NCBI RefSeq assembly: GCF_032116555.1
Contig: NZ_CP134951.1
Span: forward strand, 1 to 64,000
From: Halobaculum sp. XH14
Lineage (GTDB): Archaea; Halobacteriota; Halobacteria; Halobacteriales; Haloferacaceae
Length of the DNA stretch: 64,000 nt
Reading direction: 5' to 3'
A program made the position numbers and the translations under genes. The notes below the pieces were generated by a model. It saw nothing but the letters and a program-made list of their open reading frames with translations, was not told where the DNA came from and searched no databases. Below are positions 1 through 64,000 of the stretch, piece after piece (positions within the stretch are counted from its first letter, which is position 1; each line of letters starts with the position of its first letter).

Positions 1-135
1 GAAGTTTTGAGATCCGATTCAGGACGGCGAGAACAACTGTACCAACGAGTCGAACGGGGCGAGGCGGGCGAGCCGGAACGGAGGCCCAAACCAGCCGAGC
101 CGCATCGAAGCGACCGGTTCGTCCGGTTCGGCTAG
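1..135 (+). CDS. C-terminal fragment of an upstream gene (unrecognised)
   Basis: The frame starting at base 1 stays open to a TAG at 133-135 and reads as a charged, Arg/Glu-rich tail (LRSDSGRREQLYQRVERGE and onward). Amino-acid and codon choice look haloarchaeal, so this is plausibly the end of a gene that begins before the window. It is too short to assign a family. It could also be chance, because GC-rich DNA keeps frames open. Confidence 0.3.
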   Translation, partial: EVLRSDSGRREQLYQRVERGEAGEPERRPKPAEPHRSDRFVRFG

Positions 136-436
136 CAAAACCGATAGACGCCGAGGAGAAATCTCGCTGTCAACGGACTTGGTGGCCATCGATTTTTTGA
201 CCGCCAGCGCTCGACGCGGGACGGGCGAACTGACCGGCCCGGGCGAACCGCGCAACGAGGCCGATCCGCCCCGGACCCGCGAGCCGGACGAGCGAGGCAA
301 ACGGGCCGAGGAAGGCGAACGAGACACGGGGACCCAACCGCCCAAACCAGTTTAGATAGTTTGGACGGATTTCCCGTATCGTCTGACGAGCGTCTCACAA
401 AGGGCTAATGCGGATGGGCCAGACGAACCAGTTTGT
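136..436. other. Upstream region of parA, with candidate control or partition repeats
   Basis: No convincing gene is seen in this stretch. Immediately before the ParA gene there is an inverted repeat CCAAAC (342-347) / GTTTGG (359-364). The word AACCAGTTT occurs at 346-353 inside the repeat and again at 426-434, touching the start codon. ParA operons are commonly autoregulated, and some carry their centromere sites upstream, so these repeats are candidates for an operator or a partition site. That role is inference; only the repeats are seen. Confidence 0.35.
342..364. promoter_or_regulatory. Inverted repeat upstream of parA
   Basis: CCAAAC and GTTTGG arms are separated by 11 nt. The AACCAGTTT word inside is repeated at 426-434 just before the parA ATG. 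Candidate operator or partition site. Confidence 0.3.
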
Positions 437-1240
437 ATGACCGATTCGTCTCGGACGCCGACGGTGGCCGTCTCGAACCAGAAGGGGGGCGTCGGCAAGA
501 CGACCACGGCCATCAACGTGGGCGGGGCGCTGAACGAGCGGGGCAACGACGTGTTGTTCGTCGATCTCGACCCGCAGGGCAACGCCACCGAGAACCTGGG
601 GATGATGGAGGCGTACGACGCCGAGCCGCCGACGCTGTTCGACTGTCTCACCGACCCGGAGGAGCGCGAGGCGGTCCACGACATCGTCCACGAGCACCCG
701 GAGATGGACGTGCTGCCCTCGAACATCGACATGACCGCCGCGGAGCCGGAGCTCACGCTCTCGCGCCGGAGCGGGGAGCAGCTCGCGCTGCTGCTCGACC
801 GCATCGAGGACGACTACGACTTCATCGTCGTCGACTGCCCGCCGAACCTCGGGAACCTGATGGACAACGCGCTGTACGCGGCGCGCAATCTCCTCATCCC
901 TGCACTGGCCGAATCCACCAGCAAACGGGCGTTCGAACTGCTGTTCGACCACGTCGAGGCCCTGGAACTCGACTACGACATCACCATCCGCGAGCGGGGC
1001 GTCGTCGTGAACCGCATCGACGTCCGGAAGAACCAGGCGAGCGAGATGGTCGACTGGATCAACGAGGCGTTCGACGGGGTTCCCGTGTGGGAGGTCCGCG
1101 AGCGCGCGGCCGTCCAGAAGGCCCTGGAGGACGGCTCCTCGCTGCTGCAGTACGACCCCGAGTGTGACATGTGCGAGGTGTTCCTCGAGGTCGCCGCGAA
1201 CCTGGAGGAGCAGTTCGCCGTCACGGAGGTGGAAGCATGA
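437..1240 (+). CDS. parA: ParA/Soj-type partition ATPase
   Basis: This 267-residue protein is a deviant Walker-type ATPase of the ParA/MinD superfamily. It has a P-loop KGGVGKTT at residues 16-23, a Walker A' segment FVDLDPQGNAT at about 41-51, and a Walker B VVDCPPN at about 131-137. The length is normal for a ParA without an N-terminal DNA-binding domain. ParA proteins bind nucleoid DNA in the ATP state and position replicons or cargo. The small acidic gene 52 nt downstream is the likely partner. The ATG at 437 lies directly after a repeated AACCAGTTT word. A role with the origin at 17-20 kb is possible but not shown. Confidence 0.88.
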   Translation: MTDSSRTPTVAVSNQKGGVGKTTTAINVGGALNERGNDVLFVDLDPQGNATENLGMMEAYDAEPPTLFDCLTDPEEREAVHDIVHEHPEMDVLPSNIDMTAAEPELTLSRRSGEQLALLLDRIEDDYDFIVVDCPPNLGNLMDNALYAARNLLIPALAESTSKRAFELLFDHVEALELDYDITIRERGVVVNRIDVRKNQASEMVDWINEAFDGVPVWEVRERAAVQKALEDGSSLLQYDPECDMCEVFLEVAANLEEQFAVTEVEA

Positions 1241-1292
1241 GTTACCTCACACGCACTGCGCGTGCGGAACCCACGAGCGGAGGCGTCCGCTC

Positions 1293-1733
1293 ATGAGCGA
1301 AGAGGACCGCGCCAGCAGGCTCCGGAACCGTCGCCAGCGGGCGAAGGACAAGGCGACGGGCGACGGCGAACCGGACGAGACGGCCGAGACCGACGAGTCG
1401 GCCGAAGCGGCCAACGTAGCCGAACCATCCAAACCGTCCGAACCGGACGAGCAGGGAGAGTCGGACGAACCGGGCGAGACGGCCGAGTCGGACGAGCCGG
1501 CGGCGGACAGCTCGGTAAAGGACGAACAGGTCGGGACGTACATGTACCTCCCGCGCGAGCAGAAGAAGGAACTCGAACGGACGTACAACCTGCTGAAGGC
1601 CGAGTACGAGTTCGAGTACGACGAGGAGTTCGAGAAGAACCGCCACTTCTTCCCGCTCGTCGTCCGCCACGGGCTGGCAACGCTGGCCGACGCCGACGCG
1701 GACGACGTTCCGTCCCTGCTCGAGGACGTGTAG
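1293..1733 (+). CDS. Small acidic partner of ParA (putative partition accessory protein)
   Basis: The protein has 146 residues from the ATG at 1293; an upstream extension of the frame is out of phase with parA and ignored. The N-terminus is basic (RLRNRRQRAKDK), followed by about 55 residues of low-complexity E/D/S/P, then a compact segment of about 70 residues beginning VGTYMYLPREQKKELERTY and ending FFPLVVRHGLATLADADADD. This layout (basic patch, disordered linker, folded C-terminal domain) suits a DNA- or ParA-binding adaptor. The gene follows parA by 52 nt in the same direction. No ParB helix-turn-helix was recognised, so the partition role rests on context. Confidence 0.6.
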   Translation: MSEEDRASRLRNRRQRAKDKATGDGEPDETAETDESAEAANVAEPSKPSEPDEQGESDEPGETAESDEPAADSSVKDEQVGTYMYLPREQKKELERTYNLLKAEYEFEYDEEFEKNRHFFPLVVRHGLATLADADADDVPSLLEDV

Positions 1734-2225
1734 GGCCGCTCCGTCGCGGGGATCCCGTCACCGACCCGCAATCGATAAATCCCATTTCGCGATACCTTCT
1801 CGTGGCCGGATGAGGCCGCAGTTCGACGTTCCCGAACACGCGGTGCGTTCCGGTTACTTCCCGTTCGGGCCGGTGCGGGCTATCGGTTCACGACCGAGTG
1901 ACGCGGGACCGCCAGACCTTTATCTAGCGTCACTCATCCGACGCGTGAACCGTCCTATGATCCGCCGGCTCGCGTGTCGTCCGGTGTTCGATCCGCTCGC
2001 GCCCCCCGCCGCGCGACGGGCCCGATAGCCGCAGCACCCGGGCTCGCTTCGCTACGTCCCGTAGCCGCAGTGTACCGACCGAACACACACGCATATGCCG
2101 ACAGCCGCCGAGCCGCCGGCAGGTAGCCGGGGCTCGCTCGATCACGGATCGCCGCTCGACCGACGGCCGCCTCGCTCGTATCGGCCGCTCGAACCATCGT
2201 CAACGCTCGCCGGAGGTGGCCGTCC
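1734..2225. other. Intergenic region, no gene recognised
   Basis: About 490 bases without a convincing coding frame. A TATA-like TTTATCTA at about 1919-1926 stands some 30 nt before an ATG at 1958, but the frame there closes after 23 arginine-rich codons. Nothing else stands out. Confidence 0.5.
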
Positions 2226-3524
2226 ATGACCACGGCCGACACGTCCGAGGAGGACCCGTCGCTGTGGCGGAACCGCGACTTCCGGCGGTTCTTCGCCGGT
2301 CAGTTCGTGACGAACGCCGGGGACAGCCTCTACACCGTCGCCGTCCTGTGGCTCGTCTTCGAACTCAGCGGCTCGACGGTCCTCACGGGGATCGCCAACG
2401 CGCTGTTGTTGCTCCCGTGGCTCCTCCAGATGCTCGCCGGGCCGATCGTGGACCGGCTCCCGCTCAAGCCCGTCCTCGTCGGGTCGCAGGTCCTGCAGGG
2501 CGTCGTCGTGCTGGCGCTCCCGCTCGCCGCGGCGGCCGGGCGGCTGAGCGTCGGCGTCCTGTTCGCGGTCGTCCCGCTGTTGACGCTCGCGACGCTGGTG
2601 ATGACACCGGTGGGGACGACGCTCGTGCCGCGCATCGTCGCCGAGGAGCGGCTCTCGCGGGCCAACTCCGCGCTCGCGACCGTCACGCTCGGGCTCGACA
2701 TGGTGTTCGACGCGCTCGGCGGCGCGTTCATCTCCGCCTTCGGCGCGACGACGCTGTTCCTGTTCGACTCCGCGACGTTCGCCCTCGCTGGCCTCCTGTT
2801 CGCCGAGATCACGGTGCCGGCTGCCGACGCCACGGAGGAGCGCCCCGACCCGGCCGGCGAATCGGTGGTCGGCTCCTACGTCGCCGACCTGCGGAACGGG
2901 GTCGACGTCCTCCGCGGAACCGTCTTCGTCGAACTCGTGTTCACGACGGCGGTGCTCAACCTCGCGACCGGCGTGACGCTCGCGATCCTCCCGGCGTTCG
3001 GCGACGCGCTCGGCGGCCCCGCCGTCTACGGCCTGTTGCTCGGCGCGCTCGGCGGCGGCCGGCTCGTCGGGTCGCTCCTCGCGCCCCGCCTCGAGGCGGT
3101 CGCGTACGGCCGGCTGCTGCTCGCCGGCGACTGCCTGGCCGCGTGCTGCTGGCTTGCCGCGGTCAGTGCGCCCTCGACGGCGCTCACCGTCGCCCTGTTC
3201 GGGCTCGCGTGGGTGCCGGCGGGGGTCGCCGGCGTGCTCACGTCGACGCTGAACCAGACGGTGTTCCCGGACGACCTCCTCGGTCGCGTCTCGTCGATCA
3301 AGGGGACGGCGGCGGGGGCCACGCTGCCGCTCGGCTCGCTGATCGGCGGCGGCGTCGCCGAGGTGCTCGGCGCGACGACGACGATGGGGCTGGCCGCGCT
3401 CGGCTTCGGATTCAGCGGGCTGTACGTGCTCGTTCGCCCCCGGCTCCGCCGTCTTCCCGCGGTCGCGGACGCCGACCCGGGCGACTTCGACGTGACGGCG
3501 TCGCCGTCCCGCGACGGGGAGTGA
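2226..3524 (+). CDS. MFS transporter (EntS/MFS_3-like exporter)
   Basis: A 432-residue, strongly hydrophobic protein with a pattern of about 12 transmembrane segments and a cytoplasmic N-terminus. RNRDFRRFFAGQFVTNAGDS at residues 15-34 is the typical opening of the MFS_3 subfamily, which exports siderophores, macrolides and other small molecules. GPIVDRLPLKPVLVGS in the loop between helices 2 and 3 matches the MFS motif A region. The substrate cannot be read from the sequence. The ATG at 2226 gives the natural length. Neighbours give no clear functional link. Confidence 0.85.
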   Translation: MTTADTSEEDPSLWRNRDFRRFFAGQFVTNAGDSLYTVAVLWLVFELSGSTVLTGIANALLLLPWLLQMLAGPIVDRLPLKPVLVGSQVLQGVVVLALPLAAAAGRLSVGVLFAVVPLLTLATLVMTPVGTTLVPRIVAEERLSRANSALATVTLGLDMVFDALGGAFISAFGATTLFLFDSATFALAGLLFAEITVPAADATEERPDPAGESVVGSYVADLRNGVDVLRGTVFVELVFTTAVLNLATGVTLAILPAFGDALGGPAVYGLLLGALGGGRLVGSLLAPRLEAVAYGRLLLAGDCLAACCWLAAVSAPSTALTVALFGLAWVPAGVAGVLTSTLNQTVFPDDLLGRVSSIKGTAAGATLPLGSLIGGGVAEVLGATTTMGLAALGFGFSGLYVLVRPRLRRLPAVADADPGDFDVTASPSRDGE

Positions 3525-3562
3525 CGCGGCGCGACTCCCCCACGGACCGGTTCGAAGCGGGC

Positions 3563-4591
3563 TCAGGAGGACTCGTTCGACGACCCGTTGCCCGCGTCGG
3601 TCCCGCAGGCCATCAGCGTCGACACCGTCGTCACGTCGAGCCCGCCCTCGGCGTCGAGTCGGGCCGTGGTCGACGAGTCGTTACAGTCGAAGTTCCCGGG
3701 CGAGAGCGCCGCGGTGGCGACCGCGTCCGATTCGACGACTCGCAGGTCGACCCCGTAGTCCCCGCTCTCGGTGACGGTGACGATCGCCCTCGTGTCCGCC
3801 TCGAGCGTGTAGACGCCGTCGAAGCGGGTGGTCGACGGGTCGTCCACGAGGAGCCGCACGGTCCACGAGTCGTCCGTCGGGTTCTCGATGACGACGTCGT
3901 GAATGCCCTTCCCCGTGTCCGCCGGGACCGGCTCGTCACCGACCACCTGCGGGGCGAGCCCGTCACCGTCGACCCGTTCGGTCACGACGCCCGGACAGGC
4001 CATGAGCGTCGAGATCGAGGTCGAATCCAGCGATCCGTCCGCCTGCACGCCGATCCCCGTCCGCGTGTGGTTACAGGTGAACTGCTCGGTTCCGATCGTC
4101 AGCGACTCGGTCGCGTCCGTCGCGGGCAGCGCCGCCTCGACGTCGTAGGGAGCGAGGTCCGTCAGCGACGCGGCGACGGTCGCGGCGGCGGCGAGGTCGA
4201 ACCGCTCGTCGAGCAGCGCGTCACCGGATCGGACGATCGAGAGCGTCGCCTCCCGCCGCTCGTCAGTCGGGTTGGTCAGCGCGACGCGGTGGGGTTTCCT
4301 GAGCCCGCGCGCTTCGAGCGCGCCCGACCCGAGCGTCCGCTCGTCCGTCTCGTCCGCCTTGACGACGGTGGGGTCCGGCATATCGGTCTCGGTGGGAGTT
4401 CCGTCCGGCGAGGTGGGAGACGTTCCGGCACCGTCCGCGTTCGTGCCGGCGTCAGCGTCGCCACCGTCTCCACCGCCGCCCGGAGTCGCTCGCGAGACAC
4501 AGCCCGTCACCGCGGTCGTCAGTCCGATCCCTGCCGCCGTGCCGATGAACGCTCGTCGGTTCACACTCGCACTGTATACGGGGGTAACCAT
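3563..4591 (-). CDS. Tat-exported lipoprotein with duplicated cysteine motif
   Basis: 342 residues. The N-terminus NRRAFIGTAAGIGLTTAVTGC combines a twin-arginine-like motif with a lipobox cysteine at about residue 31, so the mature protein is probably lipid-anchored outside the membrane. A Gly/Asp/Thr/Pro-rich linker follows. The rest holds two related segments: one has FTCNHT and later STLMACPG, the other FDCNDS and later STLMACGT, so each carries a Cys-Asn and a Met-Ala-Cys element about 30 residues apart. The family was not recognised. The gene lies downstream of, and codirectional with, a membrane-bound winged-helix regulator; both carry a TCAAAG/CTTTGA palindrome upstream. A GTG at 4564 is an alternative start. 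Confidence 0.7.
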   Translation of the reverse strand: MVTPVYSASVNRRAFIGTAAGIGLTTAVTGCVSRATPGGGGDGGDADAGTNADGAGTSPTSPDGTPTETDMPDPTVVKADETDERTLGSGALEARGLRKPHRVALTNPTDERREATLSIVRSGDALLDERFDLAAAATVAASLTDLAPYDVEAALPATDATESLTIGTEQFTCNHTRTGIGVQADGSLDSTSISTLMACPGVVTERVDGDGLAPQVVGDEPVPADTGKGIHDVVIENPTDDSWTVRLLVDDPSTTRFDGVYTLEADTRAIVTVTESGDYGVDLRVVESDAVATAALSPGNFDCNDSSTTARLDAEGGLDVTTVSTLMACGTDAGNGSSNESS

Positions 4592-4606
4592 CGCCCTACC
4601 CCAGGT

Positions 4607-4623
4607 TCAAAGAGGGCCTTTGA
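4607..4623. promoter_or_regulatory. Palindromic operator candidate before the lipoprotein gene
   Basis: TCAAAG and CTTTGA arms are separated by 5 nt and followed by GTCCC. The element sits 16-32 nt upstream of the start codon at 4591, overlapping where the TATA box of a leaderless gene should be. The same palindrome, with the same GTCCC tail, recurs at 5320-5335. Confidence 0.55.
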
Positions 4624-4637
4624 GTCCCGGACGCGAG

Positions 4638-5276
4638 CTAGGCCGACCCGTGACGACGCCGCCGGGGTCGGTACGTCCGCCAGTACCAGAGCCCGAACAG
4701 ACAGCAGGTCACGACGAGGCCGACCCAGAGGAGGACCCCGCCGGGACCGGTCGCAAAGCCGGCGAGCGCGTCCCAGAGCGTCGGCTCCGGCGGCTGCTGG
4801 AGCGGCGTCCGGACGGGCCGGACGGACGGGCGGCCGGTCCAGCGGGCGTGGACGAGCGCGCTCGCCAGGCCGAGGACGCCGAGCGCGCCGAGCGCGCGTC
4901 GGAGCGCCGTCGAGAGCGACGGGGTCGCGTGTTCGGCCCCCGCGTGGATGACGAGCGCGCTGTTGGTGGGCGCGTACACGTCCATCTCGCGGCCCTGCCC
5001 GGAGTACCACGTCTCGACGACCTCGACCAGGTCCGCGTCCACGAGGCGGTCGAGGTGGTAGCTGGCGTTCTGGACCGACGTGTCGAGGGCCGCGGCGACG
5101 TCGGAGGCCGTCCGCGGTTCCTCGTAGAGGCTCCCCAGGATCCGACGCGCCGTCGTCGAGGAGACGGCCGCGAGGACGTCGTCGGCGTCGGCGTCCGCGA
5201 AGTCGACGAGCCGCGGGTCGAGGTCGCGGCCGGCGAGGTTCTCGGTGGCTGGCTTGAGCGGGAGGAGCGACGTCAT
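4638..5276 (-). CDS. Membrane-anchored winged-helix (ArsR-like) transcriptional regulator
   Basis: 212 residues. Residues of about 30-95 form a winged-helix domain (LAAVSSTTARRILGSLYEEP, then DVAAALDTSVQNASYHLDRL), as in ArsR-like archaeal regulators. The C-terminal half has two hydrophobic stretches, at about 130-142 and 175-195, and ends in a basic tail RTYRPRRRRHGS. This suggests a membrane-tethered sensor-regulator. The lipoprotein gene lies just downstream on the same strand. Palindromes upstream of both genes suggest the regulator controls itself and its neighbour, which is inference. Confidence 0.75.
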   Translation of the reverse strand: MTSLLPLKPATENLAGRDLDPRLVDFADADADDVLAAVSSTTARRILGSLYEEPRTASDVAAALDTSVQNASYHLDRLVDADLVEVVETWYSGQGREMDVYAPTNSALVIHAGAEHATPSLSTALRRALGALGVLGLASALVHARWTGRPSVRPVRTPLQQPPEPTLWDALAGFATGPGGVLLWVGLVVTCCLFGLWYWRTYRPRRRRHGSA

Positions 5277-5319
5277 TACGGCCCGGTTCGACCCGGGGTA
5301 GTTTACACCTGCTGAACGC

Positions 5320-5335
5320 TCAAAGGGTTCTTTGA
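5320..5335. promoter_or_regulatory. Palindromic operator candidate before the winged-helix regulator
   Basis: TCAAAG and CTTTGA arms are separated by 4 nt and followed by GTCCC. The element lies about 45-60 nt upstream of the regulator start at 5276, just outside a possible TATA element (GTAAAC on the minus strand, near 5300-5306). It matches the palindrome at 4607-4623. Confidence 0.55.
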
Positions 5336-5474
5336 GTCCCGTGCCGGTGCCTTCGAGGCCGCGGACGCCGACGCGGAGACCGCCCCGACGGCCGGGGTGA
5401 ACCGGTCGCTGGCTTAAATCCCCCTCCGAGCGGCGGGAGGGTGTATACCGTCACCGTTTCACACATGGGACAGT

Positions 5475-6905
5475 ATGGCAACCGAAGGAGCGGACGGCAC
5501 GCACAGACTGGAGAGCGAGCCCGCGGCGCGGAGCATCGCCGACGTCGACCTGCACGAGTTCGACGGGCGGGCGGTGGCGAAGTTCGGCTTCGCGTTCGCC
5601 GTCGGCGCGTTCTTCTTCCTCCTGCCGGTTCCCTGGCAGGGCGAGGTGACGGTCCCGTTCGACATCGTCGTGAGCTGGATCACCGGGACGTTCCCGGACG
5701 CCGTGGGGGTGTACGCGCTGGCGATCATCGTCGCCGGCGGCGTCGCCACCACCCTCGCGGAGCTCGACGACCGCGGGCTCTGGACGACCGGGTACGACCT
5801 CTCGGCCTTCGAGAGCTCGACGGTGTTCTGGGCGCTTCGCGTGCTGGGGGCCGTCCTCGCGCCGATCATGTTCCTCAAGCTCGGCCCCGCGTGGCTCCAC
5901 ACGCCGAGCACTGGCGGGTTCATGTGGGGGACGCTCGTCTACAGCGTGGGCGTCATCATCCCGGTCGGTGCGGTGTTCATCACCGTGTTCGTCGAGCTCG
6001 GCGGGCTGGAGTTCGTCGGCACGCTCGCCCGGCCGGTGATGAAGCCGCTGTTCAAGCTGCCGGGACGGGCCGCCCTCGACAGCCTCGCCTCGTGGGTCGG
6101 CTCCTACAGCGTCGGCCTCTACGTGACGCGCAACGTCTTCGAGCGCGGCGACTACAGCAAGCGCGACGTGTTCACCATCGCGACGTGCTTCTCGACTGTG
6201 AGCATCGGCTTCGTCGGCGTCGTCGCGGCCACGCTGGAGATGCTGGCGCTGTTCCCCGTCATCTTCGCCGCCTACTTCGTCTGTGTCGTCGTCACCGCGG
6301 CCATCCTCGTGCGGCTGCCGCCGGTCAGCACGACCCCCGAGGCGTACATCACCGACCCGGACCCCGAGGTCCCGTTCACGGGCTCGCCCGGGGAGTACGT
6401 CCGCTTCGCGGCCAGCGAGGCCGTCGGCAAGGCCGCCGAGGGCGAGACGTTCCTCGGCGCCGCAAAGCGCGGGTTCGTCGACGGGGTGCGGCTCACGAGC
6501 CTCATCCTCGGCACCATCCTCGCGGTGGGGCTGGCCGCGACGCTGCTATCGGCCAACACCCCGACGTTCGACGTCCTGGGCGCGCCGCTCGTCCCCGTCA
6601 TCGCCGCGCTCGGGATCCCGAACCCCGAGGTCGTCGCGCCGGCGACCATCGTCGGCATCACCGAGATGTACGTCCCGGTCCTGCTCGTCGTGGAGGCCGA
6701 CCCGATGGCCCGCTTCTTCGTCGCCGTGCTGGCCGTCTCCCAGCTCATCTTCTTCTCAAGCGTCGGACCGATGACGATGGACATGTTCTCGGACGTGCCC
6801 GTCCGGTTCCGCGATCTCGTCCTCCTGTTCGTCATGCGGACGATCATCCTCGTCCCGTTGATCGCCGGCATCACCCACCTGGTCGCGGCGATGGGGCTGC
6901 TCTAG
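5475..6905 (+). CDS. YjiH-type membrane protein with nucleoside-recognition (gate) domain
   Basis: 476 residues, rich in hydrophobic helices (about 10), with long conserved segments such as KLPGRAALDSLASWVGSYSV and TRNVFERGDYSKRDVFTIAT. These fit the YjiH/nucleoside-recognition family of putative transporters. It precedes the histidine-utilisation genes, so a role in uptake of histidine or urocanate is a reasonable inference but unproved. A TATA-like TTAAAT lies near 5414. Its TAG stop overlaps the TAG stop of the convergent regulator through the palindrome CTAG at 6902-6905. Confidence 0.72.
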   Translation: MATEGADGTHRLESEPAARSIADVDLHEFDGRAVAKFGFAFAVGAFFFLLPVPWQGEVTVPFDIVVSWITGTFPDAVGVYALAIIVAGGVATTLAELDDRGLWTTGYDLSAFESSTVFWALRVLGAVLAPIMFLKLGPAWLHTPSTGGFMWGTLVYSVGVIIPVGAVFITVFVELGGLEFVGTLARPVMKPLFKLPGRAALDSLASWVGSYSVGLYVTRNVFERGDYSKRDVFTIATCFSTVSIGFVGVVAATLEMLALFPVIFAAYFVCVVVTAAILVRLPPVSTTPEAYITDPDPEVPFTGSPGEYVRFAASEAVGKAAEGETFLGAAKRGFVDGVRLTSLILGTILAVGLAATLLSANTPTFDVLGAPLVPVIAALGIPNPEVVAPATIVGITEMYVPVLLVVEADPMARFFVAVLAVSQLIFFSSVGPMTMDMFSDVPVRFRDLVLLFVMRTIILVPLIAGITHLVAAMGLL

Positions 6906-7552
6906 GCGACCACGTCGACGAGCGAATCCACCAGCTTGTTCTCGGCGCGGCGGAGGTGTTCCTCGGCCGTTCGGCGCGTCACCCCCACCGCGTCGGCGAT
7001 CTCGGCGGTCGTCACCGCCCGCGGGATCTCGTAGTAGCCGTTGTCGGCCGCGTACCGCAGGACCGCGGACTGCCGGTCGGTCAGGTCGGGCGCGACCCCG
7101 TGGGGCGCGAGCAGCGGGCTTCGGGGGCGGACGGAGTCGATCTTCCGCTTCGACTCGACGGTGACGGCGGCGTCGGCCGCCAGGAGGTCGTGGAAGCAGT
7201 CGGTGAGCGCTCCGGCCGACAGCGACAGCACGCGACAGATCTTGTCGCCGCCCTCGTACTCCAGCGGGTACAACAGGAGACAGCCGTGCCGGTCGAGGAC
7301 CGACTCGATCAGGTCGGCCTCGTGGTCGCGGAGGCAGTCGCCGGTGACCAGCACGGTCTCCCCGCGGTTCCGGAGCCGTTCCCGGACCCCGACCGTCTCG
7401 CTCACCCGGGCTTCCACCTCGTCTGCCGCCTCCGCGGAGACGTGGAGCAGGTCGCAGTGGCGGTTACACCAGAGTTCGATGCTCGCGGCCGTGCCCGCCG
7501 TCGCGTCGGCGTACGCCGACCGCCCGGTGATGCGCAGCGTCGCCTCGTACAT
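6902..7552 (-). CDS. Bat-type HTH regulator of the hut operon
   Basis: 216 residues from the ATG at 7552 (MYEATLRITG), preferred because a TATA-like TTTATG on the minus strand (7578-7584) lies about 28 nt upstream; the frame also extends to a GTG at 7588. The N-terminal part has cysteines and histidines (WCNRHCDLLHV) and resembles the sensory half of haloarchaeal bacterio-opsin-activator proteins. The C-terminus LTDRQSAVLRYAADNGYYEI followed by TAEIADAVGVTRRTAEEHLR is an HTH_10 (Bat) DNA-binding domain. It is divergent from hutU with a short gap, so it most likely regulates histidine catabolism. Confidence 0.8.
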   Translation of the reverse strand: MYEATLRITGRSAYADATAGTAASIELWCNRHCDLLHVSAEAADEVEARVSETVGVRERLRNRGETVLVTGDCLRDHEADLIESVLDRHGCLLLYPLEYEGGDKICRVLSLSAGALTDCFHDLLAADAAVTVESKRKIDSVRPRSPLLAPHGVAPDLTDRQSAVLRYAADNGYYEIPRAVTTAEIADAVGVTRRTAEEHLRRAENKLVDSLVDVVA

Positions 7553-7575
7553 GCACGGGAGCGCGGCCCGACGGT

Positions 7576-7584
7576 ACATAAATG
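7576..7584 (-). promoter_or_regulatory. TATA-like box of the Bat-type regulator
   Basis: CATTTATGT on the minus strand lies about 28 nt before the ATG at 7552, the spacing expected of a leaderless haloarchaeal gene. Next to it, CTCCG/CGGAG arms with a 2-nt spacer (7588-7599) sit between the divergent genes and may be an operator. Confidence 0.4.
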
Positions 7585-7638
7585 ACACTCCGAACGGAGG
7601 GCCGAACGGTATCCGCCCACGTGTGCAACTAGCACGAC

Positions 7639-9378
7639 ATGGCAGGCCAGCAGGAACGGACCGACGCCGCGGATCGCATCGGCGAGCCGAGCGAGCAGTG
7701 GCGCGGCTACCGGGGCGCGCCCACCGGCACCGACATCGAGTGCGAGGGCTGGCGACAGGAGGCGGCGCTCCGCATGCTGAACAACAACCTCGACCCCGAG
7801 GTCGGCGAGGACCCGGAGAACCTCGTCGTCTACGGCGGCACCGGCCGCGCCGCCCGGTCGTGGGACGCCTACGACGCCATCCTCGACCAGCTTCGGGGCC
7901 TGGCGGACGACGAGACGCTGCTCGTCCAGTCCGGCAAGCCGGTCGGGCGGTTCAAGACCCACGAGCGCGCGCCGCGGGTGCTCATCGCCAACTCCAACCT
8001 CGTCGGGAAGTGGGACGACTGGGAGCACTTCCACGAACTCGAGGCGCAGGGGAAGATCATGTACGGCCAGATGACCGCCGGCTCGTGGGCCTACATCGGC
8101 ACGCAGGGCATCATCCAGGGCACCTACGAGACGCTCGCGGAACTCGCCCGCCGGGAGTACGACGGCGACCTCGCGGGGCGGACGGTCGTCACCGGCGGGC
8201 TCGGCGGGATGAGCGGCGCACAGCCGCTCGCGGTGACGATGAACCGGGGCGTCTGCATCGCAGCCGAGGTGAAGGGCGACCGCATCGACCGCCGCCTGGA
8301 GACCGACTATCTGATGGAGCGCGTCGACGACCTCGACGAGGCGATGGCCCGCGCCGCGGACGCGGCCGAGGCCGGCGAGCCGTACAGCGTCGGCATCGAG
8401 ATGAACGTCGTGGACATGCTGGAGACGATGCGCGCGGAGGGGTTCGTCCCGGACGTCGTCACCGACCAGACGAGCGCGCACGACGAACTGGAGGGCTACT
8501 ACCCGGCCGGCTACTCGGTGGCGGAGGCCGACGACCTCCGGGAGTCCGACCCCGAGCGCTACGTCGCCGAAAGCCTGGACACGATGGAGCGACACCTCGA
8601 CGCCATCCTCGCGCTCCGGGACGAGGGCGCGGTCGCGTTCGAGTACGGCAACAACCTGCGCGGGCAGGTCCGCGAGCACCGCGGCCGCGAGGACGCGTTC
8701 GACTACCCGGGATTCGTCCCGGCGTACATCCGTCCGATGTTCTGTCGCGGCCGCGGCCCGTTCCGGTGGGCCGCCCTCTCGGGAGACCCCGCCGACATCC
8801 ACCGCACTGACGAGGCGGTGACGGAGCTGTTCCCCGACAAGGACGCGCTCCGCCGCTGGATCGACCTCGCGCAGGAACAGGTGTCGTTCCAGGGGCTCCC
8901 CTCCCGGGTGTGCTGGCTCGGCTACCAATCGAACGACGACGGCCTCACCGAGCGCGCGGAGTTCGCGCTCGAAATCAACGAGCTGGTCGCCGACGGCGAG
9001 ATCAGCGCGCCGATTGTCGTCACCCGCGACCACCTCGACGCGGGCTCGGTCGCCTCGCCGAACCGGGAGACCGAGGCGATGAAGGACGGCACCGACGCGG
9101 TCGCAGACTGGCCCATCTTGAATGCCTTGCTGAACTGTGCCGCGGGCGCGGACATCGTCTCGGTCCACGACGGCGGCGGCGTCGGCATCGGCAACGCGCT
9201 CCACGCGAACAACCACGTCGTCCTCGACGGCTCCGAGCTCGCGGCAGAGAAGGCGCGACGCGTGTTCACCACCGACCCCGGAATGGGCGTGATCCGCCAC
9301 GCTGACGCGGGCTACGAGGACGCCCTCGAGGAGGCCGAGCGGTCGGACGTCACGGTCCCGATGCGGGAGGAGCGATGA
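7639..9378 (+). CDS. hutU: Urocanate hydratase
   Basis: 579 residues, close to the family norm of about 555-580. Urocanase adds water to urocanate to give imidazolonepropionate, using tightly bound NAD as electrophile. Visible hallmarks are [11 protein letters not shown] near residue 55, [18 protein letters not shown], the dinucleotide-binding [13 protein letters not shown] near 190, and the late [17 protein letters not shown] with the conserved cysteine. It is the first gene of hutUGIH. Its TGA overlaps the hutG ATG by 4 nt, so translation is probably coupled. It acts in the cytoplasm as step 2 of histidine breakdown to glutamate. Confidence 0.97.
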
Positions 9379-10385
9379 CCCTCCGCGCGCCGCCCGACTG
9401 GCTCGGCCCGTCGGACGACCCGAACGACGCGCAGTTCGGCGACGTCGTCAAGCCGACGGCGCTCGCGGACGCCGACGAGTACGACGCGGTCCTCGTCGGC
9501 GAGCCGTACGACGGCGCCGTCATCGGCCGGCGCGGTGCCGCCGGAGCCCCGAGCGCGATCCGCGAGTCGCTGGCGGGCGCGAAGGCACACCACTACGAGG
9601 CCGGACCGGTGACGGGCGTCGGCGACCTGGGCGACGTCGAGATTCCGGGCAGCGCCGACGGACGGGGAGACGCAGGGACGGACGCGGGAGTGGGCGAACC
9701 GGACGTCGCCGCGGTCCAGGAGGCCGTCGCCGAGACGACCCGCGAGGTCCACGCGGCCGACGCGCTCCCCGTCTTTCTGGGCGGCGACAACTCGCTCACG
9801 GTTCCGAACGTGCTGCCGCTGCTGGACGGGGCGGGCGCCGTCGGGGACGGGGTGGCCGCCGGCGCGGCGGAGCCGAGCGTCGGCGTCGTCAGCCTCGACG
9901 CACACCTCGACTGCCGGGAGCCGACCGACGGCCCGACGAGCGGCACGCCGTACCGGCAGCTGTTCGACGCCGGGCTGGACGCGCTCTCGGTCGTCGGCGC
10001 GCGCCACTTCGAGACGTCGACCGCCTACGCCGAGTTCCTCGCCGGGCGCGACGGCACCGTGTTCACGCCGCGGGACGTCCGGGCCGACCCGGCGGGCATC
10101 GCCGACGCCGCCGTCGAGGCGCTCGGCGACGTCGATCAGGTGTACGTCAGCCTCGACGTCGACGTGCTCGACGGGGCCGCCGCGCCCGGCGTGAGCGCGC
10201 CGACTCCCGGCGGAGTTCGGACGGCAGAACTGTACGAACTGGTCGGGAGCCTCGTCCGCGACGGGCGCGTCGTCGGCGTCGAGGTCGTGGAGTGCGCGCC
10301 GCCGCTCGACCGCGACGGCCGGACGGTGACGGCGGCCTCGCGTGCGGTCGCCCACGCGCTCGCCGGGGTGACCGCCCGTGCGTGA
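9375..10385 (+). CDS. hutG: Formimidoylglutamase (arginase/agmatinase family)
   Basis: 336 residues. This ureohydrolase-fold enzyme would hydrolyse N-formimino-glutamate to glutamate and formamide, the last step of the pathway. Metal-site motifs present are DAHLDCRE at about 175-182 and [14 protein letters not shown] at about 258-271. The motif usually read GGDHS in this superfamily is GGDNS here (codon AAC), so one usual metal-ligand histidine is replaced by asparagine. It is embedded between hutU (4-nt overlap) and hutI (8-nt overlap), which supports the assignment despite the substitution. Confidence 0.9.
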
Positions 10386-11676
10386 GGAGTCGGGTTCCGG
10401 CGAGTCGGCGACGGCGGGGAGCGAACCGCCGGAACGCACGGTCGTCCACGGCGCCTCGGAACTCGTCGTCGGCCCGGACGACGGCGTCGAAGTCGAGACG
10501 ATCACGGACGGGGCGTTCGCCGCCGAGGACGGCCGCGTCGTCGCCATCGGCACGACCGACGAGGTGCTGCGCGAGTACCCCGCCGGGAGCGCCGACGTCG
10601 CCGTCGACGCCGACGGTCGCCTGGTGACGCCGGGGTTCGTCGACCCGCACTCCCACGCCGTCTTCGCCGGCGACCGGACCGACGAGTTCGCGGCGAAGTT
10701 GCGGGGCAAATCCTACGAGGACATCCTCGCCGAGGGCGGCGGCATCCTCCGCACGGTGAGAGCGGTCCGCGAGGCCGACGAGGCGACGCTGACCGCGAAC
10801 CTGCTCGAGCACCTCGACGTCATGCTCGCGCACGGCACCACCACGGTCGAGGTCAAGAGCGGCTACGGCCTCTCGACCGAGTCCGAACTGAAACTGCTCC
10901 GCGCCATCGACGCGGCCGCCGAAGCGCACCCGGTCTCGGTCGTGCCGACGTTCATGGGCGCGCACGCGGTCCCCGATGGCGACGACGCCGAGGCGTACAC
11001 CCGACGGGTCGTCGACGAACAGATACCGGCCGTCGCCGAGCAGGGCATCGCGGACTTTTGCGACGTGTTCTGCGAGCGCGGCGTGTTCTCGGCGGACCAG
11101 TCGCGCCGGATCCTGGAGGCGGGACGGGAGGCCGGCCTGACGCCGAAGATCCACGCCGACGAGTTCGCCGACGTGGGGGCGACGGGGGTCGCCGCCGACG
11201 TCGGCGCGGCGAGTGCGGACCACCTCCTCCGGACCGACGACGACGGTGCCGACCGACTCGTCGAGGCGGGCGTGACGCCCGTCCTGCTGCCCGGAACGGC
11301 GTTCGCGCTCGGCGAGGCGTACGCCGACGCCCGCCGGTTCCTCGACGCCGGAACGCCGGTCGCGCTCGCAACCGACTTCAACCCGAACTGCTTCGCCCGC
11401 AGCATGGGCTTCGTCGCCACGCTCGGCTGCGTCGGGATGGGGATGACGCCGGCCGAGTCGGTCCGGGGGGTCACGCACGCCGCAGCGGAAGCGCTCGACC
11501 GGGCGGACGGGGCGGGCGGCGTCGGGACGCTCCGCCCCGGCGCACCCGCTGACGCGGTCGTCCACGGCGTAGGGAAACTCGTGGACGTCCCGTACAGCCT
11601 GGACGTGAACACGGTCGAGACGGTGCTCTCGAAGGGGAGTCGCGTCGTCGCGGACGGGAGGGTCGCCCGTGAGTGA
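10378..11676 (+). CDS. hutI: Imidazolonepropionase
   Basis: 432 residues starting at a GTG that overlaps the end of hutG by 8 nt. It is an amidohydrolase-superfamily metalloenzyme that opens the ring of imidazolone-5-propionate to N-formimino-glutamate. Motifs include the metal-binding HSH in [13 protein letters not shown] at about 79-91, VKSGYGLS near 160, FMGAHAVP near 197, KIHADEF near 259 and ATDFNPN near 330. Length and motif order match family members. It is the third gene of hutUGIH and overlaps hutH by 8 nt with the same GTGnGTGA arrangement. Confidence 0.96.
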
Positions 11677-13306
11677 GACCGAGGTCGTCCTCGACGGCGA
11701 CTCGCTCACGCCCGAGGAGGTCCGCGCGGTCGCCCGCGACCGTGTGGCCGTCCGAATCGCGGACGCGGCACGGGAATCGGTCCGCGAGGCCCGCGAGCGT
11801 GTCGTCTCGGCCGTCGACTCGGGCGAGGCGGTGTACGGGCTCAACACCGGCTTCGGCCACCTCGTCGACACGCGGATCGACCCCGAGGACGTGGAGGCGC
11901 TCCAGACGAACCTCGTCCGCAGCCACGCGGCCGGCGTCGGCAGGCGGCTGACCGACGAGGAGGTCCGCGGCCTGATGCTCACGCGGGTCAACGCGCTCGT
12001 GAAGGGCTACTCGGGCGTCCGCGAGGTCGTGGTCAACCACCTCGTGGCGATGCTCAACGAGGGCATCCACCCGGTCGTCCCGGCCCAGGGGAGCCTCGGC
12101 GCGAGCGGCGACCTCGCGCCGCTCGCGCACGTCGCGATCGTCCTGCTCGGGGAGGGGACGGCGACGGTGGACGAGGAGGACGGTGCCGGCGGCGAGGGCG
12201 ACGACGTGGCGGGCGGCGCCGAAACGAGCGACCGGACGGAACTGTCGGGGGCGGACGCGCTCGCCAGCGCCGGCCTCGACCCGCTCCGACTCGCACCCAA
12301 GGAGGGGCTCGCGCTCATCAACGGGACGCAACTCACCGTCGCGCTCGCCGCGCTGCTCGTCGTCGACGCCGAGCGCGTCCTCGACGCGGCCGACGCCGCG
12401 GGGGCGCTCACGACCGAGGTGACGATGTCCACGACGGCCAACTGCGATCCCGCAGTGACCGACGTCCGGCCCCACGCGGGCCAGGCCCAGAGCGCGGCCA
12501 ACGTCCGCCGGTTCACCGCCGGCTCCGAGGTCATCGAGTCCCACCGCAACTGCGACCGGGTGCAAGATGCGTACTCCATCAGGTGTCTCCCGCAGGTCCA
12601 CGGCGCGGTCCGGGACGCGGTCGCCCACCTACGCGAGGCCGTCGAGGTCGAGTTGAACAGCGCGACCGACAACCCGCTCGTGTTCCCGCCCGAGGCGGTC
12701 GCGGGGCGGGCCAGCGGCGGCGACGACGCGGCGGTGCTCTCGGCGGGCAACTTCCACGGCGCGCCGCTGGCCCACCTGCTCGACTACGTCGCCGCCGCGC
12801 TGACCGACCTGACGGCCATCTGTGAGCGCCGGGTCGACCGCATGCTCAACCCGGAACTCCAGGAGGACCACCTCCCGCCGTTCCTCGCCGAGCGGAGCGG
12901 GCTCCAGTCGGGGTACATGATCGCACAGTACACCGCCGCGGCGCTGCTGAACGAGTGCCGCTCGCTCGGCCGGGCCGCCACGGACTCGACGCCCGTCAGC
13001 GGCGGCCAGGAGGACCACGTCAGCATGAGCGGACAGGCGGCGCTGCACGCCCGGACGGTCGCGGGGAACGCCGCGACGGTCGTCGGCGTCGAACTCGTCT
13101 GTGGCGCGCAGGCGGCCGAGTTCCTCGATTCGGACCTCACGCTCGGCGACGGCACCGCCGCTGCCTACCGGACCGTCCGCGAAGTCGTCCCGCCACTGGA
13201 GACCGACAGGCCGCTCGACGCGGACCTGCGGGCGGGCGAGCGGCTGGTGGCGAGCGGAGCGATCCGGGACGCGGTGACGGCTGCCGCGTCGGCCGACGCC
13301 GAGTGA
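11669..13306 (+). CDS. hutH: Histidine ammonia-lyase
   Basis: 545 residues, starting with GTG. It removes ammonia from histidine to give urocanate, step 1 of the pathway. GSLGASGDLAPLAH at about 143-156 contains the Ala-Ser-Gly triad that cyclises to the MIO cofactor. YGLNTGFG near 50, NGTQ near 215, and QEDHVSMSG near 448 are family hallmarks. It is somewhat longer than the usual 500-515 residues because of an acidic Gly-rich insertion of about 35 residues after the MIO region (about 168-205). Last gene of the operon. Confidence 0.97.
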   Translation: MSETEVVLDGDSLTPEEVRAVARDRVAVRIADAARESVREARERVVSAVDSGEAVYGLNTGFGHLVDTRIDPEDVEALQTNLVRSHAAGVGRRLTDEEVRGLMLTRVNALVKGYSGVREVVVNHLVAMLNEGIHPVVPAQGSLGASGDLAPLAHVAIVLLGEGTATVDEEDGAGGEGDDVAGGAETSDRTELSGADALASAGLDPLRLAPKEGLALINGTQLTVALAALLVVDAERVLDAADAAGALTTEVTMSTTANCDPAVTDVRPHAGQAQSAANVRRFTAGSEVIESHRNCDRVQDAYSIRCLPQVHGAVRDAVAHLREAVEVELNSATDNPLVFPPEAVAGRASGGDDAAVLSAGNFHGAPLAHLLDYVAAALTDLTAICERRVDRMLNPELQEDHLPPFLAERSGLQSGYMIAQYTAAALLNECRSLGRAATDSTPVSGGQEDHVSMSGQAALHARTVAGNAATVVGVELVCGAQAAEFLDSDLTLGDGTAAAYRTVREVVPPLETDRPLDADLRAGERLVASGAIRDAVTAAASADAE

Positions 13307-13394
13307 CGGCGGCGATGGGAGCCGGGGCGGAGCCCGCGAGCCGCCGGATCGCCCCGCCGGGTCCGAACCCCCACGAACGCTGCCGGGTGCCAAC

Positions 13395-13400
13395 GATTTA
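13395..13400 (+). promoter_or_regulatory. TATA-like box of the prolyl oligopeptidase gene
   Basis: GATTTA lies about 30 nt upstream of the ATG at 13427. This spacing supports a leaderless transcript and argues against the in-frame ATG at 13400, which falls inside the box. Confidence 0.45.
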
Positions 13401-13426
13401 TGCGCCGCCGTCGTCGCCGAGTTCGT

Positions 13427-15619
13427 ATGCCACCGTCCCCGCCCGCGACCGAGCGCCGCCCCGTGACCGAGACCCTCCACGGCGAGGAGGTGACTGACCC
13501 GTACCGCTGGCTGGAGGAGGGGAGCGAGGCGATCGAAGCGTGGGTCGAGGCCCAGAACGAGTACGCCGACGGCTTCCTCGGCGGGGACACCGCCGAGGCG
13601 CTCGGCCCCCGGTTCGAGGAGCTGGCGCGCGTGACCGACCACGGCGCGGTCACCGCCCGCGGCGGGCGCTACTTCCAGACCGTCGAGGGCCCGGAGCAGG
13701 ACCACGGCGTGCTGTTCGTCCGCGAGTCGTTCGACGAGGAGCCGCGGGGGCTCGTCGACCCGAACGCCTTCGAGGCCGAGGCCGCCTCGATGAACTGGTA
13801 CGTCGTCGGCCCCGACGGCGACCGCGTCGCCTACGGCTACGACGAGGGCGGCGAGGAGCAGTACGACGTGCGCGTCGTCGACGTCGGCTCGGGGACGGTG
13901 ACCGAGGAGATACCGGGGCTCGGCCGCGTGAACCCCGGCGGGTTCGCGTGGACCGACGACGGCTTCTACTACGTCGCCACCGGCGACGTCGGCGGCGGCG
14001 GCCAACTGGAGAAGGCACTGTACTACCACGAACACGGTACCGACCCCGACGACGACCCGTTCGTCACGGACGCGTTCGGCGAGCACGACTGGCCGCAACT
14101 GGAGTTCGACGACGAGTCCGGCACCCTGCTCGCGGCGGTCCACGAGGGCACGGCGAACTCGGAGGTGTTCCTGGTCGACGTCGACGCCGCGGAGTCGGGT
14201 GACGGGTCCGATGGCTCGGACGAAAGTACGACGGGCGGAAGCACGATGGACGGGAGCGCGCTCGTACCCCTGATCACCGACGCGGACGGCACGTTCCGCC
14301 CGCACGTCCACGACGGGACGGTCCACTTCGTGACGAACTACGGGGCCGCGTTCTCGCGGGTGCTCTCGGTGCCGGCCGCGGAAATGGCGGCGCTCGCGGC
14401 CGACGGGGGCGACGCCGACGCTGCCGATGATCCCGAAACCGCGGGAGGCGGGCTGCTCGACCCGAGCGCGCTGACCGAGACGGTCCCCGAGACCGACGGC
14501 GTGCTCCAGGGGATCGCCTTCGCCGGCGACCGCCTGCTCGCCCACCACATGCACGACGTCAGTTCGGAGCTCACAGTGTGGGCCGACGGCGAAGCGGTGG
14601 AGCGGATTCCGACGCCCGAGTTCTGCAGCGTCGCCGGCGTCTCGGGCGACGAGTCGGGCGGGGACGGCGAGACGGCCGGGGACGGCACGACGACCGTGGA
14701 CGACGAGGTGTTCTACGTCGAATCGACGTTCGACGCGCCCTCGCGGGTCCGGCGCTACGACTTCGGGACCGGCGAGGCCGAGACGCTCGCGCGGGCCGAC
14801 GTCTCGTACGAGGTCGACGTGGCCGTCTCCCAGGAGTTCTTCGAGTCGACCGACGGGACGGCGGTGCCGGCGTTCGTCGTCCACCGCGAGGGGCTCGAGC
14901 CCGACGGCGACGCGCCGACGGTGCTGTACGGCTACGGCGGCTTCCGCATCCCGCAGACGCCCGGCTTCGATCGCTTCCGCGGGCCGTTCCTCGCGGCCGG
15001 CGGCGTGTTCGTCGTGGCGAACCTGCGCGGCGGGAGCGAGTACGGCGAGCCCTGGCACGAGGCGGGCATGCGCGGGCGCAAGCAGACCGTCTTCGACGAC
15101 TTCTACGCGGTCGCGGAGGGGCTGATCGATGCGGGCTACACGAACACCGACCGGCTCGCGGCCTACGGCGGGTCGAACGGCGGCCTGCTCACGGGCGCTG
15201 CCGTGACCCAGCGGCCCGGCCTCTGGGGCGCGGTGCTCTCGACGGTGCCGCTGCTCGACATGCTCCGATTCCACCGGTTCCTGCTCGGCGAGTACTGGAC
15301 CGTCGAGTACGGCAGCCCCGACGACCCGGACGACTTCGCGTACCTCCGCGAGTACTCGCCGTACCACAACGTCGCCGAGCGGGCGTACCCGCCGACGATG
15401 TTCAAGACCGCCGCGGGCGACACCCGAGTCCACCCCGGCCACGCGCGCAAGATGACCGCGCTGATGCAGGAGCGAAACACGGGCGACGCGCCAGTCGTCC
15501 TCCGGACCGAGACCGACACGGGTCACGGCGTCGGCAAGCCGACCGAGATGATCGTCCGCGAGCAGGTCGAGCAGTGGACGTGGCTGTGCGACCGGCTCGG
15601 CGTCGACGTCGGCCAGTAG
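13427..15619 (+). CDS. Prolyl oligopeptidase family serine peptidase
   Basis: 730 residues from the ATG at 13427. The first two thirds are the seven-bladed beta-propeller typical of S9A prolyl oligopeptidases, beginning ETLHGEEVTDPYRWLEEGSE. The C-terminal third is the alpha/beta-hydrolase domain with NLRGGSEYGEPWHEAG, the nucleophile serine in YGGSNGGLL at about 577-585, an aspartate in GDTRVHPGHARKM and a histidine in TDTGHG near 692. It would cleave short peptides after proline, in the cytoplasm since no signal peptide is seen. Several acidic loops in the propeller look like halophilic insertions. Nothing links it to the hut operon except position. Confidence 0.92.
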   Translation: MPPSPPATERRPVTETLHGEEVTDPYRWLEEGSEAIEAWVEAQNEYADGFLGGDTAEALGPRFEELARVTDHGAVTARGGRYFQTVEGPEQDHGVLFVRESFDEEPRGLVDPNAFEAEAASMNWYVVGPDGDRVAYGYDEGGEEQYDVRVVDVGSGTVTEEIPGLGRVNPGGFAWTDDGFYYVATGDVGGGGQLEKALYYHEHGTDPDDDPFVTDAFGEHDWPQLEFDDESGTLLAAVHEGTANSEVFLVDVDAAESGDGSDGSDESTTGGSTMDGSALVPLITDADGTFRPHVHDGTVHFVTNYGAAFSRVLSVPAAEMAALAADGGDADAADDPETAGGGLLDPSALTETVPETDGVLQGIAFAGDRLLAHHMHDVSSELTVWADGEAVERIPTPEFCSVAGVSGDESGGDGETAGDGTTTVDDEVFYVESTFDAPSRVRRYDFGTGEAETLARADVSYEVDVAVSQEFFESTDGTAVPAFVVHREGLEPDGDAPTVLYGYGGFRIPQTPGFDRFRGPFLAAGGVFVVANLRGGSEYGEPWHEAGMRGRKQTVFDDFYAVAEGLIDAGYTNTDRLAAYGGSNGGLLTGAAVTQRPGLWGAVLSTVPLLDMLRFHRFLLGEYWTVEYGSPDDPDDFAYLREYSPYHNVAERAYPPTMFKTAAGDTRVHPGHARKMTALMQERNTGDAPVVLRTETDTGHGVGKPTEMIVREQVEQWTWLCDRLGVDVGQ

Positions 15620-15691
15620 CGGGCACCTGGCGTGGGGATTGGCGGGGGACGCACCCAGGTTGCGGTCGTGAGGTCGGCTGCCCCCCGACAG

Positions 15692-15790
15692 TCACCAGGG
15701 CGCGTCGGCCTCCCCCGAGTCGACGAACTCGAACAGGTCGTCGAACTCGGCCGGGAGCGACGCCGTCAGGTTCCCCGCCGGGCGCGTGTC
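15692..15790 (-). pseudogene. Possible remnant of a DUF2267-like protein (C-terminus only)
   Basis: The minus strand reads GNLTASLPAEFDDLFEFVDS before a stop at 15692-15694. This resembles the C-terminal tail of DUF2267 proteins, in which a LP-x-E/D-[FY] pattern precedes the end. An in-frame TAG immediately upstream, at about 15791-15793, leaves only about 32 codons. The gene may have been cut down when the phosphoribosyltransferase gene arrived, or the similarity may be chance. Confidence 0.3.
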
Positions 15791-15834
15791 CTATTTCACC
15801 CTTCGGACCGAATCGGTCCCGAGGACGAGCGCGC

Positions 15835-16461
15835 ATGTTCCGCGACCGGACCGACGCGGGCGAACGGCTCGCACGGCTGCTCCGCGACCGGGGGGTCCGT
15901 GCCGACCTCGTGCTGGCGATCCCGCGCGGCGGGCTCCCGGTCGCGCGGCCGGTCGCGGACGCGCTTGGCGCGCCGCTCGACGTCGTCGTCGCCAAGAAAC
16001 TCGGCGCGCCGGGCAACCCCGAGTTCGCCATCGGCGCGGCAGCCTCGGACGGGAGCGTCTGGCTGAACCGGGACGCGATCGCCCGGCTCGGCATCTCCGA
16101 GCGCCACGTCGAACGCGAGCGGCGGGTCGCCGCGAGGGCCGCCCGGACCAGAGAGGCGGCGTACCGCACCGGCGGCCCGCCGGACGTTCGGGGCGCGTCG
16201 GTCGTCCTGGTCGACGACGGCGTCGCGACGGGCGCGACCGTCACCGCCTGCCTCCGGCTGCTCGCGGCGCGGGGGGCCGGACGCGTCGTGCTCGCGGTCC
16301 CGGTCGGTCCCCCGGACACCCTCGATCGGCTGGCGGGCGAGGCCGACGAGGTGATCGTGGTCGAGTCGCCGCCCCATTTCGGTGCCGTCGGCCAGTTCTA
16401 CCGGCGGTTCGAGCAGGTCTCCGACGGGGAGGCGATGGCGATCCTCGGCGGTGCGTCCTGA
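15835..16461 (+). CDS. Phosphoribosyltransferase-domain protein
   Basis: 208 residues from the ATG at 15835. The PRPP-binding signature VLVDDGVATGATVTACL at about 122-138 is clear, and VLAIPRGGLPVARPVADALG near 25-44 together with VAKKLGAPGNPEFAIGA are typical of the YgiC/Rv0571c-like phosphoribosyltransferase group with a dedicated N-terminal flavin-like loop. The exact substrate is unknown; members are often called predicted phosphoribosyltransferases. The family length is about 210-220 residues, so it looks complete. Confidence 0.85.
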   Translation: MFRDRTDAGERLARLLRDRGVRADLVLAIPRGGLPVARPVADALGAPLDVVVAKKLGAPGNPEFAIGAAASDGSVWLNRDAIARLGISERHVERERRVAARAARTREAAYRTGGPPDVRGASVVLVDDGVATGATVTACLRLLAARGAGRVVLAVPVGPPDTLDRLAGEADEVIVVESPPHFGAVGQFYRRFEQVSDGEAMAILGGAS

Positions 16462-16956
16462 CGGGCGGCCGGTCGGAGATCCCGGAGGCGGCCACGAGCG
16501 ACGAGACGCGTCGGCACGTTGTGAGGAGACGCGTCGACACGAATCGTGAGACGGTGCTCACGCGCGACCGTTCATAAAACGCCCGGCGGGCGCGGACGCC
16601 TCGGACGAGTCCCGGACTGTGGGGTCCGTGACGCCGAGTACGCACGTCGCGCCGTCTCCGGGCGGGTCGGTTCGAAAAGGTGCCGGATGGGGTGGATGCC
16701 GGGTACGGCACCTGATGTGGGGTCGTCGACGGTACAGGGGGGAACGACCGTCGAATCTCGCTCCGCAGGTCGCCACCGACTCCTTCGGAAGGCGTTCGCG
16801 CTCCGGGCCAGGCACGCGAGGCCCTCCGACGGCCGGTAGCGTCTATCCGTACAGCCGATTCCCCCATTGTTATACGGGTTGTACCGCGCCGACATGTCTC
16901 CGGCGAGTCTCTGTCCGAACCTGCCAGCGTGCGAGGGGCCTCGGCGCCGGTCGGAC

Positions 16957-16975
16957 ACACCTCTTTTCGAGTGCT
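16957..16975 (+). repeat. Origin repeat copy 1
   Basis: ACACCTCTTTTCGAGTGCT, two mismatches to the consensus ACACCGGTTTTCGAGTGCT. Candidate Orc1 binding site downstream of orc1. Confidence 0.6.
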
Positions 16976-17040
16976 CTCCCGCGGCCTCAGCCCTCGGGAG
17001 GAGCCCCGTTCGACGCTCTCGGCCGTCGTGGGGGCCTGCG

Positions 17041-17059
17041 AGCACTCGAAAACCGGTGT
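17041..17059 (-). repeat. Origin repeat copy 2
   Basis: AGCACTCGAAAACCGGTGT on the plus strand is the exact reverse complement of the consensus. Inverted relative to copies 1 and 3. Confidence 0.7.
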
Positions 17060-17105
17060 TCGGTCGCTCGCGGGAGGCTACCGAATGCGTTCGGTTCGGA
17101 TCGGA

Positions 17106-17124
17106 ACACCGGTTTTCGAGTGCT
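17106..17124 (+). repeat. Origin repeat copy 3
   Basis: Exact ACACCGGTTTTCGAGTGCT. With copy 2 it forms a divergent pair about 46 bp apart. Confidence 0.7.
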
Positions 17125-17168
17125 TTGGACGGCGGTTTCGATGGATAGGGGAGTCCTAGCCGGAAGTA

Positions 17169-17187
17169 AGCATTTGAAAACTGGTGT
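17169..17187 (-). repeat. Origin repeat copy 4 (diverged)
   Basis: AGCATTTGAAAACTGGTGT, whose reverse complement ACACCAGTTTTCAAATGCT differs from the consensus at three positions. Confidence 0.5.
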
Positions 17188-17250
17188 GTTCTCGCGGGTG
17201 AGGGGTCTCCCCGTCCGTCGGCCGAGTCGGTCGAACGGCCCCGATCGGGG

Positions 17251-18540
17251 TCACTCCTCGGAGAGGCCCGCCCGCACGAGGATGCTGTCGAGTTCCAGTT
17301 CGACGCCGGCGGTCGGGAGCTCCGAGCTGTCGATGGCGTCCTCGACCTGTCGGACGGTGAGCGCTTCGGACAGTTCGTACGTGTTGTACTGGCCGCCGCG
17401 GAGCCCCTCGTTGTTCTGGAACGACTGGAGGAATCCGAGCATGTCGAGCCGCGTCAGGTGGTTGTACATCCCGCGCTGGCTCAGCGGGTCGTCGCCGGCG
17501 GCCGAGGCGAGCTGCTCGTAGATGGCGTGGATGGCCTTCGTCCGGACCGGCGTGCGACCGTCCGCCTCCAGGCGGGCGACGGCGTCGATGATGAGCTGCT
17601 TGTGCTGGTCCTGGTCGATGATCGACTCCACCATGTCGCCGTAGTCGAGCTCCTCCTTGGCGGCGTACACGTCGCTCGGCGCGATCGGCATGTTCCCGGC
17701 GTTCTCGGCGTGCTCGGCGGCCTGTTTCAGCAGGTCCATCGCGCGCCGCGCGCTCCCGGATGAGTTCCGCATGGCGAGGGCCGCACACAGCGAGAGCACC
17801 TCCTTGTCGTACGTCTCGTCGTGGAGCGCGTTGTTCGCGCGGGCGGCGATGATCTCCTCGAGCTCGTCCGCGCTGTAGGCCGGGAACTTGATCTCCGTCT
17901 CACAGAGCGTGTCGCGCACCTTCGGCGAGAGGTTCGAGCGGAACGTGTAGTCGTTGCTGATGCCGATGAGCCCGATTCGGGTGTCCTCGACGTAGCCGAT
18001 GTCGCGGGCCCGCGGCAGGTCGTACAGCAGCGTGTCGCTCTCGCCGACGCGGTCGACCTCGTCGAGCACGATGAGCACCGTGCCGCCGATGTCGTCCAGT
18101 TCCTCGTAGAGCATCGAGTACACCTCCCGGGAGGCGTACCCCGTCGAGGCGATCTGGTCGTCCCGGAACTCGTTGACGAGCGCGATGGCCACCTGATAGG
18201 AGGAGGCCGTGCCGTCCGAGGGCGCGATGTTCTGACAGTTGATGCGGACGTGCGTGAACGCCCGCTGCTCGTCGGGCGACCTGTCCGCGTTGCGCTCGCG
18301 GATGTCCGACTCCAGCTCCCGAAGCAGATACTTCGTCGCCGCCGTCTTCCCGACGCCCGTGTCCCCGTAGAGAAACGCGTTCCGCGGCGGTCGCCCCTTG
18401 TAGACGGGCTTCAGCGCGTTCACGTAGTTCTGCATGACTTCGTCGCGGCAGAGGATCTCCTCGGGGGTGTGCTCCTCCGTGAAGAGGTCGGCATCGCGGA
18501 TGATCTCCACGTCGTCCTCGAAGATGGAGTTCGACCCCAT
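17251..18540 (-). CDS. orc1: Orc1/Cdc6-type replication initiator
   Basis: 429 residues from the ATG at 18540; a GTG two codons earlier is too close to the TATA box. It is an AAA+ ATPase with Walker A GDTGVGKT at about 59-66, Walker B VLIVLDEVDR with D160/E161, sensor 1 GISND near 194, and the SGSARRAMDLL sensor-2 region near 262. A winged-helix domain follows (about 320-400; RTKAIHAIYEQLA and NHLTRLDMLGFL). Such proteins bind origin recognition boxes, open the origin and load MCM. Copies of one 19-bp repeat on both sides indicate that this gene sits inside the origin it serves. A 10-bp repeat array on its promoter suggests autoregulation. Confidence 0.95.
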   Translation of the reverse strand: MGSNSIFEDDVEIIRDADLFTEEHTPEEILCRDEVMQNYVNALKPVYKGRPPRNAFLYGDTGVGKTAATKYLLRELESDIRERNADRSPDEQRAFTHVRINCQNIAPSDGTASSYQVAIALVNEFRDDQIASTGYASREVYSMLYEELDDIGGTVLIVLDEVDRVGESDTLLYDLPRARDIGYVEDTRIGLIGISNDYTFRSNLSPKVRDTLCETEIKFPAYSADELEEIIAARANNALHDETYDKEVLSLCAALAMRNSSGSARRAMDLLKQAAEHAENAGNMPIAPSDVYAAKEELDYGDMVESIIDQDQHKQLIIDAVARLEADGRTPVRTKAIHAIYEQLASAAGDDPLSQRGMYNHLTRLDMLGFLQSFQNNEGLRGGQYNTYELSEALTVRQVEDAIDSSELPTAGVELELDSILVRAGLSEE

Positions 18541-18565
18541 TGACACGCGTGTCGGCCACCGGGGG

Positions 18566-18571
18566 GATAAA
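18566..18571 (-). promoter_or_regulatory. TATA box of orc1
   Basis: TTTATC on the minus strand, about 26 nt before the ATG at 18540, fits a leaderless gene. The 10-bp array begins 9 bp upstream of it. Confidence 0.6.
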
Positions 18572-18580
18572 GCTAGGTGT

Positions 18581-18670
18581 TACGAGTGCTTTCGAGTGCT
18601 TTCAAGTGCTCACCGGTCGTTTCGAGTGCTCTGCGAGTGAGTGCAAGTGACTGCGAGTGACTGCGACTGC
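18581..18670. repeat. 10-bp phased array on the orc1 promoter
   Basis: Nine consecutive 10-bp blocks: TACGAGTGCT, TTCGAGTGCT, TTCAAGTGCT, CACCGGTCGT, TTCGAGTGCT, CTGCGAGTGA, GTGCAAGTGA, CTGCGAGTGA, CTGCGACTGC. Most carry the GAGTG core of the origin repeat, so the array places that core on one face of the helix just upstream of the orc1 TATA box. Confidence 0.75.
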
Positions 18671-18713
18671 TCCCCGATTCGCCCCCGTTCGCCCCGGAAT
18701 CGGCGGGTGTCCC

Positions 18714-18732
18714 ACACCGATTTTCGAGTGCT
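18714..18732 (+). repeat. Origin repeat copy 5
   Basis: ACACCGATTTTCGAGTGCT, one mismatch to the consensus. Confidence 0.7.
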
Positions 18733-18904
18733 CGGCGGACGGCGACGGTGGCCGGCGGCATCGAGCAGCGTGTTCCCACCTCGCTTGACGATCGAACCGC
18801 CCGCGGTCAACGGTCGGTGTAGGGCCGGTACGGCCCGGTTATGCCGGCCGTGCGAAAAGTTCTCCAGGTGCGTTCGCGAACGTGACGGCGAGGGCGCCGG
18901 ACGC

Positions 18905-18923
18905 ACACCGGTTTTCGAGTGCT
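18905..18923 (+). repeat. Origin repeat copy 6
   Basis: Exact ACACCGGTTTTCGAGTGCT. Confidence 0.7.
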
Positions 18924-19099
18924 CGGGAGTGTGAGCCGGCGTCTGCCGTGCGTCTTGCGCCGCCGGCGATCCCGTCACGGTCGGGTCAGTTTCGACCCAT
19001 AGGAGCCGGATCGAAGCCGTCGTGTCCGTTCGTTGGTAACTGAGGCGAGCAGAGTGCGTGGCGGCTTCCTCGAGGTCACACCGATTCGTCTCGCGGTGT

Positions 19100-19113
19100 C
19101 ACTCCCGGGAGTG
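19100..19113. repeat. Perfect 14-bp palindrome in the origin
   Basis: CACTCCCGGGAGTG is its own reverse complement. TGTCACTC flanks it on both sides. Possible protein-binding or hairpin site. Confidence 0.5.
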
Positions 19114-19146
19114 TCACTCTGAGGAGTCACCGTGCCCGAGTCGTCG

Positions 19147-19216
19147 CGTCAGGAGAGCTTCGTCCGAGGAAAGTTCGTCAGGAGAACGTCGCAGGGAAAA
19201 CTCCGTCAGGGAACCA
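19147..19216. repeat. Degenerate iteron-like array (about 14 bp per unit)
   Basis: Five loosely repeated units: CGTCAGGAGAGCTT, CGTCCGAGGAAAGTT, CGTCAGGAGAACGT, CGCAGGGAAAACT and CGTCAGGGAACCA. Directly repeated sites of this kind resemble iterons of replication initiators, but the match between units is only partial. Confidence 0.4.
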
Positions 19217-19419
19217 TAGCGTTGTTGCTGTGTCGGGAGTGCCGCACCGTGATCGTCACGTCATGTCGGTCGGTCGGTGCGTGGATGGTGGTTTGTCGAC
19301 GACGGGACGGGAGTAGGCACGTCGTCGGTCGGTGATCGGACCGCCCGGGCGAGCAGGCTGGGGAAATCGGGAGGGGAGGGGAGGGAACCGTGATGCGACG
19401 GACGGACGCGTACCGTCCC

Positions 19420-19438
19420 ACACCGGTTTTCGAGTGCT
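19420..19438 (+). repeat. Origin repeat copy 7 (left border of AT-rich segment)
   Basis: Exact ACACCGGTTTTCGAGTGCT. Faces copy 8 across the AT-rich segment. Confidence 0.72.
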
Positions 19439-19566
19439 ATCGGTCGGTCGGTTCGGCGGCCTCTCGTCGATCGCAGGCCGTCTCGGTTGTACGGTTATAA
19501 AGAGCGGCTCGGATGCACGTAACGTTAGTGACTCGAGTTCGAATAATCGCATGGAGGCATCCCGTC

Positions 19567-19626
19567 TCTAATCTGTTAACACTCCACTACTACTAGACTA
19601 GTAGAAAAGGATATAATATATTGGAA
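19567..19626. other. Candidate duplex-unwinding element of the origin
   Basis: About 60 bases with strongly raised A+T (including GTTAACAC, CTACTACTAG and GGATATAATATATTGG) in an otherwise GC-rich region. It lies between origin repeats 7 (+) and 8 (-), which converge on it. This matches the usual origin layout of inverted recognition boxes around an easily melted segment. Unwinding here is inference. Confidence 0.6.
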
Positions 19627-19727
19627 TGGGGCCAGCGTTCCAGTCGATGGATTCGCGGTTGCCGCCCGGATTCGCCGGCCTCGTCAACCCGCCACCGCAC
19701 GATCGGTACCCTCGCTTCGACAGCAAA

Positions 19728-19746
19728 AGCACTCGCAAACTGGTGT
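19728..19746 (-). repeat. Origin repeat copy 8 (right border of AT-rich segment)
   Basis: AGCACTCGCAAACTGGTGT, whose reverse complement ACACCAGTTTGCGAGTGCT differs from the consensus at two positions. Confidence 0.6.
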
Positions 19747-19895
19747 GAGGGTGTCCCCGTCGACGCCATCGTGCTCCGGGCACGTCACTCTCGGAACGTC
19801 TCCCCGTGGGAGTCCGAGCGACGGGCCACGACGGACGGCGACGGACCTGGACCGGGTGAACGTCCCGTCGATGGACGGCCGGCGGCCGGGTCGAC

Positions 19896-19914
19896 ACACC
19901 GGTTTTCGAGTGCT
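19896..19914 (+). repeat. Origin repeat copy 9
   Basis: Exact ACACCGGTTTTCGAGTGCT, the outermost right copy, about 160 bp before the PadR-like gene. Confidence 0.7.
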
Positions 19915-20076
19915 ATCGTGGCCGGACCGCGGCAGTCGTCGTCGCGACCGGACGGCTGGTGGCCCGACGAGACGGTTCGCTCGTGCTCGCCGCGGGACGC
20001 GAGCGACACCTCGACGGCCGACCGGGGACGGGGGCGCCCGGCGGACTCGGGACGACGTGGCGGACTCGAGACGACG

Positions 20077-20499
20077 TCACCCCACGCCGAGCCGATCCCG
20101 TTCCCAGCGCACCCGCTCTTCGGCGCGTTCGCGGCCGACGGGCGTGAGTTCGTAGGCGTTCGTCCGCCGGTCGATCTCCCCTTTCACGACCAGGTTCGCC
20201 TCGACGAGTTCGTTCAAATTCGGGTAGAGCAACCCGTGGCTCACCGATCGCTCGAACGTTCGCTCGACCTCCTCCGCGATCGTCCTGCCCGAGGGTCGGT
20301 CGAGCCCCGGAATCGTGTACAGGAGGTCCCGCTGGAACCCCGACAGCTCGCCCAGGAGCGGATCGCTCACGGACGCCCTCCGCCGCGGCTCGGCTGTTCG
20401 ACGTGACGCCGGACCGACGTCGGACCGTGCGCTGCTCGGTGAAACGGTCGGGTCATCGTGGAGCAACTTCGACGCAGCGGTACTTAGTTCGTGTGCCAT
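20077..20499 (-). CDS. PadR-like transcriptional regulator
   Basis: 140 residues from the ATG at 20499 (MAHELSTAASKLL). A GTG that would begin VSDPLLGELSGFQRDLL is an alternative shorter start. The core FQRDLLYTIPGLDRPSGRTI, then HGLLYPNLNELVEANLVVKG and RRTNAYELTPVGRE is a PadR-type winged helix: helices, recognition helix, wing and C-terminal extension. Such proteins repress genes in response to small molecules. It is next to the origin, but no target is obvious. Confidence 0.75.
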   Translation of the reverse strand: MAHELSTAASKLLHDDPTVSPSSARSDVGPASRRTAEPRRRASVSDPLLGELSGFQRDLLYTIPGLDRPSGRTIAEEVERTFERSVSHGLLYPNLNELVEANLVVKGEIDRRTNAYELTPVGRERAEERVRWERDRLGVG

Positions 20500-20869
20500 C
20501 TCGTCACAATGGGGGTGGGCCCCGAGCACCCGAACCTCGTGCCCGGGGAGGGGGGAATGCGGCCGGTTCGGGAGAGCCGGTACCGAGTCACACCGATGAC
20601 GAGGAACGTGACGACCTCGGGCGGTCGACAGCGTCCCCGAACCGGGACCACGGCTCCGCATCGACCTCCGGCGGGCGGAGCGTGGCTGTTCCGCAGGCAG
20701 GCTTTGCACAACGGGACGGATAAACCTTGCTAGCGTACCACACGGGGGACAGTCACGTTCGCTGTGAGGAACGTCAACGGCACCGTTTCGAGCGAGGGGC
20801 GCTCGTTTCCGTACCGACCGGGCGCCGTCGCTTCGGGAGCGAACGACGCGGAGCCGCCCGCCCGTCGGA

Positions 20870-21076
20870 TCAGGTGCCGGGCGGCCGCCGCCCCGAGGAG
20901 ACGCTGTCGGTCGATTCGAGCGGCACCTCCTCGCCGGGCGACTGGGCGGCGATGCCGCTGTTGAGTTCGGTCTGGGTCATACAGCTGTCACACCCCCGCA
21001 CCTGATCGTCGTTGCCTCCGAAGACGCGGACGAACGACGGCGTGACGAAGCTCCCGCAGTTGGTACATTCTGGCAT
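20870..21076 (-). CDS. Small zinc-ribbon protein (DUF7563-like)
   Basis: 68 residues from MPECTNCGSFV (ATG at 21076); an ATG four codons earlier is also possible. Two cysteine pairs, CTNC at the start and CDSC near residue 30, form a single zinc ribbon like the small haloarchaeal proteins opening with MPEC-x-NCGSFVT. A disordered tail of about 30 residues follows. The function of the family is unknown; nucleic-acid or protein binding is a guess. Confidence 0.7.
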   Translation of the reverse strand: MPECTNCGSFVTPSFVRVFGGNDDQVRGCDSCMTQTELNSGIAAQSPGEEVPLESTDSVSSGRRPPGT

Positions 21077-21645
21077 GATGTTGTCCACCGGCCGGTCCGG
21101 CCGATGGGTTGGTGGATGGGTGTCGCCGGCGTCACTGTTGGCCTTGACATATCACGGTGTTCAACAGTCGGGGGCGTCCGTCCTCGCCGGCGGCGACCAC
21201 GACCGCCGTGCTCGACCGGGATCGAGCCGGTTTTCGTCCGGCGGAGCTCTCGCGTCGGACTCGACCGGTGAACGGCGCGGCGGCCCGACGGCGCAGCGAC
21301 CCGACGGTGGGCCCACGAATCGGGTGTTCGAACCACGGTAGGAACTTCATACCGACGAGTAGCCACGGCATACGGGAACGAACGTGCGTATCCCGACACT
21401 TTACGATGTTACTACTGTAATGCCTTCTCGCCGGTAGCTTTCCGTAACGGACGGTTAACGGCCGGATAAGTCGGGCGAATCCTCCGGAGACGGCGATCGA
21501 TCTCGATACCAGTATGTTGCTGGTGAAAGACCGACGTGGGGCCGTATCCCGGCCGGTCGTGAGTCGGTTGCGCTGCCGGGAACGCGGTTTCCTGACCCAA
21601 CACCGGAACTTCTATCACGAATCCTTTTTAACACGGGACTGAACG
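21077..21645. other. Intergenic region, no gene recognised
   Basis: About 570 bases without convincing coding potential. The end holds a TATA-like TTTTTAACA at about 21624-21632, just ahead of the HalOD1 gene at 21646, suggesting a leaderless or very short-leader transcript. Confidence 0.5.
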
Positions 21646-21948
21646 ATGGAGCAGTATCGGACCGACGGGGGAAACGGGGGGGCGACCGTCGAGCGAGCGA
21701 CCCACGACCCGACGAACGGCGAGTCGACCGCGACCGCGGTCGTGATGGCGGTGGGACGCGCCAAGGGAGTGGAACCGACCGGGCTGCCACGGCTCGAGTC
21801 GACGATCAACACCGACGCCCTGGACAGGCTCGTCCGTTCGATGGCCGAGAACGACGCCGACTCGGAGGCGAAGGTGTCGTTCAGGTACGCGGGGGTCGAC
21901 GTCTCGGTCGACGGGTCGGGCGACCTCGTGGTCTGGGTCGCCGAGTAG
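21646..21948 (+). CDS. HalOD1 output-domain protein
   Basis: 100 residues. After a disordered start of about 25 residues comes a single HalOD1-type domain: ESTATAVVMAVGRAKGVEPT, then LPRLESTINTDALDRLV and a C-terminal VSFRYAGVDVSVDGSGDLVVW. HalOD1 is a haloarchaeal output domain often found alone or after receiver domains; its partner is unknown. A related single-domain protein is encoded at 28263-28574. Confidence 0.78.
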   Translation: MEQYRTDGGNGGATVERATHDPTNGESTATAVVMAVGRAKGVEPTGLPRLESTINTDALDRLVRSMAENDADSEAKVSFRYAGVDVSVDGSGDLVVWVAE

Positions 21949-22220
21949 CCGCCCGGGCCGCGGACGGTCGTTCGACCCGGGGAACGTTTTCCGGACCGCC
22001 GAACGGTTCCGCGCCCCCACCGAGCTGCTGGCTCCCGCGTCGCGTGCTGGCTGATCGCTCCCCGCGTCGCGGGCGGGGCGACGGTGAACGGGCGTTCCTC
22101 CCGCTCCTGTACGGGACGATCCGCCCGGGTTCGGGACGATTCGATCGGAGTTGCATCGCCGTCGACGGCTCGGTTATATCGGCAAAAACAGGGGTACTGG
22201 CCGTTTAAACGCGGCTCACG

Positions 22221-22340
22221 TCACTCGTCACCGTCGCCGGTGACCTCCGGAATGAGCATCTCGGGGCCCCGCTCGTACTTGGGGGTGCTCGCGAACTCGT
22301 GCATCCGCCGCTTCTCGTCATCGGTGATTCGACCCGACAT
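22221..22340 (-). CDS. Very small conserved-looking protein (39 residues)
   Basis: The frame from the ATG at 22340 reads MSGRITDDEKRRMHEFASTP and ends EVTGDGDE before a TGA. A TATA-like TTACTTTTTA (minus strand, 22365-22374) stands about 27 nt upstream, the correct spacing for a leaderless gene. Charged helix then acidic tail; no family is assigned. The promoter and clean frame make it more credible than chance. Confidence 0.6.
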   Translation of the reverse strand: MSGRITDDEKRRMHEFASTPKYERGPEMLIPEVTGDGDE

Positions 22341-22364
22341 CTGTTACCCTGTGGGAACGAGTGG

Positions 22365-22374
22365 TAAAAAGTAA
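22365..22374 (-). promoter_or_regulatory. TATA box of the 39-residue gene
   Basis: TTACTTTTTA on the minus strand, about 27 nt before the ATG at 22340. An isolated AT-rich word in GC-rich sequence. Confidence 0.5.
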
Positions 22375-22472
22375 TTTCGAGTATAACGGGCCGTATTTAT
22401 CGGCCCCGTCGGCGGTATGTTTCGGTTATCGGTCGGCTGGCGGCTCGATCACCTCGACGACGCCGCGGACGG

Positions 22473-22577
22473 TCAGTCGTCCATGGCCGTGAGCGGACGC
22501 GTGTAGCTATCGGCGACCCGGACGACGACGGCCAGGAGCACGACCAGGACGACGGTCGTGAGCAGTTTTCGTGACAT
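22473..22577 (-). CDS. Single-pass mini membrane protein (34 residues)
   Basis: From the ATG at 22577 it reads MSRKLLTTVVLVVLLAVVVR then ADSYTRPLTAMDD: a short basic N-terminus, one transmembrane helix and a short tail. The minus strand carries ATAACGAAA about 30 nt upstream as a possible promoter. The longer in-frame extension is arginine-rich and unlikely. Function unknown. Confidence 0.45.
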   Translation of the reverse strand: MSRKLLTTVVLVVLLAVVVRVADSYTRPLTAMDD

Positions 22578-22737
22578 CGCGGCGGAGACGAGGACGCGAC
22601 TCCGTTTCGTTATCCCCCTCGTAATCGGCGCTGGCGCACCGTCGACCCGACCGGACCGTCGCCCGTCGCCGGGTAGCCTGACCGTTCGAGCGGTCACCGT
22701 CCGCATTACAAACCTCCAGACTGCACTGCTGAAAGGT

Positions 22738-22854
22738 GTGATTACAGTGAGTCCGTCCGACGAAACCGGGAGCTATCGACGCCCGGCCGCGGCGCGCTCG
22801 ACGCCGGAGCGACCGGTTCCCACGGGCCAGGACGGCTCCGCCGGGGCGGAATGA
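22738..22854 (+). CDS. Possible 38-residue protein overlapping a membrane-protein gene
   Basis: A GTG at 22738 opens a frame (VITVSPSDETGSYRRPAAAR, ending GQDGSAGAE) whose TGA overlaps the ATG of the next gene as ATGA at 22851-22854. A CATTACAAA element at about 22704-22712 lies some 30 nt upstream, similar to other promoters in the window. The sequence is low in structure and no family is seen. Overlap and promoter are the only support. Confidence 0.35.
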   Translation: MITVSPSDETGSYRRPAAARSTPERPVPTGQDGSAGAE

Positions 22855-23078
22855 CCTCCCCGAAGACCGCCATTCTGGTGGCCGACGCCGCCGTCGGCCT
22901 GGCCATCGGTAACGTGCTCGCCATGCTGCTCGTGGTGACCCACCCGGTCCAGATGTCGACCATGCTGCTCGTCAGGAACGTCTTCATCGCCGGCTTCGTC
23001 GCCGGCGTCCTCATCACGCTGCTCATCACGGGTGCCCGCGACGCACACCGGCTCGGCCTGCTGACCAGACACTCGTAG
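22851..23078 (+). CDS. Small membrane protein with two transmembrane helices
   Basis: 75 residues. Two hydrophobic helices at about 5-28 (AILVADAAVGLAIGNVLAML) and 42-62 (RNVFIAGFVAGVLITLLITG), with short polar ends. It may be cotranslated with the 38-residue frame just upstream through an ATGA overlap. Function unknown. Confidence 0.6.
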   Translation: MTSPKTAILVADAAVGLAIGNVLAMLLVVTHPVQMSTMLLVRNVFIAGFVAGVLITLLITGARDAHRLGLLTRHS

Positions 23079-23245
23079 CCCGTCGGCGTCGCCGGTCCAC
23101 GTCGACGGGAGTCCTAGCAGCTCGAGAACGGCTCGACGGCCGACGGCGACGAGTCGCGGCCGGCGAACGCGATCCCGGAGTCGGCCCCCGACTAACGCCG
23201 GGAAGTGGCCGTCTTACGAACACGTGCGGGCGGCAGTAGTCCCGT

Positions 23246-23638
23246 GTGAGCACGGACCATCCGACCCCCGAGAAACGCGCCCGTCGCCTCGGAACGCCCT
23301 CGCCGGGGGTCGGCGTCTTCGCGCTCGTCCTCACCCAGGCCGGCGATCTCGTCACGACGCTCGTCGCCCTCCGGTCGGTGCCGGCGCTCGAGGAGGCAAA
23401 CGTCGTCGTCGCCCGGGCGATCGCGGCGTTCGGGCCGACCGTCGGCCTGACCGTGGCATCGGTCGTCGCGGTCGGCAGCCTCGTGGCCGCGACGGAGCTT
23501 GGCGCGGCGATCGTGCGCGACCACGCCGACGGCTCTCGACGGGTGGTGGGCGCGGTTCGACTGCTCGGTTACGGCCCGGCGACGGCGCTCAACGCGGGCG
23601 TCGTTGCCCACAACGTGCTGTTGCTTGCGACGGTCTGA
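23246..23638 (+). CDS. Small integral membrane protein (DUF5658-like)
   Basis: 130 residues from a GTG at 23246. Three to four hydrophobic helices can be seen (GVFALVLTQAGDLVTTLVAL near 23-42; TVGLTVASVVAVGSLVAATE near 65-84; a C-terminal helix ending in VVAHNVLLLATV). The pattern, including QAGDLVTT at the first helix, resembles the small haloarchaeal DUF5658-type proteins. No function is known and no operon partner is evident. Confidence 0.6.
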   Translation: MSTDHPTPEKRARRLGTPSPGVGVFALVLTQAGDLVTTLVALRSVPALEEANVVVARAIAAFGPTVGLTVASVVAVGSLVAATELGAAIVRDHADGSRRVVGAVRLLGYGPATALNAGVVAHNVLLLATV

Positions 23639-23753
23639 CGGCCGGGCACCCGTCCGGACGGCGTCGCTGCCGCTCGATCGGTTCGCGGGCGTCGGGACCG
23701 TTCGTGCGTCCGGGGGACGTCCGTTCAGCCATCCGGGACGTCCGGCGTCCCGG

Positions 23754-24032
23754 TCAGTCGAGCAGGTCCTGGGTCTGAATGAGGCTCCAGGTCTCCCGAC
23801 CCTCCTCCGTGATCCCGTACACGCGTCCCTTGCGTCGCTCCTCGGGAACGAGCAGTTCGACGAGTTCGCGCTCGCGCAGCCCGCGGAGCGCCCGCGAGAC
23901 GTGCGTGACCGCGAGGTCCTCGTCGTCGGCGATGCCCGAGGGCGTCGCCGGGCTGTCGGCCAGCCGACCGAGGACGGCGACCCGGTAGCGCGAGCTGATG
24001 ACGTAGCCGACCACGTCCCAGTCGTCGCTCAT
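23754..24032 (-). CDS. Winged-helix transcriptional regulator
   Basis: 92 residues, essentially one winged helix: ISSRYRVAVLGRLADSPATP, then HVSRALRGLRERELVELLVP and the wing RRKGRVYGITEEG. It is of the short haloarchaeal ArsR/MarR-like type. Its ATG overlaps the stop of a 47-codon frame (ATGA at 24029-24032), which in turn overlaps the DUF7344 gene, so three regulatory genes are probably one transcript. Confidence 0.75.
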   Translation of the reverse strand: MSDDWDVVGYVISSRYRVAVLGRLADSPATPSGIADDEDLAVTHVSRALRGLRERELVELLVPEERRKGRVYGITEEGRETWSLIQTQDLLD

Positions 24033-24172
24033 GCGTCCGGTCCCCCGGTCGATCCTCCGGCGGCCTCGACCCGGTGTGGATGGGTTCCTGAGTTCATCGG
24101 TCCATGCTGTGTGCCCGCGAGGCGGGCCCGTTCGGTCTCCCCCGCGCAGGGGGTGGCTGTACGGCGGCTCAT
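24029..24172 (-). CDS. Small protein between two regulators (47 residues)
   Basis: The frame from the ATG at 24172 reads MSRRTATPCAGETERARLAG and ends GGSTGGPDA. Its ATG overlaps the stop of the DUF7344 gene as ATGA (24169-24172), and its stop overlaps the winged-helix gene as ATGA (24029-24032). Two perfect 4-nt overlaps argue for a real, translationally coupled gene, although the sequence is low in complexity with a single cysteine and no known family. Confidence 0.45.
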   Translation of the reverse strand: MSRRTATPCAGETERARLAGTQHGPMNSGTHPHRVEAAGGSTGGPDA

Positions 24173-24726
24173 CGGCGGCGGCGCTCCACGAGCGTCATCT
24201 CGCGCCCGTTCGTCACGAACCGCGTGTACACGTACTGTGCGACGGTGACCGCCAGGAACGCCCCGACGACGACGACGCCCGCGACGGCGTCCGGGACGCC
24301 GGCGAACAGCGGCGCGTCGACGACGGTGAGCAGGTAGAACAGGCCGCCGACCGCGGCGGTGCCGATGTAGAGCGCCTGCCACGGCGGCTCCTCCCGTTCC
24401 TCCTCGGGCAGATACCGCTCCAGCTGCCCGACCGTCCCCGTGAGCTCGATCTCGCCGCTGTCGGGGTCGTAGTCGACGATGCCGGCGTTGCGTAGCTTCG
24501 GGATGTGTGTCTGGTACAGTGAGACGTACACCCGTTTCTCCTGCTGGTCGGTTAGCTCTTCGGCCGGCACCTGGTTCTCCCAGGCGGCGACTTCCCGTGC
24601 GAGCGCGGTCAGTTCGATCGGGCGGCCGTGCTCACGAAGGTACGAGATGACGAAACGACGCCTGGGGTTACTCAGGAGGTCGTACACCTCGTTCTGCGAC
24701 AGCCTACCGTGCTCTGACTCGGACAT
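24169..24726 (-). CDS. DUF7344 winged-helix protein with two transmembrane helices
   Basis: 185 residues. Residues of about 10-105 form the DUF7344-type domain: NEVYDLLSNPRRRFVISYLR, an EKRVYVSLYQTHIPKL segment and a short beta end DPDSGEIELT. Two hydrophobic helices follow (about 117-133 and 143-165), then a basic C-terminus. The design is a membrane-tethered DNA-binding protein. A close relative is encoded at 27583-28191. It heads a three-gene unit with ATGA overlaps. Confidence 0.75.
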   Translation of the reverse strand: MSESEHGRLSQNEVYDLLSNPRRRFVISYLREHGRPIELTALAREVAAWENQVPAEELTDQQEKRVYVSLYQTHIPKLRNAGIVDYDPDSGEIELTGTVGQLERYLPEEEREEPPWQALYIGTAAVGGLFYLLTVVDAPLFAGVPDAVAGVVVVGAFLAVTVAQYVYTRFVTNGREMTLVERRRR

Positions 24727-24876
24727 CAGTCGGGGCTCGTGTGTTCGGCGATCGCGGGCCGCCGTTGCACCTATAGCGGTCGTTCGGCCACTTTGTTACT
24801 CCCAGGTTACGCATTGGCGACGTGAGGACGCTGCTCGGGCCCGCGCTGATTGCATACCCCCCTCGGTCCCGCCGGT

Positions 24877-26694
24877 TCATTCCACCGTGACACTCTTTGC
24901 CAGGTTTCGGGGTTTGTCGATGGACCGCCCGAGGAGGTCGGCGACGTGATACGACACGAGCTGGAGCTGCACGTTCGCCAGCACGCCGAGCGCGTCCGGG
25001 TGCGTGTCGGGCACCGGGAGGAACTCGTCGGCCAGCTCGCGGACCTTCCGTGACCCCTCGCCGGCGATGGCGATGACCGGCGCGCCGCGCGCCCGCACCT
25101 CCTCGACGTTCGCCAGCGCCTTTTCCTCGTGTCGCCCGTCGAAGACGGCGACGACGGGCGTCTCCTCGGTGACGAGCGCCAGCGGTCCGTGCTTCAGCTC
25201 AGCCGAGCCGAACCCCTCAGCGTGCTCGTATGTTATCTCTTTGAACTTAAGTGCACCTTCCAGCGCAACCGGGTGGCCGACCCCCCGACCGATGAAGAAG
25301 TACGCGTCGCGGTCGCGGTACCGGTCGGCGAGGTCGGCCACCGTCGAGTCCTCGAGGACCCGCGTGAGGTCGCTCGGGAGCCGCCGGAACGCGGCGGCGC
25401 GTTCGGCCCGGTCCTCGCTGGGCGAGCCGGTCAGGTCCTCGACGAGCCGTTCGCCGAGCAGCGACAGCGCGGTCACCTGCGAGGAGAACGTCTTCGTCGC
25501 GGCGACGCCGATCTCCGGTCCGGCGCGGATGAACAGCGCGTCGTCGCACGTCCGGGCGGCGGTGGAGCCGACGACGTTCGTGACCGCGAGCGTCCGGGCG
25601 CCCTCGTCGCGCGCGTGGCGGATCGACTGGAGCGTGTCGGCCGTCTCCCCGCTCTGTGTGACCGCGACCACGAGCGTGTCCTCGGTGACGGGTGTGGGCG
25701 TCGTGGCGTACTCGCCGGCGCGGAACGCGTGTGCGCGGACGCCGCTCTCGACGAGGTGTTCTCTCGCGTACAGGGCCGCGTGGTAGGAGGTGCCACAGGC
25801 GACGAACTGGACGTCGCTCACCCCGTCGAACGACCCCGGCGGGAACGACGACAGCGAGACGCCGCCGTCGTCCTCGATGCGGCCGCGGACGGTCCGATCG
25901 AGCGCCTGGGGCTGCTCGTTGATCTCCTTGAGCATGTAGTGCTCGTAGCCGTCGCGCTCGGCGTCCTCCGGCTGCCAGTCGACGCTGGTCGGCTCGCGCG
26001 GTAGCCGGTCGCCGTCGGTGTCGGTGACGCGGTAGCCGGCCGGGCCGACCTCGACGACGTCGCCGTCCTCCAGGTGGACCACGCGGTCGGTGTACTCCAG
26101 GAACGACGGGACGTCGCTGGCGAGGAACTGCCGGTCGTCGTCGAGTCCGAGCACGAGCGGCGAGCCGCGCCGCGTCGCGTACAGCGATCCCTCGCCGCCA
26201 CACAGCGTCACGACGGCGAAGCTGCCCTCGAGGCGGTCGACGGCGCGCCGGAACGCCTCGTCGGTCGACCGACCGTCGTCGAGCCCCTCCTCGATGAGGT
26301 GGGGGATGACCTCGGTGTCCGTGTCGCTGGTGAACTCGTGGCCGCGCTGGCGCAGTTCCTCGCGGAGCGTCTCGTGGTTCTCGATGATCCCGTTGTGGAC
26401 GACCGAGACCGTGCCCGTGCAGTCGGTGTGCGGGTGGGCGTTCTCGTCGGTCGGCGGGCCGTGGGTGCTCCAGCGGGTGTGGCCGATGCCGATGGAGCCG
26501 GCCGGGACCGTCTCCGCGACCGCCTCACGGAGGGCGTCGATCTCGCCCGAGCGCTTCAGGACGCTGACGTCCGCTTCGCCGCGGGGGACCGCGATGCCGC
26601 TGGAGTCGTAGCCGCGGTACTCGAGGTTCGCCAGCCCGGTGAGTAACTCGTCGACGACGTCGCCCTCGGCGACGCAGGCGGTTATCCCACACAT
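24877..26694 (-). CDS. glmS: Glutamine-fructose-6-phosphate aminotransferase
   Basis: 605 residues, the usual family length. It makes glucosamine-6-phosphate from fructose-6-phosphate and glutamine, the entry to UDP-GlcNAc. The N-terminal glutamine amidotransferase domain starts MCGITACVAEG, with Cys2 as nucleophile after Met removal, and contains GIGHTRWSTHG near 72-82. Two SIS sugar-isomerase domains follow (about 285-420 and 450-590), with the motifs FVACGTSYHA, AVTQSGETADTL and the C-terminal KSVTVE. It stands apart from the glmM- and glmU-like genes by about 3 kb. It has a leader of possibly 120 nt with an overlapping short frame. Confidence 0.97.
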   Translation of the reverse strand: MCGITACVAEGDVVDELLTGLANLEYRGYDSSGIAVPRGEADVSVLKRSGEIDALREAVAETVPAGSIGIGHTRWSTHGPPTDENAHPHTDCTGTVSVVHNGIIENHETLREELRQRGHEFTSDTDTEVIPHLIEEGLDDGRSTDEAFRRAVDRLEGSFAVVTLCGGEGSLYATRRGSPLVLGLDDDRQFLASDVPSFLEYTDRVVHLEDGDVVEVGPAGYRVTDTDGDRLPREPTSVDWQPEDAERDGYEHYMLKEINEQPQALDRTVRGRIEDDGGVSLSSFPPGSFDGVSDVQFVACGTSYHAALYAREHLVESGVRAHAFRAGEYATTPTPVTEDTLVVAVTQSGETADTLQSIRHARDEGARTLAVTNVVGSTAARTCDDALFIRAGPEIGVAATKTFSSQVTALSLLGERLVEDLTGSPSEDRAERAAAFRRLPSDLTRVLEDSTVADLADRYRDRDAYFFIGRGVGHPVALEGALKFKEITYEHAEGFGSAELKHGPLALVTEETPVVAVFDGRHEEKALANVEEVRARGAPVIAIAGEGSRKVRELADEFLPVPDTHPDALGVLANVQLQLVSYHVADLLGRSIDKPRNLAKSVTVE

Positions 26695-26774
26695 CGGGTG
26701 GCTCCCTCTCGAGACCGGTCGTGCGCCTGTACGAGTGATTGTGACGGTGGTGCCGCCGATAGGGGTCCTCTCAT
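26682..26774 (-). other. Short upstream frame overlapping the glmS start
   Basis: An ATG at 26774 opens a 30-codon frame (MRGPLSAAPPSQSLVQAHDR and onward) whose TAA lies 10 nt inside glmS. GGGAGCCACC precedes both this ATG and the glmS ATG (minus strand), as if duplicated. If a leader is transcribed from the TAACAATGG element at 26833-26843, this could be a translated leader frame. Could also be chance. Confidence 0.25.
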
Positions 26775-26996
26775 TGGTGGCTCCCGGATGGGCGCGCCAT
26801 CCGCGTTGACGATGGGGAATGACCCGTTCGCTCCATTGTTATTCGTGCGCTGTGGGCCGTCTCCGTCGGGTTAGTCACGTCCAGCCCGTCGCGCGTCGCG
26901 GCGGCCGTATCGTGGACTGATACCGGCAAAACGGCCGAAACCGAGCGGTAGCGAACTGATAACAAAGGGGTTAGCTAGCCCCGAGACGGACGTCAC

Positions 26997-27406
26997 ATGT
27001 TAGTCATCCGCTGGGCGGGAGACGGCGCGGACGAGCGGTTCGCGCCGTCGATTCCGCCCACCACGCACCCGATCGGGCCGGATCCGGCGGTCGGCGGCTC
27101 GGGCACCGTCGGCGCGCGCGGGTGCCGACGACCCGTCGCGTGTCGCCGCCGAGCCAGATCGGGTCGCCGAGTCGTTCGAGGAGTGGGACGCGGTCGCGGT
27201 CCGTCACCCGGCCCGTCTCGACGTGTGCCGCCGCCGGCGCCGTCGGGCCGGACGCCAATCCGGGGACCGGCACCGAGCCGGGCGAGACGCTGGCGCGCGA
27301 CCGGGGAAGCAATGACCTACCGTCCCTCCGAACGAGCGAATCGGTCGACCTGCGCGGGATCCAGCGGTTTCGTCCCCGAGGCGAGGCCGTCGACACGAAC
27401 CGATAA
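26997..27406 (+). pseudogene. Possible frameshifted gene remnant
   Basis: A TAACAAAGG promoter-like element lies about 35 nt before an ATG at 26997, but the reading frame with haloarchaeal composition changes at least twice: it opens MLVIRWAGDGADERF, moves to a frame containing RVAAEPDRVAESFEEWDAVA, then to one ending RGIQRFRPRGEAVDTNR. No family is recognised. Support is only compositional. Confidence 0.2.
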
Positions 27407-27438
27407 AGAACCGCTGCCAGTGAGTTGCATAAATACAG

Positions 27439-27456
27439 CATTACGTATAAGTAATG
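27439..27456. promoter_or_regulatory. Inverted repeat CATTAC/GTAATG around a TATA-like core
   Basis: Perfect 6-bp arms with a 6-bp GTATAA spacer, in an AT-rich stretch about 130 nt before the DUF7344 gene at 27583. The TATA-like word between the arms makes a repressor-controlled promoter a reasonable guess. Confidence 0.4.
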
Positions 27457-27582
27457 TGCGTACAGACATTGTAGCTGCCCGAAACACGACGGGTGGGAAA
27501 ACGGAGTGCCGGGGTGGACGTCTCGGACGCCCCATCGAATCGAGCGGACCGTGGACGCCGGAGCGGACTCGTGGAACGAACC

Positions 27583-28191
27583 ATGTCATCGAAAGCCGGA
27601 ACCCAGAGACAGATGAACAGTAGTGAGCCGACGACCCCCGAACGCGTCGGCTCAGCGGATAGTTCCTCCCCAGAGGAGGAGAGCGCGGAGGAAGCGACCG
27701 AACAGCGAGCACGGGACCTCCCCCTCGACATCATCTTCGAGGTGTTGAAAAACGAGCGCAGACGGCTGGTCCTGGCGTACCTCCGGGACGCGGAGGGGGC
27801 CGTCACGATCGGCGAACTCGCCGAGCACATCGCCGCACACGAGAACGACATCACGCCGGCCGAGCTGAACGCCCAGCAGCGCAAGCGCGTGTACATCGGC
27901 CTCTACCAGTGTCACCTCCCCAAGATGGACGACGCGGACGCGGTCGCGTTCAACCAGGACCGCGGCATCGTCGAACTCGGGCGGAGCGCGGACACGCTGT
28001 ATCAGTATCTCGACTCCGACTCGGGGGTCGAGGACAACGCGCGGTTGCGACAGTACACGATGTTCTCGGTCGTCGGCGGGCTTGCGTTCGTCTCGGCCCA
28101 GTTCGCGGGCACGCCGATGCTCCCCGAACTCATCGTGTTCGCGGTACTGGTCGGGGTGCCCGCAGTGACGTACTTCTCGGAAGGGACGTAG
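27583..28191 (+). CDS. DUF7344 winged-helix protein with two transmembrane helices
   Basis: 202 residues from the ATG at 27583; ATG 27613 and GTG 27493 are in-frame alternatives. After an acidic, disordered start of about 45 residues comes the DUF7344-type domain (LDIIFEVLKNERRRLVLAYL, then QQRKRVYIGLYQCHLPKMDD and NQDRGIVELG). Two C-terminal hydrophobic helices follow. Same layout as the protein at 24169-24726: a membrane-attached regulator of unknown target. An inverted repeat with a TATA-like core lies upstream. Confidence 0.75.
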   Translation: MSSKAGTQRQMNSSEPTTPERVGSADSSSPEEESAEEATEQRARDLPLDIIFEVLKNERRRLVLAYLRDAEGAVTIGELAEHIAAHENDITPAELNAQQRKRVYIGLYQCHLPKMDDADAVAFNQDRGIVELGRSADTLYQYLDSDSGVEDNARLRQYTMFSVVGGLAFVSAQFAGTPMLPELIVFAVLVGVPAVTYFSEGT

Positions 28192-28262
28192 AGACCGGGT
28201 CGGCCACCACATCGTTCCGCTCCGATAGCCGATCAGGGGGGGAGAAACCGTCCGGGGCTCCG

Positions 28263-28574
28263 TTACTCCCGGACGACGACTTGACCGTCGCTGTGAACCG
28301 TGACGCCGCAGCCGTCGAGTTTGAAGAAGACGCCGCCGTCCAGGCCGCGGCTCCGTCCGTTCATGCGGTCGCCGAACAGCGCGTTCAGCGCGTCTGGGTC
28401 GACCGCGCTGTTCAGCGGTTCCACCGTCATCGGATCCTTGTCGAGCGTCGCCGCGACGGCGGTGACGACCGCCTCGGCGACCGACTCGTCCCCGAGGTCG
28501 ATCCGGCTCCGGTGTGCGACGTCCATCGCGTTTGGTCCCCGGTCCACGGCGAGGTCGGGATCGGTCACGGTCAT
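28263..28574 (-). CDS. HalOD1 output-domain protein
   Basis: 103 residues from the ATG at 28574, preceded by a clear GGAGG about 10 nt upstream; an in-frame TTG at 28589 is less likely. It holds one HalOD1-type domain: DESVAEAVVTAVAATLDKDP, then EPLNSAVDPDALNALFGDR and a C-terminal VFFKLDGCGVTVHSDGQVVV. It resembles the protein at 21646-21948. Partner unknown; it is convergent with the DUF7344 gene. Confidence 0.75.
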   Translation of the reverse strand: MTVTDPDLAVDRGPNAMDVAHRSRIDLGDESVAEAVVTAVAATLDKDPMTVEPLNSAVDPDALNALFGDRMNGRSRGLDGGVFFKLDGCGVTVHSDGQVVVRE

Positions 28575-28745
28575 CGGAGATCCCTCCAAAATTGCAGGCT
28601 GGTAACAGGGAATAATTCTGCTAACATGCTGATGTACGACCCGTAGTGAGTATCTGCTGTACTTTAAACTAACGAGATATCGTGGGTGCCTCGGGCGGGT
28701 ATGGAGGCCGGCCGCCGACCGACGGACTGCGTCCGGTCGCCCGGC

Positions 28746-29813
28746 TCAGTACGGCAGGCCGCCGGCGGTGGGCGAGGCGGCGACCAGCGCCGCGGGCTCC
28801 GGGGAACTCGCCCCGCGGTCGCCCCCGACGTCGGTCCCCGGCGCGAGCCCGCAGCCCGGCGCGAGCACCGCGTCCCTGAGGTGGACGTCACGTTCGACGG
28901 TCGCGCCGGGGAGCAACACGGCGTTCCCGAGCTCCGCCCCGGACCCCACGGTCGCCCCCGCGCCGACGACGACCGGTCCGTGGAGCGCGGCGTCGCGCGC
29001 GACGGTCGCGTTCGCCCCGACCAGTACGGGCCCCGAGAGCGTCGCGCCGCCCGCCACCTCGGCTCCCTCGGCGAGCGTCACGGCCCCGGAGACCGACGCC
29101 TCCGGCGAGCACGTCCCGTCGAGTCCGCCGGACAGGTCCGCGAGCGCGAGTTCGTTCGCCGCGAGCAGGTCGGCGGGACGGGCCACGTCGAGCCAGCGGT
29201 CGGTCTCGACGACCGAGACGTCCGTCCGGTCGACGGCGCGCGCGAGCACGTCCGTGATCTCGTGTTCGCCGCGCTCGCTCTGGCCGACGTCGAGCCAGTC
29301 GCGGGCGGCCGCGGGGAACACGTACGCCCCGGCGTTCGCCAGGTTCGTGGGCGGGTCCGCGGGCTTCTCGACGACGTCGGTGACGCGGTCGCCGTCGGTC
29401 GAGAGCACGCCGTACTCGCTCGGGTTCTCGACCCGGTGGGCCGCGACCGCGGGACCACGGTCGAACAGCGCGGCGACGGACGCCGGATCGTAGAGGTTGT
29501 CGCCGTTCAGCACCGCGAACGGGCCCTCGAGGTACGGCCGCGCGGCGTCGACCGCGTCGGCGGTGCCCTCGGGGACGGGCTGGTTGGCGTAGTGGACCGG
29601 CACGCCCGCGTACGTGTCGCCGAAGTACGAGCGGACGTGTGAGGCCTTGTAGCCGACGACGAACACGAGGCCGTCGGCGCCGCCCGCCACGGCCGCCTCG
29701 GCGGCGTGGGCGGCCAGCGGGCGGTTGGCGACGGGGAGCATCGGCTTGGGCGTCACCGTCGAGAGGGGGCGCATCCGGGTCCCCATTCCCGCGGCGAGGA
29801 TGACAGCCTGCAT
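28746..29813 (-). CDS. glmU: Sugar-1-phosphate nucleotidyltransferase (GlmU-like)
   Basis: 355 residues from MQAVILAAGMGTRM at 29813. The N-terminal nucleotidyltransferase domain (about 1-230) has LAAGMGTRMRPLSTVTPKPM, NGDNLYD near 102-108 and a VVEKPADPP loop. The C-terminal part (about 240-330) is a left-handed beta helix of hexapeptide repeats (VSGAVTLAEGAEVAGGATLS). It would make UDP-GlcNAc from GlcNAc-1-phosphate and perhaps acetylate GlcN-1-phosphate, although the C-terminal domain is short and ends in a low-complexity tail. It lies directly downstream of the GlmM-like gene. A CATTACAAGG element precedes it. Glucose-1-phosphate thymidylyltransferase is an alternative. Confidence 0.82.
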   Translation of the reverse strand: MQAVILAAGMGTRMRPLSTVTPKPMLPVANRPLAAHAAEAAVAGGADGLVFVVGYKASHVRSYFGDTYAGVPVHYANQPVPEGTADAVDAARPYLEGPFAVLNGDNLYDPASVAALFDRGPAVAAHRVENPSEYGVLSTDGDRVTDVVEKPADPPTNLANAGAYVFPAAARDWLDVGQSERGEHEITDVLARAVDRTDVSVVETDRWLDVARPADLLAANELALADLSGGLDGTCSPEASVSGAVTLAEGAEVAGGATLSGPVLVGANATVARDAALHGPVVVGAGATVGSGAELGNAVLLPGATVERDVHLRDAVLAPGCGLAPGTDVGGDRGASSPEPAALVAASPTAGGLPY

Positions 29814-29839
29814 ACGCCGACTGGCAACGGACGACGGGA

Positions 29840-29852
29840 CCCTTGTAATGCG
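29840..29852 (-). promoter_or_regulatory. TTACAA promoter element before the GlmU-like gene
   Basis: CGCATTACAAGGG on the minus strand, about 28 nt before the ATG at 29813. Confidence 0.4.
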
Positions 29853-29929
29853 ACGGCTATCCCGACGGAATCTCGGGAACGGCTCCTGCCGGGACGAAAA
29901 CCAGGGACTGAGTCCCGACGCCGGCCGGC

Positions 29930-31282
29930 TTACGCCTCGGGTCTGCCCGCCGGCCCCGCGTCGAGCTCCTCGATCGCGTCGCCGACGTGCTCGCGGGCCT
30001 GCTCGAACAGCTCGGTCGTCCGGTCGGCGTCCTCGGACTCGGCGGTGATGCGGACCAGCGGCTGGGTGCCGCTCGCGCGAACCAGGAACCAGCCGTCGGT
30101 CACGTCGACGCGAACGCCGTCGATGTCGGTGACGGCGTCGTAGCGGTCCCGGATCGTCTCGCTCACCGCGGCGACGACTTCGTCGTTTCGCTCGATGGAG
30201 ACGCTCTCGCGGCGGAGCGGCGTCGACTCCACGGTCGAGAGCTGCTCGGCCAGCGGGCCGCGCTCGGCGACCATCGAGGCGAGCCGCACGGCCGCCAGCG
30301 GTCCGTCGGGCGCGGGGACGGCGTCGGGCCAGATCCACGCGCCGCTCGGCTCGCCGCCGAACGCGACCGAGCGCTCGCGGGCGCGCTCCGCGACGTGCCC
30401 GTCGCCGACGGCCGTGAGCGTGAGCGACGCGCCGACGTCCTGGAGCGCCCGCCGGACGGCCATGCTGGTGTTGATCGGCGCGGCGATGCGCTCGCCCGGC
30501 TCGACCGCGTCGCGCGCGAACAGCGCGAGCAGCGCGTCGCCCGCCACGAACTCGCCCGTTTCCGTGACCGCGAGCATCCGGTCGGCGTCGCCGTCGTGAG
30601 CGATGCCCAGGTCGGCGTCGATGGCCCCGACGAACTGGCGGAGCGACCGGCAGTGCTCCGCGGTCGGCTCGCTCGGCCGGGCCGGGAACGAGCCGTCCGG
30701 TTGGGCGTTGAGCGTCTCCACGTCCGCGCCGAGCCGGTCGAGCGCGGCCGCGGTCAGCCGTCCGCTGCCGTTGCCGGGGTCGACGACGACCGAGAGCCCC
30801 TCGAGCGGCGCGCCCGCCTCCACGAGCGCGTCGACGTGGCGCTCGACCGCGTCCTCGGCGGTCTCGACGGCGCCGACGCCGTCCCAGTCGGCGCGGTCGA
30901 ACTCGCCGGACCGGATCCGTTCCGCGATCGCGTCCTGCTGGGGACCCACGTACGCCGAGCCCTGCTCGTCCCAGAGTTTGAGCCCGTTGTCGGCCGGCGG
31001 GTTGTGCGAGGCCGTGACGGTCACGCCCGCGTCGGCGTCGTACCAGCCGACGCCGCGGACGACCGTCGGCGTCGACACCTCGCCGAGGCGGACGACGTCG
31101 GCCCCGCACTCGGTGAGCCCCGCGACGAGCGCGTCCGCGAGCATCCGACCGCTGTCCCGCGGATCGCGCCCGACCACGACCCGGTCCCTGCCGGCCGAGG
31201 CCACCGCGCGCCCCACGTCGAGCGCCGTGGACGCGGTGACCTCGGACCCGACCTCGCCCCTGATTCCGCTGGTGCCGAACAT
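29930..31282 (-). CDS. glmM: Phosphoglucosamine mutase / phosphomannomutase family
   Basis: 450 residues from MFGTSGIRGEVGSE at 31282, chosen because the mutase N-terminal FGTSGIRG begins exactly there and a TATAACTATTG element lies about 25 nt upstream. The active-site serine is in VTASHNPPADNGLKLW near 86-101, the metal-binding aspartates in IAHDGDADRML near 222-232, the sugar-binding GGEPSGAWIWPDA near 310, and the phosphate-binding RASGTQPLVR near 405. It would convert GlcN-6-P to GlcN-1-P (or act on glucose/mannose phosphates). Its place before the GlmU-like gene favours the first. Confidence 0.88.
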   Translation of the reverse strand: MFGTSGIRGEVGSEVTASTALDVGRAVASAGRDRVVVGRDPRDSGRMLADALVAGLTECGADVVRLGEVSTPTVVRGVGWYDADAGVTVTASHNPPADNGLKLWDEQGSAYVGPQQDAIAERIRSGEFDRADWDGVGAVETAEDAVERHVDALVEAGAPLEGLSVVVDPGNGSGRLTAAALDRLGADVETLNAQPDGSFPARPSEPTAEHCRSLRQFVGAIDADLGIAHDGDADRMLAVTETGEFVAGDALLALFARDAVEPGERIAAPINTSMAVRRALQDVGASLTLTAVGDGHVAERARERSVAFGGEPSGAWIWPDAVPAPDGPLAAVRLASMVAERGPLAEQLSTVESTPLRRESVSIERNDEVVAAVSETIRDRYDAVTDIDGVRVDVTDGWFLVRASGTQPLVRITAESEDADRTTELFEQAREHVGDAIEELDAGPAGRPEA

Positions 31283-31303
31283 GGGTGGTGCTGTCCCAGC
31301 CGG

Positions 31304-31315
31304 ACAATAGTTATA
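31304..31315 (-). promoter_or_regulatory. TATAACTATTG promoter element of the mutase gene
   Basis: TATAACTATTGT on the minus strand, about 25 nt before the ATG at 31282. Confidence 0.45.
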
Positions 31316-31397
31316 CTGCTTATACTCCGACGCCCTCGTCGTCGGTCGCGACGTCGCGTTTCGGGCCGGAACCGCACCCGTTCCGCTCGTGTGGTGG

Positions 31398-32879
31398 CTA
31401 CGTGTCTGTCTCGGCGTCGTCGCCACCGGCGGAACTGTTGGCGGCACCCGAACCGGTCCCGCCGAGGTCCGCAGCTCCGGCGCCGTTGGCGTCACTTGCA
31501 CCGGGCTCGCCGACCTCGCCGATGCCGACGTCGGCGGGATCGACCTCGCCGGTGCCGGCGTCCCGAGCGGCGGCGTCCGCATCGGCGCCGCGGGGCTCCT
31601 CGACCGCTCGGCCGTGGTCCGCCGCTCGCCCGTGACCGTTGACCGCGGGGTCGCCGGCGAGTCGACCGTCCGCCCCGTCCTCGTCGTTCGACGGGCTGCG
31701 GAGGCCGGGCGGCCCCGAGCGCACGGGAGAGACGTCGGCGCCTCCGGCGGCCTCGTCTCGCGCCCCGCGACGACTGACGACCGCCGCGTCGGCGTCGACG
31801 GGCCCGACCGCGTCCCGGCCCGTCCGGTCGGCCCGGCGACCGCGGCGCGTGCCGCCGGTTCGCCGGTCCGCGCCGTTCAACGCCGCGTTCGCGTCCATGT
31901 CGAGCGTCATCGCCCACAGGGTCGAGAGCACGCCCAGCAACCCGACCAGAAGCGACGAGCCGAGCGCGGCCGCCGCCCCGCCGCCGGCGAGCCCCGGAAC
32001 CGTCGCGCCCGCGAGCGCGGCCGCCCCGGCGACCACGCCGAGGCCCCCGGCGAGCGTCGCCAGCGCGCCGACCGCGTAGGCGAACACGAGCGGGTGGAAG
32101 TCGAACAGGAGGTACTTCGTCCGCATGCGCCAGAGGAAGTTTCGGAGGAGCATCCCCGACACCTTCGGGATGTACGTCGAGTAGTCGATGTGGCTCTCCT
32201 CCTCGCCGTACGTCACGGGCCGCGGGACGTCGAGTACCCGGAGCCCGGCGACGTTGAGTTTGACGAGCAGGTCGTTGCAGTAGCCGTAGAACTCGTACAT
32301 CCCGTCGATGTCGGCCCGTTCGAGCGCCTCCAGCGAGATGGCGGTGTAGCCGCTCTGGGGGTCGCCGGTCGTCCAGTAGCCGCTGGCCATCTTCGTCAGC
32401 CCCGAGAGGACGGCGTTGCCGACGAAGCGGAACGCCGGCATCTCGTCCCGGTCGGTCCGGTTCAGGAACCGGTTCCCCTTGGTGTAGTCGGCCCGCCCCT
32501 CGACGATGGGGTCGAGCAGCGCGTCGAGCATCTCCGGCTCCATCTGGTCGTCCCCGCCCATCACGGTCGTCACCGCCATGCCGTCCTCGCGGGCGTGCCG
32601 GTAGCCGGTCTTTATCGCCCCGCCGACGCCGCGGTTCTCCTCGTGCTCGATGGGCACGACGCGCCGCGTGAACCGGCGCGGCCCGTCCGGCGCCGGCTCG
32701 AACGCCTCGTTGAGACGGCTCGCCGTCTCGCGGATCTCGGCCAGGGTGCCGTCAGTGGAGCCGTCGTCGACGACGTACACCCGGTCGACGAACGACGGCA
32801 CGCCCTCGAGGGTTCGGCCGACGAGTCCCTCCTCGTTGTATGCCGGGATGACGACCCCGACGGTGTGTCCTCGGTACAT
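31398..32879 (-). CDS. Family 2 glycosyltransferase (dolichyl-phosphate sugar synthase type) with long acidic tail
   Basis: 493 residues. The catalytic domain (about 1-230) has GVVIPAYNEEGLVG near the start, YVVDDGSTDGT near 35-45 and GGDDQMEPEMLDALLDPIVE near 108-127, as in polyprenyl-phosphate hexose synthases (DPM1/AglD-like). Two transmembrane helices follow at about 263-340. The last 150 residues are a low-complexity region rich in D, A, G and R, which is unusual for this family. It probably charges a lipid carrier with a sugar on the cytoplasmic face. It is divergent from a secreted PKD protein and adjacent to the glmM/glmU-like genes. Confidence 0.85.
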   Translation of the reverse strand: MYRGHTVGVVIPAYNEEGLVGRTLEGVPSFVDRVYVVDDGSTDGTLAEIRETASRLNEAFEPAPDGPRRFTRRVVPIEHEENRGVGGAIKTGYRHAREDGMAVTTVMGGDDQMEPEMLDALLDPIVEGRADYTKGNRFLNRTDRDEMPAFRFVGNAVLSGLTKMASGYWTTGDPQSGYTAISLEALERADIDGMYEFYGYCNDLLVKLNVAGLRVLDVPRPVTYGEEESHIDYSTYIPKVSGMLLRNFLWRMRTKYLLFDFHPLVFAYAVGALATLAGGLGVVAGAAALAGATVPGLAGGGAAAALGSSLLVGLLGVLSTLWAMTLDMDANAALNGADRRTGGTRRGRRADRTGRDAVGPVDADAAVVSRRGARDEAAGGADVSPVRSGPPGLRSPSNDEDGADGRLAGDPAVNGHGRAADHGRAVEEPRGADADAAARDAGTGEVDPADVGIGEVGEPGASDANGAGAADLGGTGSGAANSSAGGDDAETDT

Positions 32880-32930
32880 GATCTCGCCGGGGCTGTGCCC
32901 GGCAGGTCGTGCCAGCGTACGCCCACGAAC

Positions 32931-32943
32931 GGTTTTGTTACCC
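32931..32943 (-). promoter_or_regulatory. TAACAAAA element upstream of the GT2 gene
   Basis: GGGTAACAAAACC on the minus strand, about 55-60 nt before the start at 32879. If used, it gives a leader of some 30 nt. Confidence 0.35.
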
Positions 32944-33091
32944 GTCTCCTGTCGCGTCGCCTCGGCCGCTGGCGGACGTCAGCCGCAGGGTAAACAGGCC
33001 GAGATTACCTGACCGAAGGCCGATACGACTCGACCCGTCCGCGACGGGGACCGATCGCGGCGAAACTGGCCGCCTGCGGGCCACAGCCGCT

Positions 33092-33102
33092 CCATAACAA
33101 AG
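33092..33102 (+). promoter_or_regulatory. CCATAACAAAG promoter element of the PKD protein gene
   Basis: Isolated AT-rich element about 30 nt before the ATG at 33128, in divergent orientation to the one at 32931. Confidence 0.5.
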
Positions 33103-33127
33103 CCTCGCGTCCGGGACCGGAAACGCA

Positions 33128-35575
33128 ATGACCGGGAACCGCGCCGCCGAGCGGACCGCCGCGTTCACGCTCGCGGTCGTCGTCGTGACCAGCGCAGTGA
33201 CCGCCGTGCCGGGCCTCGTGCTGTTCGTCGGGACCGCCGCGGCGAACTACGACGGCAGCGTCGCGGTCGCACAGGGCACGAACTGCTACGACGTCACGCC
33301 GGTGAGCGGCAACCAGGACGTGATCGACTTCTACGACTACCGGAACCCGGAAACCGAGCCGTCGTCGAGCACCTACAGCTCCTTCGGGACCACGGAGTAC
33401 CAGGAGACGAGCGTCTCCTCGATGTTCGTGTACGAGGGCTCCGAGGGGACGAGCCTCGTCGTCGTCCACGACCGCACGGGCGACGAGGACGGCGGGACCA
33501 CCATCACGTGGGAGCTCTCCGGGCTCCCCGCGGACGCGGAACTGGCCGTGCAGGACGACCAGTACACGAAGCCGAACGGTGAGCCCCAGGACGACGACTT
33601 CGAGTACGCTGACGGCGATCCGACCGCGGACATCGACTGGAAGTACGCCGAGAACCGAACCGATGGGGCGGCCTTCCGGGGGCTGGAGAGCGAGGGGTTC
33701 GACACCATCACCATCGACCCGGCGTACAACGAGGAGGCAGATCACTGGGGCGATTGGGGAAGATCCGGCTCCCCCGAGTTCCGGGTGGACGCCTGGAAAC
33801 TGAAGGAGGAGGGCGGCAGCACGGTCGCGGAACTTGCGCTCGACCGGTCCGTCTACGTCCACGGTAGCCCCTGCTGGTCCGGGTCCGCCCCCGACGCGAC
33901 GATCGAGAACCCCGACTCCCCCGCAGTGAACGAGTCGGTCACGTTCGACGCGGCCGGCACCGTCGACGCCGACGGCAACGTCGCCGGCTACGAGTGGGAC
34001 TTCGACGGCGACGGCGAGACCGACGAGACCACCACGGACGCGACCGCCGCGCACGCGTTCAACGAGTCCGGACCCCGCTCGGTCTCGGTCACGGCGTTCG
34101 ACACGTACGGGAACAACGACACGGCGACGACGCAGGTGCTCGTCGGAAACACGCCGCCGACCGCCGATCTGACCGCGTCCCCCGCCGCGGCCGCGCTGAA
34201 CGAGACCGTCACCCTGAACGCCTCGGCGTCCGCCGCCGCCGACGGCGACATCGGGACGTACGAGTGGGACGTCGACGGCGACGGGGTGGTGGACAGAACC
34301 ACCACGAACGCGACGATCGAGCACGCGTACGCGGAGAACGGGACCTACGACGCGACCGTCACCGTCGTCGGCGGCGACGGCGAGAACGCCTCCGCATCCG
34401 TCGAGGTCGCCGTGACCGACGAGCCGCCGACAGCCGCGTTCTCGGCCCCCGACTCGGTGACGGTGAACGAGACCGCGACGTTCGACGCCGCGAACGCCAC
34501 CGACGACGGCGGCATCGAGACGTACGAGTGGGCGTTCGGCGACGACGCGACCGCGACCGGCGAGACGGTCGCGCACGCGTACGAACGACCCGGTAACTAC
34601 ACGGTGACGCTCACGGTCGCGGACGGGCGGTCGAACGACACCGCCTCGAGGGAGGTCACCGTCACCGACCCCGACGAGGGCACCGGCAACGAGAGCGAGG
34701 ACGGTGACGACGGAAACGGTACCGATGGCGACGACGGTGACGGGAGCGGTGACGGCGACGGCGGCGGCGGTGGAGCGCCGCCGAGCGGCGGCGGCAGCCC
34801 CCCGAGCAGCGGCGGCGGCGCGCCGCCCGCCGGCGGAGGTGGCGGTGGTGGAGGCGGTGGCGGCGGCGGGGCGAGCGAGGCCGAGGAGCCCGACCCACAG
34901 CCCGCCTTCGAGGTCGGCGCGCTGAACGCCACCGCGACCGAACTGGTCGCGGGCGGGACGGCGACGTTCTCGCTCCCGGTGGCCAACGCCGGCAACGCCT
35001 CGGGCAACACGACCGTCGCGTTCGCGGTGAACGGGACGACGCTGGCCAACCAGACGGTCGAGGTCGGCCCCGGCGAGAACACGACCGTCAGCTTCTCCCA
35101 CCGCTTCGACGAGGCCGGCACGGCGACCGTCGCGGTCGGCGACGTCGCGCCGGTCGCGGTCGAGGTGCGCCCGGCCGAACCGGACCTCCGGGTGATGGCG
35201 CTCACGACCGACACGGACTCGGTCACCGAGGGCGAGCGGGTCCGCCTCGACGCCACCGTCCGCAACGCCGGCCACGCCGCCGGCTCGATGGAGGTCGAAC
35301 TGGAGCTGTTCGACGAGGTCGTGGCCGTGGAGACCGTCTCGGTCGAACCGGGCGAGACGCGCACCGTCTCGTTCACGAGACGGATCAGCGCGCCCGGCAC
35401 CTACACCGCGAGCGTCGCGGGGCGGAACGTGACCCTCACCGTGGTCGACACCGCCGACCCGACGCCCCCGTCCACCGACTCGACCGCGACCACGACGCCC
35501 GGGTTCACGGCGCTCGAGGGGCTGCTCGCGCTGCTCGTGGCGCTCGCGCTCGCCGTCGGCCGCCGGGAACGCTGA
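33128..35575 (+). CDS. Secreted PKD/CARDB surface protein with PGF-CTERM-like anchor
   Basis: 815 residues. The N-terminal hydrophobic segment TAAFTLAVVVVTSAVTAVPG acts as a Sec-type signal. A unique domain of about 220 residues is followed by three PKD-like repeats (about 255-515; recurring YEWDFDGDG, YEWDVDGDG and YEWAFGDD), then a Gly/Pro-rich linker (PPSGGGSPPSSGGGAPPAGG), two CARDB-like beta domains (about 593-770), and a C-terminus PGFTALEGLLALLVALALAV ending RRER. That tail matches PGF-CTERM signals processed by archaeosortase A, so the protein is probably lipid-anchored at the cell surface. Role: structural or adhesive, inferred. Confidence 0.85.
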   Translation: MTGNRAAERTAAFTLAVVVVTSAVTAVPGLVLFVGTAAANYDGSVAVAQGTNCYDVTPVSGNQDVIDFYDYRNPETEPSSSTYSSFGTTEYQETSVSSMFVYEGSEGTSLVVVHDRTGDEDGGTTITWELSGLPADAELAVQDDQYTKPNGEPQDDDFEYADGDPTADIDWKYAENRTDGAAFRGLESEGFDTITIDPAYNEEADHWGDWGRSGSPEFRVDAWKLKEEGGSTVAELALDRSVYVHGSPCWSGSAPDATIENPDSPAVNESVTFDAAGTVDADGNVAGYEWDFDGDGETDETTTDATAAHAFNESGPRSVSVTAFDTYGNNDTATTQVLVGNTPPTADLTASPAAAALNETVTLNASASAAADGDIGTYEWDVDGDGVVDRTTTNATIEHAYAENGTYDATVTVVGGDGENASASVEVAVTDEPPTAAFSAPDSVTVNETATFDAANATDDGGIETYEWAFGDDATATGETVAHAYERPGNYTVTLTVADGRSNDTASREVTVTDPDEGTGNESEDGDDGNGTDGDDGDGSGDGDGGGGGAPPSGGGSPPSSGGGAPPAGGGGGGGGGGGGGASEAEEPDPQPAFEVGALNATATELVAGGTATFSLPVANAGNASGNTTVAFAVNGTTLANQTVEVGPGENTTVSFSHRFDEAGTATVAVGDVAPVAVEVRPAEPDLRVMALTTDTDSVTEGERVRLDATVRNAGHAAGSMEVELELFDEVVAVETVSVEPGETRTVSFTRRISAPGTYTASVAGRNVTLTVVDTADPTPPSTDSTATTTPGFTALEGLLALLVALALAVGRRER

Positions 35576-35661
35576 TCCGATCCGGCCGATTCGCCCCCGG
35601 GTAACCCGCGTTCCCGTTCGGAAGGGTGTGCCAAACGGCGGGACTGCGACGTGTTGACGCA

Positions 35662-35673
35662 CATTAACAAAGG
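35662..35673 (+). promoter_or_regulatory. CATTAACAAAGG promoter element of the MBL gene
   Basis: Lies about 30 nt before the ATG at 35697; resembles the elements at 33092 and 41392. Confidence 0.5.
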
Positions 35674-35696
35674 TCGTCTCCCCACCACCGTCGCTC

Positions 35697-37058
35697 ATGC
35701 GAGTTCGACACGTGAAGTCGTCGACCGTGATCGTCGAGGACGGGGACACGTCCGTCCTGTGTGACCCGTGGCTGCTCGACGGAGCGTTCTACGGCTCCTG
35801 GGTCCACTACCCGCCGCCGGCGATCGAACCCGAGGACGTCGACGTCGACTACATCTACGTCTCCCACATCCACCCGGACCACTTCCACCGGGAGACGATG
35901 GAGCGGCTCGACACCGACACGCCGGTGCTCATCCACGACTACGCGACCGACTTCCTCAAGCAGAACATCGAGCGCCTCGGCTTCGAGACGGTCGAACTCC
36001 CGCACGCCGAGCGCACCCACCTGAAGGGCGACCTCCACATCAACGTCCTCGGGGCCGACAACTGCGACCCTGAGGTCTGTGGCAGCTACTTCGGCTGCGG
36101 CTGGTGGATGGAGGGCGCGTCCGACCGGACCACCGACGGCTCGACCCAGATCGACTCGATGGGCGTCTTCGACGACGGCGAGTCGGTGCTGGTCAACGCC
36201 AACGACTGCCGCTGGCCGCTCTCCGAGCAGGCCTGCATGACGGTGAACGAGCAGTACGGCGAGATCGACATGCTGCTCATGCAGTACTCGGCGGCGAACT
36301 TCTACCCGCAGTGCATGGACGACTACACGCCCGAGGAGAAGCGCGAGGCCCGCGAGGAGGTCATCGAGGAGATGTACCGGGACGCCGAGGGGTTCATCAA
36401 CGTCCTCGAACCGAAACACGTCATGCCGTTCGCGGGGAGCTACACGCTCTCGGGGTCGCTCACGCACCTCAACCAGTACGTCGCCTCGCCCAGCCGACAG
36501 GAGGCGTACGAGCACTTCTCGACGAGCGACACCGTCGAGCCGGACCACACCGAACCGGTGCTGGTCAACAGCGACGAGTGGGTCGACGTGAAGACCGGCG
36601 AGCAGTCCGCCCCGTACACGCCGGTCGATCCGACGGAGAAGATCCAGTACATCCAGGACGAGCTCTCGACGGTCTCGTTCCCGCACGAGAGCGACGAGAT
36701 GCCCACCGTCTCCGAGTTCGAGGAGGTGCTCGACCAGGCCTACGAGCACTTCGACGCGAAGCGGCGCGACATCAACTGGGAGAGCGACACGACCGTCCTC
36801 CTCGAACTCGTCGACGACCGGGTCGCCTCGCTCTCGATGGCTGGCGAGGGCTGGGAGATCGTTTCCGAGCGCGAGGCCAGGCAGGTCGAGGACTACGTCC
36901 GGATGAACGTGGATCCCCGCCTGCTCTACCGCATCCTCAGGGGGCCCCAGTACGCCCACTTCAACAACGCCCAGATCGGCTCGCACATCGGCTTCGAGAA
37001 GGAGCCCGACGTCTACGAGCGGCCGCTCTACTACTCGATGAGCTTCCTGCACGCCTGA
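35697..37058 (+). CDS. Metallo-beta-lactamase-fold hydrolase (CMAH/UlaG-like)
   Basis: 453 residues. The MBL metal motif SHIHPDHFHRE lies at about 60-70, and further ligands are likely in GADNCDPEVCGSYFGCGWW, LVNANDCRWPL and LEPKHVMPFAG. The opening VRHVKSSTVIVEDGDTSVLC and long C-terminal extension recall the CMP-sialic-acid hydroxylase-like branch of the fold, without the Rieske domain. Substrate unknown; a role in acidic-sugar metabolism would suit the location. The next gene is a DUF1616 membrane protein on the same strand, about 300 nt away. Confidence 0.75.
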   Translation: MRVRHVKSSTVIVEDGDTSVLCDPWLLDGAFYGSWVHYPPPAIEPEDVDVDYIYVSHIHPDHFHRETMERLDTDTPVLIHDYATDFLKQNIERLGFETVELPHAERTHLKGDLHINVLGADNCDPEVCGSYFGCGWWMEGASDRTTDGSTQIDSMGVFDDGESVLVNANDCRWPLSEQACMTVNEQYGEIDMLLMQYSAANFYPQCMDDYTPEEKREAREEVIEEMYRDAEGFINVLEPKHVMPFAGSYTLSGSLTHLNQYVASPSRQEAYEHFSTSDTVEPDHTEPVLVNSDEWVDVKTGEQSAPYTPVDPTEKIQYIQDELSTVSFPHESDEMPTVSEFEEVLDQAYEHFDAKRRDINWESDTTVLLELVDDRVASLSMAGEGWEIVSEREARQVEDYVRMNVDPRLLYRILRGPQYAHFNNAQIGSHIGFEKEPDVYERPLYYSMSFLHA

Positions 37059-37140
37059 CCGGCACCGTCGACCCCGTTCGGCCGGCGGGACGACACGCCA
37101 CCGTCCCGCCGCGACCCCCCACGCTCCCCCGTGTATCCTG

Positions 37141-37152
37141 CCTATAACAATG
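37141..37152 (+). promoter_or_regulatory. CCTATAACAATG promoter-like element
   Basis: Same type as 39104-39114. It lies 210 nt before the chosen start of the DUF1616 gene, so either the leader is long or the true start is an upstream in-frame codon such as the GTG near 37191. Confidence 0.35.
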
Positions 37153-37358
37153 TCCGCGTCACTACTCCACCAACCCGACTCGATGATGTGTTCGACGGGA
37201 CCCGAGGGTTCGTGTGGCCGACAGGGAGGCTCCCGACGCGGGGGGGCGACACCCCCAGCGACGGTCGCGTGTCGGCGACTCGCCGACCGCGGACCGGGCG
37301 CGGGGCGCGTCCGGCGGAGCGACGGCCCGCGTCGGCGCGGACGCGGGGGCCGGGACCG

Positions 37359-38429
37359 ATGACCACCCACAGCGCCACCGAGGCGGCGACCCGGCGGTTC
37401 CCGGCCGACGTGCCCCTCGTCGTGCTCTACGCCGCGGCCGTGACGGGGCTCGTGATCTCCGGGCCGTCGCTGTTCGCCGGCCCGCTCCGCGTCGTCGTCT
37501 CGCTCCCGCTGCTCGTGTTCCTGCCGGGCTACGCGATCCTCGCGGTGCTGTACCCCGGACGGCCGACCGACGCCTCGACGGGCGGGGCGGTGAACGACCG
37601 GTCGGCCCTGCTCGACCGGGAGGGGCTCCCCTGGGGAGAGCGCGCGGCCGTCTCCTTCGCCGCGAGCCTCGCACTGTTGCCGCTGCTCGCCGTGCTGCTC
37701 GCGGTCGCGCGGGTTCCAATGGAGCCGGTTCCCATCACCGTCAGCCTGGCGACGGTCACGGTGCTCGGCTCCGTGGTCGGCGCGCTACGCAGGCTCCAGC
37801 TTCCGGTCGAGGGACGGCTCAGGCTCCCCGTCCACCGGTGGGCGTCGGAACTGGGACGCGGCACCGTCGGCGCCCCCTCGCGGCGGGACGCGCTCGTGAA
37901 CACCGTCCTGCTCGTGGCGGTCGTGGCGGCGCTGTCGGGGCTGGCGTACGGGCTCGCCGCGCCCCCGACCGACGGCGGCGGTTACACCGACTACGCGCTC
38001 GTGACCGACCAGGGCGACCGGCTCGTGGCCAGCAACTTCACCACCGAGTTCGACGGCGGCGAGTCGGCCTCGATGGTGTTGACCGTGGAGAACCAGGAGG
38101 GCGTCCCGCAGCGATACACGGCGGTCGTCACGCTGGAGCGCGTTCGCGGCTCCGGCGGGAACTTCAGCGTCGTCGAGCGCCAGGAGCTCACCCGGCTCTC
38201 GACGACCGTCGGCGATAACGAGACCGCCCGCGAACCGCACACGATCCAGCCGACGATGCTCGGCGAGGATCTCCGGCTCAGCTACTACCTCTACGCCGGC
38301 GACGCGCCGGACGTGGTCTCTGACGCCCCCGCGGACGAACACCTCTACCTCTGGGTCGACGTCGGCCGGGGCGCGGCCGGGAACGAATCGGCCGCCGTTC
38401 AGGAGCCGCGGGTCGCCGGGGCTGCCTGA
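37359..38429 (+). CDS. DUF1616 membrane protein
   Basis: 356 residues from the ATG at 37359 (MTTHSATEAATRRFPADVPL). Four hydrophobic helices in the first half include SLPLLVFLPGYAILAVLYPG, the hallmark opening of DUF1616 proteins; another helix near 185-205 leads to an extracellular beta domain (about 210-345) with TVENQEGVPQRYTAVV. Such proteins are frequent in archaeal polysaccharide and S-layer glycan clusters; their function is unknown. The frame remains open far upstream but becomes arginine-rich there. The next gene begins one base after its stop. Confidence 0.78.
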   Translation: MTTHSATEAATRRFPADVPLVVLYAAAVTGLVISGPSLFAGPLRVVVSLPLLVFLPGYAILAVLYPGRPTDASTGGAVNDRSALLDREGLPWGERAAVSFAASLALLPLLAVLLAVARVPMEPVPITVSLATVTVLGSVVGALRRLQLPVEGRLRLPVHRWASELGRGTVGAPSRRDALVNTVLLVAVVAALSGLAYGLAAPPTDGGGYTDYALVTDQGDRLVASNFTTEFDGGESASMVLTVENQEGVPQRYTAVVTLERVRGSGGNFSVVERQELTRLSTTVGDNETAREPHTIQPTMLGEDLRLSYYLYAGDAPDVVSDAPADEHLYLWVDVGRGAAGNESAAVQEPRVAGAA

Positions 38430-38430
38430 G

Positions 38431-39018
38431 ATGTGGCCGTGGGAACACCTCGCCGTGGGCTACTTGCTCTACTCGGGCTACACGCGGCTCCGCGGGCAGG
38501 GCGCCCCGGCGACGCTCCCGGTGATCGCGCTCGTGCTCGCCACCCAGATGCCCGACATCATCGACAAGCCGCTGGCGTGGATGTGGGGCGTGCTCCCGGC
38601 GGGACGGTCGCTCGGCCACTCGCTGCTGTTCGCGACGCCCGCGACCGTGTTCGTGGGCATCACCGGCCTGCTCGCGCGCGTCCCCCGGATCACGCCGGCG
38701 TTCGCGCTCGGCTACTTCTCGCATCTCGCGGGCGACGTCGCCTACCCGCTCGTCGTCGCCGAGGACCTCAGGATCGGCTTCCTGTTCTGGCCGCTCGTGC
38801 CGGCCGGGGACGCGGAGGCACCCGAGGCGCTCCCGCACCTCCAGGAGCTCGTGATGGACTTTCTCGCCTTCCTGCTCACCCCCCGCGGGACGCTGTATCT
38901 CCTGTTCGAGGGGACGCTCGTCCTCGTGACGGTGCTGGTCTGGATCTGGGACGGCTTCCCCGGGGTGCGGCCGGTGATCGACGCCGTGACCCGGACTCCG
39001 AACCCGGACCGGCGGTGA
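38431..39018 (+). CDS. YdjM-type membrane metal-dependent hydrolase
   Basis: 195 residues with four to five hydrophobic helices. Conserved polar residues expected of the YdjM/DUF457 family are visible: WEHLAVGYLLYSG at the start, QMPDIIDKP near 40-48, GRSLGHSLLF near 60-69 and GYFSHLAGDVAYPLVVAEDL near 95-114. These supply His/Asp metal ligands within the membrane. It starts one base after the DUF1616 stop, so both are probably cotranscribed. The substrate is unknown; a lipid-linked compound is a possibility. Confidence 0.75.
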   Translation: MWPWEHLAVGYLLYSGYTRLRGQGAPATLPVIALVLATQMPDIIDKPLAWMWGVLPAGRSLGHSLLFATPATVFVGITGLLARVPRITPAFALGYFSHLAGDVAYPLVVAEDLRIGFLFWPLVPAGDAEAPEALPHLQELVMDFLAFLLTPRGTLYLLFEGTLVLVTVLVWIWDGFPGVRPVIDAVTRTPNPDRR

Positions 39019-39103
39019 GCCGCGGCCGGGAGCGCCCCGGCCGGCTCCGACCCGCGGGCCGCGGCACGCCGGCTCGTTCCCGGCCCTTCGGGCCAAAGGC
39101 TCT

Positions 39104-39114
39104 CCATAACAATG
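39104..39114 (+). promoter_or_regulatory. CCATAACAATG promoter element of the oxidoreductase gene
   Basis: About 30 nt before the ATG at 39140. Confidence 0.5.
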
Positions 39115-39139
39115 TAGCGACGGGGGCCACGACACGTCG

Positions 39140-40261
39140 ATGACACTGCGAACGGCAGTCGTCGGCGGCGGGAACGTCTCCCGGATTCACCTCTCCGGGC
39201 TCTCGCAGAACCCACGAACCGAACTCGTCGGCATCTGTGACATCGACCGGGAGCGCGCACGGACGCTCGCGGAGGAGTACGACACGGACGCGTACTTCGA
39301 CGTGGAGGAACTGGTCGCCACGGCGGATCTCGACTGGATGCACGTCTGCACGCCGGTCCAGACCCACCTCGACGTGGCCAAGACGGCAATCGAGGCGGGC
39401 GTCCCCGTCCAGATCGAGAAGCCGACCACTGAGACGTACGAGGAGTTCGAGGAACTCGCGGCGACCGCGGACCGGCACGGCGTCACGGTGTCGGCCAAAC
39501 ACAACCGCGATTTCGACCCGGCGGTCAGGGCCGCCCAGGCGAAAGTCGAGGCGGGCGAACTCGGGGAGCTGAAGGGGGTCGACGTGGTGTACATGGGGTC
39601 GAGCCTCGCGGACGACCCAAACCGGGGCGACTGGAACTTCGACCTCTCGGGCGGCGAGTTCGAGGAGGGGATCCCGCACCCGCTGTACCTGGGGCTCCGG
39701 GTCGGCGGCTACCCGGAGAGCGAGGCCGCCGTCCAGGCCTCGACGAGCCTGTTCGGGACGTACGACAAGCCGTTCGACTACGACGCCATGCAGGTGCAGT
39801 ACCGGAGCGAGGACGGCGTGCTCTGCTCGACGCGGGTGATCGGCGGGACCGTGCCGAACCGGCTCATCCTGCTCCACGGCGACGAGTGCTCGCTCACGGT
39901 CGATCTGATCTCCCAGACGCTCGTCAAGCACGACCGGAAGTACAAGTCCTCGGTGGTCAACCGGGCGCTCAACAACGTCGACCGCATCGTCGACCGGACG
40001 CTCGGCACCGTCCGCAACGTCCGGGGGGTCATCCAGCGATCCCGGGACGATAGCTGGGACGCCGAACGCCGGGCCAACGGCCACTACTACCAGAACGACG
40101 CCGAGTCGAGGGCGCTCGAGAGCGGCGGCGAGATGCCGGTCCCGCTGGCGGAGGCCCGGTGGACCATCTTCCTCATGGAGGAGATTCGGAACGCGGCACG
40201 GAGCGACGGCTCCCCCGACGTCGAGTCCGTGGAGCCCGCGGTCGCCACCGACGGCGAGTGA
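39140..40261 (+). CDS. Gfo/Idh/MocA-family sugar oxidoreductase
   Basis: 373 residues. The Rossmann domain opens AVVGGGNVSRIHLSGLSQNP, has DWMHVCTPVQTHLDVAKTAI near 68-87 and the family EKP motif in VQIEKPTTETYEEF near 93-106. The C-terminal substrate domain has KHNRDFDPAVRAAQ and HGVT. It would oxidise or reduce a sugar or nucleotide sugar with NAD(P). It differs in sequence from the second member at 53348-54331. Leaderless promoter CCATAACAATG upstream. Single transcription unit within the glycan region. Confidence 0.85.
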   Translation: MTLRTAVVGGGNVSRIHLSGLSQNPRTELVGICDIDRERARTLAEEYDTDAYFDVEELVATADLDWMHVCTPVQTHLDVAKTAIEAGVPVQIEKPTTETYEEFEELAATADRHGVTVSAKHNRDFDPAVRAAQAKVEAGELGELKGVDVVYMGSSLADDPNRGDWNFDLSGGEFEEGIPHPLYLGLRVGGYPESEAAVQASTSLFGTYDKPFDYDAMQVQYRSEDGVLCSTRVIGGTVPNRLILLHGDECSLTVDLISQTLVKHDRKYKSSVVNRALNNVDRIVDRTLGTVRNVRGVIQRSRDDSWDAERRANGHYYQNDAESRALESGGEMPVPLAEARWTIFLMEEIRNAARSDGSPDVESVEPAVATDGE

Positions 40262-40591
40262 ACCGCGGCGCTCACGCCTGAGACGACCTGCCTCCACGGC
40301 GCTCACGCCTGAGACGACCTGCCTCCACGGCGCTCGGCCCGCCCGTCACGGCCGAGACCGTCGTCGCTCGCCCTGCTCCTGCCCGTCCGCTGACGCTGCC
40401 GGCTCTCCCACCCGTCCGCGTTTCCCCGCCGATCGCTGGCGCGGCCCGCCCTCGCGCCGTTCACGGTTCGCCGCCGCACTTCGCCGCTCACGACCTGCCG
40501 CCTGCACCCCGTCGCGCGCACCCCATCGCCCTGACATTCTCCGACGACTGCGGCACACCGTTTTTACGACACACCCGCCAAGTGGAACCCG
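40262..40591. other. Intergenic region with 31-bp tandem repeat
   Basis: No gene. The first part is a tandem repeat (40266-40335); the rest is GC-rich with no frame of interest. A TATA-like GTTTTTACG at about 40560-40568 precedes the DJ-1/PfpI gene by some 25-30 nt. Confidence 0.6.
40266..40335. repeat. 31-bp tandem repeat, 2.3 copies
   Basis: The unit, which includes CGGCGCTCACGCCTGAGACG, starts at 40266, 40297 and, partially, 40328, with no mismatches. It begins right after the stop of the oxidoreductase gene. It may reflect slippage or form a transcript-end structure. Confidence 0.7.
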
Positions 40592-41287
40592 ATGCCATCC
40601 GCACTGTTCGTCGTCAGCGAGGAGGGGTACTGGGGAGAGGAGTGCGTCGAGCCGCTCACGACGCTCGACGATGCGGGCGTCGACGTGACGGTCACGACGC
40701 CGTCGGGCGGATCGGCCGTCGTCGACGAGCGCTCGGTCGACCCCGACAACGTCGGCGAGGAGACCGCCGCGTTCGTGCGCGAGGTCGCCGAGTCCGACGA
40801 CCGGCTTCAGGACCCCGAACCGATCGCCACTGAGTCGGCCGACGGCTACGACGCCGTCGTGTTCCCGGGCGGCCACGGCACCGAGTGGGACGTGAATCAG
40901 GACCGGCACGCCCGCGAACTCCTCAGGGAGGCGGTCGAATCGGGCGACTCGACGGCGCTCGTCGTCTGTCACGCCGTGGGCATCCTCGCGTTCACGCGCG
41001 ACTCGTCGGGCGGGCTCCTCGTCGAGGGCCGGGACGTGACTGGCTTCCCGAACGAGTGGGAGGAGGGCATCGTCGACGACCTCGACCGGATGCCAGACGG
41101 GCGAAAGCTGCCGTACTGGGTCGAGGACGAGGTGAGCGCCGCCGGTGCGAACTGGGACGCCGAACTCGACGCCGACGTCTCCGTCACGATCGACGGCGAT
41201 CTGGTGACGGCGCGCGGGCCGGGCTCCTCGGCTGCCGCGGCCGACGCGCTGCTGGGCGAACTCGGCGTCGAACGGCCCGCGGACTGA
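40592..41287 (+). CDS. DJ-1/PfpI superfamily protein
   Basis: 231 residues. The nucleophile elbow ALVVCHAVGIL has the cysteine at about 128, with a glutamate early in the chain (SEEGYWGEE) and VFPGGHGTEWDV near 92-103. This is the layout of the YajL/Hsp31-like class I glutamine-amidotransferase fold. Possible roles are glyoxalase III, protein deglycation or chaperone activity; the sequence alone does not decide. Leaderless promoter (GTTTTTACG) about 28 nt upstream. No clear link with the glycan genes. Confidence 0.85.
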   Translation: MPSALFVVSEEGYWGEECVEPLTTLDDAGVDVTVTTPSGGSAVVDERSVDPDNVGEETAAFVREVAESDDRLQDPEPIATESADGYDAVVFPGGHGTEWDVNQDRHARELLREAVESGDSTALVVCHAVGILAFTRDSSGGLLVEGRDVTGFPNEWEEGIVDDLDRMPDGRKLPYWVEDEVSAAGANWDAELDADVSVTIDGDLVTARGPGSSAAAADALLGELGVERPAD

Positions 41288-41391
41288 CGGGGCTGCGACG
41301 CCGTCACGTGAGCCGGAATCCTGTCATCCGGATTTGACACTCCGCGTCAAGTTACTGGCCGATGCGTTAGCTTACTCCTAACCGTACACCG

Positions 41392-41402
41392 ACTAACAAA
41401 GG
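41392..41402 (+). promoter_or_regulatory. ACTAACAAAGG promoter-like element before the ferritin-like gene
   Basis: About 50 nt before the ATG at 41448; resembles 35662-35673. Confidence 0.35.
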
Positions 41403-41447
41403 TCCTCTTACCGAACCTAGTCACGTCGGAACCGCCGACGTGAAACA

Positions 41448-42557
41448 ATGACTACGGGTCCAGAGAGCGACGAGCACGGCAGTATCGACTCCGACACGAC
41501 CGACCGGCCGACGATGCGGGAGATGGGGCGACAGACACCCTCCCGGCGCGGCCTCCTGCTGGGAACCGGGGTGGCCGTCGGTGCGGGGCTCCTCGGCGTG
41601 GGCGGCTCGGCGCTCGCACAGCAGGAGGGCGGGGACGGCGACGGGACGGACGCCGTCCCGGACGAGTACTCCCGGCAGTACACCGACGTCGACGTCCTCT
41701 CGTACGCGCTCATGCTCGAACGGCTGGAGGACGCCTTCTACGCGGAGGGGCTCGACACGTTCTCCGAGGAGGACGTCGCCGACTCCGACGCGCTCGAGCA
41801 GTTCGGCGACGGGATGACGACCGCCGTCTGGGAGTATCTGACGACGGTCGGCGACCACGAGTCGACACACGTCGACCAGCTCGCCCGCGTCATCGAGGCG
41901 CTGGGCGGCGACCCGGGCGAGGCCCCGGAGTTCACCTTCGGGTTCGAGACGTTCGACGAGTTCCTCGCCACCGCGCAGGTGCTCGAGAACACGGGCGTCG
42001 CGGCGTACGCGGGGGCGGCCCCGGCCATCGAGAGCCCGGACGTCCTCTCGGCCGCGCTGTCGATCCACAGCGTCGAGGCGCGCCACGCCGCGTTCCTGAA
42101 CCTGCTCACCGGGGCTTCTCCGTTCCCGAACGCGTTCGACGAGGCCATGTCGATTCCGGAGGTGCTGGAGGCGATCCAGCCGTTCCTCCCCGGCGACGAG
42201 GAGACTGACACGCCTGAGGAGGAAACCGACACGCCCGAGGAGGAGACGGACACGCCGGAAGAGGAGACGGACACCCCCGAGGACGCGACCGAAACGCCGG
42301 AGGAGGAAACCGACACGCCCGGGGAACCGACCGAAACGCCGGAGGGCACTGACGTTCCCGAGGGGACGGACACGCCGTCGGGAACGGAGACGCCGACGGA
42401 CGGGACTGACGCGCCCGGCACCGCCACCGACACGCCGACGAGCGGCACCGGAACGCCCGGCGAGGGGACCGGGACGCCGGTCGACGGGACCGACTCGCCG
42501 CCCGGCACGCCGGGGACCCCCCCGAGCACGACCGACACGCCGGGTGGGGGGACCTAG
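41448..42557 (+). CDS. Tat-exported ferritin-like protein with TPEEE repeat tail
   Basis: 369 residues. SRRGLLLGTGVAVGAGLLGV at about 28-47 is a twin-arginine signal ending near SALAQ. Residues of about 75-240 form a ferritin_2/DUF4439-like four-helix domain (VLSYALMLERLEDAFYAEGL, HESTHVDQLARVIEALGG, IHSVEARHAAFLN) with Glu/His residues that could hold two metals. The last 120 residues are repeats of D/E-T-P-E-E-E-T, becoming GTDTPSGTE-like, an acidic disordered tail. Related secreted proteins are linked to desiccation response. The DNA of the tail is a short-period minisatellite (about 42195-42345). Confidence 0.82.
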   Translation: MTTGPESDEHGSIDSDTTDRPTMREMGRQTPSRRGLLLGTGVAVGAGLLGVGGSALAQQEGGDGDGTDAVPDEYSRQYTDVDVLSYALMLERLEDAFYAEGLDTFSEEDVADSDALEQFGDGMTTAVWEYLTTVGDHESTHVDQLARVIEALGGDPGEAPEFTFGFETFDEFLATAQVLENTGVAAYAGAAPAIESPDVLSAALSIHSVEARHAAFLNLLTGASPFPNAFDEAMSIPEVLEAIQPFLPGDEETDTPEEETDTPEEETDTPEEETDTPEDATETPEEETDTPGEPTETPEGTDVPEGTDTPSGTETPTDGTDAPGTATDTPTSGTGTPGEGTGTPVDGTDSPPGTPGTPPSTTDTPGGGT

Positions 42558-42599
42558 GCGCGACCGCCGGTCGTTCGCCCCGCCAGTCCTCCCGGCGGG

Positions 42600-43655
42600 T
42601 CAGAGTCCCCGCCGCTGATACCGCCTCCGGCCGAACTTGTAGAGCGGCCAGGCCACCGGCGAGAGCCCCTTCTCCATGCTGAACAGCGGGACGGCGCGCG
42701 CGCCGTACTTCTGCTTGAACCCGAACACCGAGTTGCGGAAGTGAGCGCCGGTCTTCCCGAACCCGTACTCGTCGAAGCCGTGCTCCATGCCGAACTTAAT
42801 CGCGTGCTCGTGGAGCAGTTCCGACGGGTGGTACTGGTAGTTCGACGCGTCCGGGACGGCCGAGAGCCAGTGGTGGAGCACCGACGCCTCCTCGTCGAGC
42901 AGGTGGACGTAGCGGCCGACCTCGCGCCCGTCGACGACGGCCGTGAACACCCGGACCCGGTCGCCGAACTCCTCGGCCAGCGACTCGAGGAAGGCGCGCG
43001 GGAGCACCGTCCCGTCCACCCGCTCCATGTTCGCCACGTACGGCTCGTAGGTCGCGTCGAGGTCGTCGCCGAGCCGGGAGACCTCGACCCGGTACTCCTG
43101 CTCGTGGGCCTCGCGGAGGTCCTTGCGTCGCTCCTTGTCCATCCGCGAGCGGACCGACTCCCAGTCGCCGTCGATGTCGAGTACGAACAGGCAGGTGTGG
43201 AACGTCGGCTCGTAGCCGCGCCCCTGGAGTTGCTGGCCGTAGCGGACGTTCGTCAGGTCGTGGGACTCCAGCCGGTGGAACACGACCCCTCGGCCGACCG
43301 ACGATTCGAGGCCGTCGAACAGCAGGTCCAGCGACTCGCGCTCGTCGGTCAACAGCAGCGGGCCGCCGAAGCCGGGCGAGGAGGAGGTCACCATCCGCAG
43401 CGGCGGGTCCGAGGGCAGGGGGTCGGTGACCGTGTCGGGCAGCGGGAGCTCGCGGAGCACGTTCGGCAGCACGGCCACGGGGTTGCCCTTCTTCTCGACG
43501 ACGACGTGGCGACCCTCCTCCTCGAACCCGTCCTCGAGCGCGCGGATCCACTCGTGTCTGTGGAACAGCGTCCCCCGTTCCGACTGGGAGACGACGTGGT
43601 TCCACTGGTTCTCGTTCACGTCGGCGACGGTGCGGTGGGCGCGGAACGCTGTCAT
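42600..43655 (-). CDS. FemAB-like aminoacyl/acyl transferase (GNAT fold), copy 1
   Basis: 351 residues. It has the two-GNAT-domain layout of FemAB-related proteins: an N-terminal part with SERGTLFHRHEWIRALEDGF, central DKERRKDLREAHEQEYRVEV, and the C-terminal signature HPSELLHEHAIKFGMEHGFD followed by YGFGKTGAHFRNSVFGFKQK. In bacteria such enzymes add amino acids to cell-wall precursors; in haloarchaea they often sit in polysaccharide clusters with unknown acceptor. The protein at 49573-50580 is a second member of the family. No promoter is close; a CATTACAATG element lies about 165 nt upstream. Confidence 0.82.
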   Translation of the reverse strand: MTAFRAHRTVADVNENQWNHVVSQSERGTLFHRHEWIRALEDGFEEEGRHVVVEKKGNPVAVLPNVLRELPLPDTVTDPLPSDPPLRMVTSSSPGFGGPLLLTDERESLDLLFDGLESSVGRGVVFHRLESHDLTNVRYGQQLQGRGYEPTFHTCLFVLDIDGDWESVRSRMDKERRKDLREAHEQEYRVEVSRLGDDLDATYEPYVANMERVDGTVLPRAFLESLAEEFGDRVRVFTAVVDGREVGRYVHLLDEEASVLHHWLSAVPDASNYQYHPSELLHEHAIKFGMEHGFDEYGFGKTGAHFRNSVFGFKQKYGARAVPLFSMEKGLSPVAWPLYKFGRRRYQRRGL

Positions 43656-43819
43656 GGATGCTGGTAGGGGTGGCCGGCGTCCGTTCCCGGACTGGCGGGA
43701 CGGCCCGTCGGGCCGTGCGTCGTTCCTCCCGGCGCTCGGGTCCGGGGATGATTCACTGGTCTGTCACGTCGCCGTCCGCGGATTTCGGCCGCGTACGTGG
43801 CGATTTCCGGGCGTTCGGA

Positions 43820-43830
43820 CATTGTAATGG
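43820..43830 (-). promoter_or_regulatory. CATTACAATG-like element upstream of FemAB-like copy 1
   Basis: CCATTACAATG on the minus strand, about 165 nt before the start at 43655. Possible distal promoter. Confidence 0.25.
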
Positions 43831-43907
43831 GACGGGTATCGGGCGGGTGGCTCGGGTAAGCCGGCGTTGTGGCGTCGTGACTTCCGCGACCGGCGGGCTC
43901 GGGTACG

Positions 43908-44930
43908 CTACTCACCGGCGCTCGGCCGGTTGACCCGAGTCGTCGCGTCCACGAGGTCGGCCAGCCCCTCGCGGAGCGACGTCGTCGGCTCGTATCCCAG
44001 CAGCTCCTCCGCCCGCGAGACGTCGGCCCGACTGCGCCGGAGGTCGCCGGGGCGGGGGTCGACGTGGACGATGTCGACGTCGGGGTCGGTCAGTTCCCGG
44101 ACCAGCTCGGCGAGCTCCCGGATCGTGACGCTCTCGCCGGTGCCGACGTTGACGGCCGTGCCGACGCGGTCGGTGACGGCGGCCGCCAGGTTCGCGTCCA
44201 CCACGTCCGAGACGTGGACGAAGTCGCGCGTCTGCTCGCCGTCGCCCTCGACCGTGAGCGGGCCGCCCGAGCGCGCCTGATCCAGGAAGGCGCTGATGAC
44301 GCCGCTGTACGGGCCGCTCGCCTGCCGCGGGCCGTACACGTTGAAGTAGCGGAGCGCCACCGTCTCCAGGTCGTACAGCTCGTCGTACAGCCGGGCGTAG
44401 TGGTCGAGCGCGAGCTTGTCGAGCGCGTACGGGGAGGACGGCCGCTTCGGCTGGTCCTCGGTGACCGGGACCGATTCTGGCTGCCCGTAGATGGCGACGC
44501 TCGAAGCCAGCACGACGCGGGCGTCGACGCGCCGGGCAGCCTCCAGCACCTGTACCGTGGCCGTCGCGTTCCGGTCGTGGCTCTCGGTCGGCCGGTCGAC
44601 CGACTTGGGAACCGAGACGAGACCCGCCTGGTGGAACACCATGTCGATCCCCTCCATCGCCGCGCCGAGCGTGTCCGGGTCGCGCACGTCGCCCTCGAGG
44701 AGCCTCGCGCCGTCCGGGACGTTCTCGCGTCGCCCCGTCGAGAGGTCGTCGAGCACCCGGACGTCGTTGTCGGCCACGAGCGCGTCGGCGAGGTGGCCCC
44801 CGACGAACCCCGCGCCGCCGGTCACGAGCACCGACTGCCCCGTCGGCCGGTCGGTCGCGGGCGCCCGGCCCGCGCCGGCTCGCCGCCCGGAGTTCCCGGC
44901 GTCCCCGGCACGTTCCCCGTCGTCGGTCAT
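43908..44930 (-). CDS. NAD-dependent sugar epimerase/dehydratase (GalE-like)
   Basis: 340 residues. After a disordered start of about 30 residues comes the extended short-chain dehydrogenase fold: VTGGAGFVGGHLADAL near 35-50, VLASSVAIYG near 141-150 and the catalytic YALDK near 171-175, with ALRYFNVYGPRQ near 194-205. It would epimerise or otherwise modify a UDP-sugar, such as UDP-Glc/GalNAc interconversion. It lies downstream of the flippase gene on the same strand, consistent with supply of a precursor for the glycan. Confidence 0.88.
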   Translation of the reverse strand: MTDDGERAGDAGNSGRRAGAGRAPATDRPTGQSVLVTGGAGFVGGHLADALVADNDVRVLDDLSTGRRENVPDGARLLEGDVRDPDTLGAAMEGIDMVFHQAGLVSVPKSVDRPTESHDRNATATVQVLEAARRVDARVVLASSVAIYGQPESVPVTEDQPKRPSSPYALDKLALDHYARLYDELYDLETVALRYFNVYGPRQASGPYSGVISAFLDQARSGGPLTVEGDGEQTRDFVHVSDVVDANLAAAVTDRVGTAVNVGTGESVTIRELAELVRELTDPDVDIVHVDPRPGDLRRSRADVSRAEELLGYEPTTSLREGLADLVDATTRVNRPSAGE

Positions 44931-44990
44931 CGCCGCCCACCGCGCGAACGCTGTCGCCCGTTCATACGACCGAGCAGGGTCGGTCGCGGG

Positions 44991-44998
44991 ATTGTTAG
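44991..44998 (-). promoter_or_regulatory. CTAACAAT element upstream of the epimerase gene
   Basis: CTAACAAT on the minus strand, about 60 nt before the start at 44930; candidate promoter of the same class as others in the region. Confidence 0.3.
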
Positions 44999-45038
44999 CC
45001 GTCCGCTTCCGGCCGGGAGCGCCCGTTCGGGCCGGGCC

Positions 45039-46508
45039 TCAGCCGATGAACTCGGCGACCTCGCGGACGTCGAGGACGCCGCCGGCGACCGAGAGCACGC
45101 TCCAGACGAGCAGCCCGACGACCACGGCCCCCACGAGCGTGAGGATGCCCGACACCATCGGCAGCACCGAGACGACGACCGCGCCCATCCCGGCCGTGAC
45201 GAGACAGACGATCCCGGCGTGCCGGGCGACCCGTCGGAGGCTGAACTCCAGCTCGCTGTGGATGACCCAGACGTTCGCGCCGGTGTAGACGGTGTAGGTG
45301 ATCACCGTGGCGATCGCCGCGCCGACGACGCCCATCGTGGGGATGAGCACCAGGTTCAACAGGAAGTTCGCGACCGCAGTGGCCGTCTTGACGACCGCCC
45401 GCGAGCGGGCGCGTCCCAGGTAGTCCAGCCCGTCGCTGGTCACCTTGTTGATCGCGTTGACGAAGATGAAGCCGCTGAACACCTGGACGACCGGGACCGC
45501 CTCGAGGTACGGCGTGCCGAACACGTACCGGACCATCGGCTCGGCGACGAGGATCAGCCCGACGGTCGCGGGCACGTACGCCAGCAGGACGTACTGGAGC
45601 GACCGCTCGTACAGGCTGGCGGCCCGGTCGAGCCGGTCGCCGGACTTCTGCTCGCCGAGCGCGGGCGAGATGGTGAAGCCGAACGACGCGGCCGGCATCG
45701 AGACGAAGTCGGAGACCTGCTTTGCGACCGTGTAGTAGCCGACCGCGGTCATGTTCATGAGCAGGCCGACCAGCACGGTGTCGACGCGCTTGTCGAGGAC
45801 GTTCGCGCCACGGGTCGCCGTCAGGGGCACCGCGTACTCCAGCATGCGTCTGGTGAGCCCCTCCTCCATCTCGGGGGCGGGCTCGTACCGCCGGTAGAAG
45901 TCGACGTACAGCGCGCCGAACCCGACCACGCTGGCGAGGACGAAGCTGGCGACGTAGCCCGCGAGCGCCCCGACCGCGCCGAAGCCGAGGAGCACGAAGG
46001 CGGCGACGAAGACGAGCCGGGAGACGCTGCTGATGACCTTGACGACGGCCGTCCACGTCACCTGGTTGAACCCCTGGAAGATCGAGCCGAGGTACTTCGT
46101 CCCCGACCGGCTGCCGATGTAGACCGCGCCGACGAGCAGGAAGGGGACGATCCGCGGCTCGTCCAGCAGCCGTGCGGCGGGCCGCCCGACGACGACGACC
46201 GCGACGCTGAGGACGACCGTGATGACGCCGAGATACAGGACCGACCGGCGGATGATGTGGGGGATCTGTCCCGGGTCGGTCTCGGCGAAGTCGGTGATGT
46301 ACCGCGCGGCCGACTTCGGGAGCCCCAGCGTGGCGAAGATGCTGACGATGGTGAGCACCGAGAGCGCGAAGTTGAGCCGGCCGTACCCCTCCGTCGTGAG
46401 GAGAAACCGGGTCAGGAGGACGACCAGCAGCGCGTTCGACACCATCCGCACCACGCCCGCGCCGAAGATGGCCTTCACGCCCCGGGAGAGCCGGTCCGTC
46501 GAGACCAT
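45039..46508 (-). CDS. Polysaccharide flippase (Wzx/MATE-like)
   Basis: 489 residues, almost entirely membrane helices (about 14). It opens KAIFGAGVVRMVSNALLVVL and has LGLPKSAARYITDF, the arrangement of polysaccharide-synthesis (PST/Wzx) exporters, like AglR-type proteins of haloarchaea. It would turn a lipid-linked oligosaccharide across the membrane. Its ATG follows immediately after the stop of the 600-residue membrane protein, so they are probably cotranscribed. Confidence 0.88.
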   Translation of the reverse strand: MVSTDRLSRGVKAIFGAGVVRMVSNALLVVLLTRFLLTTEGYGRLNFALSVLTIVSIFATLGLPKSAARYITDFAETDPGQIPHIIRRSVLYLGVITVVLSVAVVVVGRPAARLLDEPRIVPFLLVGAVYIGSRSGTKYLGSIFQGFNQVTWTAVVKVISSVSRLVFVAAFVLLGFGAVGALAGYVASFVLASVVGFGALYVDFYRRYEPAPEMEEGLTRRMLEYAVPLTATRGANVLDKRVDTVLVGLLMNMTAVGYYTVAKQVSDFVSMPAASFGFTISPALGEQKSGDRLDRAASLYERSLQYVLLAYVPATVGLILVAEPMVRYVFGTPYLEAVPVVQVFSGFIFVNAINKVTSDGLDYLGRARSRAVVKTATAVANFLLNLVLIPTMGVVGAAIATVITYTVYTGANVWVIHSELEFSLRRVARHAGIVCLVTAGMGAVVVSVLPMVSGILTLVGAVVVGLLVWSVLSVAGGVLDVREVAEFIG

Positions 46509-48350
46509 CTAGGCCCCGTCCCCGTCGATGAGATACTGCCGGAGGCCGTCGTTCGCCCGGATCCTGTTCACGCCGGGCGTCGTCTCGAGCGCCCTGAAGC
46601 TCGCGGCGTCGTACCGGAAGCCGTCGTAGAGGCGCACCTCACGCTCGTAGTCCGCGTCGTTGACGATCAGATACCCCTGGTCCTCGAACCGGTCGAGGTA
46701 GCCCTGCCCCCTGAAGCTCGTGCCGTTGATCCCCTCCCGGTAGCCGGGGAAATCGAGGGTCGTCGTGGCCCGCTGGGTGCCGTACTCGGCGTCGACGTAG
46801 CGGCGCGGCCCGCCGCGGATCCCGACGAACGGCGTGCCCTCCTCCCGGTGCTCGAACGCCTCGGCGAAGCCGTCGATGCGGGTCTCGGTCACCTGGTCGT
46901 TCGGCTGGTACGTGTACGGCGAGCTGTGGTAGGCAGCAGCCCCCACCGGCACCATGACCAGGAACAGCACCACGAGCACCACGCGCGTGTCGGTCCCGAC
47001 CCGACCACCGCCGTACGCGCGGACGGCCCTGGCCAGCCCGACCGCGGCGAGGATCGTCACCGGCACCATGATGAACCCCTGATACCTGAAGTACTGGTCG
47101 CCCGCGGAGGCGACGAGGAACAGGAGGAACAGCCCGAACAGCGGCACGAGCGCCGCGGCGACGTAGACGAGCAGCGAGGTGACATCAGTCCGCTCCTCGC
47201 GGAGCCGGCCGGCGATCAGCGCGACGATCAGCCCGCCGGCCAGCAGCGAGAGCACCACCCCCGGCAGGAACAGTTTAACGAACAGCGAGGGGAGGCTCCC
47301 GCCGACGGCGACCAGCGACGTCCCCTTCGACGCGACGACGGTCCCGGCCGAGGAGCCCTCGAACACGATGCTCGTGATGGTGGCGACGATGGCCCCCTGG
47401 ACGCGCTCGAAGCGCGGCGCCCAGAGCAGGAACGCGACCGCGAGGACCCCGGTCTGTGCGTACAGCGGCCGATGGGCGGTGATGGGATGGTCCGTCGTTC
47501 GTGCGCGGTACAGCACCTGCACGAGCGCGATGGCGCCGAAGAACAGCACGACGTTCAGCGCCTGCTGGGGGTGGACCAGCACCACCGCGCTGGAGGCCAG
47601 CGCGAGCAGGATGCCGACGGCGGTCACGCGGTCGCCGGCCGCCCCGCGCCGGACCGCGGCGTCGGCCGACGCGCGGAGCGGCCTGGTGCTGTATCGGAGC
47701 ACGAGGTACAGCACGAACGGGAAAAAGAGGATCGCCTGGCTCGTGGGGTGTGCGAACGGGTGGACCGAGACGCCGTTGACCGGCGCGAGCAACAGCGCCG
47801 AGAGGACGCCCAGCGTGACCGCGAGCCGCGAGTCGTCGAGCAGCCTGACACACAGCGGGACGAACAGGAGGAACACGAGCGTGTAACAGACGATGGTGAC
47901 GAGCATCAGCGCGACGCGGACGGACAGCCCCGTGACGGCGGCGACGAAGACGGCCGTGCTGTGGACGCCCGGGTAGAGCAGGTTCACCGGCGTGAGCGTC
48001 CCCGACGCCAGCTCGCGCGCCCACCCGAGGTGGCTCAACGCGTCGCCGGAGCCGTAGAAGTAGTAGCCCCGGAGCAACGGCATCGTGACCAGCGCGAGGA
48101 CGGTCGCGCCGGCCAGCAGGACGCCGGCGTTCCCGAGCCGATCCGGAACCTCCCCGAGCAGCGCGACCGTGACCCCGGCCGCGAGCGCGACGCAGAGACA
48201 CGCCCAGACGGCGGGCGGCGTCGCCGCGTACAGCGACAGTTCGTATCCCGTCGGCGGCGCGCGGCGCGCGAGCAGCACCGCTGCCAGCAGCGCGAGAAAT
48301 CCGACCGTCAGCCCGACTTTCGAGCGGCGATGTGAGTTCCTTCCTGACAT
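46509..48350 (-). CDS. Large polytopic membrane protein of glycan clusters
   Basis: 613 residues from the ATG at 48350 (MSGRNSHRRSKVGLTVGFLA). In-frame GTG codons at 48389 and 48401 give longer versions. It has about 12-13 transmembrane helices, a luminal-type motif YFYGSGDALSHLGWARELAS near 95-114, and a soluble C-terminal domain of about 130 residues (from QPNDQVTETRIDGFAEAFEH). The general plan is that of GT-C fold glycosyltransferases or oligosaccharide-handling proteins, and the DALSHL region may supply the acidic residue. Not firmly assigned. It precedes the flippase without a gap. A CCATAACTAAG element lies upstream. Confidence 0.75.
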   Translation of the reverse strand: MSGRNSHRRSKVGLTVGFLALLAAVLLARRAPPTGYELSLYAATPPAVWACLCVALAAGVTVALLGEVPDRLGNAGVLLAGATVLALVTMPLLRGYYFYGSGDALSHLGWARELASGTLTPVNLLYPGVHSTAVFVAAVTGLSVRVALMLVTIVCYTLVFLLFVPLCVRLLDDSRLAVTLGVLSALLLAPVNGVSVHPFAHPTSQAILFFPFVLYLVLRYSTRPLRASADAAVRRGAAGDRVTAVGILLALASSAVVLVHPQQALNVVLFFGAIALVQVLYRARTTDHPITAHRPLYAQTGVLAVAFLLWAPRFERVQGAIVATITSIVFEGSSAGTVVASKGTSLVAVGGSLPSLFVKLFLPGVVLSLLAGGLIVALIAGRLREERTDVTSLLVYVAAALVPLFGLFLLFLVASAGDQYFRYQGFIMVPVTILAAVGLARAVRAYGGGRVGTDTRVVLVVLFLVMVPVGAAAYHSSPYTYQPNDQVTETRIDGFAEAFEHREEGTPFVGIRGGPRRYVDAEYGTQRATTTLDFPGYREGINGTSFRGQGYLDRFEDQGYLIVNDADYEREVRLYDGFRYDAASFRALETTPGVNRIRANDGLRQYLIDGDGA

Positions 48351-48404
48351 GTTCGGCTCCCCATCCGGACGTGGGTTCTCGTCATACACCGACCACGTCA
48401 CGGG

Positions 48405-48414
48405 CTTAGTTATG
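48405..48414 (-). promoter_or_regulatory. CCATAACTAAG promoter element of the membrane protein gene
   Basis: CCATAACTAA on the minus strand, so transcription would begin near 48385. This favours the ATG at 48350, or the GTG at 48389, over the GTG at 48401. Confidence 0.45.
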
Positions 48415-48636
48415 GAGAACCAACGCCGTCTCGTCGCGGTTTAGCCGCGGAATACCCCGGCGAGACGGGGAGCCACGATTCTCGCGGCCGGCGGTCGGCT
48501 GCGGCCCGCCCGTCGCCGTCACGGTCGAACCGCGACGAGAAGGAGCGGGTTTCCGGGCCGGTCGGCGTCGTCGGCGACCCGAACTCGCCGGCGTGGGCAC
48601 GGCGACCCGACCCGTTTCCGGACGACGCGAGCGGGT

Positions 48637-49572
48637 TCAGTTCGAGAGGACGGAGCGGTACACGTCGCGGAGGCGCTCGTTCGACCGCTGGACGCTCACC
48701 TCGCGGGCCGCCTCCCGGCCGTCCGAGCGCTCGCCCGCCGCGAGCACGTCGGCGAGCGAGCTCGCCAGCCCCTCGTCGGAGACCTCGACGGACGAGGGGG
48801 AGACGTCCCGGAGACGGGCGCGCACGTCGCCGACGTCCGTGGAGACGACCGGGAGGTTACACGCCATCGCCTCCTTCACCGAGTTGGGCGACCCCTCCCG
48901 CCGGGACGTGATCAACAGCGCGTCGGCCGCGTTCATGTAGACGGACATCCGCTCGTGGGGGACGCCCGTGACCGTGTGGAGTTCGACGCGCCCGTCCACG
49001 CGCTCGCGCGTCGCCTCGACGACGCGCTCGGCGCGCGGGAAGTCCTTCACGCCGCGCTCGGGCGGGTACGGGAAGAGGACGTGCCTGGCGTCGGGGTCCC
49101 AGCCCAGGTCCGCGCGCGCCTCGCCGACGTCGGCCGGCGCGAAGCGGTCGAGGTCGACGCCGTGGGGGATGACGTGACAGTCGCGGTCGAGCCGCTCTGC
49201 CATCTCGGGGGACATGACGACCACGGCGTCGGCCAGCCGCGCGCAGAGCGCGCTGACCGGGCCGTACCGACCCATGAGGTCGCTCCCCCAGAGCGAGACG
49301 ACGACCGGGAGCGACGGCTGTGCCACGGCGGCCGGGGCGGTCAGGCCGTAGTTGGCGTGGACCAGGTCGTAGTCGCCGAACGACCGGCGGAGCACCGACG
49401 GGTAGAGCCGGAGGTAGTTCAGCGGGCTCCGGCCGTCGACCGTGCCGTCGCCGAAGCGGCGGGCCCCCGGGACCGGCAGCGTCTCGGTCTCGACGCCGGC
49501 CGCCTCCAGGTAGCGCACCTGCTGGTTGAAGAAGCGCGACTGCGCGTTGGTGACGAGCTGGAGCGCCCGCAT
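48637..49572 (-). CDS. Family 4 glycosyltransferase
   Basis: 311 residues. N-terminal Rossmann half (LQLVTNAQSRFFNQQVRYLE, then DLVHANYGLTAPAAV and VSLWGSDLMGRYGP) and a C-terminal half with PHGVDLDRF near 137-145 and the GT4 E-x7-E signature in SRREGSPNSVKEAMACNLPV near 228-247. It transfers a sugar from a nucleotide donor to the growing lipid-linked glycan in the cytoplasm. Its ATG follows directly after the stop of the upstream FemAB-like gene. Confidence 0.9.
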   Translation of the reverse strand: MRALQLVTNAQSRFFNQQVRYLEAAGVETETLPVPGARRFGDGTVDGRSPLNYLRLYPSVLRRSFGDYDLVHANYGLTAPAAVAQPSLPVVVSLWGSDLMGRYGPVSALCARLADAVVVMSPEMAERLDRDCHVIPHGVDLDRFAPADVGEARADLGWDPDARHVLFPYPPERGVKDFPRAERVVEATRERVDGRVELHTVTGVPHERMSVYMNAADALLITSRREGSPNSVKEAMACNLPVVSTDVGDVRARLRDVSPSSVEVSDEGLASSLADVLAAGERSDGREAAREVSVQRSNERLRDVYRSVLSN

Positions 49573-50580
49573 CTATCGGGCCACCAGCCTGTAGGCTCGC
49601 TTGGCGACGTCCATGCCAGGGCCGCCGGACTCGAGGACGTAGTAGGGCGCGAGCTCGGCCCCGAACTTGCTCTTGTACCGGCAGAGACGCTCGGTGTTCG
49701 CGCCCATCAGGTCGTACGAATGGACCGACTCCCGCGGCTCGCCAGCGGCGACGTCCTCGACCATCGTCCAGTGGACGAGGCTGTTGACGCTCACGCCCTC
49801 GTGGGTCGTCCGCGCGCCGCCGAGCCAGTAGTAGGCGGCGTCGTTCGAGTACAGCGCGACGACGCCGGTGAGGAACTCGTCGTCGGGCCCGCGGGCGACG
49901 TACGTGCGACAGCGGTCCTCGGCGGCCAGCGCCTCCGTCAGGTCGCGGACGTACGGCCAGGTGAGGCTAAAGCCCCGGTCCTGCTCGTCGTAGCGGTCGG
50001 CGGTGTGCTCGAACACCTCGCGGGTGCCCTCCCGTCCCTCGACCCTGACCGTGACGTCGAGGTCGCGGGCGTCGCCGATCTCGCGTCGGAGGCTCTTGCT
50101 GGCGGCCGTGAGCAGGTCGTCCGGGTCCTCGTCGACGGCGAGCCGGTAGGTGAACTGGACGTCCAGATCGAGGTCGTTCCAGACGTACGGCCGCGGGTCC
50201 GGGTAGGCTGTGTTGCAGACGGTCCGGAACAGCGTCAGCGAGCCGTCGACGTCGAACTCGTCGACGAGCTTCCCGGCGAAGGCGGCGTTCACCTTCTCGC
50301 GCTTGCGCCGCTTCGGGCTCGCGGGCATCACGATGGGGCCAAGCTGTGGGACCGCGAACCCGGGCGGCGGCGACGTCACCGCGGTGCCGACGGACCGCTC
50401 CCGGACGAACGCGGGAAACAGGCCGACCGGCCGGTCCCCCTTGAACCCCCCGTACAGTCTGAGTTCGCCCTCCGCGTGGTCGCCGAGCACGTCGAGGGCG
50501 GCAGGCGCGTGGAACGCCTCGAACCCCGACGCGGGCAGGGCGTCGCCCCACTCGTCGAGGCTGAGCGTCTCGAGTCTCAT
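49573..50580 (-). CDS. FemAB-like aminoacyl/acyl transferase (GNAT fold), copy 2
   Basis: 335 residues. The C-terminal half shows the FemAB-like pattern: ALYSNDAAYYWLGGARTTHE, SVNSLVHWTMVEDVAAGEPR and the terminal YDLMGANTERLCRYKSKFGA. The N-terminal GNAT half starts LSLDEWGDALPASGFEAFHA. The acceptor may be a sugar amine of the lipid-linked glycan, by analogy with bacterial peptidoglycan FemX/A/B, but this is inference. It lies directly before a GT4 gene with no gap. A TAACAAAC promoter element stands about 28 nt upstream. Confidence 0.8.
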   Translation of the reverse strand: MRLETLSLDEWGDALPASGFEAFHAPAALDVLGDHAEGELRLYGGFKGDRPVGLFPAFVRERSVGTAVTSPPPGFAVPQLGPIVMPASPKRRKREKVNAAFAGKLVDEFDVDGSLTLFRTVCNTAYPDPRPYVWNDLDLDVQFTYRLAVDEDPDDLLTAASKSLRREIGDARDLDVTVRVEGREGTREVFEHTADRYDEQDRGFSLTWPYVRDLTEALAAEDRCRTYVARGPDDEFLTGVVALYSNDAAYYWLGGARTTHEGVSVNSLVHWTMVEDVAAGEPRESVHSYDLMGANTERLCRYKSKFGAELAPYYVLESGGPGMDVAKRAYRLVAR

Positions 50581-50606
50581 TCGGTCGCGTCGGGGGGCCG
50601 AGCCCC

Positions 50607-50615
50607 GTTTGTTAC
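50607..50615 (-). promoter_or_regulatory. GTAACAAAC promoter element of FemAB-like copy 2
   Basis: On the minus strand, about 28 nt before the start at 50580. Confidence 0.5.
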
Positions 50616-50672
50616 AACCCGCCTACCGTCCTCGGGCGGCCCGTAGCGGGCCGAACCGGCATCGGCGATCGT

Positions 50673-50762
50673 TGTCGGACTGGTCGCTGTCGGACTGGTT
50701 CCTGTCGGAGCGATCGCTGCCGGAGTACTCCCTGCCGGACTGGGCCTTGCCGGATCGCTCCC
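50673..50762. repeat. 15-bp minisatellite, six units
   Basis: Six contiguous 15-bp units: TGTCGGACTGGTCGC, TGTCGGACTGGTTCC, TGTCGGAGCGATCGC, TGCCGGAGTACTCCC, TGCCGGACTGGGCCT, TGCCGGATCGCTCCC. It lies in the gap between the DUF354 gene and the next gene, upstream of the latter's promoter. Period 15 keeps a reading frame, but no gene covers it. Confidence 0.75.
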
Positions 50763-50794
50763 GAAAACTGACCTCCCACGGTCGGCCGCCCGGC

Positions 50795-51826
50795 TCACGT
50801 GGCGGCCGCGTCCGTGACCAGGTCGACGATGTGGGCCGTCACGTCGACCTTCTCGTCCAGCAGTTTCCGCCGCCGCCGCTCCCAGCGCTCGCCCGCCTCG
50901 GGGTCGTCGGCGAGTTCGAGGACCGTTTCGACGAACGCGGCGCTCTCCCGGCAGGTCGTGATGAGCCCGTGCTCGTGGAGTTCGCGGAAGTTGCCGAACT
51001 CCTCGTCGTAGGGGTTCAGCCGGACGCTCGGCGTGGCGAGCAGCGCAGCTTCGGTCGCCATCGTCCCGGAGTCTCCCGCGTACAGGTCCGCGTGGGCCAG
51101 TAGCTGGTGGAGGTCCTCGGGCGGCACGGGAAGCTCGCGGTCCGCCAGGTCCGGCGGGAGCGCTCCCTCGCTCGACACGTACACCGGCATGCGGTCCTCG
51201 ACGCGCTCGATCAGGGACCGCTTCTCGTCGGTCGAGAGGCTCCGGTGGCCGGCGTCGTGGTGGGCGTCCATGGCGACGAACCGAAAGACCGCGTACGGCT
51301 GGTCGGGGTCGACGCCCGCCTCGCGGAGCACGTCGGGGTCGCGCTCGAACCGGTCCGGGTGGAGGTACGCGAGTTCGTGGAACCCGTCGTACCGGCGCTG
51401 GGTCGCGCCCAGGTCGCGCTCGAACCGGGCCGGCGTGCAGACGACGCTGGCGAAGGGGATCGTGACACGGTCGACCAGCCGGGTCTGTTCGGTGTCGTTG
51501 AAGACGACGTTGGGGACGCCGAGCAGCCACGAGACGTGCGCGGCCGCCGGGTTGAGCATGCTGACGACCACGTCGGGGTCGAACCGACGGGCGAGCCGCA
51601 GGAGTCGAACCTCCCGTGCCATCCACTCGCCGACCAGCCCCGGGCCGCCCCCGCCGCGCTCGGACAGCGGCGTGTGCTCGAACCCCTCCGCGTCGAGCAG
51701 ATCCGTCGTGACGTCCTTGACGCGCGAGGCGATGTGGATCTCGTGGCCCGCCGCCGAGAGCTCCTCGGCCGCGTGTTTGAACAGGTGGACGTGCGCCGGG
51801 TGGTTCACGTCGAACAGCGCGCGCAT
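50795..51826 (-). CDS. DUF354-family (GT-B-like) glycosyltransferase
   Basis: 343 residues from MRALFDVNHPAHVHLFKHAA at 51826, the characteristic opening of DUF354 proteins. Further hallmarks are GVPNVVFNDTEQT near 95-107 and the late DLYAGDSGTMATEAALLATP. The family has the fold of UDP-GlcNAc 2-epimerases and GT-B glycosyltransferases and is common in archaeal surface-glycan clusters. It follows the four-gene sugar-acid operon by 88 nt and may use, or epimerise, its product. The exact reaction is open. Confidence 0.8.
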   Translation of the reverse strand: MRALFDVNHPAHVHLFKHAAEELSAAGHEIHIASRVKDVTTDLLDAEGFEHTPLSERGGGGPGLVGEWMAREVRLLRLARRFDPDVVVSMLNPAAAHVSWLLGVPNVVFNDTEQTRLVDRVTIPFASVVCTPARFERDLGATQRRYDGFHELAYLHPDRFERDPDVLREAGVDPDQPYAVFRFVAMDAHHDAGHRSLSTDEKRSLIERVEDRMPVYVSSEGALPPDLADRELPVPPEDLHQLLAHADLYAGDSGTMATEAALLATPSVRLNPYDEEFGNFRELHEHGLITTCRESAAFVETVLELADDPEAGERWERRRRKLLDEKVDVTAHIVDLVTDAAAT

Positions 51827-51914
51827 CAGTCCACCCGCGGGTGGACGGGACGCGGCTGATCGCCCGGCGTCAGGCCGGCAGCGCGCGCCCGGCGGCCGCC
51901 GCGCGTCCGCGCCG

Positions 51915-53351
51915 TCACCGCCAGCCCCTCCCCACCGTGTAGTGGGGGTGGTCGGCGCCGCCGAGGTCGACGCTGTCCCGGCCGTCGACGACCACCGTGG
52001 GCTCGTCGAACGCCGTCCAGTCGACCGCGTCGAACTCGTCGTGGGCGGTGACGACGACCACGGCGTCGACGTCACGGTCGTACATCTCCTCCAGCGGCAC
52101 CGTCTCGGCGTCGAACCCGTCGGCGTCGACGAGCGGGTCCGCGCCGAACACGGTCGCGCCGTGCTCGGAGAGCGTCGAGCAGACGCCCAGCGCCGGGCTG
52201 GCGCGCGTCTCCTTCACGCCCGCCCGGTAGGTGAGTCCGAGGACGAGCACGCGCGCGTCCGCCAGCGGACCACCGGCCGCGTGCGGGCCGTCGTCCGGGT
52301 GCGAGTCCCCGTTCGCGCGCGGCTCCCCGTCGGCGGGGACGACCCCGCCCGCCCGGAGTCCCTCCGCGACCTTCGCGGCGACGAAGCCGGGCATCGCGTC
52401 GTTCACCTCGCGCGCGGTCTCCAGGAACGGCGCTGGCGACTCCAGCCAGTTGATGAGGAAGTACGGGTAGTACGGGATGCAGTGGCCGCCCACGCCCGGG
52501 CCGGGCGTGTGGATGTCACAGAACGGCTGGGTGTTCGCGGTGTCGATGGCCTCCCGGACGTCGATCCCAAGCTCGTCGGTGAGCCGGCCGAGCTCGTTCG
52601 CCAGGGCGATGTTCGCGTCGCGGTACAGCCCCTCGAACACCTTCACCGCCTCGGCGGTGGTCGCGTCCGACACCGGCAGCACGTCGTTGTCCACGAGCGC
52701 CTCGTAGACGACGCGCGCGCTCCGGGTGCTCTCGTCGTCGACGCCGCCGACGACCTTCGGGTGCGCGCCGCGGACGTCCCGGAGCGCGCGCCCGCTGGAG
52801 GTCCGTTCGGGACAGAACGCCAGGCCGAACTCCCCGCGCCGGAGGCCGCTTTGCTCCTCCAGCAGCGGGAGCACGACGTCGCGGCAGGTCCCCGGCGGGA
52901 CGGTGGATTCGACGACCACGAGGTCGCCCGGGTACAGCCCCTCGGCGACGCCCTCGACGGCCGCCTCAAGCGTCGAGAGGTCCGGCTCCTTCGTCTCGGT
53001 GACGAGCGTCGGCACGATGAGGACGTGGACGCTCGCGTCGCGGGCGGCCGTGGCCGGGTCGCTCGTCGCCGTCAGCGAGCCGTCGGCCGAGACGTCGGCG
53101 ACCGCCTCGGGCAGTCCGGGCTCGCGTTCGACGTGGCTCTCGCCGGCGTTGATCGACGCCACCACGTCCGGGTCGACGTCGACGCCGGTGACGTTGCCGC
53201 ACGTCTCGGCGTAGACGGTCGCCAGCGGGAGCCCCATCTTGCCGAGGCCGTAGACGGCCACCGGCACCTCGCCGTTCACGAACGCCGCCCGCCTGGCCTC
53301 GTCGTCGAGGTCGGAGCCGTACAGCGACCGGATCCCGGATCGGGTCGTCAC
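51915..53351 (-). CDS. UDP-N-acetyl-hexosamine 6-dehydrogenase (WbpA/WecC type)
   Basis: 478 residues from a GTG at 53351 that overlaps the previous gene by 4 nt. N-terminal NAD domain: PVAVYGLGKMGLPLATVYAE near 30-49. The middle holds FCPERTSSGRAL, and the catalytic cysteine is in GPGVGGHCIPYYPYFL near 290-305. The C-terminal UDP-binding domain has GLTYRAGVKETRASPAL. It oxidises C6 of a UDP-HexNAc to the carboxylate with two NAD. The family is about 420-440 residues; extra length comes from an N-terminal extension and an acidic insert (DGEPRANGDSHPDDGPHAAG). It is the last gene of a four-gene overlapping set. Confidence 0.92.
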   Translation of the reverse strand: MTTRSGIRSLYGSDLDDEARRAAFVNGEVPVAVYGLGKMGLPLATVYAETCGNVTGVDVDPDVVASINAGESHVEREPGLPEAVADVSADGSLTATSDPATAARDASVHVLIVPTLVTETKEPDLSTLEAAVEGVAEGLYPGDLVVVESTVPPGTCRDVVLPLLEEQSGLRRGEFGLAFCPERTSSGRALRDVRGAHPKVVGGVDDESTRSARVVYEALVDNDVLPVSDATTAEAVKVFEGLYRDANIALANELGRLTDELGIDVREAIDTANTQPFCDIHTPGPGVGGHCIPYYPYFLINWLESPAPFLETAREVNDAMPGFVAAKVAEGLRAGGVVPADGEPRANGDSHPDDGPHAAGGPLADARVLVLGLTYRAGVKETRASPALGVCSTLSEHGATVFGADPLVDADGFDAETVPLEEMYDRDVDAVVVVTAHDEFDAVDWTAFDEPTVVVDGRDSVDLGGADHPHYTVGRGWR

Positions 53352-54331
53352 GTCGGCACCTCCGTCTCCGCCCCCGGCCGCTCCCGACCGGCGGCGATGT
53401 CGTCGATGGTCCGGGCCACCTCCACGGCGCGGAGGCCGTCCTCGGCGGTGACCACCGGCTCCGCCCCGTCGCGCGCGGCGGCGACGAACGACTCCAGTTC
53501 GGCCTTCAGCGGTTCGCCGTTCTCGACGATGGGCCGCTCGACGACGCTCTCGACGCGCTCGCGCACCGCGCCGTCGTTCTCGATGTACGCCGGGGCGGTG
53601 TGTCGGTGGATCTCGACGGACTGGTTCATGTAGTCCACGCGGACCCGGCACTCGCGGGCGGTGATCCCCAGCTTCCGCACCTTCCGCTGGGTGACGCGGC
53701 TCGCCGTGAGGTCGGCGACGACGCCGTCGTCGAACCGGCAGGTCGCGGTGGCGTAGCGGTTGCCGGCCGCGCCCGCCGCGTCCACCGCGACGGGTGCCTT
53801 CCCGAGCAGCGAGCAGACCACGTCGATGTCGTGGATCATCAGGTCGAAGACGGCCGAGTCCGCGACCTCCCGCTCGCGCGGCGGGCCGAGCCGCTGGGCG
53901 TCGAGCGCGAGCACCTCGACGTTCGGGACGATGTCCGCGAGCGCCCGCACCGCGGGGTTGAACCGCTCGATGTGGCCGACTTGGAGGACCAGGTCCTCGG
54001 CCCGCGCCCGCTCGGCGAGTTCTCGCCCCCGCGGGAGGTCCTCGACGTACGGCTTCTCGACGAGCGCGTGGGTGCCAGCGTCGAGACACCGCTCTAGCAT
54101 CGAGGGGTGTGCCGCAGTCGGGACCGCGACCGAGACGAGGTCCGCCCGCGAGAGCAGGTCCCCCGCCTCCCGCGCGACCGTGCCGTAGTCGCGGGCGACC
54201 GTCCGGGCGGCCTCGGCGTCGAGGTCGGCGACGCCGACGAGTTCCGCGTTCGGGAGCTCGCTGTACACCCGGGCGTGGTTGCGCCCCATGCTGCCGACGC
54301 CGACGACGCCGGCCGAAAGCGTCTCGCTCAT
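53348..54331 (-). CDS. Gfo/Idh/MocA oxidoreductase (WbpB-like UDP-sugar 3-dehydrogenase)
   Basis: 327 residues. Rossmann start VGVVGVGSMGRNHARVYSEL, EKPYVEDLPRGRELAERA with the EKP motif near 92-94, and the substrate-domain signature LMIHDIDVVCSLLG near 163-176, which matches the WlbA/WbpB group that oxidises C3 of UDP-GlcNAc-uronate. Overlaps both neighbours by 4 nt. With the adjacent aminotransferase it would install an amino group at C3. The assignment is by context; other sugar oxidoreductases share the fold. Confidence 0.88.
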   Translation of the reverse strand: MSETLSAGVVGVGSMGRNHARVYSELPNAELVGVADLDAEAARTVARDYGTVAREAGDLLSRADLVSVAVPTAAHPSMLERCLDAGTHALVEKPYVEDLPRGRELAERARAEDLVLQVGHIERFNPAVRALADIVPNVEVLALDAQRLGPPREREVADSAVFDLMIHDIDVVCSLLGKAPVAVDAAGAAGNRYATATCRFDDGVVADLTASRVTQRKVRKLGITARECRVRVDYMNQSVEIHRHTAPAYIENDGAVRERVESVVERPIVENGEPLKAELESFVAAARDGAEPVVTAEDGLRAVEVARTIDDIAAGRERPGAETEVPT

Positions 54332-55449
54332 GCGCTCCGGCGGCCTCGATCGGCCGCCAGTTCCGGGGAGTCTCCGGTCGTGTACGATTCGACGGCCGCA
54401 CAGATCCGTCGGAGGTCGTCGGTCGAGAGCGACGGATGGACCGGCAGCGAGAGCACCTGTTCGGCGGCGCGCTCGGCGACCGGGCAGTCGGCGTCGAAGC
54501 CCTCGTAGGCCGGCTGCTCGTGGATGGGAACCGGGTAGTAGATGCCCGATCCGACGCCCGCGTCGGCCAGGTGCTCGCGGAGCCCGTCGCGGTCGTCGTG
54601 TCTGACCGTGTACTGGTGGTAGACGTGGCGCGACCCCGGCGGCTCGTTCGGCGTGATGACGCCCGCGTCCGAGAGCCGCTTCGTGAGGTAGGCGGCGTGT
54701 CCGCGCCGGGCGATGGTGTGGTCCGTGAGCTTCGGGAGCTGTGCCCGCCCGATGGCCGCACAGAGGCTCGTCATCCGGAAGTTGTGGCCGACCTCGCCGT
54801 GTTCGTACCCGGAGATCCGGCCGTGGTCCGCGAAGCGGGCGACCCGCTCTGCCAGCTCCGCGCGGTCGGTCGTCACCATCCCGCCCTCCCCCGTCGTCAT
54901 GTTCTTCGTCGGGTAGAAGGAAAAGCAGGCGGCGTCGCCGAACGAGCCGACGCGCCGGCGGTCGAACTCCGCGCCGTGGGCCTGCGCGGCGTCCTCGACG
55001 AGCGCCAGGTCGTGCTCGTCGGCGATCTCGCGCAGGTGGTCCATCGCGGCCGGCAGGCCGTAGAGGTGGACCGCGAGGATCGCTTCCACGTCGTCGCGCT
55101 CGCGGACGACCGCCTCCACCTCGCGCGGGTCGAGCGTGAACGTCGAGGGGTGGACGTCCGCGAAGACGGGTTCGGCGCCCGCGAGGCGGACGGCGTTCGC
55201 GCTGGCGACGAACGAGAACGGCGTCGTGACGACCGCGTCGCCCTCGCCGATCCCGAGCGCCTCGAACGTGGCGTGGAGCGCGGTCGTCCCGTTCGTCGTG
55301 GCGACGCCGTGGGCCGCCCCACAGAACTCGGAGAACTCGTCCTCGAAGCGCCGGACCTCCTCGCCGTCGGCGAGCTGGCCGCTCTCGAGGACGCGCTGGA
55401 CGCCCTCGCTCTCGGCGTCGCCGATCCGGGGGTTCGCGATGGGGATCAT
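54328..55449 (-). CDS. DegT/DnrJ/EryC1 PLP aminotransferase (WbpE-like)
   Basis: 373 residues from the ATG at 55449. Typical sugar aminotransferase motifs: IPIANPRIGDAESEGVQRVL, NGTTALHATFEALGIGEGDA, VEDAAQAHGAEF near 162-173 and the PLP-lysine in YPTKNMTTGEGGM near 192. The lysine lies two residues after Pro-Thr as usual. It would aminate a 3-keto nucleotide sugar with glutamate as donor. Linked by ATGA overlaps to the acetyltransferase before and the oxidoreductase after it. Confidence 0.93.
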   Translation of the reverse strand: MIPIANPRIGDAESEGVQRVLESGQLADGEEVRRFEDEFSEFCGAAHGVATTNGTTALHATFEALGIGEGDAVVTTPFSFVASANAVRLAGAEPVFADVHPSTFTLDPREVEAVVRERDDVEAILAVHLYGLPAAMDHLREIADEHDLALVEDAAQAHGAEFDRRRVGSFGDAACFSFYPTKNMTTGEGGMVTTDRAELAERVARFADHGRISGYEHGEVGHNFRMTSLCAAIGRAQLPKLTDHTIARRGHAAYLTKRLSDAGVITPNEPPGSRHVYHQYTVRHDDRDGLREHLADAGVGSGIYYPVPIHEQPAYEGFDADCPVAERAAEQVLSLPVHPSLSTDDLRRICAAVESYTTGDSPELAADRGRRSA

Positions 55450-56021
55450 CGCTCCGTGTTCCCCCCCTGGAGCCGCTCGGGCAGCGGCTGGTGTTCGGCG
55501 GGCGAGCCGACCGCGAGGGTGTCCGCGGGCACGTCCTCGGTGACGACCGCGCCCGCGGCGACGAACGCGCGCTCCCCGACGGTGACGCCCGGGAGCACGG
55601 TCGCGTTCGCGCCGACGGTCGCGTCGTCCTCGAGGGTCGGCCCCTCCAGTTCGACCTCCTGGCGCAGCGGGTAGTCGTCGTTCGTGAGGATCGCGCCCGG
55701 GCCGACGAACACCCGGTCGCCGACGGTGGTGTTCGTCGGGAGGTACGCGGCGGTCTGGATGCTCACCTCGTCGCCGACGGTCGAGCCCCCGTCGATGACC
55801 GCGCGGGTGCCGACGAGCACGTCGTCGCCGACGACGGTGTCCTCGCGCACCAGCGCGTCGTGGCCGGTCGTGAACCCCTCGCCGATCTCGACGTCGCCGT
55901 ACACGACGGTGCCGCGCCGGATCGTCGCGCCCGGCCCGATGGTAGGCGTCGAGCCGTCCGGGTCGCCGAGCGTGACGTTCGGGTGGACCTCGGCCCCGTC
56001 GCCGAGCGTCGCGTTCGTCAC
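55446..56021 (-). CDS. Hexapeptide-repeat sugar N-acetyltransferase (WbpD-like)
   Basis: 191 residues from the GTG at 56021 (VTNATLGDGAEVHPNVTLGD). The frame stays open another 48 codons to an ATG at 56165, but that ATG is part of a TAACAATGG promoter element. The chain is a left-handed beta helix of hexapeptide repeats, with the likely catalytic histidine in FTTGHDALVRED near 60-70 and a C-terminal ADTLAVGSPAEHQPL. It would acetylate the new C3 amine. First gene of the four-gene overlapping set, so the acetyltransferase-aminotransferase-oxidoreductase-dehydrogenase order is a functional unit. Confidence 0.88.
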   Translation of the reverse strand: MTNATLGDGAEVHPNVTLGDPDGSTPTIGPGATIRRGTVVYGDVEIGEGFTTGHDALVREDTVVGDDVLVGTRAVIDGGSTVGDEVSIQTAAYLPTNTTVGDRVFVGPGAILTNDDYPLRQEVELEGPTLEDDATVGANATVLPGVTVGERAFVAAGAVVTEDVPADTLAVGSPAEHQPLPERLQGGNTER

Positions 56022-56161
56022 TGGCGGCCTCCGTCCGGCCCGGGCGTCCGGGCCGGCTGGCCGCTCCTCCGTCCGGTTCGTCGGGTCTGTGTGTGTGTCC
56101 GAGACATGGATGCGGACTGCACGGTCGCTCCCGGCAGTATCGGGTCTTGACCGGCATCGGA

Positions 56162-56172
56162 CCATTGTTATG
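56162..56172 (-). promoter_or_regulatory. CATAACAATGG promoter element of the sugar-acid operon
   Basis: On the minus strand, about 140 nt before the GTG at 56021, implying a leader of roughly 110 nt if used. Confidence 0.4.
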
Positions 56173-56399
56173 TGCGCCTTTTGTCGGGTTAACAGCCGGC
56201 TGTCGCGTCGCTCTCACGCGATTCGGCCGCCTACCCGCGAGGCGAAACCCGCATTGACGGCCGCGAGCGACGCCGGAACGGGCGATGCTGGCTGCTCGCC
56301 CGCGACGGTAGACCCTGTCTCACGGTCCGCTGACGGTCCCATGCGCGCCCCGCCGTTTTCACCGGCCATCCGACACGTTCGCCACCCGGCTCGACGCCG

Positions 56400-57752
56400 T
56401 CACTTGCAGCCGGCGTTCGGGAGCCGGTCGCCGCCGGCCGTGAGCCGGTCGACCGACACGTCGCTGATGTCGATGTTCGAGTTCCGGAACTGGTAGGGCG
56501 CGTTCGTCACCGCCAGATACGTGTCGCTGATCGAGCCGTTCACCCTGATCGCCTGGACGCCGCCGCGCTCGGTGCCGGGCTGGTGGACACAGAGCCCGCT
56601 GAACCGGCAGTCGTCCCGGTGGCTCGCGTAGATCGCCGACCCCGTCGCCGCCTCCCCGGTGATGACGACGTCCTCGATGTGGAACGAGCCGCGCCGGGCG
56701 AAGACGACGTCGGTCGGGCTCTTGATCCGGATCGCGTTGACGCCGTCCGCGTCGACGCGGATCCGGGTGTCCCGCATCGTCGCCGACTCCTGTTCGGACG
56801 CGAACGTCACCGCCCCGTCGCTGGAGGTCACGTCCAGCATCTCGACGAGACACTTGTCGATCAGGACGTCGCGGCCGCCGCGCAGCCGGATGCCGCGCAT
56901 GTTCTCGAAGCCGTCGGGCGAGTCGTCACAGCGGACGTGGACGCCGCGGACGACGCTCCCCGGCCCGGCGTTCACGCGGACGCTCGCCACGCCGTTGTTC
57001 GCGTAGTAGCCGCCGAGCACGCGAACTCGTCCCTCCGGGGGGTTCGCGTAGAGGCCGTTGTCCGGGAACCCCTCGATACGGCAGTCGACGAACGAGACGT
57101 CCCCGCGCGTGTCGTCGCCGACCTCACACCCGGTGTTCGACCACTCGCCCACGGACCCGTCGGGCATCCGGAGCCGCTCGACGAGCCCCGTCCCGTCCGG
57201 GCTGGCGACGTCGACGCGGACCCCGTCGCTCTCCACGTCCTGCCTCCCGGTGACCGTGACGTCCCGCAGGACCAGTTTGTCGTCCACGCGCGCGGCGATC
57301 GGCCGTCCGCCCGTGTCCGGCTCCCGGAAGTCGAACTCCAGCCCCGAGACCAGCAGCTGGGACGCGCTCCCGGGGTCGCCGAGCCTGAACAGCGGCTTCC
57401 GGAACCCCTTCGGCGGGACGACGGTCGCGTTGTCGGCGACGAGCCCGAACTTGGAGAACGAGGAGAACGCCCAACTGTCGGCCAGCCGGTAGCGCCCCGG
57501 CGGGAGGTACAGCATCCGGCCGTCGCCGGCCACCGCCTCGAGAACGCCGCCGAGTTCGCGGTCGGCGAGCGGCCCCTCGACCTCGGCTTCGAGGTCGACG
57601 AACTCGTCGAACCCCCAGGCGTCGGCGATCGCGTCTAGCTGCGGGTTTCCGCCGGGCGTCGCCGCGGGCCACTCCCCGGGAACCGCCTCCCCACACCCCG
57701 CGAGTCCGGCGGTCACGCCCGCGGCCGCGGTCAGTAGCGTCCGCCGTTTCAT
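56400..57752 (-). CDS. Lipid-anchored right-handed beta-helix protein
   Basis: 450 residues. MKRRTLLTAAAGVTAGLAGC is a twin-arginine-like signal with a lipobox cysteine at residue 20. Residues of about 70-440 are short repeats with N/D-G turns typical of parallel beta helices of the pectate-lyase fold: RMLYLPPGRYRLADSWAF near the start, then VVRGVHVRCD and NMRGIRLRGGRDVLIDKCLV. It shares the segment RGIRLR...LIDKC...LDV with the exported protein at 61725-63665, so the two look paralogous. Probably binds or cuts surface polysaccharide. TAACAAAC promoter about 30 nt upstream. Confidence 0.78.
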   Translation of the reverse strand: MKRRTLLTAAAGVTAGLAGCGEAVPGEWPAATPGGNPQLDAIADAWGFDEFVDLEAEVEGPLADRELGGVLEAVAGDGRMLYLPPGRYRLADSWAFSSFSKFGLVADNATVVPPKGFRKPLFRLGDPGSASQLLVSGLEFDFREPDTGGRPIAARVDDKLVLRDVTVTGRQDVESDGVRVDVASPDGTGLVERLRMPDGSVGEWSNTGCEVGDDTRGDVSFVDCRIEGFPDNGLYANPPEGRVRVLGGYYANNGVASVRVNAGPGSVVRGVHVRCDDSPDGFENMRGIRLRGGRDVLIDKCLVEMLDVTSSDGAVTFASEQESATMRDTRIRVDADGVNAIRIKSPTDVVFARRGSFHIEDVVITGEAATGSAIYASHRDDCRFSGLCVHQPGTERGGVQAIRVNGSISDTYLAVTNAPYQFRNSNIDISDVSVDRLTAGGDRLPNAGCK

Positions 57753-57775
57753 ACGGGTGTCACGACGCTCACGTC

Positions 57776-57790
57776 GGTTTGTTATGACGG
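57776..57790 (-). promoter_or_regulatory. CATAACAAACC promoter element of the beta-helix gene
   Basis: CCGTCATAACAAACC on the minus strand, about 28 nt before the ATG at 57752. Confidence 0.5.
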
Positions 57791-57813
57791 TCGTGTGAGC
57801 CGGTAGACCGCCC

Positions 57814-58752
57814 TTACGCGGACTGGACGGCGTCCGTGTCGGCCAGCGCCTCGTAGCGCTCTCCGGGCGGGCCGATCCACGCGCCGAGCTCCCTCGCGTA
57901 CTCGATCAGCCGCCGGTAGAGCAGCCGCTGGTTCGGGTACTCGCGGTCGTTGAACTTGTTCGGGTGCCACAGCACGGTCATCACCGCGCCGTTCTCGGCG
58001 GCCTCCTCGAGCACCCGCTCACAGCCCGCCCACGCCGCCGCGAGCTCGTGTTCCGGGTCCGGCAGCGCGTTCTCCATGATCGTCAGCGGGAACACCACGA
58101 ACTCGTCGTCGAACGGCCGTCGAACGCCGTAGCCGTTCTCGAACCCGTACGTCGTACTCGACCCGAGCGAGGCGTCGTACGCCAGGCCGACGTCGGCCTG
58201 TCGCTCCCACGTCTCGGGCACCTCCAGGTTGAGGTAGTGCTGTCTCCCGCCGCGGACCTCGTGGCCGAGGACGCGTTCGAGCGCCGCCTTCTCGCGTCCG
58301 AGGCGGTCGCGGTCCGTGTAGGACTCGTAGGAGCCGTGGAGCCCGACCTCCCACCCGCGGTCGTCCAGTTTCCGGATCACGTCCACGATGTCGGGGTCCT
58401 CGAGCGAGTAGCGGCCGGCGTAGAGCTGCCAGCTCTTCGGGCTGAGCCACTCGCGGGGCGGCCTGTCGCGCAGGAGGTCCTGCTCGTTCAGGAAGTAGAA
58501 CGCCGACCTGACGCCCAGTTCCTCCTCCAGGGCCATCACCTCCTCGAACTGCCAGTACGGGTTGACGTCCGGGAGCAGCGTCCGAAGGTGGTAGGGGTCG
58601 CGTTCGGTCACCGCGTAGTACAGCGACTGGTACGTCTTGTACGGCCGGTCGACGTCGTGGGTCAGACACAGCGAGAACGAGTGCCCCTCGGGCACGCCGG
58701 CCCGTTCACCCATCCCGTCCGAACCGGCTCGTGTCGCTGGCCGGTCGTTCAC
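57814..58752 (-). CDS. NodB-like polysaccharide deacetylase
   Basis: 312 residues. FSLCLTHDVDRPYKTYQSLY near 26-45 carries the Asp-Val-Asp start of the NodB fold. Later, GLHGSYESYTDRDRLGREKA near 137-156 gives the His-x3-Ser-like metal motif, and VLWHPNKFND near 262-271 supplies the final histidine. This is the form common next to archaeal glycan genes. It would remove N-acetyl groups from a sugar, though the usual RPP loop is not obvious. Divergent from the PIG-L operon. Confidence 0.82.
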   Translation of the reverse strand: MNDRPATRAGSDGMGERAGVPEGHSFSLCLTHDVDRPYKTYQSLYYAVTERDPYHLRTLLPDVNPYWQFEEVMALEEELGVRSAFYFLNEQDLLRDRPPREWLSPKSWQLYAGRYSLEDPDIVDVIRKLDDRGWEVGLHGSYESYTDRDRLGREKAALERVLGHEVRGGRQHYLNLEVPETWERQADVGLAYDASLGSSTTYGFENGYGVRRPFDDEFVVFPLTIMENALPDPEHELAAAWAGCERVLEEAAENGAVMTVLWHPNKFNDREYPNQRLLYRRLIEYARELGAWIGPPGERYEALADTDAVQSA

Positions 58753-58823
58753 CTCGCGTCCTCCGTCGCCCGATTCCGCGTCCTCGGGTCATGTCGTCCA
58801 CCGTGGACGTTCGACCCGTCGCC

Positions 58824-58835
58824 TCCATAGTTATG
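58824..58835. promoter_or_regulatory. Near-palindromic CCATAGTTATGG between divergent genes
   Basis: Reads CCATAACTATGG on the minus strand. It lies about 75 nt before the deacetylase start at 58752 and resembles the TAACAA-class promoters; being near-palindromic, its direction is uncertain. Confidence 0.35.
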
Positions 58836-58976
58836 GACCGCCTGCGGGTCGGGACGGACGAGGACGCGCCTCCCGACGCGGTTCCGGTCGTGAACCGAAC
58901 GGGTCGAGCGCCTGGCGGACTCGGGCGAGTTCCGGGACCGGACCGCTCCGGGCGTCCGGCGGCCGGGGGTATGGAA

Positions 58977-58990
58977 CCCATAACAAATAA
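58977..58990 (+). promoter_or_regulatory. CCCATAACAAATAA promoter element of the PIG-L operon
   Basis: About 26-36 nt before the ATG at 59016, the leaderless spacing. Confidence 0.5.
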
Positions 58991-59015
58991 ACGAGGTTCG
59001 GTACTCCGGGTCGAA

Positions 59016-59636
59016 ATGGACGTTGCTGTCCTCAGTCCGCACACGGACGACAGCGAGCTGTCCGCGGGCGGGACGATCAACCGGCTGCAACGGGACGGCC
59101 ACGACATCCACTACGTCGCCTTCTCCACCTGTGACGAGTCGCTCCCCGCGGGGAAACAGGGGGTGCTCCGCCGCGAGTTCGAGAGCGTCATGGAGTTCGT
59201 CGACCCGACCGAGTACTACGTCTTCGACTACGTGGTCCGGCGGTTCAACGAGCGCCGGCAGGACATCCTCGAGGACCTGGTCGCGCTCCGCGAGGAGCTC
59301 GATCCGGACCTCATCATCGGCCCCTCGACGAGCGACCACCACCAGGACCACACGGTCGTCGCAAAGGAGATGATCCGGGCGTTCAAGAGCGGGCCCAGCA
59401 TCATCGCGTACGAGCAGCCCTGGAACACGACGTCGTTCGACACCGACCTGTTCTCCCCGCTCACGGCGGCGGATCTGGACTCGAAGCTGACACAGCTCTC
59501 CCAGTACGACAGCCAGATCGAGAAGGGCCGGCCGTACTTCGAGGAGGAGTTCATCAGGGGGCTGGCCCGGGTCCGCGGGCTCCAGGGGAACGCGCGCTAC
59601 GCCGAGGCGTTCGAAGTGGTCAGGTGGTTGCTGTGA
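59016..59636 (+). CDS. PIG-L family sugar N-deacetylase
   Basis: 206 residues from the ATG at 59016 (MDVAVLSPHTDDSELSAGGT). The PIG-L motif, usually AHPDDE, reads SPHTDDSE here, and the second metal motif is present as SDHHQDHTVV near 107-116. The upstream in-frame extension is ignored because the promoter CCCATAACAAATAA sits there. PIG-L enzymes remove the acetyl group from GlcNAc-linked substrates (as in GPI, mycothiol and bacillithiol synthesis). First gene of a three-gene operon; its TGA overlaps the next gene by 4 nt. Confidence 0.87.
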   Translation: MDVAVLSPHTDDSELSAGGTINRLQRDGHDIHYVAFSTCDESLPAGKQGVLRREFESVMEFVDPTEYYVFDYVVRRFNERRQDILEDLVALREELDPDLIIGPSTSDHHQDHTVVAKEMIRAFKSGPSIIAYEQPWNTTSFDTDLFSPLTAADLDSKLTQLSQYDSQIEKGRPYFEEEFIRGLARVRGLQGNARYAEAFEVVRWLL

Positions 59637-60712
59637 GCGAGCTGACGGTGCTCGTCACCGGCTGTGGCGCGCCGGGGTTCCCGGGGACCCGCTGGTCGCT
59701 CCACGAAAACGGGGTCGACCGCGACGTGCGCGTCGTCGGCACGGACGTCCGGACCGAGCAGGCCGGCCGCCATCTCGCCGACGGGTTCCACCAGGTCCCC
59801 CCGGCCGACGACGAGGGGTTCGTCGACGAACTCGTCGACGTCTGCACGACCGAATCCGTCGACGTCGTCCTCCCGCAGGTGACACGGGAGCTCCCGGTGC
59901 TGTCGGCCCGGACGGCGGCGTTCGAGCGCGTCGACGCCGCGGTCGCCGTCTCCGGGGCGGACGCCATCGCGCGCGCGAACGACAAGAAAAAACTCATCGA
60001 GGTCTGCGAGGAGGTCGGCGTCCCCGCGCCCGAGACGTACGCCGCGGAAACGATCGGCGAACTGGAAGCCGCGTGCGACCGTCTCGGCTACCCCGAGACG
60101 CCGGTCGTCGTCAAGCCGCCGGCCTCGAACGGGAGCCGGGGGGTGCGAATCTTCGACGAGGACAGGGACCGGAAGCGGGCGTTCTACGAGGAGAAGCCGA
60201 CCGGGCTCTACAGCACGCTCGGCACGTTCCGGGAGACGATGGGCGAGTCGTTCCCCCGCCTGCTCGTCATGGAGCACCTACCGGGCGCGGAGTTCACCGT
60301 CGACGCGTTCCACCCGCCCGACGGCGGCGAGCCGACGGTGGCGATCCCCCGCCGGCGCGACGAGGTCCGCGGGGGCATCAGCTTCCGGAACACCGTCACC
60401 GAGCACGGGGCGATCATCTCCCACGCCGAGCGGCTCGCGCGCGAACTCGACCTGTCGTACGCGTTCGGGTTCCAGTTCAAGCTCGACGGGGACGGGACGC
60501 CGAAGATCCTGGAGTGTAACCCCCGGATCCAGGGGACGATGGTGACGAGCACGCTCGCGGACGCGAACGTCACCTACGCGGCGGCCGCGAGCGCGGCCGG
60601 CGAGCCGGTGCCGTCGTTCGACCCCGCCTGGGACCGCTCGTTCTACCGGTACTGGGGCGGCATCGGTACGGCGGACGACGAGGTCGTCGGGAACATCGGC
60701 GAGCAACCATGA
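59633..60712 (+). CDS. ATP-grasp ligase (CarB-like)
   Basis: 359 residues from the GTG at 59633, which overlaps the deacetylase stop. N-terminal pre-ATP-grasp domain: LTVLVTGCGAPGFPGTRWSL and VVLPQVTRELPVLSARTAAF. ATP-binding features: VVVKPPASNGSRGVRIFDED near 156-175, LLVMEHLPGAEFTVDAF near 207-223, and the metal-binding ILECNPRIQGTMV near 290-302. These enzymes join a carboxylate to an amine or other nucleophile with ATP. Coupled to a sugar deacetylase, ligation of an acyl or amino-acid group onto a freed amine is plausible, but no acceptor can be read from the sequence. Confidence 0.87.
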   Translation: MSELTVLVTGCGAPGFPGTRWSLHENGVDRDVRVVGTDVRTEQAGRHLADGFHQVPPADDEGFVDELVDVCTTESVDVVLPQVTRELPVLSARTAAFERVDAAVAVSGADAIARANDKKKLIEVCEEVGVPAPETYAAETIGELEAACDRLGYPETPVVVKPPASNGSRGVRIFDEDRDRKRAFYEEKPTGLYSTLGTFRETMGESFPRLLVMEHLPGAEFTVDAFHPPDGGEPTVAIPRRRDEVRGGISFRNTVTEHGAIISHAERLARELDLSYAFGFQFKLDGDGTPKILECNPRIQGTMVTSTLADANVTYAAAASAAGEPVPSFDPAWDRSFYRYWGGIGTADDEVVGNIGEQP

Positions 60713-61365
60713 AGCGGTGGCGGCGCTACGACGGGCGGCTCGCCAGCGGCCTCTGGCACGTCCACACCGAGCGGACCGACGGCGAGAACTCCGTCACCGA
60801 ACTCGTCGCGTTCGCGGACGACCGCGGGTTCCCGCTGCTGGGCATCACCGAACACGTCCGGCGCGAGCCCACGTACGACTTCGACGCGCTCTACGAGGAG
60901 GGAAAGCGGGCGGCCGCGGCCGCGGACCTGGAGTGTGCGGTCGGCTGTGAGGCCAAGGTGCTCGACGCCGACGGGACGCTCGACGCATCGGAGGGGACGC
61001 TCGACCGCGCCGACGTCGTGTACGCCGCCTACCACGGGACGCCGTTCTCCAGGGACGAGTACCTCGAATCGGTGCACGCGATGCTGGAGAACCCCGCGGT
61101 CGACGTCTGGGCCCACCCGTGGTCCTACGCCGACGGGCAGGGGTACGAAATCGACGCGGACGAGCGGGCGGCGGTCCTCGAAGCGGTGCGCGAGAACGAC
61201 GTGCTGTTCGAACTGAACGTGCAGCGTCCGCCGGACGGGTTCGACCCGCGCACGGAACTGCGCGACGTCCGGACGGTCGTCGGCTACGACCTGCACGACC
61301 TCGACCGGTGGCAGGGAAAAAACGAGCGCGTGGGCCGGAGTGAACCGGAAGACATCGAGAAGTAG
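60709..61365 (+). CDS. PHP-domain phosphoesterase-like protein
   Basis: 218 residues. PHP metal motifs in order: LWHVHTERTDGENSVTELVA near 15-34, GITEHVRREPTYDFDALYEE near 45-64, CAVGCEAKVLDADGTLDASE, VYAAYHGTP, VDVWAHPWSYAD and the C-terminal GYDLHD. The fold hydrolyses phosphoesters or related bonds with two to three metals. It overlaps the ATP-grasp gene by 4 nt, so deacetylase, ligase and PHP protein belong to one pathway. Substrate unknown. Confidence 0.85.
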   Translation: MKRWRRYDGRLASGLWHVHTERTDGENSVTELVAFADDRGFPLLGITEHVRREPTYDFDALYEEGKRAAAAADLECAVGCEAKVLDADGTLDASEGTLDRADVVYAAYHGTPFSRDEYLESVHAMLENPAVDVWAHPWSYADGQGYEIDADERAAVLEAVRENDVLFELNVQRPPDGFDPRTELRDVRTVVGYDLHDLDRWQGKNERVGRSEPEDIEK

Positions 61366-61504
61366 CGTCCCGTCAGCGGGGTGAATGGAACCACGACGGG
61401 CGGGTCGCTCCCGCGCCGTCGGGGCGCGTCGCGCTCGTGTCACGGCGGGTCCGTCCCGCGTCGTTTCGGAGGGCCGGGCGGTCCGGACTGGCGTCGTCGC
61501 CGGC

Positions 61505-61723
61505 CTACACCATCGTTTCGAGCTCGCAGACCGAGTCGGGGTCCGCGACGATGAACGCGTTCTCCCGGAGCAGGTCCTCGTCCGAGGGGAGCACCAGCAT
61601 GTGCTCCTTCTCACCGTCCGAGGAGCGTAGCACGTCGAGCTCCAGGAATCGGTAGCCGAGGTCGCCCTCGAGGTCCGGGTCCCGCGGGAGCTGCTCCCAG
61701 TCGCGGTGGGTCACGCTGCTCAT
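61505..61723 (-). CDS. Small acidic protein downstream of the exported beta-helix gene
   Basis: 72 residues (MSSVTHRDWEQLPRDPDLEG and onward), with no signal peptide, membrane helix or recognised family. Its ATG follows the stop of the beta-helix gene after one base, so they are probably cotranscribed. Composition (acidic, one cysteine) is that of a folded cytoplasmic haloarchaeal protein. Confidence 0.6.
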   Translation of the reverse strand: MSSVTHRDWEQLPRDPDLEGDLGYRFLELDVLRSSDGEKEHMLVLPSDEDLLRENAFIVADPDSVCELETMV

Positions 61724-61724
61724 C

Positions 61725-63665
61725 TCAGGCGTTCCGGTTGACGTTCACTTCCGCGTCGCCGTCGACGGTCATTGCCGTCAGGCTGCCCGAGAAGTTGTAC
61801 GCGTCGACGCCGTTGCCGACCACGCCGATGACCTTCCCGTCGCGGGCGATGTCGTTCATCTCGTCCCACGGCATCGAGTCGTCCGTGACGACGCTCTGCT
61901 CCTGGTTCCGGTTGACCTGGCCCGACACGGTGAACGTGTACTGGGTGCCCTGGCCGGCGCCTTCGACGAGGAGGACGTGCGGCGTTTCCCCGCCGTCGCC
62001 GCCGTCGGAACCGTCGCTGCCGTCCGAGCCATCGGACCCGTCGGATCCGTCACTGCCGTCGCTCCCGTCGGATCCGTCACTGCCGTCCGACCCGTCCGAC
62101 CCGTCGCCGCCGGAGTCGTCCGAGCCATCGGAACCGTCGCTTCCGTCTCCGCCGCTGCCGTTGTTGCCGTCGCCGCCGGCACCGACGACCTCGTCGATGG
62201 GCATCGTCGTCCCGTCGACCGACACGTCGACCGCGTAGCCGTCGTCCTTGGCGTAGCCCAGCACCTCGCCGTTGAACTCGAACGAGTCCAGCTCGTCGGG
62301 GCCGAGGTCGTTGACCTTGATCACCGTGTTCCCGTCGGCGTTCGTGCCGATCGAGTCGGGCGAGTCGCTGCCGGACTCAGCATGCTCGCCGAGCTTCGCC
62401 TCGCCGGAGACGACGAAGTCGAGGTCGAAGTCGCCCGGGATCGCCGAGTCCGAGATCGGGTTGTCGGGCCCGCCGTGCAGGACGAGCGTGTGGTCGTACT
62501 CGGTCGGCTGCTGGTCCTCGTCGTCGCCGACGTCGCCCGAGGACGTGCCGTCCCACGGGCCGATGTCGGGGCCGACCCCCTCGATCTCGTCGGCGACCGC
62601 GTAGCCAGTGACCGCCGAGGGCAGCGGGAAGGAGACCTCGCCGTCGGCCGCGAGGTCGGACTCGCTGACGCCGCCGGCCTGGAACTCGTAGCTGCCGGGG
62701 CCGGTGGCGACGCAGTTCTCGACGGTGACGTCCATGCCGCCGCCGGACTTGTCGCGGACCAGCACCTGGTCCGTCTCGTTGTAGAACGTGCAGTTGCGGA
62801 TCGTGACCGACGAGCCCGCCGCCTCGTCGTGGAGCTCGATCGGGTTGCTCGCGCCGTCGACGTCGAGGTTGATGAAGTAACAGTTCTCGATGAGGAGGTT
62901 GCCGGGTTCGCGCAGCCGCACGCCGCGGGCGTTCGGAACGCCCTCCGCGTCCGACCGCACGTCCCGCGTCACCGCGATGAGGCTGTTGCGGACCACGGTC
63001 GTCTCGCTCATCGGGTCGCTCGTCCGGTGGCCGACGCGGATGTTGGCGATGTTGTTGTTGACCGCGGCGCAGTTCTCGTACAGCATCGGGATCTTGTCGG
63101 TGTACGCGCCGTTGTTGGCCATCCACGCCCACGCGGAGTTACGGACGACGGCGGGCTCGCTGCCGTTCGATCCGTCGGGGTTGAACAGCGCTCGATCCTC
63201 CAGCTGGCCGCCGCCCTCGGGCCAGATGAACCCGTTCAGCTCGCTGCCGCGAACGAGGTCGAGTCCGGCCTTCGGTTCGGGGTTCTCCCCGCGGACGACG
63301 ATGTTCTCGACGCGCCCGGCGACGGTGCCGTCCATCGTGTCGGACTCGAGGTTCAACACGACGTCGCCGGGTTCGCCCCCGCCGACGAGCGCGTCGCCCG
63401 AGCCGATCGAGAGCGACTCCCAGGTGTACTCGCCCGGTTCGACGACGACCTCGCCGTCGGGGCTGGCCGTGAACGACGACTGGGCCGCCGCCCCGCCGGT
63501 GAGCGTTCCCACGGATCCCAGCGTCACCGCCGCGGCCGCCGCGCCCTTGAGGACCGAGCGCCGGGAACTGCTCCCCGGCTCCCCCGCGGTCGACCCTTCG
63601 GTATCGCGCTGTTCGTCGGTAACGTCTCCCTTCTCGGCTGCCTCGTCGTTGTGGCGTTTCGCCAT
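61725..63665 (-). CDS. Tat-exported beta-helix protein with Ser-Asp-Gly linker
   Basis: 646 residues. The twin-arginine signal SSRRSVLKGAAAAAVTLGSV lies near 33-52. Residues of about 60-360 are right-handed beta-helix repeats (FTASPDGEVVVEPGEYTWES, VNNNIANIRVGHRTSDP, NARGVRLREPGNLLIENCYF), paralogous to the lipoprotein at 56400-57752. Two related beta domains follow (DHTLVLHGGPDNP... and PHVLLVEGAGQGT..., each with FxVSG and a late FxG), separated by a Ser/Asp/Gly linker of about 50 residues (roughly plus 61990-62160). Probably secreted and glycan-associated. Confidence 0.82.
   Translation of the reverse strand: MAKRHNDEAAEKGDVTDEQRDTEGSTAGEPGSSSRRSVLKGAAAAAVTLGSVGTLTGGAAAQSSFTASPDGEVVVEPGEYTWESLSIGSGDALVGGGEPGDVVLNLESDTMDGTVAGRVENIVVRGENPEPKAGLDLVRGSELNGFIWPEGGGQLEDRALFNPDGSNGSEPAVVRNSAWAWMANNGAYTDKIPMLYENCAAVNNNIANIRVGHRTSDPMSETTVVRNSLIAVTRDVRSDAEGVPNARGVRLREPGNLLIENCYFINLDVDGASNPIELHDEAAGSSVTIRNCTFYNETDQVLVRDKSGGGMDVTVENCVATGPGSYEFQAGGVSESDLAADGEVSFPLPSAVTGYAVADEIEGVGPDIGPWDGTSSGDVGDDEDQQPTEYDHTLVLHGGPDNPISDSAIPGDFDLDFVVSGEAKLGEHAESGSDSPDSIGTNADGNTVIKVNDLGPDELDSFEFNGEVLGYAKDDGYAVDVSVDGTTMPIDEVVGAGGDGNNGSGGDGSDGSDGSDDSGGDGSDGSDGSDGSDGSDGSDGSDGSDGSDGSDGSDGGDGGETPHVLLVEGAGQGTQYTFTVSGQVNRNQEQSVVTDDSMPWDEMNDIARDGKVIGVVGNGVDAYNFSGSLTAMTVDGDAEVNVNRNA
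61990..62160 (-). repeat. Ser-Asp-Gly coding minisatellite
   Basis: A 9-bp period (GSD triplets) inside the exported beta-helix gene encodes a linker of about 50 residues between two beta domains. Period and in-frame nature suggest length variation between strains. Confidence 0.7.
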
Positions 63666-64000
63666 ACCCGGTAGGAAGTGGTTTCCTGAAAAGCCGTTTC
63701 GACCAGCTCCGGCCTACTATCGGGTAATACCGCCCTACTTGTGGACGGATGCCGACCGACTGGTTACCAGTTCTCGACCGGCTCTCGTTGGTCGTAGGTA
63801 CGAGTCAGTTAATCCCGGCCGGGACGCGGTGAGCGGAACTAGGAGCGTGTTACTCGTGGTAGGGACCATCAACCCGCGACGGGCCGAACTCGCCCCCGTC
63901 CTACACGCGCCTTACTACGGGAGTAAAAGCCGCTTACCGGGGACGAGAGATGCTAACCCGGCGATCGCCACGGCTGGAGACGCCCCACAGCTCACGCTTC
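63666..64000. other. Upstream region at the window end, no gene recognised
   Basis: Contains the presumed promoter of the exported protein (GGCTTTTCAG on the minus strand at about 63685-63694, some 25 nt before its ATG). AT-richer words such as TTACTACGGGAGTAAAA near 63910-63928 may belong to a divergent gene beyond the window. No frame is convincing. Confidence 0.5.

Follow-up and report, generated by a model that had tools for sequence, protein, structure and literature searches.

The enzyme systems closest to the locus described here act on amino sugars or surface glycans, and each resembles it in part. In the Wbp/Vim pathway of P. gingivalis, C2 de-N-acetylation of a Wbp-type diacetamido uronate, followed by addition of Ser or Gly to the amine, has been proposed (PMC7468200). 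The role of VimA in setting the amino acid was determined experimentally, and the deacetylase VimE is described as putative (PMC7468200). VimE is of the CE4 type and VimA of the FemAB/N-acetyltransferase type. In C. jejuni, experiments showed that the ATP-grasp enzyme Cj1438C forms an amide with serinol-phosphate on a glycan, and the HAD protein Cj1435 then dephosphorylates the product (PMC12409886, PMC11800397). Bacillithiol and mycothiol synthesis (BshA-C, MshA-D) use a PIG-L family deacetylase to expose a glucosamine amine to which an amino acid is then ligated, and mycothiol also needs a phosphatase (PMC7278568). Neither BshC nor MshC, the ligases of these pathways, is related to ATP-grasp enzymes, as an earlier note on the present DNA had correctly pointed out, and neither pathway includes a PHP protein. 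Finally, the wall of Halococcus morrhuae contains N-glycyl-glucosaminyl bridges (PMC4187196, citing Steber and Schleifer 1979); the literature covered here on N-aminoacyl amino sugars of the Halococcus wall assigns no archaeal enzymes to them.

Here we analyse a 64,000-nucleotide stretch of DNA from Halobaculum sp. XH14 (the window), in which a PIG-L deacetylase, an ATP-grasp ligase and a PHP phosphoesterase are encoded as an overlapping triplet. We read the triplet, with a probability of about 0.5, as a self-contained cassette that exchanges the acetyl group of an amino sugar for another acyl group. As in the P. gingivalis and Tannerella forsythia Wbp/Vim systems, a Wbp-like set is present in the window, accompanied by two proteins that resemble the deacetylase VimE and FemAB-type transferases with scores below the cutoffs; the triplet itself uses PIG-L and ATP-grasp enzymes with an added phosphatase, and family searches grouped none of its three proteins with VimE or VimA. 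With C. jejuni it would share a glycan amide formed by an ATP-grasp enzyme and a phosphatase that works with the ligase; the C. jejuni system differs in its TupA-like ATP-grasp, in a uronic carboxylate as acyl donor and in a HAD rather than a PHP protein, and no deacetylase is described for it in the text covered. The likeness to the Halococcus wall is one of chemistry, N-aminoacyl glucosamine being the type of product predicted for the triplet. No published description of a PIG-L, ATP-grasp and PHP set was found in the literature covered, which was partial, so that this absence is weak evidence.

Organisation of the triplet and its surrounding cluster

The window is part of a 196 kb contig in a 3.7 Mb haloarchaeal genome. 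The three genes of the triplet (Table 1) are joined by a GTGA overlap between PIG-L and ATP-grasp and an ATGA overlap between ATP-grasp and PHP. The earlier note had described two such 4-nt overlaps, and its coordinates proved exact; the start codons are also consistent with those of aligned homologues. An AT-rich stretch ahead of the PIG-L gene is, judged from its letters, a plausible haloarchaeal promoter of the operon.

Table 1. Features of the triplet and of the neighbouring glycan cluster (positions in the window).
Feature	Position	Strand	Remarks
FemAB-like protein	42600-43655		TIGR03019 (pepcterm_femAB) E 1.7e-19, 70 bits vs cutoff of 260 bits
DUF354 GT-B-like protein	50795..51832	-	family directly upstream of PIG-L in seven triplet loci
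Nucleotide-sugar (UDP-N-acetyl-sugar) dehydrogenase	51918-53246	-	Wbp-like set
UDP-GlcNAc 3-dehydrogenase-like Gfo/Idh	53348-54331	-	Wbp-like set
DegT aminotransferase	54328-55449	-	Wbp-like set
Hexapeptide acetyltransferase	55446-56165	-	Wbp-like set
Wbp-like set overall (Wbp-type diacetamido-uronate enzymes)	51918..56165	-	relatives accompany triplet in loci L030, L031, L107, L108
NodB/CE4-type deacetylase, VimE-like	57814..58752	-	divergent to triplet; NF053580 VimE E 4e-18, 65 bits vs curated cutoff of 440
AT-rich stretch ATAACAAATAAA	about 58980-58991	+	~25-36 nt 5' of PIG-L ATG; possible promoter element, from sequence only
PIG-L (LmbE) family N-deacetylase	59016-59636	+	ATG start 59016, stop 59634-59636; PF02585, invariant metal site
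ATP-grasp carboxylate-amine ligase, PylC-like N-terminal domain	59633-60712	+	GTG start 59633, stop 60710-60712; PF15632
PHP-family metal-dependent phosphoesterase	60709-61365	+	ATG start 60709, stop 61365; PF02811, nine metal ligands

The triplet lies at the right side of a glycan cluster whose left part encodes GlmS, PGM/PMM, a GlmU-like nucleotidyltransferase, GT2, a flippase, DUF354 and the Wbp set; an ORF listing of the 20 kb beyond the window showed no obvious glycan genes. That the triplet lies inside a glycan cluster with a Wbp-like set had been noticed earlier, and is borne out by the dehydrogenase, Gfo/Idh, DegT, acetyltransferase, glycosyltransferase and flippase genes on its left. 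A gene considered as an epimerase (w31398) was reassigned as a GT2 glycosyltransferase. The earlier note had recognised nothing comparable beside a Wbp set, a statement that the proposed Wbp/Vim pathway of P. gingivalis corrects, albeit with unrelated enzymes (PMC7468200), and in the window a VimE-like gene lies next to the triplet. This NodB/CE4-type deacetylase, of which the P. gingivalis UDP-2,3-diacetamido-glucuronate deacetylase VimE is the best named relative, is possibly linked in function to the triplet; its relatives are annotated as polysaccharide deacetylases.

A search of plasmid DNA gave syntenic relatives of the window but not the window itself. A plasmid cluster of Halobaculum halophilum is syntenic with this region, and most genes that the window carries from 43.9 to 63.7 kb have counterparts in it at 60-87% identity. 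The PIG-L, ATP-grasp and PHP genes have no match in it, which identifies the triplet as an accessory addition to the cluster.

The three enzymes

The deacetylase matches PF02585 with an E-value of 6e-17 (62.9 bits, gathering score 28.2), and the H-x-D-D...H site of the PIG-L/LmbE family, made up of H9, D11, D12 and H112, is invariant in 15 aligned sequences. Its closest solved relatives are diacetylchitobiose deacetylase and BshB. Membership of the BshB or MshB families was rejected, the scores being 37 bits for BshB1 (cutoff 182.5) and 16 bits for MshB (cutoff 224). In a sample of 167 genomes, members of this PIG-L subfamily adjoin the ATP-grasp gene at only 5 of 17 places; elsewhere they pair with WbqC or with an unnamed family that is weakly BshC-like (E 0.02-0.05). 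An obligate pairing is thus weakened from the PIG-L side.

The ligase belongs to the ATP-grasp superfamily, with Pfam matches to ATPgrasp_Ter (PF15632, E 3e-30) and PylC-like_N (E 5e-11) and with the Lys and E-x-N-P-R motifs (K161, E294, N296, P297, R298) invariant in aligned homologues. Foldseek searches with its AlphaFold model (pLDDT 89) gave 2pn1, PurK, PurT, GARS and L-amino-acid ligases as the nearest folds. The substrates of PurK, PurT, GARS and the amino-acid ligases are amines or sugar-phosphate amines. No TupA model appeared among the Pfam hits up to E 1, which sets the protein apart from TupA-like amidoligases of the Cj1438C type. The match to ATPgrasp_Ter is strong; no Ter genes were recognised in the gene listings of the triplet loci. 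Two other ATP-grasp arrangements, that of Shewanella sfmE and the eukaryotic TTL-esterase fusions, were considered as equivalents of the triplet and judged to be other systems.

The third protein matches PF02811 (E 4e-10), and all nine canonical metal ligands of the PHP family (H17, H19, D24, H49, E81, H109, H136, D194 and H196) are invariant in aligned homologues. In fold, its AlphaFold model (pLDDT 91) comes closest to the PolX PHP domain, YcdX and histidinol-phosphate phosphatase. Members of this PHP subfamily stood next to the ATP-grasp gene on each of the few contigs that were intact.

Conservation of the triplet

GTDB contigs and phylum samples were scanned with a profile of the ATP-grasp subfamily, and a score of at least 375 defined members in 23 distinct genomes. 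Archaeal carriers include Natronorubrum, Salinibaculum, Methanoculleus, Methanosarcina, Methanoregula, Methanothrix, Methanomassiliicoccus, Lokiarchaeota and Thaumarchaeota; bacterial carriers include Symbiobacteriaceae, Rhodothermales, Eremiobacterota and a Bacteroidota genome (L099) that came from the phylum sample containing Rhodothermales. The earlier note had staked its proposal on conservation of the triplet, and conservation was found: PIG-L lies directly upstream of the ligase on the same strand in 21 of the 23 genomes and PHP directly downstream in 21 of 23, usually with overlapping genes, the genomes not being phylogenetically independent of one another. Distantly related archaea and bacteria, about 20 in all, carry the whole trio, which argues against a chance linkage.

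Departures from this arrangement are few. A Lokiarchaeal genome (L033) has ATP-grasp and PHP genes and no PIG-L of the triplet subfamily, a Thaumarchaeal genome (L034/L106) lacks an adjacent PHP, and in Methanomassiliicoccus PIG-L is still adjacent, but inverted. In a haloarchaeal copy that is very divergent (L043) the three genes are still together, in the order PHP, ATP-grasp, PIG-L. Pairwise protein distances are correlated for PIG-L and ATP-grasp (r 0.96), for ATP-grasp and PHP (0.78) and for the remaining pair (0.76), with none of 2000 permutations reaching such values. Among haloarchaea the module is rare, being present in 3 of 391 genomes (that of the window, G165 and the rearranged G141).

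Most copies of the triplet sit in surface-glycan clusters. Recurrent neighbours are GT2, nucleotide-sugar dehydrogenase, complete Wbp-like sets and flippase genes, and one locus also carries a WbpG/HisH/HisF-like set. The seven loci in which DUF354 immediately precedes PIG-L are from methanogens and related archaea, and there the two genes mostly overlap. No glycan genes were found near the copies of Rhodothermales (L038), Eremiobacterota (L035) and Natronorubrum (L042).

Exchange of partners around related ligases

In the Bacteroidota genome L099, a HAD phosphatase (Pfam HAD_2) occupies the position of PHP, and a gap separates PIG-L from the ligase. HAD genes are also found beside a sister haloarchaeal group of ATP-grasp proteins, starting at the ligase stop codon in all ten loci; the HAD identity was checked with Pfam in L045 and L110 and is motif-based in some loci. 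All seven sister loci that were examined in length, including that of Haloarcula sp. GH36, have the gene order DegT, YdjM, NodB-type deacetylase, GT2, ATP-grasp, HAD. The glycosyltransferase gene separates the deacetylase from the ligase, and the DegT aminotransferase rather than the NodB enzyme could be the source of the amine in these clusters. The plasmid cluster of Haloarcula sp. GH36 (L110) resembles the window in combining, within one cluster, a deacetylase and a phosphatase with a related ATP-grasp of about 41% identity, but with other deacetylase and phosphatase folds and without PIG-L or PHP. No characterisation of this type of cluster was found.

In two further loci (L073 and L074) the triplet operon adjoins a second, distinct ATP-grasp with a PHP of its own (PF02811 and PHP_C). 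In L074 the second module includes a deacetylase that Pfam clearly assigns to the NodB type (PF01522/DUF3473); its counterpart in L073 has no Pfam match and is related in sequence to other NodB-like proteins. Among the 167 genomes, all 16 best hits to the PHP of this methanogen module lie beside such an ATP-grasp, and for about half of them a NodB-like deacetylase gene is adjacent as well. All four combinations of PIG-L or NodB with PHP or HAD thus occur around ATP-grasp ligases, PIG-L with HAD in the single genome L099.

This exchange of folds at both positions is our main reason for accepting a deacetylase-ligase-phosphatase logic and for reading PHP as a phosphatase. The HAD fold is rich in phosphatases, and its presence at the PHP gene position beside related ligases favours, by analogy, phosphomonoester hydrolysis by PHP.

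Discussion

In the cassette that we propose, the PIG-L enzyme would strip the acetyl group from the nitrogen of an amino sugar. This sugar could be of the GlcNAc type, linked to a nucleotide or a lipid; in the window it may instead be the 2,3-diacetamido uronate that the Wbp-like enzymes produce. The ATP-grasp ligase would then activate a carboxylate by forming its acyl phosphate and join it in amide linkage to the freed amine; amino acids and small hydroxy acids are the most likely carboxylates. PHP would finally take a phosphate monoester off the product; the phosphatase in the set would be explained either if the acyl donor were phosphorylated (phosphoserine or phosphoglycerate, for example) or if the sugar carried a phosphate. 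The modified sugar is predicted to enter the surface glycan of the neighbouring cluster, to which the cassette would be an accessory addition. An order of deacetylation, ligation and dephosphorylation had already been suggested in the earlier note. It gains support from the conservation of the trio across domains, from the PHP/HAD and PIG-L/NodB exchange and from the sugar-uronate neighbours; GlcNAc as the substrate, the attachment of the carboxylate to the freed amine and the phosphate on the product are what we infer beyond this.

The main rival, which we consider unlikely, follows the C. jejuni scheme: the ATP-grasp would activate a uronic acid at its C6 carboxylate, which it would join to a phosphorylated amine such as serinol-phosphate or ethanolamine-phosphate, PHP would dephosphorylate the product, and PIG-L would act at a different position or step. 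Cj1438C and the HAD protein Cj1435 give it an experimental precedent (PMC12409886, PMC11800397), nucleotide-sugar dehydrogenases often adjoin the triplet (L070, L043, L030, L031, L107), and the phosphatase is better accounted for than by simple amino-acid ligation. However, the scheme leaves the position of PIG-L directly upstream of the ligase and its close co-divergence with it unexplained, Cj1438C is TupA-like whereas the window ligase is a PF15632 protein, and no adjacent gene for serinol-phosphate or ethanolamine-phosphate synthesis was recognised. A free small-molecule pathway is also decidedly doubtful. Here DUF354 as glycosyltransferase, the PHP phosphatase, the PIG-L deacetylase and the ATP-grasp as amino-acid ligase would make a low-molecular-weight thiol or similar metabolite, in steps that match those of mycothiol synthesis, down to a phosphatase still to be identified there (PMC7278568). 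The relation of PIG-L to BshB/MshB, the copies of the triplet that stand alone outside glycan clusters and the weakly BshC-like partners of other archaeal members of the PIG-L subfamily agree with such a pathway; the housing of most copies in surface-glycan clusters, the inconstant presence of DUF354, the wide margin by which PIG-L misses the BshB and MshB cutoffs and a distribution too rare and patchy for a core redox cofactor do not.

It is improbable that PHP is a hydrolase or editing enzyme, either an amidase or a phosphodiesterase acting on a nucleotide-sugar, with the rest of the exchange unchanged. The PHP superfamily includes non-phosphatases, and the 3'-5' exonuclease domains of PolX are among the nearest folds; but YcdX and histidinol-phosphate phosphatase are also near, and HAD proteins take the same gene position beside related ligases. 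Least probable, and to our minds very much so, is that the triplet serves an unrelated pathway, for example one to the nucleoside-like metabolite that Ter operons have been proposed to make, and is simply a passenger of surface-glycan clusters. The Pfam model matched by the ligase is named after a Ter biosynthetic ATP-grasp, but the genes that accompany the triplet are glycan genes, with none recognised as Ter near any copy in the gene listings.

Beyond the exchange of acetyl for another acyl group by the triplet itself, we tentatively suggest a modular system common to archaea and bacteria, in which an ATP-grasp core is combined with a deacetylase of either the PIG-L or the NodB fold and with a phosphatase of either the PHP or the HAD fold, the alternatives being interchangeable. 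The version in the window might then be a set of enzymes, not described before, for amino sugars that carry N-aminoacyl groups such as N-glycyl in archaeal surface glycans. If this is true, the triplet would provide candidate enzymes for archaeal N-aminoacyl amino sugars, which have been known chemically in the halococcal wall for more than 40 years, and the combination of deacetylase, ATP-grasp and phosphatase would serve as a genomic rule for finding such sugar modifications. It would also represent a third route by which amino acids or similar groups are placed on surface sugars, besides the FemAB-type (VimA) and TupA-type (Cj1438C) routes. As the groups added by the Wbp/Vim pathway are attachment points of secreted proteins, the cassette might be relevant to the joining of surface proteins or polymers in archaea.

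Genes surrounding the triplet

The cluster that holds the PIG-L, ATP-grasp and PHP triplet has a syntenic counterpart lacking the triplet on a Halobaculum halophilum plasmid (L109). There the DUF354 and nucleotide-sugar dehydrogenase genes flank two others, one for a type I phosphodiesterase and one for a hypothetical NodB-like protein (L109 11474-16212), whereas both are absent from the corresponding interval of the window (50795-53246). The triplet is possibly a replacement for these two genes. The VimE-like deacetylase also differs in position between the two clusters, because its H. halophilum orthologue lies between the GNAT and DUF354 genes and the window copy adjoins the triplet.

Two further proteins are encoded nearby. 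The 630-residue protein has no Pfam match and is conserved in H. halophilum (70%) and in the rearranged triplet locus L043. The beta-helix-type protein, which carries a long GSDGSDGSD linker, might be located at the surface or act on glycans. Genes for supplying UDP-GlcNAc are also present on the contig itself, along with one for a GT2 (GlmS, PGM/PMM, GlmU-like and AglJ-like genes in the table).

Neighbouring features in the window
Feature	Position	Strand	Remark
GlmS, PGM/PMM, GlmU-like nucleotidyltransferase, AglJ-like glycosyltransferase	24880-32879		
630-aa protein	46509-48401	-	Cluster component
VimE-like NodB deacetylase	57814-58752	-	Beside Wbp set
Beta-helix-type protein	61725-63665	-	Apparently secreted; adjoins triplet

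Related gene pairs in other genomes

A second conserved pair, separate from the triplet, comprises a PHP protein (PF02811 plus PHP_C) and an ATP-grasp protein (loci L134-L149, and the triplet loci L073 and L074). The two adjoin in all 16 of the 16 best hits to this PHP, often with a NodB-type deacetylase alongside, and the pair is widespread in methanogens.

PIG-L relatives that lack the ATP-grasp gene are mostly partnered by a family of ∼490 residues (loci L115, L116, L119, L121-L124 and L127). This family has no Pfam match and weakly resembles BshC, the ligase of bacillithiol synthesis (TIGR03998, E 0.02-0.05); together with the PIG-L relatives it could possibly constitute an archaeal bacillithiol-like pathway.
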